Source of the DNA: Anadara kagoshimensis
Taxonomy: Eukaryota > Mollusca > Bivalvia > Arcoida > Arcidae
Assembly: GCA_021292105.1 (NCBI GenBank)
Contig: CM037874.1
Span: 27,907,083 to 27,971,082, forward strand
DNA: 64,000 nt
Direction of reading: 5' to 3'
Shown here: positions 1 through 64,000 of the stretch, piece by piece
Numbering within the stretch: position 1 is the first letter of the stretch
Layout of the letters: the number at the start of each line of letters is the position of its first letter
Position numbers and translations under genes: made by a program
The notes under the pieces: generated by a model
Databases searched by the model: none
What the model saw: only the letters and a program-made list of their open reading frames with translations
What the model was told of the DNA's origin: nothing

Positions 1-2090
1 GATACATTTATAGCTATATATAGGTGTGTGAGCTAAGTTTTCTTTTGATAAAATTGAAAATCTGAAAAGATGTAAAATACAATTTATAGATAATCATATC
101 AGATACATTTATTTACTTTTTGTTTGTTCATTACCCAGGGATTTGTGTTCTACAGTTTTATAACAAAACAAACCATTTTTATGTTCATTTTACTAGCACA
201 TATACATGTATTTATTTTCTTTATTTATAGAAATCCTTTCAATTAATTGACAATTATATATACTAATGAATGATATTTCTGCACTCACTTTTAAAATATG
301 TTATAACATTTATTCTTGTATGATACAATTCTTCTTTGTTTCAAGCATTTTGATTGGTCACACCTTTTCTGTTATTTTTTGCATAAAAAAATTGACCCTC
401 AGTGACGTCATGTTATATGGAAGGTGCATAAAGACATTTGAATTTTTCTTATAGCAGTTTGCAAAATGTTCATTTCTTTCATTGCATAACAAAATGAAAA
501 TCTTAAATACCATAACTACTGTCATAGTATTTAGGTTTGCTAAGTTTATGATAAAAGAAAATTATACTTAAAGAAGAAGACAATAATTGCTTAAGCAGTA
601 GAAATAAAGATGTATTGAAATGATATCAACATTTGTATAGCAATTTTGTTATTTTTCGCAGGCAGACTTAGCACATAATATTTTATTATCTCTCACTTTT
701 CAAAGAAAGAGGGGGATATTAAATCAAGTTTCCGTCCGTCCGTCTTTCTGACTGAAAATGCTTGTCTGCACAAATTCTCCTAAGCTGTGAAGCACTATTT
801 CATGAAACAACAGCATTGATAGGAGATGTGCATATCGTTACCTGAGTTGGTTTGCTCATTTTCTTAAGAGTTATTGCCCTTTGAACGTAAGAGAGAACCT
901 ACTAGTAGGGGATCTAAATTCATTGAATTTACTAATTCCTTTTGTTTCTTTGACTCTTGTCAGATATTTTCTCTTATTGTTGTTAGAGGTTTCATATTTG
1001 GCACACATGTCCTTCATACTGTCTTTGGCACTTATATGTCTAACTATTATTTACTGTTCAATGCTGGAAGGTATGTTTATCATTTGTTAGGAAATTTAAT
1101 CTAATCTGCAAGCATCATGAACCATGATAAACTGATTACTCATTTTACAGAAGTGTTGTGGTGTTCCATTTTATCATTTGTTTCATTTGAAGACATCTTA
1201 TATCCTCAATTAATTTTTCTCAGAATCTTGATATTAAATATTTCATGCATATTTTTTGTTTTCTATGGGAACTTGTTATAAACAATATTTGTGAATGTGT
1301 ATATACATGTATTTGGTATTTATGTACATAAGGGACCTGTCTTTCATCATGATTTACTATATATAAACAGCCACATTTAATACAGATAATACTGGGAATT
1401 CTGTATTAAATGTCACTGATAGAAATTACCACTTGTACAGAGCTGTGTCAAACCTTTTGTTTTTTAAAATGTTCTCTATAACTCTTTGTAAATCAAAAAC
1501 AAACATACCAATTCATGTCCAAATTAATCCCAAGTCAAAGTAAAAACTTTGAAACTAGTAAATTAAGTTAAACATGACATTTAATCTCCACCAGGACAAT
1601 GAGGCTTGGTGCCCTAGAAGGGTAAGGAAATTATTCTGAATTTACTGTGAAACTTTCATAACTAAACATCATTTTTCTTAAATATTGAAAAGCACCAAAA
1701 TCTGCATTTGGTTCAACAAATTTGTAACTGATGAACTTGTTCATTGTAATAGCTTCATTGTAGATGAAGGATATGTTTTTAAAAGAAGCAAGAGTTTACA
1801 AAGATTATATAGTATAGGGAAAATTGAAAATTATCATGACTTATGATGTCACAGTTCTGTACATTTAATTGTATATATACATAATATTTATATATATGTC
1901 TATGACTGTTTATATGATAAAATTGGTGATGTATTATTTTCTTATTATAAATGCTATTTCATTATTGAGTTGTAAAAACCATGAAAGATATGAAACATGT
2001 ATAAATGTAAAAATTAAAGAAAATAAAAATCACTTAAGAATTATAGAATTTTGATTTATTCATAATTTTGTGCTATGGTACAGTATGTAT
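1..2090. other. Gene-free AT-rich stretch
   Basis: No exon with convincing splice sites or a recognisable protein was found. At about 690-1100 there is a degraded dispersed repeat: a run of CCGTCCGTCC-like bases is followed by text ending in a TTGCCCTTTGAACG phrase, of the kind seen in other repeats of this window. The rest is low-complexity AT-rich sequence. Confidence 0.4.
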
Positions 2091-2650
2091 TTGCAGATGT
2101 GTGATGTTTTTCAGCTGCAAGACAGTGATGCCGATTTGACTTAAAGAACTTAGTCATTATAATATTATTTATGTAAATACTTTTATCCGACACTGCCTGG
2201 ATTCATTGTTTTAAGAGGCTTAATGATATTACAAAACACTTGTTCTTTGAGGAATTCATGTCCATAGAACTAGAAAACACACCAACAACACATATACAAC
2301 AGATATTGTGATCACTGGTTGATGAATGATGTGCACGTGAAGTAATATAAAGAAAGTTTATCAAATTTCATGGAATAATCTTGTTTTATGGGAAAAGACC
2401 ATTTTATGCATTTCCCTATCTGATGAGAATAATAGTTTGCACAAACGTTATGTGGTATTACCTCGGTTTTTCAATTTGGGTTACAGATTATGAAACTGCT
2501 AAAATAAAAATGAATAAAAAAGTAACATTTAAGGGTTATCTTGACTGGAAAAATGAAATTGACACCTTGCTTTACATGTCAATCTAACAAGCACTATGTT
2601 TGGTTTTCATTGGATTGCTTTGGAGATGAGCCCCTTTTAAGGAAGTAATG

Positions 2651-2994
2651 ACTTCGGTAGCTCAGTTGGTAGAGTGTTCGCCCCGTAAATGGGAGATTGT
2701 GGATTTGAACCCAGACAGAGTCTGACTCAGTACTTTAAATTTGGTAGTGACTGTTCTTTCGCCAAGCACTCCGCATTATGAAAATGAAAGTCACAGTTCT
2801 TTGGGACGGGAACTTAAAATAAACGAGGCACGGTGTCACGATAGGCATTGCACGGTAAAGAACCCTTTTGTATAATACCATCAGCGCAACGCACAAGCAT
2901 AGTTTTTGCACCTTCGCCTATATGTGGCGACTTCTTGGTATAAGTGAAATATTCTTTGCTGGGAGGTTAAACACTAGTACTCAACCTTTAAAGA
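2651..2994 (+). mobile_element. tRNA-derived SINE, copy 1
   Basis: The head reads like a tRNA, with an A-box phrase TAGCTCAGTTGGTAGAG and a B-box-like GGATTTGAACCC. A family-specific body follows (TTCTTTCGCCAAGCACTC, CATCAGCGCAACGCA, CTTCGCCTATATGTGGCGAC) and the copy ends at ACTCAACC. The same order recurs at 8866, 13596 and 14130 and, reversed, at 51540. It is not a functional tRNA because there is no matching acceptor stem. Confidence 0.8.
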
Positions 2995-3533
2995 AAATGC
3001 GTACAAATGTAAATGGACATGTATATTATTTGCAAACAAGCAGCAAGTTGGGATTTAACTGGTCTGCTTGGGAGAGAAACAAGACTAAATGTGAAGAAAT
3101 GCATGTACTTATGAACACCTTGCTACTTGCTTCCAATGACTGTATGTCCTATCACTCTCACAACGTTTTACTTTTTATCACGAGACATGTACATGTCTAG
3201 CATTGGAGAACTTAATTCATATGTACTACTGTTATGGCTTTGTTAACAATAACGTTGGCACAATCCAAAGCATACAAACTTTGGTGGTTTATCAAGGGTG
3301 ATTTAGCCTAATATAATCCATTTCATAGGGATTAAATTAGCAATAAGGAAGATAAGATGTAAGATGTAACGTCCTACCAATTGCGGTAAAAACGTCATAC
3401 CAATGGCGGTAACGTAACCTATTGGTATATACCAGGGTTTAAGGATTTAAGAAGCAAAACGTTCACTATAAACACAGCCAAGTGAATTTTTTTTTTTAAT
3501 TTGCTTTTTGGAACATAAACAGTCGTTAAATGT

Positions 3534-16475
<12,942 letters not shown>

Positions 16476-16541
16476 TTAAATATGAGTATGTTCTAACTTT
16501 ACTGGTGACATTTCTTTAATATAACCTCATAATCTAAATTC

Positions 16542-16545
<4 letters not shown>

Positions 16546-16632
<87 letters not shown>
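16546..16632 (+). repeat. (TC)n followed by (TA)n microsatellite
   Basis: About 24 TC units run directly into an AT-dinucleotide tract. Confidence 0.9.
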
Positions 16633-16804
16633 CACGATCTATCGGGTATTTCTACATTTCTATACAGTTTCAAGCAAACACGAAACACATGTATTATATA
16701 AAAAAGATGAAATCGAAACAAAAAAGTAACTTATACCAGTTTTTAATTTAATGATTTGAAATTGAATTCTAGAACTAAAATATACTGTTGAAGAGATGGA
16801 GTGG

Positions 16805-17530
16805 ACTATTTTTTTTTTTTTTTTTTTGTATTTGTATTTTTTATTCATCGATCATCCAAATATTACATTCGTCTACATTTTACACATTGATATAAGCATT
16901 GAATTAATACACATGAAACAGATTAATTAAAAAGAAATTTCATCAAATCCCAATTTTTTATAATATTTTCTTTTTTTTTTGAGGCTATATATAAATGTAG
17001 AGGATAATTCGATATTCCTATAGGTTTTGATCAGCTGTAATGCACCTTCATAGTTTGGCATCGTATCCCTGAATTTACATAGATATATATATCGTTTAAT
17101 GAGAAGAAAGCAAAGATTTACTATCTATTTATATTATATATACCGAAAATGACATAAACGGCTTTTTTGTCAATTTTGATATTACCTTTGACGTTTAAAT
17201 CATCCAGAAAGCGATACCAAACTGTTCTTACAATGTAACATTCATAAAATAAGTGTATTAGAGATTCTCTAGTTTCAGAACAGAAGGTGCATAGCTCTGT
17301 ATCAATTAACTTACATCGTTTGTAAATATTATATTATGGTTTAGATTAAACTGTAAGGACTGCAGTTTTGCATCATCAGTTATTTTGAAAGGTGAGACAT
17401 ATATTTCCATCCATTCTTTTTCATTTATTTCCAGATTTAATTTTTTATTAAAAGACTCCTGAACTTTACTTGGAGTTTCCATCACTGTTTCAATAAGCTT
17501 CTTGTAAATAGTCTATTACTGGGTACAATA
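16805..17530 (-). pseudogene. L1/Tx1-like LINE, C-terminal fragment
   Basis: On the minus strand a decayed reading runs through EKEWMEIYVSPFKITDDAKL, then LQSLQFNLNHNI, and after a short disruption LCTFCSETRESLIHLFYECY followed by IVRTVWYRFLDDL. The CxxC...HLFxxC...W pattern is the C-terminal zinc knuckle of L1/Tx1-type LINE proteins. Frames are broken and no reverse transcriptase part remains. A T-run at 16811-16829 could be its poly(A) tail. Confidence 0.65.
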
Positions 17531-17642
17531 CTAATTTCCTTTCGCGCCAAAAATATACTTATCCTGATTATGAACAAATGATAGGTTAATCCAGGACCAT
17601 AATTCTTAGTACTTAACGTTTTCCAGTTTAATAGTGCTCAAG

Positions 17643-17766
17643 ATGGAGATCAAGTCGGTTTTAGGGTTATATCTCCCCTGGGTAATTGTTCTGTTACTAC
17701 ACAGATATTATCCTCATACTGATATTAATGACAGCATCAACATCATATATGAACCAATCCACATTG
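17643..17766 (+). CDS. Signal-peptide first exon 1 (candidate for carbonic anhydrase)
   Basis: ATG opens 41 residues. They begin MEIKSVLGLYLPWVIVLLLH, a basic start and a strongly hydrophobic core, and continue with a polar stretch ending EPIHI. One extra base precedes a GTAAGT donor (phase 1). It can join the phase-1 acceptor at 38604 to give ...IHI-G-NEWDYEG. No body exons of a separate gene were seen in the next 20 kb, and no clear TATA box was found. The polar tail after the hydrophobic core is longer than in the other candidates. Functional use is inferred. Confidence 0.5.
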
Positions 17767-17779
17767 GTAAGTATTTTTT

Positions 17780-18057
17780 TTTTAATTTGAACCGTTTTAA
17801 TGTGTATTTTTGCGAATATTATTTTTTCCAGTAGTCGAACACTGCTCAGTAAATCCTTGCTGAAGAGAGCAAGTGCTCATGTCATGGTTATCTTAATTTT
17901 CGAAATTGTAGCATGCAATGCACAATGAAGCACACATCAATTAGATATAATAATAATATTATTAACAATAATAATAATGGAATACAATATACATGTTATA
18001 AAGTTGCCATGTTCTCAAATTTTGACATTAAAATATGTTAATATGTTAATATATATA

Positions 18058-18108
<51 letters not shown>

Positions 18109-18900
18109 CAATTTGTAAATCTTTCAGTATTATTCCATTCAGAATTGGAAAAAAATATATATGTGACAAAGTTAATACATTACGTGGATTGGTATTTTAA
18201 AGGGATACATGCGAGTTGCCCCTCTTTGATTAAACCTTAATCCTATTTAAATATTGGAGAGAGAGAGAGAGAGAGATAGAGAGCGAGAGAGAGAGAGAGA
18301 GAGAGAGCATCTGTCTATAAAATAGGCCCGTTCAGACTTGTTTTAGACTTGACAGTCCTAACTTGCATTAAATTGAAGCAAGCATTTTATATAATTATAT
18401 GACACCTACACTTGTGTTTTACTTACCTTTTTACTTGTATATATCTAGGTCACTCTGTATACCCGAGTTACCTCCGTACGCAATGTCTATACATGTATTT
18501 GAATGGAACGTTTCGTCCCCACTATTAGCGAATTTCTGTACTATGGTTCGTATACACCATACTTTGTAAAGTAGACATCTTCAATAATCCACATAAGTAC
18601 GCATACATGAAAATTCGTTTACGACGCAAAATATTATATTTGTCAGATACGTAATAATAAGCCATTGAACATTTCGATAAAATATAAATTAAAGCTATAT
18701 ATTTCTGCACGTTTGTTTTACAAGACTAAGGCGTGTGCTTGTTGAAGCTTTCATAGTGACCAAATTGATGAACATCTCTAATAAAATGATAAACTATAAC
18801 ATAAAATATAAGATTATGAGAACACAAGTAAAACTTCAAACCAGTGATGCATGTGAAATCAATAACTTCCTCAAGCCCAGGAACAACCTGTGTTGTGATC
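17780..18900. repeat. AT- and GA-microsatellite-rich stretch
   Basis: Contains (AT)n at about 18057-18106 and an interrupted (GA)n at 18256-18307. No exon was recognised. Confidence 0.7.
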
Positions 18901-19070
18901 TCTCTCTCTCTCTCTCTCTCTCTGAGCCTGGGTGGCAAGGTGGTATAAAACCGGCTTACGGATCACTGCCTCTCATCTCACTGTCCACTCAAGGAGATTC
19001 TAACATGAGACGGTGTGACAGTTCGTATACCGAGTGTCGGCGATTTCTTCAAGACACTCCGGTTTCCTCA

Positions 19071-19121
<51 letters not shown>
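18899..19121 (+). repeat. Two (CT)n tracts flanking a 150-bp insert
   Basis: (CT)n at 18899-18923 and at 19073-19121 enclose a unique stretch with the phrase GACACTCCGGTTTCCTC. A similar phrase also appears near 36655, so the insert may be a fragment of a dispersed repeat captured between microsatellites. Confidence 0.7.
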
Positions 19122-19122
<1 letters not shown>

Positions 19123-19139
19123 GGGATGTGTTTTGCTGT

Positions 19140-20520
19140 GATGAAATAAGTGATTAAATTTTAATCATTTGACTAAGCCAATAGAATCTTTCTGAATATC
19201 CCAAATTTAATCTTGAGTTTTTAAAATTATATTTTGAATCAGTAACCGAAAATTGGGTGCATTGAGTACTGTTTCTACATAGCTGTAGGCGACCTCAATT
19301 CTGGTCAATAATGAAAATATGCACCGTAATCCGAATTTATTGAAAAAATGGCAATTAAACTATCGACTCTTAATATGGTCTCATTTTCTCGAAATTAAAA
19401 AAAGGTTGTATAAAAATTTCTCCTCGACATGTAAGTATCATACACATATAAATATTTTGAGTTAATAAAATTTCAAAAAACTAATAACACCTTGTTATTT
19501 AGAGGTCTCGACCAATGAGTTTAAAAATCTTATATGTCTGTTTTTATGAAGAAAATATTAAATAAAGATACCGTCAGTGTAGTCACATTTGTAAACTTTA
19601 ACTTTCTGTTATGACACAAGCTTAGTATACTCTCAAATAAAGTTCAATTGATCGAGAAAGATAAAGATTACAAGAAAACGGAATGTAATTTGTTTCTCAT
19701 TATGATGTTATTTTAAATCTTTATTTTGTGTGTGCCTTTAGATGAACTGTAATAAAAGGAACGAGGGAGGAATACATAATGATGTATCATAAAGCTGATT
19801 TACAAATGTATCTATTGTAGTTATTCAAAATTTAAATATAGTTTTATTTATCACTCTTGAAGTTTAGACGTGTATTTGTACTTACATGCATTTTGAATTG
19901 CGCGTACTTGGCAATGCCATAGCAACCTGGGACATGCTACAGGTAACGAAATAAGGAACAAGATAACAGATGAGAATAGAAGTATCGACTACGGACAGAC
20001 GCGGGACAAAATGTCACACCCTCTCTCTCTAACCGACAACTGGTATATATCGATGGTGTTCAGAAAACAATTCGGTCTACAAATTTCATTTTATCTTTTA
20101 TAATGCCATTGAGATTATAATGCAAGGGGCGTATAGTCATTGGCTGTTATACGTTAAAGGCACGTTTTGCGATATCGAAAACGACACCATAACAGAATAA
20201 ATGAACACCTCCAATAAAACCGGAGATGATAAATGTTTTGGTCAATATAATTAAAGCAAAGGTTCTTGTGTTATACCAGTATTATAAATTGTTACTTGTT
20301 TTTCGTGGAGCCTTTAGAGAAACTCATTTTATTTAGTTATAACTTAGGATCTCGGTCAACAAAAGTGCTACATTTTATTTTTGAAGTTTTTTACAATAAA
20401 AATTAGCCCCGAAAAATGATTGTCGCCGTGCACATTTACACATCGATGCCAGTAATATTGACCGCCAAGAGCATCAAAATTTGTGGAGTTCTAAAAAAAA
20501 ACCCTTTACCTTTGTATTGA
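19140..20520. other. Gene-free stretch
   Basis: AT-rich sequence in which I see no exon, RNA gene or clear repeat structure. Confidence 0.35.
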
Positions 20521-20523
20521 AAT

Positions 20524-20736
20524 ACTGTAAATATTTAATTTCGCATGTATTTATTTTCGCGGTATAGGATATTTAGACATATCTGCGTAGTTAAATTTTC
20601 GCGTTTTTGAAATATGCTCTATAGCATAAAAGGTAAAATATAATTTTCGCTTTGTATTAATTTTCGCGCAAAACAAACTCCCGCGAAATAAGCAAAAATT
20701 AGTACACTGCGAACATAAATTACGTTTACAGTATGT
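20524..20736. mobile_element. Palindromic MITE with TTTCGCG motifs
   Basis: It starts ATACTGTAAATATTTAATTT and ends TTACGTTTACAGTAT, which are inverted relative to each other. The inside is rich in TTTTCGCG and CGCGAAA motifs. Relatives lie at 35972-36220 and 48621-49035. Confidence 0.6.
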
Positions 20737-21194
20737 CAAATGTGATGTGATCTAAGACAAGGTACATGTAGATTTTATATAGGAAACTGAACAATTAATT
20801 CTTTACGAAATAATATGACATTTTTAGTACTTGGCTACTTTCAAATTTTTACACCATTAACAGTTGAACATTTCACTAATAGCATTGATACAGCAAATAT
20901 TGACACAGATGCGGTGATTTTTGCACTCTTTGTTGATCGTTTCTGCTTGAAATGGACCGATTCTCACACTTACCAGAAAATAAACAGAAAACTTGAAACC
21001 CCGAAATTATCCCCATACCAAAAATACACGAAAATAGCACACATGCCGATAACTAGTGGCGGAAACACCATTTTTGTCAAATCTGGTGATATATTTTAAC
21101 ATCGCATTAGTGAAGACCATGGTACGGGGGAACTTACAAAATACCCCGATTGTTATTCAAGATTTATGTAACAGCTCATTTACTTATAAAGAAT

Positions 21195-21280
<86 letters not shown>
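21195..21280 (+). repeat. (CAA)n(TAA)n microsatellite
   Basis: About nine CAA units run into about 19 TAA units. Confidence 0.9.
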
Positions 21281-21281
<1 letters not shown>

Positions 21282-21477
21282 CTCAATTCTCTATTATATC
21301 AATAAAAATAAATAAGAACTTCTTTCATGCCAATAGTCTAGTAAAAAATGTTATATGAAGTGTCAATAAAACCAGTATCTTTATTAAGTTATAAATATTT
21401 CTATCATTGTAGAAGGATTAAAATTGAAGTAAATTCAAACTAGCAATCATAAAATTAATATATGTAGTCCAAAGGTC

Positions 21478-21525
21478 CGTATAACTCCCGTATAACCCCC
21501 GTATAACGCCCGTATAACTCTTGTT
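21478..21525 (+). repeat. Short CGTATAACTCC-type tandem repeat
   Basis: Four near-copies of CCCGTATAAC at 11-12 bp spacing. A small local tandem with no other context. Confidence 0.6.
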
Positions 21526-21605
21526 TAATGGATAAACTTTCCGCTCAGCCGAAGAACATCCAAGGCGGGTTTATGAGATGTTTCTTCATATCTTAGCATA
21601 AAGGT

Positions 21606-21815
21606 CAGACCTGTCGAAAGTTTAACACTGAGCTAACGAAAAGTTCGGCTACTGGGTGGCTGAGATATTATAGCTAGCGACCGAAAAGCGGGCGAGAAAT
21701 AGATAACAGCTACCGAAAAGTTGTCGAGGTAAAGGGAACGAGGTATCGAGATAAATTGCCGATTCTGGCACTAGTTCGATAGTTCAGTGTTAAACTTTCG
21801 ACAGGTCAGTACTGT
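21606..21815. mobile_element. MITE family A, intact copy
   Basis: Ends GACCTGTCGAAAGTTTAACA and its inverted copy TGTTAAACTTTCGACAGGTC (21794-21813). The inside has CGAGAAATAGATAACAGC and CGAGATAAATTGCCG. The phrase TAAAGGTCA lies on both flanks and may be the target duplication. The terminal 35 bp is the same sequence as the unit of the minisatellite at 34606-35197. Confidence 0.8.
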
Positions 21816-22081
21816 AAAGGTCAAAGAACAAACGGTTTGTAACAATGAGATTGGAGAACATTAACATGGATATTTGTATTTTTCTCGAACTACTATGACC
21901 CATTATTATCACTAAATTGAACATATAACTTGAGTTTTTACACTTGGCATGGTACATTTAAAAAAAAAACTTTATCGTCATGCCATGAAAAAACGTCAAA
22001 CTTACTTAACCTATAATGATCTTTGTGTTCATCAATTTTCATCGGAATGGAAACAATTCCTCGGAATTTAGTTAATATACT

Positions 22082-22090
22082 TATATATAA
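22082..22090 (+). promoter_or_regulatory. TATA box upstream of first exon 2
   Basis: TATATATAA lies 52 bp before the ATG at 22142, a spacing that leaves room for a short 5' leader. Confidence 0.45.
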
Positions 22091-22141
22091 GTAATAATAT
22101 ACACGCTTATGTTGGAGTTAGAATTCTGTGTAACATGTAAG

Positions 22142-22226
22142 ATGGGGATTTGGGTAAAGAAAGGCAGTGCTATTCAGTTTGTGTTGTGTATCCATTTGTT
22201 TCCTCGTTTGGTATTTGGGAGTGCAG
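22142..22226 (+). CDS. Signal-peptide first exon 2 (candidate for carbonic anhydrase)
   Basis: ATG opens 28 residues: MGIWVKKGSAIQFVLCIHLF and then PRLVFGSA, with a basic n-region, a hydrophobic core and a likely GSA cleavage site. One base then precedes a strong GTAAGT donor. Phase 1 matches the carbonic anhydrase acceptor at 38604. A TATA box lies upstream. No body exon of its own was found before 38604. Confidence 0.6.
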
Positions 22227-22239
22227 GTAAGTCATGACT

Positions 22240-23270
22240 GGTTTTAACTTCTCTTCTCTCAATTGAAGACAATACATGCATGCAAATTTTAAAAATGAAT
22301 GCATAATATTTGAATTTCATGATTTTTAAAATTTTGAATGTTTGAAAGTAAAAAATGCCCATCCTATTTGTGCATAATGAATGCATGATATCTGAAATTA
22401 AAACAAGAGAGTTTTTAACGGTAGATAACGCCGGGTAATCGCGATATCACGTATTTAAAATGTTTTAAAGTTAAAAAAACATCCTAGTATTTGTTTTTGA
22501 TCTTCAGAGATGCCTTTACAATGAATTGCGTATGTTTGATTTTGCCTATTTGCATAATGTTAATACTCGGATGGTTTTGAAGTATGGATATGAAAGGTAG
22601 AAAATTCAAATTATTTGTAAGAAATTTTATACTTCATCACAATTTTAGATTATTATTATTATTTTTATGACAAACAATTTGCGCATGCATTGCATAATGT
22701 GCAAGATTGTGTAGCAATTAATGCATTCAGTCTCGTTTCGTCTTTGTGAAGTCCATTTTTTTTAGCACAAAACAATATACTTTGCATTTCAACTACACAG
22801 AAATGTATTGACTGTATTTAGGATTATTTTTAAATTGAGTGATGTACAGTTGTCGATTTACATTGTTTCTTCATATGCTATTTTTTAATTACCAGTTTTA
22901 TCAATGTGTATAGCTTGCAATGTTTTCCTACTCCCATTACTCGTTCGACTATTCATGTTCTTGCAATTGGCTATTACAAAGTATATGTTTTGTAACTAGA
23001 AATTGTTTTATTTCATTAAATGATTTCTGCAATATATTAAAATTAGGAGATGGACGTCCACAGCTGCCCTCTTAGGTTAAGAAAATAGTTGGTAAATGAA
23101 ATTCAAAATGTTATTAAACTAAAAGTATTTAATATAAAAAATAACAGCATTGACTTTACTGCTTTTATTTAGTAAGAAATAATGTGTACATTAACGGTTG
23201 AACACAAATTTCAAAATATCGCTAATAGCACAGAATACAAACTTGGCCAACCAACTTGTTAAGTCAAAGG
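22240..23270. other. Gene-free AT-rich stretch
   Basis: Nothing recognised beyond isolated AT-rich runs. Confidence 0.35.
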
Positions 23271-23280
23271 AACTTTAAAG

Positions 23281-23535
23281 AGCCAGGCTCCAGTATTACA
23301 ATCATTCCTTAACTAAGATTTTCCTTAACTTAAATCTGGGAAACTTGAAATCTTAATAATTTTGCGAATTTTCAAGATATTGAGGAATTTAAAAGATTAC
23401 TTCTAGATTAGATTACATTTGCATTTAGTTTTGGCAAAAATATGCAGCAGTAGTTCCAAAAAGAGATGACAAATATCTGCTAAATTTAAGTAAAGGAAAA
23501 TCTTAGCTAAGGAATGATTGTGAAATTGGGGCCTG
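23281..23535. mobile_element. MITE family B, copy 1
   Basis: Inverted ends: GCCAGGCTCCAGTATTACAA followed by TCATTCCTTAACTAAGATTT on the left, and the complement AATCTTAGCTAAGGAATGAT followed by GGGGCCTGGCTCC on the right. About 255 bp. Other copies are at 41624, 57958 and 60375. Confidence 0.85.
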
Positions 23536-24100
23536 GCTCCAGATTTCGCAATCATTCCTTAACTTAAATTTCCGTTGCAATTTAAAATCGTAATAATTTT
23601 GCGAATTGTTAAGATAATTAGGAATTTAATATGTCGTTTTACAGACCACTTAAAGCTTAAAACATCTGCTTTTTGTTTCGTCAAAAAATGTACATCCATA
23701 GATACAACAGAGATTATCAAAATTTACTTTAAGTTAAGGAAAGTATTAGAAATCGACATGAGTTTTAGGTTAACTCTCTTCATAGGAATAAGGTGAGCAT
23801 CTATCTACTCATTACTTTATTCACTTTATTCTGTCAGTGTTCCTAACATACGTTAACGTTAAACCTGGAATTTAAGTTTTCAGAGACTAACAGATGAAAA
23901 TCTGGCTAACGGGAGGGGTAATTTAATGTAAAACGAAGGATTAACAACAGGAATGCGGAAATGAAAAGAAAAAAAATTGCGGAAAAATCATTTTATTCTT
24001 GCGGAAATGACATCTTTTTTTGCGGAAAAATCATATCAAATTACGGAAATGAAATGCACCGGTTAAGGAATGATTGTGAAACTGGGCCAGACCCAGACTG
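23530..24100. mobile_element. MITE family B, expanded copy 2
   Basis: It shares the left end TTTCGCAATCATTCCTTAAC and the right end GGTTAAGGAATGATTGTGAA but is about twice as long. Inside are several TTGCGGAAATGA motifs at 23950-24050. It abuts copy 1 directly. Confidence 0.6.
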
Positions 24101-24617
24101 ACATCAATGGGATTAATTTAAAAGTCAGCTTTAAGATAACGGACAGACTGAATGCAATAATAAAAATCTCCATAAAAGATATACAGTGTCTCCAATGTGA
24201 ACAAAGTGATAAAGTGGGAGGTACGATTTAGAGCGGTATGTGCCAGTTTTTACCAAATAATGAGCAATAAAAATGCAGGGTTAAGCCATTTTAACTTTTC
24301 ATGATACATTTTTAGTCGTAAATGTTTCGCGGAGAAGTACATAAACATATTATTTATTTTGAAGTGTATTATAATAATTATAGCTACATATAGAATCTGT
24401 TTATTGGTTTTGGTGTATATATGACCCTTTACTACCGTATAAACAGATTATAAAAATATTTTGAAGTTAATACCAATCCCCATGTAATCGAGTTATTTTT
24501 CCATATTTCAAACGTTTGTATGTAAGCTATCACTTAGCAAGGTTAGGATCTATCTATTTGTCACATACCACCTTTTGAATTTAATCATAAAATGCATTTA
24601 AAAAATACCACTTATCA

Positions 24618-24925
24618 GGGTTTTCAGAAACTTTTATGGGCGTCATCACAGTACTGTTGATAAATTTGATGTCTCTGTGTCCAGGATTACCCTAGATATA
24701 TTTGACGTCCCATAGTTCCAAGTTCCTTTCACACAATTTTCATTACACACGTGGAAGCTGTAGCTAGCTAAACAGCACATGCTTACCCTTCCGGAGCACC
24801 CGGCCTCACTTTCCTGCTGGAGGTTCCGATGTTTAACCTAATTTGTCAGTTTCAAAGTTTTAACTTTGCTTCTGGATTGTGATTCGGACATGGATTAGTA
24901 TGTTTGCTTTTGATTATTAAAATAT
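24618..24925 (-). mobile_element. Repeat family F, reverse copy
   Basis: Reverse complement of the 11178 copy: GGAGCACCCGGCCTCACTTT, then TCTGGATTGTGATTCGGACA and TGGATTAGTATGTTTGC. Near full length. Confidence 0.75.
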
Positions 24926-25193
24926 ACGCGATGTAACGATTATTTTGGAAGGATGTAATAGACGAAGATTAAAGTTAGAGTAACAAAACGAAGGCTGGGA
25001 AACGCATAAAAACCAATATGTCAGCCACTCCGTTTGGGGACATAGTAACTTATATATACTAATACTATCGCTACGTGATGCGATTTATGCTTTGCACTTG
25101 CGAGACTTAAAAGTCCTGTTGACATCGTCGTTGAACATATTGGTGAACACGTTTTGGTAAAGGTTTCCCCAAACTTATAATTGATAGTTTAGT

Positions 25194-25290
25194 TCCATCA
25201 TTTCAGTTTCAAGGGTTTTTTTTACCTTGCTTCTGGGTTGTGAGTCGGACATGGATTAGTATGTTTGTTTTTGATTACATACCGTAGTCA
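25194..25290 (-). mobile_element. Repeat family F, short fragment
   Basis: Only the TTGCTTCTGGGTTGTGAGTC ... GGATTAGTATGTTTG end is present. Confidence 0.6.
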
Positions 25291-25595
25291 TTGCTTCAGA
25301 TCATACCCGGATTCCTTTGATATATCATTTACTGAGTGGTTACAGATGCTCCAAAGAGAAATATCTTTGCACTGCAATACGAACACCAAACGGCTTGTAA
25401 GCTTATATATAGCTTATGCAGAATTGCATGGTAAAATAAAGATTTACCAACGATTTAAGTTTCCCTAAATCTTTTTGGATTCAAATAAATTTTAAAAAAT
25501 ACCGAAGTCTTATGCACATAAATTGATACACTGAACATTTTAAAAATGGCGCGAAAACTATGACGTTTTTTCTTTATTGGTCGCATCTAAACCAT

Positions 25596-25885
25596 ATGAC
25601 ATCAAAAACAAACATACTAATCAATGTCCAAATCACAATTTAAGAGCAGAGTAAATATTTTGAAACTGGTAAATTAACTTAAACGAGGAAAGTGAGACCG
25701 GGTGCTCCGAAAGGTTAAGCACCTCTTGAAAAATAGCTAGCTACACCCGCTAAGTGTGTAGTCAAAATTGGGAATGAGAAGAACATGGTGCTATGGCATG
25801 TCAAATATATCCAGGGTAAATTTAGATAAAATACATCATACTTTTCCATAATATTGTGATGACAGTCATAAAAAATTGAGGGTCT
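25596..25885 (+). mobile_element. Repeat family F, forward copy
   Basis: Begins ATGACATCAAAAACAAACAT and runs through GGTTAAGCACCTCTTG to the GGGTCTTCATAAGCC end. Confidence 0.75.
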
Positions 25886-26072
25886 TCATAAGCCAAAATT
25901 ATTACATTTTATCATGCTGCACATTTCTCCAATCATACACTATGCAGTCATATAAACTTTGCATAAATTTGCTTTTAAAGTCGTTGTCAGTTCTGACTTT
26001 CGGAAACAACAAAAAATTGGATTGTGACAGGCATGTGCTATAGTTTTTTTCTGAAAATTTCTTATTGTACCC

Positions 26073-26150
26073 AGTGGCGTACCGCCCTATACGCAAAAAC
26101 GCAAGTGCGTACACATAAATTGGTCTCAAAAATTATTTTAAAATAAAAAA
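26073..26150 (+). mobile_element. hAT-like element terminus
   Basis: CAGTGGCGTACCGCCCTATA has the CAGTGGCG start typical of hAT elements. A piece of hAT transposase follows about 1.1 kb downstream in the same direction. Confidence 0.5.
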
Positions 26151-26156
26151 AATTAC

Positions 26157-26165
26157 GAGAGAGAG

Positions 26166-26207
<42 letters not shown>
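26157..26207 (+). repeat. (GA)n(GT)n microsatellite
   Basis: A short GA run followed by about 19 GT units, inside the hAT-like remnant. Confidence 0.9.
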
Positions 26208-26210
<3 letters not shown>

Positions 26211-26662
26211 CAAAGAGGTATGGCGGGTTTAATAGGCGCTTTTCACATTGCCCCCCTGCTTGAATGGATGAACGACGTAACGGTGTATTTTTAAACACTT
26301 GAGGATTTCGAGTTCTATTATTAGACCAGGTCTATGAAAAACAAGCGCTTCGTTTGTGTAAACTTGTTTTCCTTGAAGAGCCGAAGATATTGAACAAACC
26401 CTAACATCCATAATCTTCATTCTTCATCTTTATACAATAAACAGAAAAACTTGAACAATAAAGTATTAACTTCACTAAGAATTCACGAGTGATGTGTGTA
26501 GATTAATCACTAATGTAACCTGGCTTGATCTGCTAGTAGTGTTTCGAAAGAAGATAAAAAACGTTCATTTTTAACTAATATTTGTAAAGGAAAATTTTTA
26601 CAATAGTATTTTATAAAGATAAAAATTAAAAAAAAATAATAAGAAGAATAAATAAAAAGATA

Positions 26663-26732
26663 TCCCGAATGGGAATCGAACCCATGCCGTACAGCTTGCA
26701 AATCGTCCTCGCTACCCACTGAGCTAACCACA
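26663..26732 (-). mobile_element. tRNA-like sequence, probably SINE head or pseudo-tRNA
   Basis: The reverse strand reads GGTTAGCTCAGTGGGTAGC ... GGGTTCGATTCCC, i.e. A and B boxes. The 5' GTGGTTA cannot pair with the 3' CGGGATA, so a functional tRNA is unlikely. No other copy was seen here. Confidence 0.45.
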
Positions 26733-27178
26733 ACAGTTAATACCAGCCGTGTTAAAATGCAACATCACTTATATGTGCAATGGTCAGTTTTAATTTTCCC
26801 TAATTTTCAAAAATTTACCATTTTCTCCTAAGAGGACCATTTTTTTGAAAACTCGTAATGATTGCATTTTAAAAATATTTTCAGACACAATAACGTAAAA
26901 AATGGTCTTCCGAGGAGAACACTTTGATAATAATTATCAAAGACGGGAAAATCCCTTCATTTTTCATATTTTAGCATAAATGAGCACAAAGATGGGCTTA
27001 TTAAGAAAAACACCAGTAAAATATACCTTTGTATGAGCCAAAATCTGAAAGTCCACATAAAATACTGCCGCTTAATTATTTAAGTGCAAGAATATTTAGA
27101 CTTTTATTTTTCAAAAACTAAAACGGTCCATTTAGGACAAAATCTCATCAAACCCGCCATACCTCTTTTCCGGCTAGT

Positions 27179-27397
27179 TTGTATGGAGCCGTTATCACCA
27201 TGCCCCCTACAACAGCCACTGCCGAGAGAAGTTTCAGTGCGCTGAAACGTCTCAAAACTTATTTAAGAAGCACAATGAAAGAAGATTGTCTTTCATCTCT
27301 TGCATTAATGCACATACATCATGAGATGGACGTCGACGTAGAAACAGTTATTGACAAATTTAACGCCCAGAAGAAGAGGAAAGTTAACTTCGAATGA
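27179..27397 (+). pseudogene. hAT transposase C-terminal dimerisation-domain fragment
   Basis: About 70 residues with PPTTATAERSFSALKRLKTY followed by LRSTMKEDCLSSLALMHIHH. The AERSFSxLKxxKxYLRSTMxxxRLxxLALxxI pattern is the hAT family dimerisation domain. It ends at a natural stop (TGA after NFE). The catalytic part and zinc finger are absent. Immediately upstream, at 27151-27169, is one arm of a 19-bp inverted repeat whose other arm is at 26213-26231. Confidence 0.8.
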
Positions 27398-28060
27398 CCA
27401 ATAAATACTAATATACATTTGGAAACCGTGGGCTACGATTATTAAAATAATCTCAAAATCTTAAAAATACTAATTCAGATTTCAATAAATTATGCATTAT
27501 CATTTGTAATCGGAGCTAAAATCTGAAAATCTTTCAAATTATCAAACCAAACGAACTTCTACCCCTTTCCTTTGCCACGGGAACATATTGTGCGATGTAG
27601 AAATGCTACAAATTAATATGTAGCTTCCATGGAGTGTTTTAAATTAAAAATGGTATAATACGTAATGCACCGCAAACGAAGTAAGGGGAGGTTTTTACGA
27701 ATCAGTCGTCCGTCTGTCCGCCCTGTATTTAAAATGTTGCAACATATAAGTTGTCATCTATATCAGTGCATTAATTAATGAAATTGGCCTTATTTCTGGA
27801 CGATTTTGTCATAAATGTCGCCAAATGAGTACAATCATTTTATTTGCGATGGTTGTGTCCATTATTTTTAACTGCATGGTATAAAATAAAACATGTCCCG
27901 GAAAAGTACACCGTCGAGTACCAGTGACACAGACCCTGAGGGGTATAATATTTATTTTTAAATTACGATTATTCTTTTATCTGTTATCTTGTATCAAATT
28001 CCCATATTTCGTGTAAACGCGTGTAAAATGCCGTCGGCTTTCCGCCATAGTCAAACTGCC

Positions 28061-28170
28061 AAAAAATCACGTACACTATGATCGGGTTTGCCATAGCCAG
28101 ACTTCCAAAAATCACGTACACTATGATCGGGTTTGCCATAGCCAGACTTCCAAAAATCACGTAGTACATT
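28061..28170 (+). repeat. 45-bp tandem repeat
   Basis: Two and a half units built on GGGTTTGCCATAGCCAGACT and TCCAAAAATCACGTA, with one diverged unit before them. Confidence 0.85.
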
Positions 28171-28504
28171 GGGCATAAGCAGAATAACAGCTGTAAAAAC
28201 AAAAACAAAAACGAAAATAAAATAACTCAACATACAAATGAGTCACTTCATAACATATCGCATGTATACCGCGTTTTAGTATATAATTTCTCATTAATTG
28301 TATAATCTGATCAAGAAAATCTAAAGGGATAAAAACAACATAGTTACTGCTAGTTCAAGTATTAAGAATAAAAATTTAAAAAGTTTTAAAAAAGAAATAA
28401 GGAAAATAAGATCCACCAGATAATTGCATCAAATACCCAAAAATGAAAAATAGAAAGCATCAACGAATAATGTACTGAATATTCGACCTGGTAATAAACT
28501 AGAA

Positions 28505-28735
28505 AAACTGTGAGCCACAAGCTCACAAAAATACCCCCCCCCCCCCCACATAAAAAAAAATCCATCGGATAAAATTTTTAAATAGGAAGTGCACATCTAC
28601 ATTATATCACAAAGATTGTGTGAAAGTTTCATGAAAAACCATTGAAGGGTTTAGGAGGAGTTGCGGATAATAAACGGACACCCCTATCCGTGACTATATA
28701 TATACCCCCCACTTTTTAAGCGGGGGGTATAAAAA
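28505..28735 (+). mobile_element. Dispersed repeat family C, copy 1
   Basis: Opens CTGTGAGCCACAAGCTCACA and closes CCCCCCACTTTTTAAGCGGG. It contains AACCATTGAAGGGTTTAGGA, GGAGTTGCGGATAA and a C-run at 28541. A reversed copy is at 63238-63490. No ORF. Confidence 0.8.
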
Positions 28736-28864
28736 TATAATTTTTAGTTCCACTTGAAAGTATGCCATGTTGAAAAAAACAATGAATTCCATCGTAAAAT
28801 TTGAAGAACATCGCTAGAAAAAGTGTGTTGACCAGTGAAACTGTCATTTTTATATTAAAATACG

Positions 28865-29324
28865 GTGCTCAGACCAATTTTAATCAAATAACACGTTTAC
28901 ATAAATTGCTATCATTTTAAATTGTGGTAAAAAGGCCCGGGTTGTTAAACATTTTGCAAGACTTTACTTGGTGTGTGGAAAACGACATGTGGCATTTTGG
29001 TTTATTTTAAAACAGCACGGTTTCCTTTACAAGTATACATGCATCTTCGCGTTGTTAAATATTGGCCGTTATAGAGAGTTTATCTGATTGTTATGGGCAG
29101 TTTCTGTAGCAGTTATAGACAGTGGTTAATTTTTTCATATGGTATTGTCAAATAAACAATGTTTATAAAAATTATCTGCTTCTTAGATTTTAAAGTTCCT
29201 TAAAAACTAAACTGGGCTTAATCATTCTTAGTAATGGTTTAGGTGGATTTGGTAGTCCTTCTGTTTTTTTTTATTTCAACATCTTTATTCTTTTTTGGAT
29301 TTCAACAATTTTGGTCTGAGCACT
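28865..29324. mobile_element. Possible TIR element GTGCTCAGACCA
   Basis: GTGCTCAGACCAATTTT at the left is mirrored by AAATTTTGGTCTGAGCAC-type sequence ending at 29324. The inverted match is only about 12-13 bp, and no target duplication was seen. Confidence 0.4.
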
Positions 29325-29544
29325 AATGATATGGGATTGTATTCCGAAACGCCCGTCTAGTATTGGAAAATTAAAACAAGTTTATTGACAGTTACCAGTA
29401 TCTCAAAGAACAATTTTATGCAAACTGCTTTTTCGTTTTTAAAGACACTCAGTTTTTTAAATTCAGTACGTTGTTAGGAACGGTATAAATAAATGAAAAA
29501 CCATAAGTCATTTACTCTACGTTGGGCTACAAGCAAAGTCCAAA

Positions 29545-30130
29545 CATCATAGAAACAAGAATGTGCAAACAATATGAAACTCATCATAGTGCAAATAATA
29601 TGAGCTTCAAGCATGGGGCAAACAACACGGACAAAATAATTTGTAAACAGTATAGGACACCATCATTGTGCATCCAGCATGAGCCATAAGCATGGTAAAA
29701 CATCATCGAAACAAGAGTGTGCAAACAGTTTGAGACACAAACATGGTGTCAACAATATGAATCACAAGCAAAGTGTGAACGGCATGAGCCACAAGCACGG
29801 TGCAAGCAGTATGGACCACAAACATTATATACAAACAACATCGACCGCTTACCTGTTGTGAACAATATGAGTCACAAGCATAGTAATAGAGGTACGAGGC
29901 ATAAGCAATGTGCAAGCAGTATGAGCCACAAGCATGGTGATAACAACATAGCTCACAAGAATGGTGAAAACAGCATGGACCACAATCATTGTGTGAACTG
30001 TACGAACCACAAGCATGGTGTAAACAGTGTGAGCCACAAACATAGTGCAAACAGTATAAGCCACACGCATGATGTAAACAGGATCAAGCATTGTGGCATT
30101 GTGCAAACAATATGAACCACAGACATTGTA
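29545..30130 (+). repeat. 30-bp minisatellite
   Basis: About twenty diverged copies of a 30-bp unit near CATGAGCCACAAGCATGGTG followed by CAAACAGTAT. Because the unit is divisible by three, several frames on both strands stay open. One gives a 10-residue repeat with SHKHG and SMDHK motifs. There is no splice site, no signal sequence and strong unit-to-unit drift, so I treat it as non-coding. Confidence 0.85.
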
Positions 30131-30499
30131 CAAAGAGCATTTGTACCGGAACATTGAAAGATTGTTGTTAGTCTAGAATCGAGGGGTATTGAAGAGAATT
30201 TTTTCAGCAGCAAAATTGTTTATGGTTGAAATTGTTTTTGAGCGGATTTAACAAACGGCTTCATTATTAGAAATAAAACCGATAGCAATCTTTCCCGAAC
30301 TATTTTGAATGATAAATGTCATTATTTCCCAGGTCCACCGTTTTGTAACTACAGCCTGTCAGAACACGTGCTATATTGCTATTATAACATACATACCTAT
30401 TATGTATCATGGACCAAGAATGTGGTGATAAAGAAAACTTTGGCCAGCGGTCATTTTGTGGTATATCAGTACTATTAAATGAAGCAGGTGTGGATGGTG

Positions 30500-30870
30500 A
30501 CCCTATCAAACTGAATATTGAAGTGTTTTAACTATATATAGATAAAGAAATTGACCAATGCTTGAAAGTCTTTTTAAGTGTCAAGGTTTTTTCTCAAATA
30601 ATATATTCACAAAATCATGTGACAATAATGATGATGACCCTATCAAACTGACCATTGAAGTGGATAAAGAAATTGACCAATGCTTGAAAGTCTTTTTAAG
30701 TGTCAAGGTTTTTTCTCAAATAGTATATTCACAAAATCATGTGACAATAATGATGATGACCCTATCAAACTGACCATTGAAGTGGATAAAGAAATTGACC
30801 AATGCTTGAAAGTCTATTTAAGTGTCAAGGTTTTTTCTCAAATAATATATTCACAAAATCATGTGACAAT
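30500..30870 (+). repeat. 122-bp tandem repeat
   Basis: Three near-identical units. GAAATTGACCAATGCTTGAA recurs at 30548, 30670 and 30792. The unit is not a multiple of three, so the apparent protein repeats shift frame at each unit. The first unit carries an extra TTTTAACTATATATA variation. Confidence 0.92.
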
Positions 30871-30934
30871 GATGAGGAAAAGGTCTCCCCAGTTCGTTGT
30901 CTTAGCCCAAAGCATCTTGTGTATAGATTTCTAA

Positions 30935-31960
30935 GGAGATAATATCACTGCGATTTGAATATACATGATAATAATAATACATTACTGAAAGCGAAACACG
31001 CGCTTGCTATATAACTGAAGGAAATATCACAAGAAATTAAAAGTGACAAATAGGGGAATAAGAGTTCTATCATATTATCAATTTTTGTTTTTTTATTCAG
31101 AAAATTCAAAAACCTTTTAGTATGACATTTCCTCTATAAGTCGATACTTTTAGTATAAAGCAAACTGGCCTGGGACTCTGCTGTATTCTAGGCTCATAGG
31201 AAATGTTGGGTTGATCTGGACATTACCAAGTACATTGGAATTGATTCATCTTCTTTGTAATTCTATTACATTGAAACATTTCTGAGACCCCGAATTTTGT
31301 TTTTAAAAGCCATCGTTCAAAAGACAGCAACATGCAAGCGTTTGGAAGATGTTTACGTGTTTCACTGGTTCAGTTTAAACAATATTTTGTAGCGGACCAA
31401 TAGCTTTAGTTACACGAACTGAATGATTTTTTTTAATTTCATGCGAGAAAAACTGTTTGGCATTTGTTTAAAGTTTGAGTGTATATGGTTTTTTTTAAAT
31501 TTTGACTAAGAAAGTCTAAAATTGACGGAATCAAACCATTTCGAACATTTCTGTCAAAAATTCAAACACTTTGCATGAAATTGAATATAATGGTTGGGGT
31601 ACAAAAGAAAGTTTTACCTTAAAAAAAACACCGCCTAACTCAAATATCTGAAACATCTAACTATATCAAATATGGTCCAAATATTTAGAAACATTGAACT
31701 GTAACTTATGGATTTTTCACCTAATGAACTATTGGACATGTAGACATAAACATTAAATAGTTCCCAGAAATAGCAACAAAACCTAAACAGGAATAGTAAA
31801 ATTTTGTCTGGGCGGTTTTTAAGATTCACTTTTTTTCTAAAAATAGGAATAAATTTCTTAAAATAACCATGTAAAATAATATTTATAAAATGGTCCTAAA
31901 ATTCCGGTGATCATTTTCGATCCACGTGACCGATTCGGGGTAGATGCGTCAGGTTGATAA
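30935..31960. other. Gene-free stretch upstream of the first-exon cluster
   Basis: AT-rich with no recognisable exon or repeat. It precedes the TATA box at 31973. Confidence 0.35.
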
Positions 31961-31972
31961 AGCCGGCCATGG

Positions 31973-31979
31973 TATATAA
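31973..31979 (+). promoter_or_regulatory. TATA box upstream of first exon 3
   Basis: TATATAA within CCATGGTATATAATG, 82 bp before the ATG at 32061. Confidence 0.55.
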
Positions 31980-32060
31980 TGTTGGTCACTTAGGTTTTAT
32001 TTTCACTTTTTGTTTCTCCGGTCGTTGGTCGGTCCTTTCCTGTTGTCGGGTGGTTACAGC

Positions 32061-32142
32061 ATGATTATAAGTATTATAATTGTGTTAGAGGTGGTAGGTT
32101 TGACCTTTGCTGGCACCATCACTAAAAAGCCTGAAAATCACG
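32061..32142 (+). CDS. Signal-peptide first exon 3 (candidate for carbonic anhydrase)
   Basis: ATG opens 27 residues: MIISIIIVLEVVGLTFAGTI and then TKKPENH, followed by one base and a GTAAGT donor. The hydrophobic core with FAG is a good signal peptide and cleavage site, leaving a short basic/polar tail. The phase-1 end fits the acceptor at 38604. A TATA box lies upstream. Confidence 0.62.
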
Positions 32143-32493
32143 GTAAGTCATTGTATATATTGTCTCAGTTTCGAAATGTTCCTGATGCACATTGTATAAC
32201 CAAGATGTTCCTTCATACAAAATTTCAATTTAAATAGTTTTGCTAGAATTTAATCAAAGCATTTAAGTTTTTAACCGAAAAAGTAAATTTTGAAATACAA
32301 CAAACATCACTAAAACGTAGCTTAAATCAATACATTATAAAAGAAGTCTTAGTTAAAGAATGATTCTGAAACTGGGGTCTGCTACTTTTTGTCTTTGTAT
32401 AATTTGCCTCAAAATTGAATGTCTTTCTATTTAAATCTTAATTCATTAATACTCAATTATTAAAATTTAAACTATTACTTTGATAATTTTTTT

Positions 32494-32503
32494 TTCAAAA
32501 AAA

Positions 32504-32534
<31 letters not shown>

Positions 32535-32535
32535 C
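32494..32535 (+). repeat. Poly(A)/(AT)n tract
   Basis: About 24 A bases followed by AT units, between first exons 3 and 4. Confidence 0.85.
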
Positions 32536-33543
32536 TTAATTTTGCATTTACAAATATTTTAAGACATATTTAAATAGCTTAATGTTTTAAACACATCGAA
32601 ACCGCATATTTTAAATTGGGGAATTGTCATTTTTCGCATAACATTTTTTGCCTTTTTGAAATTAATTCGTGTTCAAACCGTTTTAACTTTTAATCGCTAG
32701 TAACTAAATAAAAATTATTTTCATGACGGCTTCTTTAATTATTCGGTGTAAGATCAGCTTTCGATTGAGTTTATAGAAATCTGTAAATCGTCCAGACCAA
32801 GTAGTTATGTTTTTGGTTTACTGAGAGCTAAAGTTGGGCAGCAATTATATTTTCAGCAGTCAGTATAAAACAGCATCCAAAAATGTAAACTTGGAGCTGG
32901 TCATGTTAAAAAACCTTTATAGCGATTTAAAATTTGTTACAGATTTTTTTAATTCAAAAGAGCTAAAATTTTATAGAATTCCTTTGTTTTAAAGATAAAC
33001 GGTTTCAAAACAGCGTTTTTTCTTTTCTTCGTTTTCTCCTTTTTTTAAAATTAATTAATTTATTTGTCATATACCATGTTTGTATATAATAATAAAATAC
33101 ATTCAACAATGGTATATGACATTTTTGAATGTATTTTTAAAAAAATTAAATTCAAAATTGGATTAGCGATTGGATCGACCCCAAAGGACGGATTTAGTTG
33201 TTCATACTCAAAAGGTTCATAGCAACAATGCAATGATAGCCCTATAAACTCAGCGACGGTGAACAAAAGCACTGCAATGGCAACGTCTTGACTTTTACTA
33301 TTACTAATTATAATCATTTAAGATCTTATATATTTATGGATTATTGTGCTGAAAAATCAAAATGGTTTTCTTCTGTACTTGATGTAAACCATTTATGGGG
33401 TAGAACAAATCTATGCGTTGTTACATAAAAATTGAAACATAATTAGATAAAAACACAGGTAAATTCACGCCATCGGGTTATTGATACATTTTACACCTCA
33501 AGCATCAGATTCGAGATATTCAGAAGATAACGTGTGTTTAAGG

Positions 33544-33550
33544 TATAAAA
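33544..33550 (+). promoter_or_regulatory. TATA box upstream of first exon 4
   Basis: TATAAAA in AAGGTATAAAACG, 79 bp before the ATG at 33629. Confidence 0.5.
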
Positions 33551-33628
33551 CGAATTGAATTTCTGAATTTATTTCTTTTTGTTTATTTCGTTGTGCATGT
33601 TTTATAAATTCGGGAGGGAGGATAAACT

Positions 33629-33695
33629 ATGTTATTATTTGTTATTTTTCAAGTTCTGTTACCAAATTCTGTGTACGGCGGTGTTGGACATCTAG
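33629..33695 (+). CDS. Signal-peptide first exon 4 (candidate for carbonic anhydrase)
   Basis: ATG opens 22 residues: MLLFVIFQVLLPNSVYGGVG and then HL, with one base before a GTGCGT donor. The core is very hydrophobic, with likely cleavage after VYG. The phase-1 end matches the acceptor at 38604. The donor is weaker than in the other candidates. Confidence 0.55.
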
Positions 33696-33779
33696 GTGCG
33701 TATTTTTTTTAGCAATATCGATATCTATGAACTTGTTAAGCGTGTCCACTTTGAGAGTAATTATATAATCGGTCGCTCC

Positions 33780-34600
33780 CTTTGCCACCAAGAGTCCGAA
33801 ATCCATTTGGTAGGATTCTAATGTTGATAGTTTGTGGCCAGCATCGGCTTGTTGGAGGTCAGTAGGTTTCTTCCAGAACGATTCACTTCGTCACCTCCGG
33901 ACTGGCCATCTCATCATGTAAAACACGTTTGCTTTACACTTATGGAGTACCGAAGCACATTTTGTATTTGTCATAGCTTAATGTAAAAGTGAACGCCAAA
34001 TGTCAATGTTGTACACTTTGGTTTTTTATGGATATTGTATTGAAATTTTTGGTCTATATGAAAAAAAAGTCGAACTATGCTATCTTCCGACGAATATGTT
34101 TCGCGTCTATTTTCCTGGATTCTAAGAGAATCTTACATCTCATGTTTCACCGAGCTCTGTTATATGATGGTTTGACAGTACGGTTGTTGTGTCAGTAACA
34201 CTGTGTATTTTTCCTACATGTTATATTTTTAATGTTTTAAAGCCAATTTGAAAGCTTTTACGAAATACTGTCTACTGAAAATGATTTGGACGGGTTTAGC
34301 GCATGTCGGTGTTTGAATACCGTCATAGTGATTTTGGTATAGTCTGAGTGAAATATTAAAATAATAATAATATAAGAACTTATAAAGTTTTGAATATTCA
34401 TTTCATGTTTGGACTTTTTAGTTGTAATAATGTACTTATTTTCATACATTTGTGATGTATTTTTATGCCGCCATACAATTTATATTGTCTTTTGTAACCC
34501 ATAAGTGTACGCTTTCTGTAAATAAAGAATTGAATTGAGTTTCAGAAAAAAAAAACATTTATAAGAATATGACAGAAAAGTAAAATGGTTCATGTCAATG
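33780..34600. other. Gene-free intronic/intergenic stretch
   Basis: Contains a phrase near 33850-33900 (TTCTTCCAGAACG) resembling dispersed sequence elsewhere in the window. Otherwise nothing recognised. Confidence 0.3.
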
Positions 34601-34605
34601 TGAAA

Positions 34606-35197
34606 CTACAGTACAAACCTATGTAAAGTTTAACACTTAGCTACAGTACAGACCTGTCGAAAGTTTAACACTGAGCTACAGTACAGACCTGTCGAAAGTT
34701 TAACACTGAGCTACAGTACAGACCTGTCGAAAGTTTAACACTAAGCTACAGTACAGACCTGTCGAAAGTTTAACACTGAGCTACAGTACAGACCTGTCGA
34801 AAGTTTAACACTAAGCTATAGTACAGGCCTGTCGAAAGTTTAACACTGAGCTACAATACAGACCTGTCGAAAGTTTAACACTAAGCTACAGTACAGACCT
34901 GTCGAAAGTTTAACACTGAGCTACAGTACAGACCTGTCGAAAGTTTAACACTAAGCTACAGTACAGACCTGTCGAAAGTTTAACACTGAGCTACAGTACA
35001 GACCTGTCGAAAGTTTAACACTAAGCTACAGTACAGACCTGTCGAAAGTTTAACACTGAGCTACAGTACAAACCTGTCGAAAGTTTAACACTTAGCTACA
35101 GTACAGACCTGTCGAAAGTTTAACACTGAGCTACAATACAGACCTGTCGAAAGTTTAACACTAAGCTACAGTACAGACCTGTCGAAAGTTTAACACT
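34606..35197 (+). repeat. 35-bp minisatellite built from a MITE end
   Basis: About seventeen units of GTACAGACCTGTCGAAAGTT followed by TAACACTGAGCTACA. In the middle of the array, units alternate between CTGAGC and CTAAGC, making a 70-bp higher-order period. The unit is the same as the terminal inverted repeat of MITE family A (21606, 57050), and the array runs straight into such a MITE at 35163-35375. Confidence 0.93.
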
Positions 35198-35375
35198 AAG
35201 CTAACGGATTGGTGCCAACTCATCCCGACCATTCTTTAGCTATATCTTGGCAACTTTTCGGCAATTGCTATCCATCTCATGGCAACTTTCTGGCAAGTAA
35301 TCATCAATGTATTGACCACTCGACAGCTGAACTCCATCTTTTTGTTAGCTTGATGTTGACAGGTCTGTACTGTAT
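35163..35375. mobile_element. MITE family A attached to the minisatellite
   Basis: From the last 35-bp unit, the sequence continues CTAACGGATTGGTGCC... and ends GTTGACAGGTCTGTACTGTA, the inverted terminus of the family. So one terminus is single and the other is repeated about seventeen times. Confidence 0.75.
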
Positions 35376-35785
35376 GCAAGTTATTGATGGAATGTCACTA
35401 TGTTGCTATATATGCAGTCAAAATTCATATTTTTAATATAAAACAAAAATGAATATTAAATATAATATGAAAACGAAATAAATATAGATAAAACGCCTAA
35501 TAAACTCTTAATATGAGGTCAGCCCACGTGATTGGTCATTTTATCAAGTTCCATACATACCACGAAATATTAAGAAATATTATTAAAGGACCATAGATAG
35601 AACTCCTTTCTTCTATAAAGTCACAATTCGTTTTTATTAGATAAAACCATGCGCTGATACAAAGATCAAAAGAATGGTCAATAAAAATATAACTTTAATG
35701 AAATCGACGTATAAATAAATTTTGTCACATTTAATAATATCATGTTTACAATATTCTTAAAACTTGAGTTTATGTAAAATTATGG

Positions 35786-35793
35786 TATATAAA
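35786..35793 (+). promoter_or_regulatory. TATA box upstream of first exon 5
   Basis: TATATAAA in ATGGTATATAAACTG, 61 bp before the ATG at 35854. Confidence 0.55.
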
Positions 35794-35853
35794 CTGTATC
35801 GAATAAAGAAAAATAATTATTTTTCAAACATTAATCTTAGTGTCTGGCTGGAA

Positions 35854-35929
35854 ATGATCACCCCGGGCAGATTTGGTGCACTGGCATTCATTGTCGCATT
35901 TCTTGTAAATCTTTCGAATGCGACTTTGG
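35854..35929 (+). CDS. Signal-peptide first exon 5 (nearest to the carbonic anhydrase body)
   Basis: ATG opens 25 residues: MITPGRFGALAFIVAFLVNL and then SNATL, plus one base before a GTAAGA donor. Hydrophobic core AFIVAFLVNL with likely cleavage after SNA. Being nearest the body (2.7 kb) and having a TATA box, it is the default first exon in the carbonic anhydrase model. An in-frame upstream start at about 35764 is unlikely because it would place a polar segment ahead of the signal. Confidence 0.68.
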
Positions 35930-38900
35930 GTAAGACAAGTTATTAGTTTTCATATTTACAATTACAATACATTATTGTAAATCGTGGAATTTTCGCGCCA
36001 GGTTATTTTCGCAAGGATTGTCTTTTCGAGCTATTTGTGTACTTTTATTTTCGCGCCGAATATCAAATGCGCGAGAGTAACAAGAATATTTTATTGTGAT
36101 ATAACTTGCCGACTATTATCTCAATATAAAATATTCGCAAACGTTTTATTTTCGCATGTTGTTTATCTCGCGAATTTCTGCGAAAAAAAGAACACGAAGT
36201 TGTTATTCGATGTACAGTATGGCATATATCACTGATGGAGTTGACGAGGTTACAACTTTTATTTACATTTTAAGAATTATTTCACACAATCCTTATAAAA
36301 AGTCATGCATGTTCTATAATTAAAATATTCTTATAAATAATTCATAAATAAGCATGACTCTGGATATGTATACATGTTCCCTTTGGGTGTCTGACTAATG
36401 ATGACTAAAGGTAAATCAGCTTAGTATTAAATAACTTTAAAGAACAACATACACGCGTGCATGTGAACGAATTTCAATTGATAATGTTAAAATACGGAAA
36501 AAAACTTATGTCATACCCCGGGATTACAGGGGTGAACGCTTTTGATATTTTAGCTTAAAGCTTGCGCATACGGATCACATTGCCTCTCACCACTAAGGCC
36601 CCACTTGTAAAAAAGTTTGTTCGCTTCCCAAACGGTGCTTTTCTTCCAGACAATACTCCGGTTTCCTTTACCATCCATTTGATATTTTGATATTAATTAA
36701 AAGGACAAATATGCTAGCAGATTCGTCTTTCCCTGGTACCATCAAGAATTATTCAAACGTAGGAATTGGAAAATTATTCATAAAATGAATATCACTAGTA
36801 GGGAATTGGCAATGCATTTAATAATTATGATGACTCCATTTAAATTATGAACTTCCAACAAGTAATTTGCGAATATGGTAATTTTCCAGTTCTATCATTG
36901 GCGTTAGTCATGGTATCGAGAAACCACGATGGCGGGATGTCTACAGAAATCGGCGTTACAATTTTTTTTAAATATATCTTTACAATCATTTATAACAAAG
37001 AAGTTAGAATGAATTCCCATTGTCCTGAAAACCATAAAAACAAATTATTTTTATTTTTGAAGTATTTTTGTCTTCATTATCAATAAACCTTCTAATATAA
37101 GACTAACGCATAAAAAACAAAAACAAGTTTTCTCCAACTACGGCAACATTTTGCAATAAATAAATAAATAAATAATATTGAAATAAGATAATAATTAGAT
37201 AAAACAATACCGTAGAAATAAAATTACTAACAAAAAAGAGAATCGCGGGGGCGTGAAGAGTTGTCCGTTAACGAGGACATTTTTAAAAATGACCCTAATA
37301 ATGACCCTTGATGGTCACATATTGTCATGGCTGCAGGCATATAATCACCATCTTAATTGTCTCAGAGATGACATCATTATGTAGTACGTTGGAACTGTCA
37401 CGTAGGCACTGCTTAAAACATCGAACCAATTTAATTACAAAATTAAAACTTATACGAGAGTTGTCAGTTTGTAAATTTTTGAATATTTCATTCTGAAAAT
37501 TAAAACAAATTATGATATGGCACTTAAACAATCTACAATCATATTGTAATGTTTTGAATTTTCTAAATGAAATTTCCACTGGTTTGATAATAGATATTGG
37601 AAATTTGTAGAGATAACAGTTTCATCATTATTGCAAAGACCATACAGCGAGTAATGTCCTAAATTAAACTAAACTGAAATTATTTATCGCGTACTGCAAC
37701 ATGCTCACCGTGAAACTATTATGAACATTCTTCTAGTATTTTGGGGGATTTCATAGATAAAAAAAAACGACAGCATGGTGATTGTCCGAGTTTAACGTCT
37801 GCATGCCGTCTGTCAGCCAATATACAGACAACATGGGTTTTCAAAGCTCAATATGATTTCGAATACACATTATATATATAAGCTTGAAAAGAAAGGTAAT
37901 GTGTATTCGAGATATATTGCGCTATGAAAGATCAAACTTTTTAAAACATCATTGTTTAAACAGAAAAGTAGGGAAAAAAACTTTTAAAAAATAAGACTAA
38001 AACGGTTTGTAATGATCAGTCATTGCTCGTATTATCACAGATACCCGAAGTACGTTACTTATCCAACTTTGCAGCGTTCAACATTGAAAAAGTAACTATT
38101 ACTTATTCAACTATTATTACTCCCTTATTTTTCTAACGGTTTTTCTATTAACTTTTATAATAGTTCCGCAATGGCGAATACTTACTTATGCATGTGGTAC
38201 CAGGGAGGTGCATTGGCCACTGACAACACTCCTCCATCTGGTTCTATTCTGTGCTAATCTGACCAGAACTTGCCATTTGTATCCCTCTCTGTCCATTTCT
38301 GATTGCAGGTTTCTCCGCCAGGTGTTTCTTGGATGACATTCACAATGGCAATTACAACGTAATAATTCATCAAATAGTCCAAATTTATATAACTAATTCG
38401 ATGTTTTCTTTTAATCTTGTATTTTCAAACATCAACCATTCGCAAAAATAAAACTTGCATGATTGTAAACATGTTTTAAATCGTTCATTAAGGTATATAT
38501 GAATTTTACATGTTAAAGGATCAACAGGGCAAATCAACCACAAACCGCGATGAACAATTAAAAACTAACGTCAATTCTAAATGGCATTTTTTTTTATTTT
38601 CAGGAAATGAATGGGACTACGAAGGAGAACATGGTCCTGATCGCTGGTATTTAGACTTTCCAAAATGTGCCGGAACCCACCAGTCTCCGATCAGTATTAA
38701 AACTAACCAGGTCAAGTACGACTCTAAACTACAGAACATAAAACTACATGACTTTGACAACGTGTTTAACGTCAATATGAGCCTTACTAATAACGGACAT
38801 ACAGGTACTTGTGTTGTAAATGTTGTAAACAATGGCAATAACTGTTTGTTTGAAAATAAAACATAGATGTTAAAAGTCTGAAAAATAAGCATACAGTACA

Positions 38901-41900
38901 GGCTGTCAAAAGAGTTTAACACTAAACAAACGACTATCTCGGCCCTTCACGTATTTTAATTGCTCAGTATATTATATACGTGTTTATGTATTTCCATATT
39001 TTCATGGGTAAGATTCCTTTTGTACCCCTACCTATTAAATTCTATGTAAAATTTTTGAAGAATTGTTTAAAATTGCTATATTCCGTCATTTTTAAGCTTT
39101 TTTTAGTCGATATTAAAATTTTAGTTGAGGGTACAAATGAAAGTCTTTCATAAGCTTTTTAGTCAAAATTAAAATTTTAGTGGAGGCTACAAATGAAAGT
39201 CTGTCCTTTCCAAGTTCCTTTCTGTCTTTCATTCTTAATTATGATTTCACACATGACAGGTGTAGCCAGCTAGACAGGACGTGCTTACCTTGCCGGAGCA
39301 CCCACGATGGAAATTAAGTTTTTACTTTGCTTTTGGATTGTTATTTTGACATGGATTGGTATTATATGTTTGTTATTGATATTAACAACGCCAATAAGAA
39401 ATGCTAAATTTATATTTTAGAATTATAGATCTACATTGTATATTGCTAGGGTGCAATTGACAAGCACAGTTGCATAAAAAATATTCAACTCGCCAAGTTT
39501 GATAAATTCAATATTACACAAGCACGCATGCAATATCCCTTATTTATTGCTACCCAACACTTAACGCGTTTTTGCTACGTTTCATTTGTGGCATTTACTA
39601 TATTTGGTGGTTTCTAATTAAAATCAAACATATGTTACAGTTCAAGTAGACCTTAACGATCAGAATATGACAGTTACCGGTGGTGGTTTACCGGGCAGAT
39701 ACAGAGCTCAGCAGTTCCATTTTCACTGGGGATCTATAGACAGAAGAGGTTCAGAACACGATTTTAATGGAGTCCATTATCCAATGGAGGTAGGAACGCA
39801 TAATTACACAGGCAGTTTTAGGATCTGAAAACTCACTCGATGTGTCTGTCAGTGGTGCAGTGTAGGCTCATTGCGGACTCAAAAAGGAAGGTTGATGGGG
39901 TGTTGCGCCCCAGTCATGAATATTTCACTTATATACAATGTATAGGCGACCATGATCAGTTCAGGGATGGTCGAAGAAACCGGAGTGTCAGCCGACGGAA
40001 ATCTACGAACATCGTCAAAGGAACTGACAAAGAACTCACAAGTGGGATAGTAACTGTAACAGCTTGTTCAATGAAAGAAGCAAAGGTTATTAACATCATA
40101 TATGAAAAAAATATTTTGAGGTGAACTCGAAACAGAATTAATCACTGGTTACAATGCCAAACACGCAAAAAGTGACAAACATAGTTTGTTTCAGAACACG
40201 TAATGCAAATTGGCAAAATCATGAAGACTGGTGACGAGTAGGCAATCTAAACCTGTACAAACATTGCATATCGGTGCCAGAATATCACTCTGACATTAAG
40301 TTTAGTCATTGTGACAGTTCATGCAAGCTACAGCCGTCGAGAACATCGGCATCACGTGTCTAACTACGACAACGAACCAATCAAAATTTTGCCGGAAATC
40401 CTTTACGAATACTACTTAACACACCGATGTATTTATAGTACGCGGGGGAATTCCAACATTTAGAAAGTTTTCGAAAAATCCTCGTCTATTAACAGAATTT
40501 TCAAACACTATTTCTCAGTTTAGTCAATTAGTAAACATAATTTTTTGCGTCCTTTTGCAATTGGTTGCGTCCAACATTATTTATTTTGCTGAAAAGACGC
40601 AGAATTGCGCGTCCAGTAAAACCCTGAGTATAAATTGAAATAATGAATCACAGTTGCCGTTGCTAAGTTTTGAACCCGCGAACTATGTTAACATAATACT
40701 GTATATTTATTTTGTATATTTATTTTTTATTCATTAATGTTTTAATTTGTTTTGTTATTTTAGATGCACATTGTACATTATTTAGACATTTACGGAAACC
40801 TGACAGAAGCAATGGACAAAGAACACGGGTTAATGGTTCTGGCATTTATGTTTGAGGTAAGGATTGTGTGTCGTATAGTTTGTTTCTACTTACCAATGCT
40901 ATTATTTAAAATTCTTTATTACGTATACAAAGCCCGAGAGTCAACACATTTATCTTTAGTCTTTTGGGGGCTTAAAGTACTCTCATATACCATTTTTTAA
41001 ATTTATCTGTAAATACATGAAAGTAGTATATGACAATAACGACAGAATTTAAAAAAGTATATTAGAGTACTACTTAATTATTAGCATGGACGTCTGGATT
41101 CTTCATATGCAATACACTTATACTCATTGATGACCGACTAGAAAGGCAACTCCAATCATAACGGCACAGGGGATATTTGGGTTCTAACTTTCATATTCTA
41201 TTTATCATGTAAAATAGGCAAACAACATTGGCCTGTTCGCTTGACCTTTATTTTAAATATTTTTTACTGGCCAGTATATTAATATATAGGTAATACAGAT
41301 GTTTATATCGCCTATATCATAGAAACGTGCAAAGTTCATGTATCAATTCAAACCCTTATTCTACCTATGTATTTGGCTGGATCAACGTTAATGAATATTC
41401 CTAGTGAAAGGTCAAACGGACAGGTCAATGTTGTTTGCCTTTACAGACCACGGGAAATCACCAACGCAGTAAAATTCGATTTTCTTTGAGTTACCTCGCT
41501 TTAAGCTCCGAAACCAAATTTCAATACAAGTCCCGTGTCACTGGTACATCGATAATTGTAACGCCCCTATAATAAAGACAAGATACAGTTTGACATTTTA
41601 AATTATTTTACAATTACAAGTATCTGGCCCCGGTTTCACAATTATTCCTTAGCTAAGATTTTTCTTAACTTAAATCTGGCAAAACTTAAAATCTTTACAA
41701 CTTTGTTGATTTTTAAGATATTCAGGGATTTAAGATCTCATTCTATTAAGATCACTTCTAGATTTAAACATTTGCATTTAGTTTTGACAAAAATATTCAT
41801 CAGCAGTTCCAAAAATAGATAACCAAATTTTGCTAATTTAAGTTAAGGAAAATCTTAGCTAAGGAATGATTGTGAAACAGGGACCAGGTATTTCTATCTT

Positions 41901-43679
41901 TAAACAATAACTAGGTTTGACAGACGATTTCTCCAATAAATTGTGATTATTTATGTTGATTATAAGTAATGTGTTATTTCGTGATTAATTTGTAGATTGG
42001 ATCAGAGGAGTATCACAATGACCATTTTAATGAAATAATCTCACATTTTGATGAAATAGCTCACAAAGGTAAACATTTTACTACTTTTTTAAATGAAATA
42101 TTTCATTGCGCCATATGATAACAGTTGATCGTAACGATTCTGAATGTGTAATGACTTCCAATACTTGGCAACGTGGTGGTAACAGTTCAAAACGCATGAA
42201 TGCATAAGGACATGTATAATTTTGTTACCACTTGACAATTTGGTGGCAACTGTCTGATATTCCTGAAATCATAAGGACATACCAAACTTTGTTGCATTTT
42301 GGTCACTAGTTGGTAAAATTTGACAAATGGGAAAGTACATACCGAGCCGTGTCATATTGGACAACATGGTGATTTGGATATGGATTGGTATGATTGTGTT
42401 TGATTGAAAACATAAACCTGTTATAAATTGTCATTAATGAATACCTATACAACAATTAATGAAATCAGCTGCAGTTATTTTTGTATGGACATTGTAAGAC
42501 GCCTGATTTAACCACACCACCCGACGAAGAACCGTATTGTCCGATGTCCGTCCAGAGCCGTTTATATTGTTTGTTTCTTTGTTGTGCCTTCCTTTTATGT
42601 TGGTCCTATTACTGTCAACTACATATCATTCACCCAGAACATTTTTACTTGTAGATGATCACGTGAATATACCCAGTGTACCACTGTCTTCACTGATACC
42701 GGATGTATCCTCCCTAGACCATTACTACCGGTATGATGGTAGTCTAACTACCCCGCCTTGTTTTGAAAGTGTTGTATGGACAGTTTTCAAGAAAACCATC
42801 AGAGTTACCCAAACACAGGTGAGATGACATTTTGTATTCTAGGTTTTAGCTCACTGTTACAAAGTGGAGAGAAGGTTATTCCACACAGCGGACGGACAAA
42901 ACATGAGTATGCCATGTGCTACGTTTGATTTTTTATGAAATAATACAGTTAAAAAATAGCACCTGCCCATTGTTTTTAAACTGTATTATTTCATTAATAA
43001 TCAAAAGCACTGCATGTCGGCTATGGTACAATTTTCGATAAGCTTTAAGGAGCTGAATATATAAGTGAGCTACGGTTGCTTTTCAAACAGTGTGCGCGCA
43101 TTGTGTTTAGACATCGATATGTATCTATCGTACCTTTAACATAGACCGTTTTAAAATACAGCGAACGGGGGAAACTACATCGTCTGGAGGTATTGAACCA
43201 GTAAATTCTTTTTTTTTTGTGCTAGTTATTTGTTGGGATTAAGTTGTCCTACCGTTTTACGAAACAGCATACGAAAAAAACCAAAAGGAAATGAAATAGA
43301 TCTGTTGTCTTAGTTTGCAGTGATGTAGTATAATCAGTTACCAATATCTACAGTTTGGTAAAGAGACGCAGTTGCTCATTGTTTCATGTTTGCATTTGTT
43401 TTTCAGCCTTTTAAATATGCTTTGTTGATAGTTTTGTTTTGTTTCCAGATCAATGCTTTTCGTCATAAAGTGAAGAAAACGGCGAACGGAGAACCGGAAA
43501 AAGATTTGTCAGACGATTTCCGGCCACCTCAACCAATCAATGACAGAGTTGTTTATTCCAGCAAACCAGAGAAGATATATTTTGATAACAATAACAGTGC
43601 CAATATACAAAATGTCAACAGTCTTACTATAGTGCCATTGCTCGTGTCATCCTTATACTCCATATACCGTACTGCATAG
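35854..43679 (+). CDS. Alpha-carbonic anhydrase, secreted, probably GPI-anchored
   Basis: Exons 35854-35929 (one of five possible first exons), 38604-38804, 39641-39789, 40764-40856, 41996-42068, 42655-42818 and 43449-43679, giving 328 residues. All junctions are GT...AG with agreeing phases (1,1,0,0,1,0). The enzyme interconverts CO2 and bicarbonate. Zinc-binding histidines are in QFHFHW and MHIVHY. The proton-shuttle His is in NNGHT, the gatekeeper Glu in GSEHDF and the Thr in SLTTPPC. Two cysteines (FPKC, TPPC) can form the disulfide of secreted members. After the catalytic domain comes a polar linker and a C-terminal hydrophobic run (LTIVPLLVSSLYSIY) that looks like a GPI-attachment signal, as in CA4/CA15 relatives. 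A role in shell or acid-base chemistry is an inference. AATAAA lies 88 bp past the stop. Confidence 0.93.
35972..36220. mobile_element. Palindromic MITE with TTTTCGCG motifs
   Basis: TATTGTAAATCGTGGAATTT... to ...CGATGTACAGTATG, with many TTTTCGCG / CGCGAA motifs inside. Related to 20524-20736. Confidence 0.55.
36240..38190. other. Gene-free stretch in carbonic anhydrase intron 1
   Basis: No exon recognised. One hairpin is at about 37859-37912 (CGAATACACATTA and its complement TAATGTGTATTCG around a 27-bp loop). Confidence 0.4.
38197..38334 (-). pseudogene. LINE C-terminal fragment (RTE-like)
   Basis: The minus strand reads PRNTWRRNLQSEMDREGYKW then QVLVRLAQNRTRWRSVV, uninterrupted for about 46 residues. 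The RPRxTWRR...A.(N/D)R.RWR pattern is the C-terminal tail of RTE-type LINE proteins. No upstream part remains. It lies 270 bp before the carbonic anhydrase body. Confidence 0.6.
38604..38804 (+). CDS. Carbonic anhydrase exon 2 (common acceptor)
   Basis: Acceptor TTTTTATTTTCAG, phase 1. Encodes (G)NEWDYEGEHGPDRWYLDF, then PKCAGTHQSPISI and ...VNMSLTNNGHT. It is the shared target for all upstream signal-peptide exons. It contains the first disulfide cysteine and the NNGH proton-shuttle histidine. Confidence 0.93.
39160..39400 (-). mobile_element. Repeat family F, partial reverse copy
   Basis: GTGCTTACCTTGCCGGAGCA, then TTACTTTGCTTTTGGATTG and ACATGGATTGGTAT. It lies in carbonic anhydrase intron 2. 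Confidence 0.6.
39641..39789 (+). CDS. Carbonic anhydrase exon 3
   Basis: Encodes VQVDLNDQNMTVTGGGLPGR, YRAQQFHFHWGSIDRRGSEH and DFNGVHYPME. Contains zinc ligands His-94 and His-96 and Glu-106 (CA2 numbering). Confidence 0.95.
40764..40856 (+). CDS. Carbonic anhydrase exon 4
   Basis: Ninety-three bases in phase 0: MHIVHYLDIYGNLTEAMDKE then HGLMVLAFMFE. Provides the third zinc histidine (MHIVHY). Confidence 0.95.
41624..41888. mobile_element. MITE family B, copy 3
   Basis: CTGGCCCCGGTTTCACAATT and ATTCCTTAGCTAAGATTT at the left, complemented by AATCTTAGCTAAGGAATGAT and GTGAAACAGGGACCAGG at the right. It lies in carbonic anhydrase intron 4. Confidence 0.85.
41996..42068 (+). CDS. Carbonic anhydrase exon 5
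   Basis: Encodes IGSEEYHNDHFNEIISHFDE then IAHK, the variable helix after the third zinc ligand. Acceptor TTTGTAG, donor GTAAAC. Confidence 0.88.
42655..42818 (+). CDS. Carbonic anhydrase exon 6
   Basis: Encodes DDHVNIPSVPLSSLIPDVSS, LDHYYRYDGSLTTPPCFESV and VWTVFKKTIRVTQTQ. Contains Thr-199 and Thr-200 and the second disulfide cysteine. Confidence 0.95.
43449..43679 (+). CDS. Carbonic anhydrase terminal exon 7
   Basis: Encodes INAFRHKVKKTANGEPEKDL, then DDFRPPQPINDRVVYSSKPE, an Asn-rich linker and a hydrophobic C-terminus ending YRTA before TAG. The DDFRPPQPINDRxV phrase is the family's C-terminal signature. Confidence 0.93.
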   Translation: MNAFRHKVKKTANGEPEKDLSDDFRPPQPINDRVVYSSKPEKIYFDNNNSANIQNVNSLTIVPLLVSSLYSIYRTA

Positions 43680-43766
43680 ATACAACCCATTGTCATCAAA
43701 TATTCATGAAACTTTTCATATTTTCACAATTCATGTTGATTATTTCTTAAACATGGCATCTTGTGA

Positions 43767-43772
43767 AATAAA
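43767..43772 (+). terminator. Poly(A) signal of the carbonic anhydrase gene
   Basis: AATAAA 88 bp after the stop codon. Another AATAAA near 43947 could serve as well. Confidence 0.45.
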
Positions 43773-44894
43773 TGCACCATTTGTTCAATTTGTCATACAA
43801 ATGCATAATATTTTTTGCATTTCCTATTTTCAAGTTCGATGTGGGTTTCATTCTGAAAAAACTTGCATGCCGACATAATGGGTATTCCATTTTCATAAAC
43901 AAGAAATCCATTTTTTTTTCAAATAAGTATCATTAGTAAGAAAAAAATAAATGTACAGACAATATGTATACATGTATATTCTATACGGATCTAAGAATTC
44001 CAAATTTTGAAAATGATTATCATTGATGAGACACGACATCAATTTCTGTGGTTTTTTTTTTCAATAAGAAAATAACCATATTTTGAAAAAAATATAAAAA
44101 GTGTATAGTATATAAGAGAATACTTAAGAGGAATTTTAATAAAAGCAATGCTTACACAAAAGTTTGTCACAGCATTTGCAATATCCACTTTCGGTGATTT
44201 TAGTATTGAAGGTATCATTTATATTGGTTCAGCATCCTGTATCACTGTCATGATTATCACCTTTGATTTATATAAACAGTGCTATTTATACAATAAATTT
44301 TCATTTGTACTTTGTTGTTTCTTTTTTTCTGTATGTTAATCAAATGCCATACAGTGAAATCATTGATTTCTGTGGTGTCACAATTTTTCGTTGTTTTTAT
44401 GGATATCGTTACCCGCGAATATGTAAATCACCTTTTTTTCGCGAGCACTTTATTAGTTTAAACAATATTTATTCATCATTAGATACAAATAATATAATTC
44501 ATAACAAACTTTAAACTGGATTCAGGAACAAGCGCTAGCTTATTTCAACCCGTCTCCAGAACAACTGTACAACATAATGTAAAACAACCTTTATTGTCAA
44601 CTGCCAACCCCAAACTAATTCATAAGACACTCCATGTTTTACGCGATTTGCACTTTGGGTTAACAGTGAAACAATAAAGATTGTTCTACAGTAATTCAAT
44701 ATATAATGGCCGTAACTAGAAAAAACAAAAGTTATAAGTACAGTGGTTAAATTTTTAAATTACTAACAAACTAATAATAAAAAAAGAGAAAGTGATTGCC
44801 CATCAAAAACATGTTATGATATAATTACTAACACAAGACTAAGTATAATAAATACAAGTACATATATAATTATATATCGGTGTGGCGAAGTATA

Positions 44895-47316
44895 TTAGAA
44901 CCTTTTTGTCAAATAGATATATTCTTGAACTGTATTAAAAATTTCTTCATTTTGTTCAGTAGTTAAATTCTCAGAGTCACCAAATAACAATAGTTTTACA
45001 GTTGTGTTGACGGTCAGATTATCTATGGATTCCTTTCGAACTTCGTCATATAGGGGACATAATAGAAGAAAATGTTTAACAGATTCGATTTGACCACACT
45101 GACATAGAGGACTATCAATTAAATTCTTTTTATACAAGTGTTCATTAAGGGAGCTACATTCTAGTCTAAGTCTACAATGAAAAATTTGTTCCCTTCGTTT
45201 ACCAAAATAGTATATAAGGGGATTTTAAAACTTTTGTCGATGTGTGATTTGAAATTATTTATAGAGCTTTGTCTTACGTCTATTGGTAAGTCGTTCCAGT
45301 CACGTGTAGTTGTGGGCAGAAAAGAGTTGTAATAATAACTTGTATGACAATGTATTGTTTCTAAGTTTTGGTTATGTCTTGTTGTGTATTGATGTACGTC
45401 CGAATGTCTGTTAGGTATAAGAGATTGAAGATAATCAGGAGTTAAACCATTAACCATCTTGTAATAAATTAAAAGTCTATGTTTGCGTCGTCTGTCTTTT
45501 AAGTTTCCCAACCAGTTTCCTGATAAAGTAAGTGGCGACTTACAAGTTTAGTAGCACCGGTTACTATTCTTGCAGCTTCAATATTAATTTTTTCTAACTT
45601 GTCAATAAGTTCGTCCGTCATATTGTCCCAAACAACGTCGGCATATTCTAATAAGGGTCTGATAAAGCTTATATATATTTTTCTAAAGTTTTTCTGTCTA
45701 GTTGGAATTTTAATTTACGAAAGAAAGAAAGTCTAAAGTTTGCTTTAGTTAAGACAGATAAAATATGACAGTTCCATGTTCCATGAATAGAAAAATGAAT
45801 TCCAAGATGTTTATGGGATTCTACCTCTAGTATGGGTGTGTCATTCATATACAGTTGGGGATGGAAGGGAGGGGCTGTTTTTCTCGAAATGATCATAGAT
45901 TCGGTTTTATTGGGGTTAAAGGTCACTAGCCAACTTTTGGCCCAAGTATGTATTTTCTGTAAGTCTCTATTAAGTAAATCAGCAGCAGAAAAAGGGTTGT
46001 CGACTATTATTGTCAAAGATGTGTCGTCTGCAAATAAACGAATTTTACTATTTATACTATCAACAATGTCGTTGATATAAATAATGAATAGTAAGGGACC
46101 TAATATTGAACCTTGAGGAACTCCAGATTTAATACCTAGCCAAGAAGAAAAAACGTTATTTCGAAGAACTACTCTTTGCTTTCTACCAGATAAATAATTT
46201 CTAAACCATAGAAGTAAATGACCACAGATTCCTAAAGAGCGAAGCTTTGCAATCAGTCCAGAGTGCCAAACTCTGTCAAATGCTTTTGTAATGTCACAGA
46301 ATACAGCTCTTACTTCTTTTCCACAATCTACTGCTTGTAAAATATCATTGCTGAGATCTAATAGTTGATTCACAGCAGAATCGCCTTTTCTGAATCCTGA
46401 TTGAAGAGGAGAAATCAAACCATTTTCCAAAAGAAAATTATTTAGATGTTTGAAAATACATCTTTCCATAACTTTACCTAATAACGATAGAAGTGAAATA
46501 GGTCTATAATTACCAACGCAACTAGGGTCATCTTTCTTAAATATGGGGGTGACATGAGCCTTTTTCCATTCAGAAGGTTATTTAGATGCCTAATAGATTT
46601 GTTATAAAAACTGCTTAGGGGTTGCGCTAGAATGTCAGATGCATGTTTAAGAAGAAGCGGGTGTACATGATCAGGGCCAGATGTTTTGGATATGTTAAGT
46701 GTACTTAATATATCTGATACGTCGTTTGGTGTTATGTGCATGTCCGAGAGTGTATTTTCACATATAGTTATATTTGGAGGTTGTTTACCGTCATCATGTA
46801 ATGAACTTTGATCAGCAAAATATTGATTAAGTGTGTCGGCTTTAATCTGTTCGTCATATATTACTTCATTGTCAACAATTAAGGGGGAATGGTTGATGCT
46901 TTATCAGGAGAAATAAATGATTTCACAATTTGCCACCAGTTTTTGTCATCTAATTTACCAGATTGTAGTTTCTCTCCAAGTTTACTGTAGTGTGTTGTTT
47001 GCTTGAGTTACAAGTTTATTACATTTGTTTCGAATTTTTCTAAATTGAGCCCAGTGAAACTCTGAGTTTGATTTTTTAGCTTGTTGTGAAGTCGTTTGCG
47101 TTTTCGTATTAATTTCCTTATGTTATTGTGCATCCATGGTTTATCATTAAACCGTATGACTACTTGTTTGTGTGGTATACTTTGATTTGCGGCTGAATGT
47201 ATAATTTCCGATATTTGTAGTGCTGTTTTGTCTATGTCGGTATCGTCTATAAACGTCCAGTCTGTGTCAGTAAGTATTTGTCGAAAAAGATCGTAATTTC
47301 CGTTTTGTAATCCCAA
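44895..47316 (-). pseudogene. LINE reverse transcriptase and C-terminus, broken
   Basis: Fragments in changing frames: a linker (FNDKPWMHNNIRKLIRKRKR), ISKTSGPDHVHPLLLKHA, then LQSGFRKGDSAVNQLL, AVFCDITKAFDRVWHSGL, SGVPQGSILGPLLFIIYIND, and the catalytic box RLFADDTSL (FADD variant). After further shifts come a KMVNGLTPDYL-type region and the CxC...HxxxxC C-terminus. Frame changes are seen near 47010, 46480-46560, 45670-45510 and 45150. Confidence 0.85.
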
Positions 47317-48172
47317 ATGTTTCGCTTACAAGAGTTTTTAGAATCTTTTGTAATATTTAAAACAAGAAAAATAGGACAGTGATATCGTTGTTGTACTTCT
47401 AAAAATACTTCGCCTACACCGCAGTTAAAAATAATATCTTTTTTGTTGACTATAAATAAATCAATAAGTGATACAGAATTATCCCAATAATGGGTAGGTT
47501 CACTAATTATTTGTGAGAAATTATAACTATCTAATATATTCTTTATCTGTTTGTTGGCTGGGTTTAATTGGTTTTCATTAAAATCACCGGTAATAATAAT
47601 ATAATCGGTATTTAAATTAACTGCTTGGTCTATCGAATATTCTATTTTATCCCATACAGTACGGTTTGAATCAGGGGGTCTATAAAAGGTTCCTATTAAA
47701 ACAGTTTTTGACTTTATTAAAACTTCTAGCCAAACACATTCTAGTTCTGATATTTCTAGTTCTGGTTTATGTTTAAAATAAAGCGAATTTTTTACATAAG
47801 CTATAACCCCACCCCCTTTCTTTGAATCTCTGTTACAAAAAATTGGTTTGTGAAAACCTTCAATTTCAATGTCAGGGTCACGATTTGATTGGTTGAGCCA
47901 AGTTTCTGTGAACAAAAGGATATCATAGTGACTTAGTTCACTACGAATTATGTCTAGTTTTGGGAGTAAACTATTGACATTCAAGTGTAGAATTGTGAAA
48001 TATTTCTTATATAGGATTCAATAGAAGGGTCTGATAAGTTACTAAATGATATGTTATCAGAACTGGTCTCAATAGTACTAGTTTCAGGACCAGGGTTCTT
48101 TTCTACGTCTCCTGACATATATAACAATGTTACAATGATATAAATAAATATTATATTATACATATAATCCAA
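47247..48172 (-). pseudogene. LINE 2A segment and endonuclease, frameshifted
   Basis: The reading from 48172 carries LLYMSGDVEKNPGPET, whose DVExNPGP is the ribosome-skipping 2A signature. After one frame change near 47985 comes the AP-type endonuclease: LNVNSLLPKLD, LLFTETWLN, GGGVIAYV, GTFYRPPDSN, ITGDFNEN and SLIDLFIV. A second frame change lies near 47300. Confidence 0.85.
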
Positions 48173-48620
48173 TATATTGAAGTTACGTAATGTTTTTAAA
48201 ATATATGTGTTTCAATTTGTAACCACTAATATACATTGTAATGTAGATAATGAGAACAGTAAACATTATGTTATTAATGATATAATTTGTAATCTGACAT
48301 CTCATAACAATGAGACTAAGAATTAAAATCAAAATAATAATGGTTATGAGTAAGGAAAAGTTATATGCTCTGGACTTTCTACTTCGTGAACTATGCTTAA
48401 GTCTTATGTTAAAACATCCTATCCTAGCCCTGTAAAGATCTAGGGATATATCCATTTAGGTAACACCAGAAGAATAATAATAACTACAGGGCTCAGGAGG
48501 ATGGTGATAACAACAAAGTCAGTAATGATAGGCATCAGTGTGAACACATAGAAACAAAATAAAAAGTAAAAAAGAAATGAAAACAAATGTAAAATAAGGG
48601 GAAAAAATATAGAACTAAAA

Positions 48621-49035
48621 GCGAGCACTTTATAGTTGCGATATTCGCGATCTAGTAATGAATTGCGAAAATAAAGTGCGCGAAAATAGAAATTCATGCA
48701 TTGGGTAAAAGCCAAGTAACTAGATGAACATCATATTTACATTGAAACCAGTTGCTGTAAGAAAAACGTAAATCACCTTTTTTTCGCGAGCACTTTATAT
48801 TTGCGATATTTGCGATCTGGTAATGAATTGCGAAAATAAAGTGCGCGAAAATAGAATTCATGCATTGGGTAAAAGCCAAGTAACTAGATGAACATCATGT
48901 TTACATTGAAACCAGTTGCTGTAAAAAAACCTTCTTTAATTTTAGGGTTCCACATGGGATATTTTATGTCGCGAAATTGTTTTCATCACGGGATCGCGAA
49001 AAAAAGGTGCCGCGAATTAAAATGATTTACAGTAC
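48621..49035. repeat. TTTCGCG repeat, partly tandem
   Basis: Two adjacent ~180-bp units with GAATTGCGAAAATAAAGTGC and TGCATTGGGTAAAAGCCAAG, then GCGAATTAAAATGATTTACA near the end. It is the host of the LINE insertion; its other part is at 44400-44453. Confidence 0.75.
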
Positions 49036-49494
49036 ACGTCAACGAAATAGTATTGATTACAAACTCGCCTACAATGGAATACTCGAACAGCGAATTTACC
49101 ACACTGCAAAATTGTTGTTTTTGCTTAGAACCACGGTAATTCGATACCACGATATTTAATGTTTCACAGTGGGCGGTTGGGGATGGGCATGTTATTTTGT
49201 GACTTTTTGGGTACCATGATTTCGTAACTGCTTCCACAAAGAGCAAATGTAATTGTTAGCAGTTAGTTCACTTTTGTTTAATGGTTTTAAATGTTTAGTA
49301 TAGTACTTTATACATTAAATTGTTTTAACGTTAAACAAAATTCCTATGAATGTAAACTTGATATTAATAATTATTTGAAAATTGTCAGTAGCTGGGAAAC
49401 CGGTATTTAGTAATATCAAAACCGTCAGAAAGCATTAATTTAGTTGTACAGCGAATTAATTTATTGATTGATTTATTTATTGAATGAGGGTTTT

Positions 49495-49970
49495 ACGTAT
49501 CAGTCAAGAATATTTCACTTATATCGAGACGTCACAAGCTACAAGTAGAGTGGCAGAAATTTTGACCTTTGCAGTGTCATCGGAACAATGTTCGGGTGTG
49601 GTGTGGGGGGGTCTTTAACCTGTCACGCCTGTCGTGACACGGGGCATTGATTTTTAAGGTCTTTTCCGAAGAACCCGTGACTTTTATTTGACATTGGTTT
49701 TTAAGGTCTTTCCTGAAGAACACGTGACTTCTATTTCTTAATGCTGGGGGGGGGGGGGGGGGGGGCTTTAACCTGTCACACGCCTGCCATGACACGGGAC
49801 ATTGGTTTTTAATATCTTTTCCGAAGAACCCGTGACTTTCATTTCTTAATGCTGACTTCTTGGCAAACTATTTCAAAGTCTTGAGGAAAACCCTGTGCAT
49901 GATTCGAATCCACGAACTCCCAACATACAGAGCGAGCAACCCTACCAAATGAGTTACCGTAGAGGTGTGT
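49495..49970 (-). mobile_element. SINE-related copy with internal G-run
   Basis: The reverse strand shows a tRNA-like head (GGTAACTCATTTGGTAGGGT ... GATTCGAATC) at about 49900-49965. The body near 49500-49560 has the TTTCACTTATATCGAGACGT tail of the SINE family. The middle holds about three copies of a TTTTTAAGGTCTTTTCCGAA-like segment and a G-run (49745-49765). Confidence 0.6.
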
Positions 49971-50469
49971 ACAACAAATGAATTTAATAAGAAAACCAGC
50001 ATTGATACCTCTTATTATGCTAATTTCAATTTTTGACAAGTACTGGGTACAATTTCGAAATGGTATTCAGTGGTGTGGTTTATGTACTTTGTATCCACCA
50101 TAATATAAATGTCTCGTAGATAATGGGTACATCGACATAATGGTATTTAGTAGTATGGTGTAAGTACGCTGTACTATGTTTGTATTTTATTATACAACTT
50201 CCAAATTTTGAACGGTACTATGTTTATATCGACAAAACAATATCCATCAATGTTAAATGTAGGACAAAATCATCCAAGTTATGAATAAAATGAAAATATA
50301 ATCATTATTTCAAAGTAAAAGTTTTTTTATTCATTCTGAAATATAATTAAAAATAATTCTAAAGTCACTATTGCTACAGCCTCTCTTACAAAATAATGAC
50401 GCCCGTCCTCTCAGTCGAGCACATGAGCACGTGTAAATGGCGTTAACGAACATGTAATTAAGGATGAAG

Positions 50470-50607
50470 ATGCTGAAAATTTCTGATTGCAAATAATGTA
50501 AACTTAAAACCTTACCATCTCAAGTCTGATGAAATTGGTAAGAGTTGAGTAACAAACTCAATAATATAAAAATATAACAATAATGATGATAATAATTGTA
50601 GATAATT

Positions 50608-50670
<63 letters not shown>

Positions 50671-50880
50671 TGCCTTTTTTAAAAGACAAGGGCAGAGTAA
50701 TAACGTCAGTGTGAAAATTTCTGATTGCAAATAATGTAAACCTAAAAACTTACCATCTCAAGTTTGATTGAAATTGGTAAAAGTTGAGTAACAATTTCAA
50801 TAATAATAATAATATATATAATAATAATAATAATATGCCTTTTTGAAAGACAAGGGCAGAGTAATTATAATAAGGCCAGT
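50470..50880 (+). repeat. Tandem duplication with (TAA)n
   Basis: The phrase ATTTCTGATTGCAAATAATG ... GAGTAACAA ... TAA-run ... GACAAGGGCAGAGTAAT occurs twice, at about 50477-50700 and 50714-50872. The TAA tract is about 60 bp in the first copy and short in the second. Confidence 0.85.
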
Positions 50881-51093
50881 GACAAGCTTAAGTACACCAT
50901 TCATTCATTAAAACATTACAACAATTACATGGGTTTTTTTGGGTTTTTTTTTTAAAGAATCTAAAAAGTTAAGAATCGTTCTAAGCTCTCCACTTAAAAA
51001 CAACGTTACATTTTTTCTACTGCGTGAACGTACGCGTTATGCGTAGTTCCTACGGGGTTTTTTCATGGTTTTCAATGGTCTCATAGTATGTCT

Positions 51094-51150
51094 CTATGCT
51101 TTCTTAAAATATCTTGTTGCCTTCTTGTCTGTGCCATCTACCGACATGGT
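51094..51150 (-). CDS. FABP terminal exon 4
   Basis: Acceptor TTCTATGTTTCAG, 57 bp, encoding TMSVDGTDKKATRYFKKA and TAG. Too short to stand out as an ORF. It was found from the expected position, phase 0 start and the family C-terminus. Confidence 0.85.
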   Translation of the reverse strand, partial: TMSVDGTDKKATRYFKKA

Positions 51151-54100
51151 CTGAAACATAGAAATCACGGCATTATATATATGTGTGTGTGTGTGTGTGT
51201 GTATTGTTATATTAAGTTTGTACTGTTTTGTCATGTGCTACCTTTGAATAATTATTAAATAATGTCTATTTTGTTTTGCGTTTGTAAAAAGTGATACCGG
51301 CTGATGGTTGTGCAGAACACTTGTCTACCTTAAAACTTCAAACTATTTCTGGTTTTGAAATCCAATAGATAAAGTTAGTCCACAACATACTTTATGGGAG
51401 ATCGTATTGTACACAACAGAGCAATTTTGCATACTAGGTACAGTGCTATGTTAAGATTAAGATTTTTATACACTACTATAGAAGATTGCAGTATCAATAA
51501 AAACAGAAACTGTATGTGTGGAATAAAGCAATAATATTCAACGTCCTAGTCAAGAGTATTTCACTTATATCGAGACATCGCCAGCTATTGGCGAAGGTGC
51601 TGATCGTTCCGCTGATTGCATTCTGCAACAGTGTTCTTTTTCATGCTAAGCCTACCGCGTGACACGGGACCTCCTTTATTTTTAGTTCCCATCTGAATGA
51701 ACCAAGGCTTTCATTTCACAATGCCAACTGGCCAAAATCAGTCACTACCCACTCTAAGGTCTTGGGTCAGACCCGGTCGGGGTTCGAACCCATGATCTCC
51801 TTCATACGGAGAGAGCAATCTACCAATTGAGCTACCGCAGTGGTCCCCGGAGATTGTAAGACTGAAGTAGAGTAATGATTGCACATCTCAGTCAAGACCC
51901 TTCTGGGATTGTGAAGGAAACCGGAGTACCCTAAAACCACCTACTGTCGGCAACGAACTGACAAATTTTAGTCGAATGTCTTGAACAATTGATTACACAT
52001 GTGACGGGTGCAGCTAGCTAAACAGGAGGTGCTTACTTTTCCGGAGTACCCGGCCTCACTTCCTTGGTGGAACTTTACGTGTTTAACCTGACTTGTCAGT
52101 TTCAAAGTCTTTACTTTGCTTCTGGATTGTAATTTGGACATGGATTAGTATGTTTGTTTTTACTTTGCTTCTGGATTATTGTGATTTGAACATGAATTAG
52201 TATGTTTGTTTTTGATTAAATAATTGTAGGAACTAGTGTTTACATTTATCTTGTAAGACAAAATAACAAAGCGACATCATAAACAGCCAATTGAAACGTG
52301 CACTAAAAAAGGGTAAGTGAGACTGGGTGATCCGAAAGGATAAGCACCTTCTCTCTAGCTAGCTACATCCACAGTGTTTGACAACAAAATTAAGAATAAA
52401 ATAGACATGGAACTATAGGACGTCAAATATATTCAGCATAAGTTTGAATACAGACAACGATATTGTGATGACAACCGTAAAAGTGAAATGATCTTGTCTG
52501 AGGCGCGAATTATCATCGTTCAACCGTTCCACTCTAAATAGGCACTTTATTATGTATCACTGTATAGTAATCGTGTTCGTATTCTTTCCGGATTCCGCGT
52601 CCGTTTTGTGTTTTAGTTTGTAATGTTAGTTCAAGGTCGTTAATTAAAAGTAACTGTTGTTTTTCTGTTAGGAAAACTATCTCTAATAATCCGATGCCAT
52701 CGGATTGAAACAATTACCATTATCAGTTGGTCGCCTTTAACCTCTTGTGTGACAGTGAACGGTTTACGGTCTCCACCCAATGGCTTATTTTTCGCTACCA
52801 ACTTCCCTCCTTCAAACGTTGTGGTATTCTGAAATATCAAAAAAGAACTGAGTTAGGAACAAAATGTAACGAACTGACAAATGTGATGAGATCGATGAAA
52901 TGTTTGTACCAATGTCGAAATTGACCATGTTTAAATCAAACTTATACCGGTCCATGTCCAAATCAGAATTCAAAAAGCAAAACCAAAAACTAAAAACTGG
53001 CAAATAAAGTTTAAAAAATGAATGAACTTCAACTAGGCAACTGTGGAACACTTCAAGAGCTTTAAAGTTTTTAAGTTATAATATGATATGGAACCCGTTA
53101 TTGAAAGTGGCTAAAATAAATTAGCAACAGTGAGGCACCTTGGGCTCAATGATTTACAAAACCCAAACGTAACCCTTAACCAATTAGCCACTAGGGATAG
53201 CAGGCACATATGACCATGCTGCAATCACTGTACATTTTCAAACTGCGCTACTCAGTTCAAACACACAGCGAAAAATATTTGTTTGGGTAATCAAAAACAA
53301 ACACACCAGACCATATTCAAAATTACAATCCGAGTACATGACATGACATGTTTAGTTATACACGTGAACTTTTCAACAATGAAGTACTCCCGAAGAAGAG
53401 GTCGGATGGGTTGAAGGGTGATTTTTCATGGAGAATAAACATTTTTCTGAAGGAGTATGAGCGATTTTTAACGGGTCGGTCTGATTTATGCATTTTTTTT
53501 GGAAGGGAATCCCTAGCCGGGTGAAATTGCATTAAAATATGAAGTGCCCAACCTTTACTCTTTTTTATATATGTGGTAAGCTATATATATATTTTTTATA
53601 TATATAATGCTTAAAAATCCATTCCCTGATCACTTATGTTTCTTTGTAAGAATATTTATAATAATTATTTTTACCTGAACCTTGTCCCCTTCCGCTGTTT
53701 CTTTCTCCGCAGTTTCACCTAGTGTTGTCGATTGTGTAAATTCCTTCACCGGAAGTTTCCTTGTAATTGTAATGGTGGTTCCATTTACCTTAATTATCAA
53801 TGTCGGTTTCATTTTTGATGCAGCTTGTCTCTTAATTAACCCTATACCTGAAATGTATAATGCAAAGGTGTGCCTAAAGAAACTAGAGCTGTCTCTTGAG
53901 AGCCAAATACCCCCGACCCAACATTTAAACTTTTCCTGCGATTTGACCTTTCTTATATGACCTTGGTTCAAGGTCATGACACAACTTTGGACCATAAACA
54001 TTATTCATGTGAAGTTTCATGAAAGTCCTCCAAAGCATTGAAGAGATATGGTCCGGACACGGTTTTACACGGACAGACATGGTGATTCCTGTAGATCCCC

Positions 54101-56671
54101 TCAAACTACTTGTATAGTAAAAAGTAAAGACACAATAAATTGGCACTTTTGTTGCCATTTAAGTTTAAACTTTGTACATGATGAAAACTGGCAGGATAAA
54201 AAAAGTTATTTTCTAGGTTTGGATACTTTGTTTGAGTTTGAGTTTGCCATTTGAGTTCCAACTTTGTGCATAATGAAAATTGGCAGGATAAAAACAAAAG
54301 AGTCACTTTCTGGGTTTTGGACACCTTATATAGACCATGCTATGTAGCCCTCACTACATGTGTGTGCATGATCAAAACACGAAAAGCCAATGTCGCATCT
54401 ACTTCACTCAAAGACTGTTCCTGTGGAATTTCATAAAAAAAATGGTTAAACAGTTGTCGAGGCAAGAAAAGTGGCGTAGTGGCATAAACATTTTAAGTCA
54501 CCCCAACTAGGTCATCTAGGTTATTATATTGCATGTAAATTTCTCGGATTCTAATTGGTCAAACGCAGGGAGTTTTGCGAATTCTTATAACTGAAGTGGT
54601 AATGTTAATGAAGCCACGCCCTCCTTAACGACGGGATGGTAATATTGACGGCGGGTGTTAATGAATAAATTACCGCCCTCGTGTGTCCCCGTAATTTAAC
54701 AAGTTCTGTTCTTTTCCATTTCAACATTTAATATTTCCGGAAACCGTAAAATAGACGACAACTGTCGGCGCTTGTCAGTATTTCTGACGACGACATAAAA
54801 AAAAAACTTATCACAGAAAAAGACAGGATGAACTTGAAAAGACATGAAATATAATAAAAAAAAAAACATGCCACCTTCGGTTCTTGGTGTTTATATAGTG
54901 GATTATCTCACTCGGGAACAAATTAACACCCTCGACTTTGCCTCGTGGGATTATCCACTATAACACTCAGAACCAAAGGCAGTATGTTTATAATTTTGAA
55001 ATGTGCTTAACGACGCAGTCAAGAATTTTTCACTTATATCGAGGCGGTCAGTTCAGGCAATTCCGAACGGTGGAGGGAGACAGAATGCCCCTGAGAAAAA
55101 TCATCGACATTCAGAAAGCGAACTGACTAAATGAAAATTTAGAAATCATGTTTTTTTGTGTGTTACTCCTTAAACAAACCCAACTTCAAGTAATGTATTG
55201 TTCAGTCCCGACTTTCCTATATAAAAGCAGACTAATCCGTTCTATATTTTGACACAGAGTATCTGTATTCAGTTTTTCCATTATAATAGAGTTCCATATT
55301 TTGACACAGATTTTCTTTCTTTGTGGCATTGTATTCAGTTTTCCCGTTATAGCATTAGAGTCAGACGTCAATATAACGATTATATTCAAAGTACTATGCG
55401 TATATTTACAATTCAATCTATATTTGATTTTCTGCAAGTGTTAACAATACATGATTAAACATATTTAAAATGCGCCTTACAATTTGAAACTTTTATACAT
55501 TATTACAATTACTGTTAGAATTAATTATAAAAAATATATAGTGTACATGTGTACATATACATGGTGTATATTTTTTTGTGTTGAACTTTGTGTAATTTAG
55601 TATACAAATAAAAATAAAAATATCGCCAACTGACAAAAACTGTCTCACACAAGAGTCTACGGTAGAGATTCGGACTAGTCGCATTAAATCGCTGTATTCC
55701 ATAAATGTGCGCTTTAGAACATTTGATCACGAAGGTCCCTCAAAAAGCTTGATATGAATAAAGACCGGTGTTAAGCTAAAATGTCCCCGTCGTACGAATT
55801 CTGGTTTCCAGAACCATCCATGAACTGACCGCCTCGGTATAAGTAAAATTATTTTGACTAGGATGTTAACAGAATTACTTCACTTCATTTTCTTATTAAT
55901 ACAAACGAATCGGTTGATTGATTGAAATGATTTTACGTCAAAGCAATGAATCATTTCACAATTCACACGTTGCAGTGTGCTCAGAACAATTCAGGGAGGA
56001 TTTTATCGGGTTTTATGATCTCATCCGTAGAACCCGTGACTTTTTTTTCAAAATGTCGAATGATTGGTGAAATAATACTGCCTAACTTTTTCAGACCCGT
56101 CCAGGATTCAAACTCCCGACATCTCACATGTGAAGTGAGTACTCTACAACTAACCGATTTATTATAAACCCGTTTGAAATAACAAGACAAAAACCGTTGT
56201 CCCTATCCTTTAGCGTCCATCTTTAAACAAACAATAGATTTTAATGTCTCAATTGGTATCGAAATTCTTCGTATTATAATTTCTTTTTAATTTTCACAAT
56301 GAAAAATTCTAAAATTTCCAATGTAAGAAATATTCAAAGATTATAACATGACAATTTGATCAATTACCGTCAATAAAGAGCTGGAACAACAAAAAATACA
56401 CGTACTACAAACAGACCCATAAACGCAGAATGATGATTGTCAGGGTGACATCTATATGTGGCCTGTAGGTCAATTAGCAGACCATTACAACAGAACCGTA
56501 ATACAGGTCTCTTATATATCGATAACAAACGTACAGCAAAACCTACCTGAAAAACAGAACAAATTATTATGTTTTATAATACAAACCCATTGCTTCTAGA
56601 GTGTCGACAAGGTTCTCGTCTTTATAATTCTCCCATTTTCCTTCAAACGGTTTCAAATCGGATTCAGACAT
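51094..56671 (-). CDS. Fatty-acid-binding protein (FABP family), 4 exons
   Basis: Exons 56671-56587, 53847-53675, 52828-52718 and 51150-51094, giving 141 residues. Intron phases are 1, 0 and 0 and exon 2 is 173 bp, the canonical layout of vertebrate and invertebrate FABP genes. Recognisable pieces are FEGKWENYKDENLVDTLEAM in exon 1; GIGLIKRQAASKMKPTLIIK and VNGTTITITRK in exon 2; TTTFEGGKLVAKNKPLGGDR and FTVTQEVKGDQLI in exon 3; and TMSVDGTDKKATRYFKKA in exon 4. The family forms a small cytosolic ten-stranded barrel that binds fatty acids or retinoids; the final TRYFKKA resembles the family's TRxYxK(V/A) end, whose Arg often contacts the ligand carboxylate. The ligand cannot be told from sequence. 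A TATA box lies 68 bp before the ATG, and that promoter block is duplicated in intron 1. Confidence 0.92.
51540..51845 (-). mobile_element. tRNA-derived SINE, reverse copy
   Basis: The minus strand begins CCACTGCGGTAGCTCAATTG with B box GGGTTCGAACCCC. The body is that of the family and its end lies at AAGAGTATTTCACTTATATC. It sits in FABP intron 3. Confidence 0.85.
51990..52215 (-). mobile_element. Repeat family F, reverse copy
   Basis: AGCTAGCTAAACAGGAGGTG, CCGGCCTCACTTCCTTGG, then TTGCTTCTGGATTGTAATTT. The GCTTCTGGATT...ATTAGTATGTTTGTTTTT end is present twice in tandem. Confidence 0.75.
52290..52490 (+). mobile_element. Repeat family F, forward partial copy
   Basis: GTAAGTGAGACTGGGTGATC, AAGGATAAGCACCTTCTC and AGCTAGCTACATCC. 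It faces the 51990 copy. Confidence 0.65.
52718..52828 (-). CDS. FABP exon 3
   Basis: Acceptor TTGATATTTCAG, donor GTAATT, 111 bp, phase 0 at both ends. Encodes NTTTFEGGKLVAKNKPLGGD, then RKPFTVTQEVKGDQLIM. Confidence 0.88.
53675..53847 (-). CDS. FABP exon 2
   Basis: Acceptor ATACATTTCAG, donor GTAAAA, 173 bp. Encodes (G)IGLIKRQAASKMKPTLII through KVNGTTITITRK to AEKETAEGDKVQ. It corresponds to the helix end and the first barrel strands. Confidence 0.93.
54137..54290 (+). repeat. ~100-bp tandem duplication
   Basis: TTGCCATTTAAGTTTAAACT ... GGCAGGATAAAAAAAGT is followed about 104 bp later by TTGCCATTTGAGTTCCAACT ... GGCAGGATAAAAACAAA. It lies in FABP intron 1, after a repeat with CTTGGTTCAAGGTCATGAC (53940-54100). 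Confidence 0.75.
54879..54978. repeat. Foldback sequence
   Basis: GGTTCTTGGTGTTTATATAG / TGGATTATCTCACTCGGG is mirrored by CCTCGTGGGATTATCCACTA / TAACACTCAGAACC around a short loop. Probably a foldback MITE. Confidence 0.75.
55155..55345 (-). promoter_or_regulatory. Duplicated FABP promoter block in intron 1
   Basis: Compared with 56685-56840, the two blocks share GTGTTACT, ACTTCAAGTAATG/ACCTTCAAGTGATG, TTCAGTCCCGACTTTCCTAT/TTCAGTCTCGACCTTCCTAT, ATAAA (TATA region) and TCTGTATTCAGTTTTT, in the same order and direction. The copy's AACATGATTTC after the leader does not continue into FABP coding sequence, so it is a promoter copy without its exon. Confidence 0.65.
55915..56165 (-). mobile_element. 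SINE-like diverged copy
   Basis: The reverse strand carries GAGTACTCACTTCACATGTG and GGGAGTTTGAATCCTGG, resembling a tRNA-like head. The body has the AGAACCCGTGAC phrase also present at 49670-49840. Weak match. Confidence 0.35.
56587..56671 (-). CDS. FABP exon 1
   Basis: ATG TCT GAA TCC opens MSESDLKPFEGKWENYKDEN followed by LVDTLEAM and one base, phase 1, before a GTTTGT donor. FxGKW is the N-terminal hallmark of the family. Confidence 0.9.
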
Positions 56672-56739
56672 GATGATTTTTTTAGTGTTACTGCCTCAGT
56701 TAAACCTTCAAGTGATGCACTATTCAGTCTCGACCTTCC

Positions 56740-56747
56740 TATATAAA
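56740..56747 (-). promoter_or_regulatory. TATA box of the FABP gene
   Basis: On the minus strand CTTTATATAGG, 68 bp before the ATG at 56671. Confidence 0.55.
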
Positions 56748-57049
56748 GGTTTATTGATTCGGTCCATTTATTGACACCAAATATATTTTTTATTGACTCG
56801 ATCTGTATTCAGTTTTTTCCGTTTTTTGAAAAACAAGTTCTATATAAAATCGATAATATGCTGTTAGGTTTTCATTCATCGATATGTTTGTTAGCAACGT
56901 AAGCCTCGGTTGCATATATACATAATTTATTCATGATCAAACAGTCCTAATTACTGACAGTGAAGCTCTTACATTTTAACTGTAATTTTAAGTCCGAAGC
57001 TGTGATTCAGTGGACACCTGCATATAGCAAAGAAAGATTTATTAACGTA

Positions 57050-57268
57050 CATTACGGACCTGTCGAAAGTTTAACACCCAGCAGATAAATTAGGGCCGAA
57101 TCGGCTGCTCCTTTCAGCTTCTAGTTAGCTTAATCTCGACTGCTTTTCAGCAGCAGCTGTCTATCTCTGGGCAACTTTTTCCCTGCTAGGTAACAACATC
57201 TCGTCCAACCGGCAACGAGCTTCGATTCATCTTCAGTTGTAAACTTTGGACAGGTCTGTACGGCATGA
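57050..57268. mobile_element. MITE family A, copy near the FABP gene
   Basis: GGACCTGTCGAAAGTTTAAC at the left and GTAAACTTTGGACAGGTCTG at the right. The inside has AGCAGCTGTCTATCTCTGG and resembles the 35163 copy. Confidence 0.75.
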
Positions 57269-57750
57269 TAACGTCCATTTGACATTATTTATTGTTAATA
57301 AGATTTTTGTTTTGTTTCCTTATTTAGTTCATAAGCGCGTGTGAATCACATGTTGTGCGTTCTAATTTCCTGGCGCAGTTGTTCTGCATTAAGCCAAGTA
57401 TACGTTTTATTACATTATGATATGACTTTACTCTGAGACCTTTGTTTTGATTGGTTAAACTACTTGCACGCGCAACGCCGTTTTTCATCATATTGCACTC
57501 TGGAACCTGATAAAACACCATATTGCACTAAGCCAATCAAATCCATCGTTGGAAACATGAATTCAACAAGAAAAGAATGAATTGTGCCATTTAATGACGT
57601 CACAGACACTAGTACGTCATTAGTTGTCGTGACGCTGCTCTGGTACCGTGATGGCGGCCAGAGTCGGAACATAAAAGGCAAAACTTATTTATCATTAAAA
57701 TATAACACCAGTCTTTTCATTTTAAAATAGTTAACATGTAATAAAACTAT

Positions 57751-57883
57751 TATAGCATTTCTTTGAGTGCAATATGGTGTTTTATCGGCAAAGAAAAGTA
57801 ATATTGACCTCGGCCTACGGCCTCGGCCAATATTGCTTTTCTTTGCCGATAAAACACTATATCGCACTCACTGAAATGCTATA
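57751..57883. repeat. Long foldback hairpin
   Basis: Two arms of about 64 bp, complementary apart from a handful of mismatches, around GGCC-TAC-GGCC. The arms contain GTTTTATCGGCAAAGAAAAG and its complement. Outer text (CACCATATTGCACTAAGCC at 57515) suggests it is part of a larger foldback MITE. Confidence 0.85.
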
Positions 57884-57957
57884 ATTGTATAATATAGCAT
57901 CGACCAAATCGTGATTTGAACTTCGGACATTCCTAAAATAGCACTAATTTATACCAA

Positions 57958-58215
57958 CAGACCCCAGTTTCACAATCATTTCTTAACTAAAATTTTCCTT
58001 AAATTAAATTTAGCCTTAAAACCTTTATAATTTTGTTAATTGTTAATATATTGGGGAATTTAAGGTGTCATTTTAAAGATTCTATCAAGCTTATGACATC
58101 TGCATTTAGTTCCGACAAAATATTTATTCATAGTTCCAAAAAAGATTGACAAAATTTGTTACATTTAAGTTAAGGGAAATCTTAGTTAATATAAGGAGTG
58201 ATTGTGAAACCGACC
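57958..58215. mobile_element. MITE family B, copy 4
   Basis: CCCCAGTTTCACAATCATTT and CTTAACTAAAATTTTCC at the left, GGGAAATCTTAGTTAA and GTGATTGTGAAACCG at the right. An extra TATA is inserted in the right arm. Confidence 0.8.
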
Positions 58216-58359
58216 TCAAATTGTTTTCAAGCTTGCAGTTTATTGTTCAGCGAAGTCCTTTTTATAATCAATAATACTATGTGTGTACTATCGATTTCTT
58301 ATCTTCAATGATTGATCTAAATCTGACAAAGTTTTGTTATTCATTTGTATAGGGTTATT

Positions 58360-58680
58360 GAACTGATATTTCACAATATCAGTTCAATAACCCTTTTATT
58401 AGCAAAATAAATTTCGTTTACTTCCGTCAAGTATTTCATCTAAAATACAATTTTTTTCGTACAATACATAAATATTACACTAGTTCTAAGAACTAGTGCA
58501 ATATGACAACAACGCAGTAATGACGTCGACAAAAATCGTATGACGTCATAAATTACAGCGTCATGTGACAAAGTGTGCAATATCAAAAATGATTCGGGAA
58601 ACCTCGGACTGGAACATTGTTAGCGTGCAAATATGGGTATTTATTGCACGCTAACACCTCGGGATTTATCGTTTAATTTC
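58360..58680. repeat. Cluster of short hairpins
   Basis: GGGTTATTGAACTGATATT with its complement at 58364-58399, CACTAGTTCT with AGAACTAGTG at 58479-58499, and TTAGCGTGCAA with TTGCACGCTAA at 58620-58653. All lie within 300 bp, probably ends of nested foldback elements. Confidence 0.7.
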
Positions 58681-58689
58681 TATGCGAGA

Positions 58690-60300
58690 TAATAATACCA
58701 AATATTGGAATGGTATTTTTGTATATAGAACAGTACTTTAACCCTGAGTGAATATTTTCTACTCCCATTTAAGGTGAAACCGGAGTATATGAAAAAGCAG
58801 TGGCGTTTGGAGCTAAGAAAGTGTGTGAATTTTAAAGTTTTGAGAAAGTTGTTGTTCTTACCTCTAAGCCATATATAATATCATATACTTGTGAAAAGTA
58901 CACAGATCTATAAAAGTACGTCATGTTCATGTAGTTGATACAGAGAACATAAAGAAACAGAGACTAGGTACTATTGATTTAAACACTTTATAGTAGATTA
59001 CTATGCAACAGGCTACTGTTACGAAATATGAATCGGTTTAAAAAAACGCGATAGAAAACCACAGGGCCAGATATTGACATTATTGACAGAATACGAGAGA
59101 GGCACCAAGCCCACAGCAAAGTATTATCATTCCATACTGTGATATTGACTTCCTAAGGGTTGGAGATATCACTGCAGCAAGAAAAGATCTTTGTTGAAAA
59201 CATTGTGGGAGAATGCCCATCTAATTACTTTATTGTAATTACACACTAATATAGACCTCTGCAGAATCTACGCAGATAGGAAATAATATACTGAATAAAA
59301 TGTACTTACGTATACTTGGCAATGGCTTGACATATCGTAAAAACACTAGAAGAATGATTGAACAAACACAAGACATATTAAAAGATCCTCGTGTTTTTTA
59401 AATTAAAAAATAATAATAATTGTAACTTTACGTGTTTTTTTTAATTTCTATTTATGGATAATATATGCCTGTCATATCGTTGGTTCGTGGTTTGGAATGG
59501 GGTTATTTTCAAATTGTTCATTAAAATGACATGAATATTATTGTAATTTTCTCGAGTATCCATCTAAAGTCAGGAGTTTTATAACCATTAGTTTGTGTTT
59601 ACGACGGCTAGTTTTTTCCGACTTTTTTGATTATATGGTGCGGGCTTGGTGCCTATTGCTATTTCCATTTACTTTTTAGCTTCAATTTTATATTGTTACT
59701 TAACCTATTTTGAAGCACTAGACGATCGTTTCATGATAAAATTCTTATCCTTTATTTTTGAAAATATATTTTTAATAGTATCATACAAAAAAGTTGTACA
59801 TGTCTGTCATGATTTGGACTAACAATTCACAATTTATTTCAACATAATTATTAAAAAATGTTATATTTTGAAGTATATTAGTGTACAATTTTACTTCCAA
59901 GTGAGCAGGAGAATGTGTCTCGTGACTTGTTGAAAATCATTCAGGCGAGCATGCTCCCGTAACCCCTAGCACTACGGGGACTTCATACCCTCACACGTTC
60001 TGCATGCACATCTATTTTACTCTAGCGACGCCACTGACGGTACCGGTATATTGTTCATTGCCTACGTTTAACATGATATTGACATATTGCATTTAATTAT
60101 CGCATTGCAACAGCTAAAATCCAACTTGGAGATTATATTACAGCCGTAAAATACAACTGGAACTTCCGAATACTTCTTAAACACAAAGAACAGAATCTGT
60201 AAAATGTTGTATTGTTGTACAGATTTTTTTTTAACTTTATGATCCTTTGTATCGAGACATTATATCAGGCGTAGAACATGCTTAGTCCCAATTTGATACT
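58690..60300. other. Gene-free stretch with a possible hAT end
   Basis: No exon recognised. At about 59940-60036 the text ends in TCTAGCGACGCCACTG, the reverse of the CAGTGGCG terminus seen at 26073, so it may be the end of an unrelated hAT copy. Confidence 0.35.
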
Positions 60301-60305
60301 GTGTA

Positions 60306-60306
<1 letters not shown>

Positions 60307-60348
<42 letters not shown>
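60307..60348 (+). repeat. (CA)n microsatellite
   Basis: About 20 CA units. Confidence 0.92.
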
Positions 60349-60351
<3 letters not shown>

Positions 60352-60374
60352 CTCAAGCTCAAGCTCGGTCCGTT

Positions 60375-60592
60375 GCAAGGTTTCACAATCATTTCTTAAC
60401 TAAGATTTTCCACAACTTTCCAAACTCTGGCAAATTTGAAATCTTACAAAATTTCCTAGATTTTATGATGTCATTATGAAGACTTCAAGTTTATAATATT
60501 TGTATATTGTACTTCCAAAATATGTTGTCCTAAAGTTGTTAAATTTAACTTAGGGAAATTTAAGTTACGAAATAAATGTGAAACTAGGGCTA
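60375..60592. mobile_element. MITE family B, copy 5
   Basis: AGGTTTCACAATCATTTCTT and AACTAAGATTTTCC at the left, AACTTAGGGAAATTTAAGTT and GTGAAACTAGGG at the right. Diverged. Confidence 0.7.
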
Positions 60593-60599
60593 TATATAT

Positions 60600-62470
60600 T
60601 ATACACGTATTCCCCAGCACTAAATGCTTTTAAGAGTTCTGAAGCATATACATCGATTCTAAAATAATTTTTCTGTTTAGTTTTATAGCTATTCTACTCC
60701 AAATATGGATGCACATAGAAAAAAAAAACCTATTATTGGGTCTTGTGTTTTTCATCCCCAAATCTCCAATACTCATTAATTATGATTAGAAATAATCAGA
60801 GACACAGTCCACAATTAAAGCCTGTAAATCAAACAAATTGTAAAATAATCAATGACTTGGTTAAACAATTCAAATAAGATATTTACTCAGTTAATAATTG
60901 ATTAGCACGGTGGGTTATATCTAGAGTTATAGTACATGTACTTCACCTAACCAGAGTTCACGTTTAGTTTGCAAGTGCTAAATACCAAATTATTACAGTC
61001 AAACCTGCGTTAAGGTATCCCGAGCCCAATGGAATCGTCTGATTCGGTTTTTTTTTCAGATAATAACCGTTATTACCCGAGTTAAAAATTTAGAATTTTA
61101 TTAAATTAAAACAAAAAATTATTTGCCACCTCTATATAAGGACAAACTGCTTATAGAGGTCGGTAACATTTTACCCCAAATGCTCTGTATTCATATTTTT
61201 GAACCTGTATATAAAAGCACCTGGCTATAAAGGACACTTTTAATAACTCCATAGGATGGCCTTGATAGGTAGGTTTGACTATCAATATCTCAATAAGCAA
61301 TGTCAGCATCGGCTGTCACCTCGGTAAACAATCCTCTATCGAGGTGACAATACAACAACAACTCATAACAAATGCACGTAATATTTACATTAAATTATGT
61401 TCAAAATTGAATAAAAAAAATCTACGTCAAAAGGGACATAAATCCATTCGATTTTCAAGCAGCATTAGAATTTTGCAATATGTACTCTTTGGGGTCATAC
61501 CAAATTTCGTATTCATATATACACAGGTAGTCATGAACCTTTCGTGAATATTTTGTCGCACATTGGGTTACGCGTTTTTGTTGCGTATAATTTTCAAAAT
61601 GTCTTAAAATTGCTTCAAATGGTTATATCTTCACTAAATAAAAAAGGGTAAACATTAACACATAGCGGTTTCAGTTTTGACATTTTCATCAAAAGACCTT
61701 CAGAATGAGGACAGTCATCATCTAATACATGCAGTACAGAGAGAGTGAAATAAATTGTTTATAATAATGTACTTCATTTTCATATTCCCTTTCGGATTAC
61801 GAACGACCATACCAGACACAATGTTTAATCGACATCAACCAGATGTCTTCATCACCAAAATATGGTGGATGATTTGTGTCATTTCGCGAAAAAGAGCCAA
61901 AGCGAAATTTTCATTCAACATCCGATGTTGCGTGGCACCAAACGCACGTTTTCTTGTTTGATTGGTGCTTTTTGTGTTTGAATTAAGCTTTATTTCAAGT
62001 TAAAGTTTGCGCTTTTCCGTTTTGAAGGCGAACAAACGAAAAAGAGAAATTGCACAAATAAGCCACCATACCATGTGCTTTTTGCTTTCCTAAGGTGTCA
62101 GGAGAAAAGTAAAGTTTACGCATATATTCAAACCTGACCATTTCATTATAAGCCTGTGTACATGAATATTTAGAATTAGGAAAATCTTACGAAACACTGA
62201 ACATGGGCTTACAGCAAATGCAACCTTGACCATTTCAGTACAATCGTCAAGATTTTATGCCAGTCGATATTTTACAATGGTCATTAATTTTCCAATCGCC
62301 TAAATTAAATAACTAAAATCAATAAAATAAACAAAAATAAAGAATTATGATTAATTAATTATTCAAATCAATGTACCGATCCTAAATTCTCTATGGTTTA
62401 TGTAATAGCGGTTCCTTAGTAAAGAAGCCAAAACGTTCCTAGTTAAGAAATGGAACCATAGACATATGAA
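60600..62470. other. Gene-free stretch before the last gene
   Basis: AT-rich. Near 61000 the phrase AGTCAAACCTGCGTTAAGG and, 170 bp on, GGACACTTTTAATAACTCC suggest an old dispersed repeat. No exon recognised. Confidence 0.35.
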
Positions 62471-62478
62471 GGTTTAAA

Positions 62479-62527
62479 ATGGAATCTCTACTCGGACTAA
62501 ATGTTGTGTTTTTCACGATTTTAATCG
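62479..62527 (+). CDS. Signal-peptide first exon of a downstream secreted protein
   Basis: ATG opens MESLLGLNVVFFTILI and one base before a GTAAGT donor, phase 1. The next acceptor TTTTACATTGTAG at 63965 gives VQAKEFKSSNWT, making a plausible signal ending in VQA. The same layout as the carbonic anhydrase first exons suggests a related gene, but only 12 residues of the next exon are visible. Confidence 0.65.
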
Positions 62528-62684
62528 GTAAGTTTGGATTTTATATTAACAAGTTATAACAATGTCAATAAAATGCCGTTTTAATAGATAATTATTGAAA
62601 ACTTAGAAACTTTAATATATCAAAATTAAATATGACTATTCCGTATTATTCGAATAGTTTTGGCAAGATTAGTCAAAGAAAAAT

Positions 62685-62836
62685 AATAAAGAAATAAAAT
62701 AAAATAAAATAAAATAAAATAAATAAAATAAATAAATAAAATAAAAAATAAAATAAAATAAATAAAATAAAATAAATAAATACATAACTAAAAAATAAAT
62801 AAATACATTCATAAATAAATAAATAAATAAATAAAA
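62685..62836 (+). repeat. (AAAAT)n/(AAAT)n microsatellite
   Basis: About 150 bp of AAAAT and AAAT units in the first intron of the downstream gene. Confidence 0.92.
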
Positions 62837-63237
62837 AACAGAAACACTTTTGGTAGTTCTGCCTCCCGACAACGAAAAGAGGAAAACCTGTGTCCTTAAT
62901 TTTAAAACATTTTTCTTTTCAAATTAGCGAAAAAAAAATTGCTTAAAAATAGATCGCAATGTTTCAATTGTTTTCCAAGTTATCGCCACTGTACTTTATC
63001 ACATATGTTAGTTTAAGTATACTTCAAATCTATTAAAACATACCATAGATTTGCTTCTTTTAAAAGTAACAGGTCTTTTATTTTTAGACTACAGTGAATA
63101 AAGAAACAGAAACTGAATGTGTTACATAATATACATCATTATTTCACAAAATATACTTCACAAAAAGTTAGGGACCATTGTAAAATTTGAAATAAGAATA
63201 CAACAACTGAAAAATGTAAAATCCATCTGTATTTTGT

Positions 63238-63490
63238 TATAACCCCCGCTTAAAAAGTGGGGGTATATAGTGATAGGGGTGTCCGTCCGTCCTTCCGTTA
63301 CACCTTAGGGTACCTATCTCTTATCCGCAACTCCTCCTAAACCCTTCAATGGATTTTCATGAAACTTTCACATAATCTTTGAGATATAATGTAGATGCAC
63401 CTCCTACTTAAAAATTTGACCCGATGAATTTTTTTTAATGTGGGGGAAGCGGGGGGTATTTTTTGTGAGCTTGTGGCTCACAGTTTTTAT
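63238..63490 (-). mobile_element. Dispersed repeat family C, reverse copy
   Basis: CCCCCGCTTAAAAAGTGGGG at the left, CCTCCTAAACCCTTCAATGG inside and GTGAGCTTGTGGCTCACAG at the right: the reverse complement of 28505-28735. It has a fuller GTCCGTCCGTCC run. Confidence 0.8.
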
Positions 63491-63965
63491 AGTTCTTATT
63501 GTATTCTTGTTTTAAATGATGTTATGAATTAATTTTTTTGTATGGAATTAAATCTCCTTAATGAAATGATGAGAAGTGTGAATATGAAATGATAAGATTT
63601 ACGTTGTACAAAATGAAATAATGTTTTTGATGTGGTCCTTAACTTTTTTTGAGTATATTGACACTACAATTTGTTTTACAGAAACCGTTAAATGACTTTA
63701 ACTTAATTTTTCAGTTTCCAAAGTTTTATCTTTGATTTTGGATTTATGATTTTCACATGGACCGTGAATGAATCATTTGAAGCCAAACGTCGAGAAAACG
63801 CACGAAACCTTTCCCTTTGATAAAATGAAAACGGCAACAGTTTGTTGCAAGTGAATTTCAAATAATTGATTATTGGTATTTGCACCCGTATCTGTGATGT
63901 TACGATATTATTGACTGATTTTATTGTTTTATAATAATACCAATACTTTAAATTTTACATTGTAG

Positions 63966-64000
63966 TTCAAGCTAAAGAGTTTAAAAGTTCCAACTGGACT
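63966..64000 (+). CDS. Second exon of the downstream gene, cut by the window edge
   Basis: After TTTTACATTGTAG the 35 bases complete a phase-1 codon and read VQAKEFKSSNWT. Alpha-carbonic anhydrases begin their domain with W-x-Y at a similar place, so this could be a paralogue. Twelve residues are too few to decide. Confidence 0.5.

Follow-up and report, generated by a model that had tools for sequence, protein, structure and literature searches.

Five candidate signal-peptide first exons upstream of one carbonic anhydrase body in Anadara kagoshimensis

Carbonic anhydrases play a central part in calcification and in the control of acid-base balance. The locus described here raises the question of whether one enzyme of this family could be produced from several starts, each supplying a signal peptide of its own. 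The window, a stretch of 64,000 nucleotides (C18:27907083-27971082) from a genome of 1.115 Gb in 36 contigs, holds a single carbonic anhydrase body preceded by five short exons, which an earlier note had proposed to be interchangeable first exons.

The carbonic anhydrase body and the exons upstream of it

A search of the whole genome with the PF00194 profile gave at least 88 exon-level carbonic anhydrase matches. Three of them lie in the window, all past 38.6 kb, where the body comprises the following exons:

38604..38804, + strand: body exon 1, the first common exon; phase-1 acceptor, preceded by TTTTATTTTCAG
39641..39789, + strand: body exon 2; holds QFHFHWG (two presumed zinc His)
40764..40856, + strand: body exon 3; holds MHIVHY (presumed third zinc His)
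41996..42068, + strand: body exon 4
42655..42818, + strand: body exon 5; holds SLTTPP
43449..43679, + strand: body exon 6, the last; hydrophobic C-terminal tail, TAG stop

The six exons have AG and GT at their borders, and a stop codon closes the frame. The encoded protein contains a complete PF00194 domain (E 1e-92, profile positions 1-253 of 254), and its best match among solved structures is carbonic anhydrase XIV (E 2e-61), with which QFHFHWG, MHIVHY and SLTTPP align. We take the first two motifs to provide the three zinc histidines and SLTTPP to provide the active-site threonine. With its complete domain, zinc histidines and active-site threonine, the body is predicted to be an alpha-carbonic anhydrase. 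Its last ~20 residues are hydrophobic and, by eye, look like a GPI signal.

The candidate first exons e1 to e5 and their putative TATA boxes, with the state of each box in a duplicate locus described below, are as follows:

17643..17766, + strand: e1, signal first exon, MEIKSVLGLYLPWVIVLLLHRYYPHTDINDSINIIYEPIHI-G; long tail past the hydrophobic core, without a TATA box
22082..22091, + strand: TATA box of e2, TATATATAAG, starting at -60; identical in the duplicate
22142..22226, + strand: e2, signal first exon, MGIWVKKGSAIQFVLCIHLFPRLVFGSA-G; highest donor score among the five
31973..31980, + strand: TATA box of e3, TATATAAT, starting at -88; identical in the duplicate
32061..32142, + strand: e3, signal first exon, MIISIIIVLEVVGLTFAGTITKKPENH-G; acceptor-like GGTTACAG directly 5' of the ATG
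33544..33551, + strand: TATA box of e4, TATAAAAC, starting at -85; kept in the duplicate
33629..33695, + strand: e4, signal first exon, MLLFVIFQVLLPNSVYGGVGHL-G
35786..35793, + strand: TATA box of e5, TATATAAA, starting at -68; the 150 bases 5' of the ATG are identical in the duplicate
35854..35929, + strand: e5, signal first exon, MITPGRFGALAFIVAFLVNLSNATL-G

All five exons are present where the earlier note had placed them. Each starts with ATG, encodes a hydrophobic signal sequence, has a length of 1 modulo 3 and ends in phase 1 at a GT donor (GTAAGT in three exons, GTGCGT or GTAAGA in the others), so that it joins in frame to the acceptor at 38604. Several coding first exons are therefore phase-compatible with one common acceptor, as is the case for alternative first exons. 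The fit itself has little weight, since in the compared paralogues, too, the first body exon starts in phase 1 (exon borders were read by eye), which makes phase a trait of the family. The glycine codon common to the five junctions, which had been offered as support, is no extra evidence: GGA arises automatically because each exon ends in G and the body begins with GA. Most donors follow an exon ending in G. The acceptor-like site before the ATG of e3 means that this exon could be a second exon.

The four TATA boxes that had been claimed were found, 5' of the ATGs at 22142, 32061, 33629 and 35854, and none was found at 17643. A TATA-like word 45-95 bases 5' of the ATG, an interval picked after the fact, accompanies 4/5 first exons versus 14.2% of 1284 ATGs in the window (P 0.0018).

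The five exons do not look like copies of one another. This origin was rejected, as only short words are shared between the exons with their flanks, one of them a TATA word. Searched with 100-120 bases on each side (e4 as three pieces), the modules of e1, e2, e3 and e4 each occur at two places in the genome, namely the window locus and its duplicate; e1 to e4 are therefore not a repeat family at the level of DNA similarity, a level at which strongly diverged copies would escape.

Conservation in an inverted duplicate and comparison with paralogues

The contig also carries, at a distance of 0.7 Mb and within C18:27190001-27226000, an inverted copy of window positions 147-44454; it was examined up to the end of that interval, and the actual copy may extend further. 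The BLAST chain between the two loci has 26,258 aligned bases and 5.3% substitutions. In the coordinates of the duplicate, e1 is at 9100, e2 at 13897, e3 at 20724, e4 at 22386, e5 at 24241 and the body at 27643. All five exons are present in the same order and without an indel, their ATG, open frame and donor are intact, and the four TATA boxes are likewise preserved. When five aligned blocks of the same lengths were drawn at random, the empirical probability that none contained an indel was 0.006. Exon e1 is 93.5% identical between the copies, as against ~80% in its 100-base flanks.

Synonymous and nonsynonymous changes between the copies number four and four in e1, three and two in e4, and six and five in e5. 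Exons e2 and e3 do not differ between the copies, and therefore permit no exon-level test of selection. Over the pooled exons, differences affect 13 of the 96 synonymous sites and 11 of the 333 nonsynonymous ones (pN/pS 0.24; Fisher P 0.0005), and nonsynonymous changes as few as those observed were obtained in 0.44% of 5000 runs of a neutral simulation (P 0.0044). Taken singly, e1, e4 and e5 have pN/pS values of about 0.2 to 0.3, with significance coming from the pool only. In the body, 29 of 186 synonymous sites and 1 of 723 nonsynonymous sites differ, leaving one amino acid difference in 303 residues. The synonymous divergence of the signal exons (13.5%) is similar to that of the body (15.6%). 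As judged from the substitutions between the copies, these comparisons show purifying selection at the protein level on e1, e4 and e5, as a pool only. Retention of the frames is by itself weak evidence, because 50% of neutral runs with the observed numbers of changes had no stop codon and 11% retained every ATG, frame and signal score.

We compared six paralogue regions with seven first body exons in total. Two phase-1 candidates, identical between the two copies, lie 5' of the body in the paralogue pair at C18:11.7 and 22.4 Mb. One candidate was found at C18:3.06 Mb and one in a region of C4 with two bodies, one of which had 4.9 kb of upstream DNA examined. The pair at C18:40.9 and 41.9 Mb has no candidate within ~20 kb. 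Five signal exons at one gene were thus not seen in the six regions compared (0 to 2 candidates each). A signal exon at a long distance from the body seems normal in this carbonic anhydrase family. Among 36 pairs compared, e2 showed a weak likeness (z 3.2) to the signal-peptide exon belonging to the C18:3.06 Mb paralogue.

These low paralogue counts would also suit an explanation in which only one or two of the first exons are used, for example e5 as the nearest or e2 with the best donor, the rest being relics or near-silent exons that survived a fairly recent duplication. The invariance of e2 and e3, a pS of just ~15% and the fact that neutral retention of frame and ATG is not unlikely point the same way. 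The pooled signal of constraint in e1, e4 and e5, the four TATA boxes kept in the copy and the lack of an indel in all five exons argue against it, and we consider it unlikely.

Chance expectation and the search for rival bodies

Could the five exons be chance open frames resembling signal peptides ahead of a GT? A scanner was applied that looks for an ATG opening a frame of 18-45 codons, a hydrophobic stretch rated on a hydrophobicity scale and a donor scored with a donor matrix; the main thresholds (hydrophobicity at least 2.0, donor at least 3.2 bits) were picked after the five exons were known. On the + strand of the window in phase 1 it returned six candidates, e1 to e5 and 1007-1070. Sixty second-order Markov sequences gave a mean of 0.48 candidates per 64 kb strand. 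Between 17.0 and 38.6 kb (21.6 kb), e1 to e5 are the sole + strand phase-1 candidates at the main thresholds, as compared with 0.28 expected. This expectation was derived from real DNA as a control, which gave 13 hits in 988 kb*phase*strand. The control DNA comprised the window and the paralogue regions P11, P03, P04 and P41 in every combination of phase and strand other than + phase 1, and did not include the duplicate P27 or the sister regions P22 and P40. At the loosest setting there were seven candidates (e1 to e5 and two others) versus 2.4 expected, and at the strictest thresholds only three or four of e1 to e5 pass. Across 20 threshold pairs, the Poisson P ranged from 0.03 to 3e-7.

The candidate 1007-1070 was rejected as a sixth exon: it is without a TATA box, and its changes between the copies (no synonymous, three nonsynonymous) give no sign of coding constraint. 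Such frames can arise without constraint and also persist in the duplicate.

The control hits and the neutral appearance of 1007-1070 are what speaks for a chance origin of all five. In view of the excess over expectation, the conservation without indels, the synonymous bias and the TATA boxes, we regard such an origin as extremely improbable.

Some of the upstream exons might instead belong to genes for short secreted peptides, or to undetected bodies lying between them, which would suit e1 in particular, as its long tail makes it the least like a plain signal peptide. The profile search of the genome speaks against this, and bears out the earlier note in its statement that no other carbonic anhydrase body lies between the exons: there is no PF00194 match from 17.6 to 38.6 kb. 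A coding scan ordered 765 open blocks common to both copies according to their synonymous bias, and the best 40 of them were considered. Ranks 1, 3 and 5 are body exons and ranks 2 and 4 are antisense frames of body exons; the three top blocks on the + strand are all exons of the carbonic anhydrase body, again contrary to a separate gene. In favor of one, the + strand blocks 21128-21196 and 36415-36555, both located between first exons or between these and the body, each have three synonymous and no nonsynonymous changes; their score (3.12) equals that of the genuine body exon at 41996. The power of the scan is limited, as shown by this tie and by real exons falling outside the best 40: e5 is present at 1.92, while neither e1 to e4 nor the 93-base body exon appears.

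Past 17766, four acceptors combine a pyrimidine tract with a phase-1 frame of 30 or more codons: those at 28051, 35240 and 38309, and that of the body, whose tract is the best and whose frame is the longest of the four. The acceptor at 35240 has no aligned counterpart in the duplicate. Those at 28051 and 38309 are kept there with short open frames, which would fit genes other than the carbonic anhydrase; against this, 28051 is inside a 45-base tandem repeat. For 36415-36555, the sole phase-1 acceptor found is pyrimidine-poor, and we consider this block an unlikely rival body despite its synonymous bias. In sum, the profile, coding and acceptor searches, within their limited power, found no convincing rival body between the first exons. 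As e1 to e4 also match only loci bearing a carbonic anhydrase body, we consider it very unlikely that any of the five belongs to another gene.

Proposed model and comparison with known systems

Sequence evidence supports the central claim of the earlier note, that the five are coding first exons of one body: the duplicate, the occurrence of e1 to e4 at two places and the failure to find a convincing rival body. We judge it probable that a single gene occupies the locus and encodes a secreted, possibly GPI-anchored alpha-carbonic anhydrase, with five alternative first exons spread over a 5' region of 21 kb. Each transcript would begin at one promoter out of several, of which four have a TATA box. 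The start codon and the signal sequence would come from the first exon in use, whose phase-1 donor would be spliced to the common acceptor at 38604. Any intervening first exons would be skipped, because as first exons they would lack an acceptor. The enzyme would be unchanged, while the time and place of its production, possibly differing between tissues or mantle zones, the signal peptide and a few mature N-terminal residues would vary. Exon e1 may yield an uncleaved form held in the membrane. The TATA boxes of four of the five exons, kept in both copies, suggest that each first exon may have its own promoter. A more elaborate scheme is doubtful: five unrelated promoter-signal cassettes of separate origins, assembled before one body and duplicated as a unit, with five regulatory programmes and a membrane-anchored, uncleaved e1 product.

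If all five starts work, the deployment of a near-invariant enzyme would depend on interchangeable promoter-signal cassettes and not on a separate paralogue for each tissue. The locus would then be a clear case of repeated promoter gain with new signal exons, with the duplicate as an internal test, and would caution that isoforms are overlooked by gene models that have just one 5' end.

At UGT1A and the clustered protocadherins, an array of first exons with their own promoters is joined to common exons. Their first exons encode large functional domains, whereas those described here encode a signal sequence and a few residues. The first exons of BDNF are mostly non-coding, while every candidate first exon here is coding. 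BDNF otherwise resembles the arrangement proposed here in having many promoters (nine) before a common coding body, the core protein remaining the same and the signal peptide being altered, as outlined in a passage of PMC5288359. The same source describes alternative promoters 1a/1b for the IgLON genes (Lsamp, Ntm, Opcml), where first exons with alternative signal peptides likewise lead into one GPI-anchored protein (PMC5288359). The IgLON genes differ in having two promoters and encoding mammalian neural adhesion proteins; here there are five candidates and the predicted product is an enzyme. The secreted alpha-carbonic anhydrases of Mytilus galloprovincialis belong to the same family and have signal peptides, and their secretion to the shell has been suggested (PMC6639325); unlike here, no alternative first exons are reported in the main text of that paper, where words beginning with exon- or promoter- are absent. 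Among the matches listed for open-licence PMC papers, there was no report of a carbonic anhydrase with alternative promoters or signal exons. Thus, alternative promoters with alternative signal peptides are already known from IgLON and BDNF, and five of them on such an enzyme look unusual.

An inverted duplicate and window stretches unaligned with it

Window positions 147-44454 recur as an inverted segmental duplication about 0.7 Mb away on the same contig (CM037874.1, 27190001-27226000). Near-identical pairing was also observed at other carbonic anhydrase loci of this contig, at 11.7/22.4 Mb and at 40.9/41.9 Mb. In their aligned parts, the window and the copy differ by 5% substitutions, and the two may represent an unmerged haplotype. 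Further features of the window:

1007-1070, plus strand: sixth open frame resembling a signal exon and stopping one base into a codon; also in the copy
27122-27397: partial C-terminal region of a hAT transposase (PF05699 match)
34606-35203: tandem repeat, 17 copies of a 35-base unit
45669-46577, minus strand: LINE-type reverse transcriptase frame (PF00078 match)

The stretch around the hAT fragment has no aligned counterpart in the copy, and was therefore either gained in the window locus or lost from the copy. The tandem repeat likewise lacks an aligned counterpart there; single copies of its core are also present near 21.6 and 21.8 kb of the window. By eye, similar-looking open pieces continue from the LINE-type frame to about 48 kb.

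Coding and non-coding divergence

Across the six common body exons (38604-43679) and the signal-peptide exons, synonymous divergence between the window and the copy was 13.5-15.6%. Aligned non-coding sequence in 17500-38590 had a substitution rate of 5.9%, lower by a factor of 2.3 to 2.7. This excess may be due to methylated exons, to gene conversion, or to constraint in introns. In the frame at 1007-1070, all changes between the copies were nonsynonymous, and a search for a TATA box before it found none.

The fifth signal-peptide exon

The fifth candidate first exon (35854-35929) differs from its copy at 11 of 76 bases, while the 150 bases upstream of its ATG, from 35704 on, show no differences (Fisher P 4e-6). 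The promoter may be under stricter constraint than the signal peptide; alternatively, the contrast may mark a border of gene conversion.
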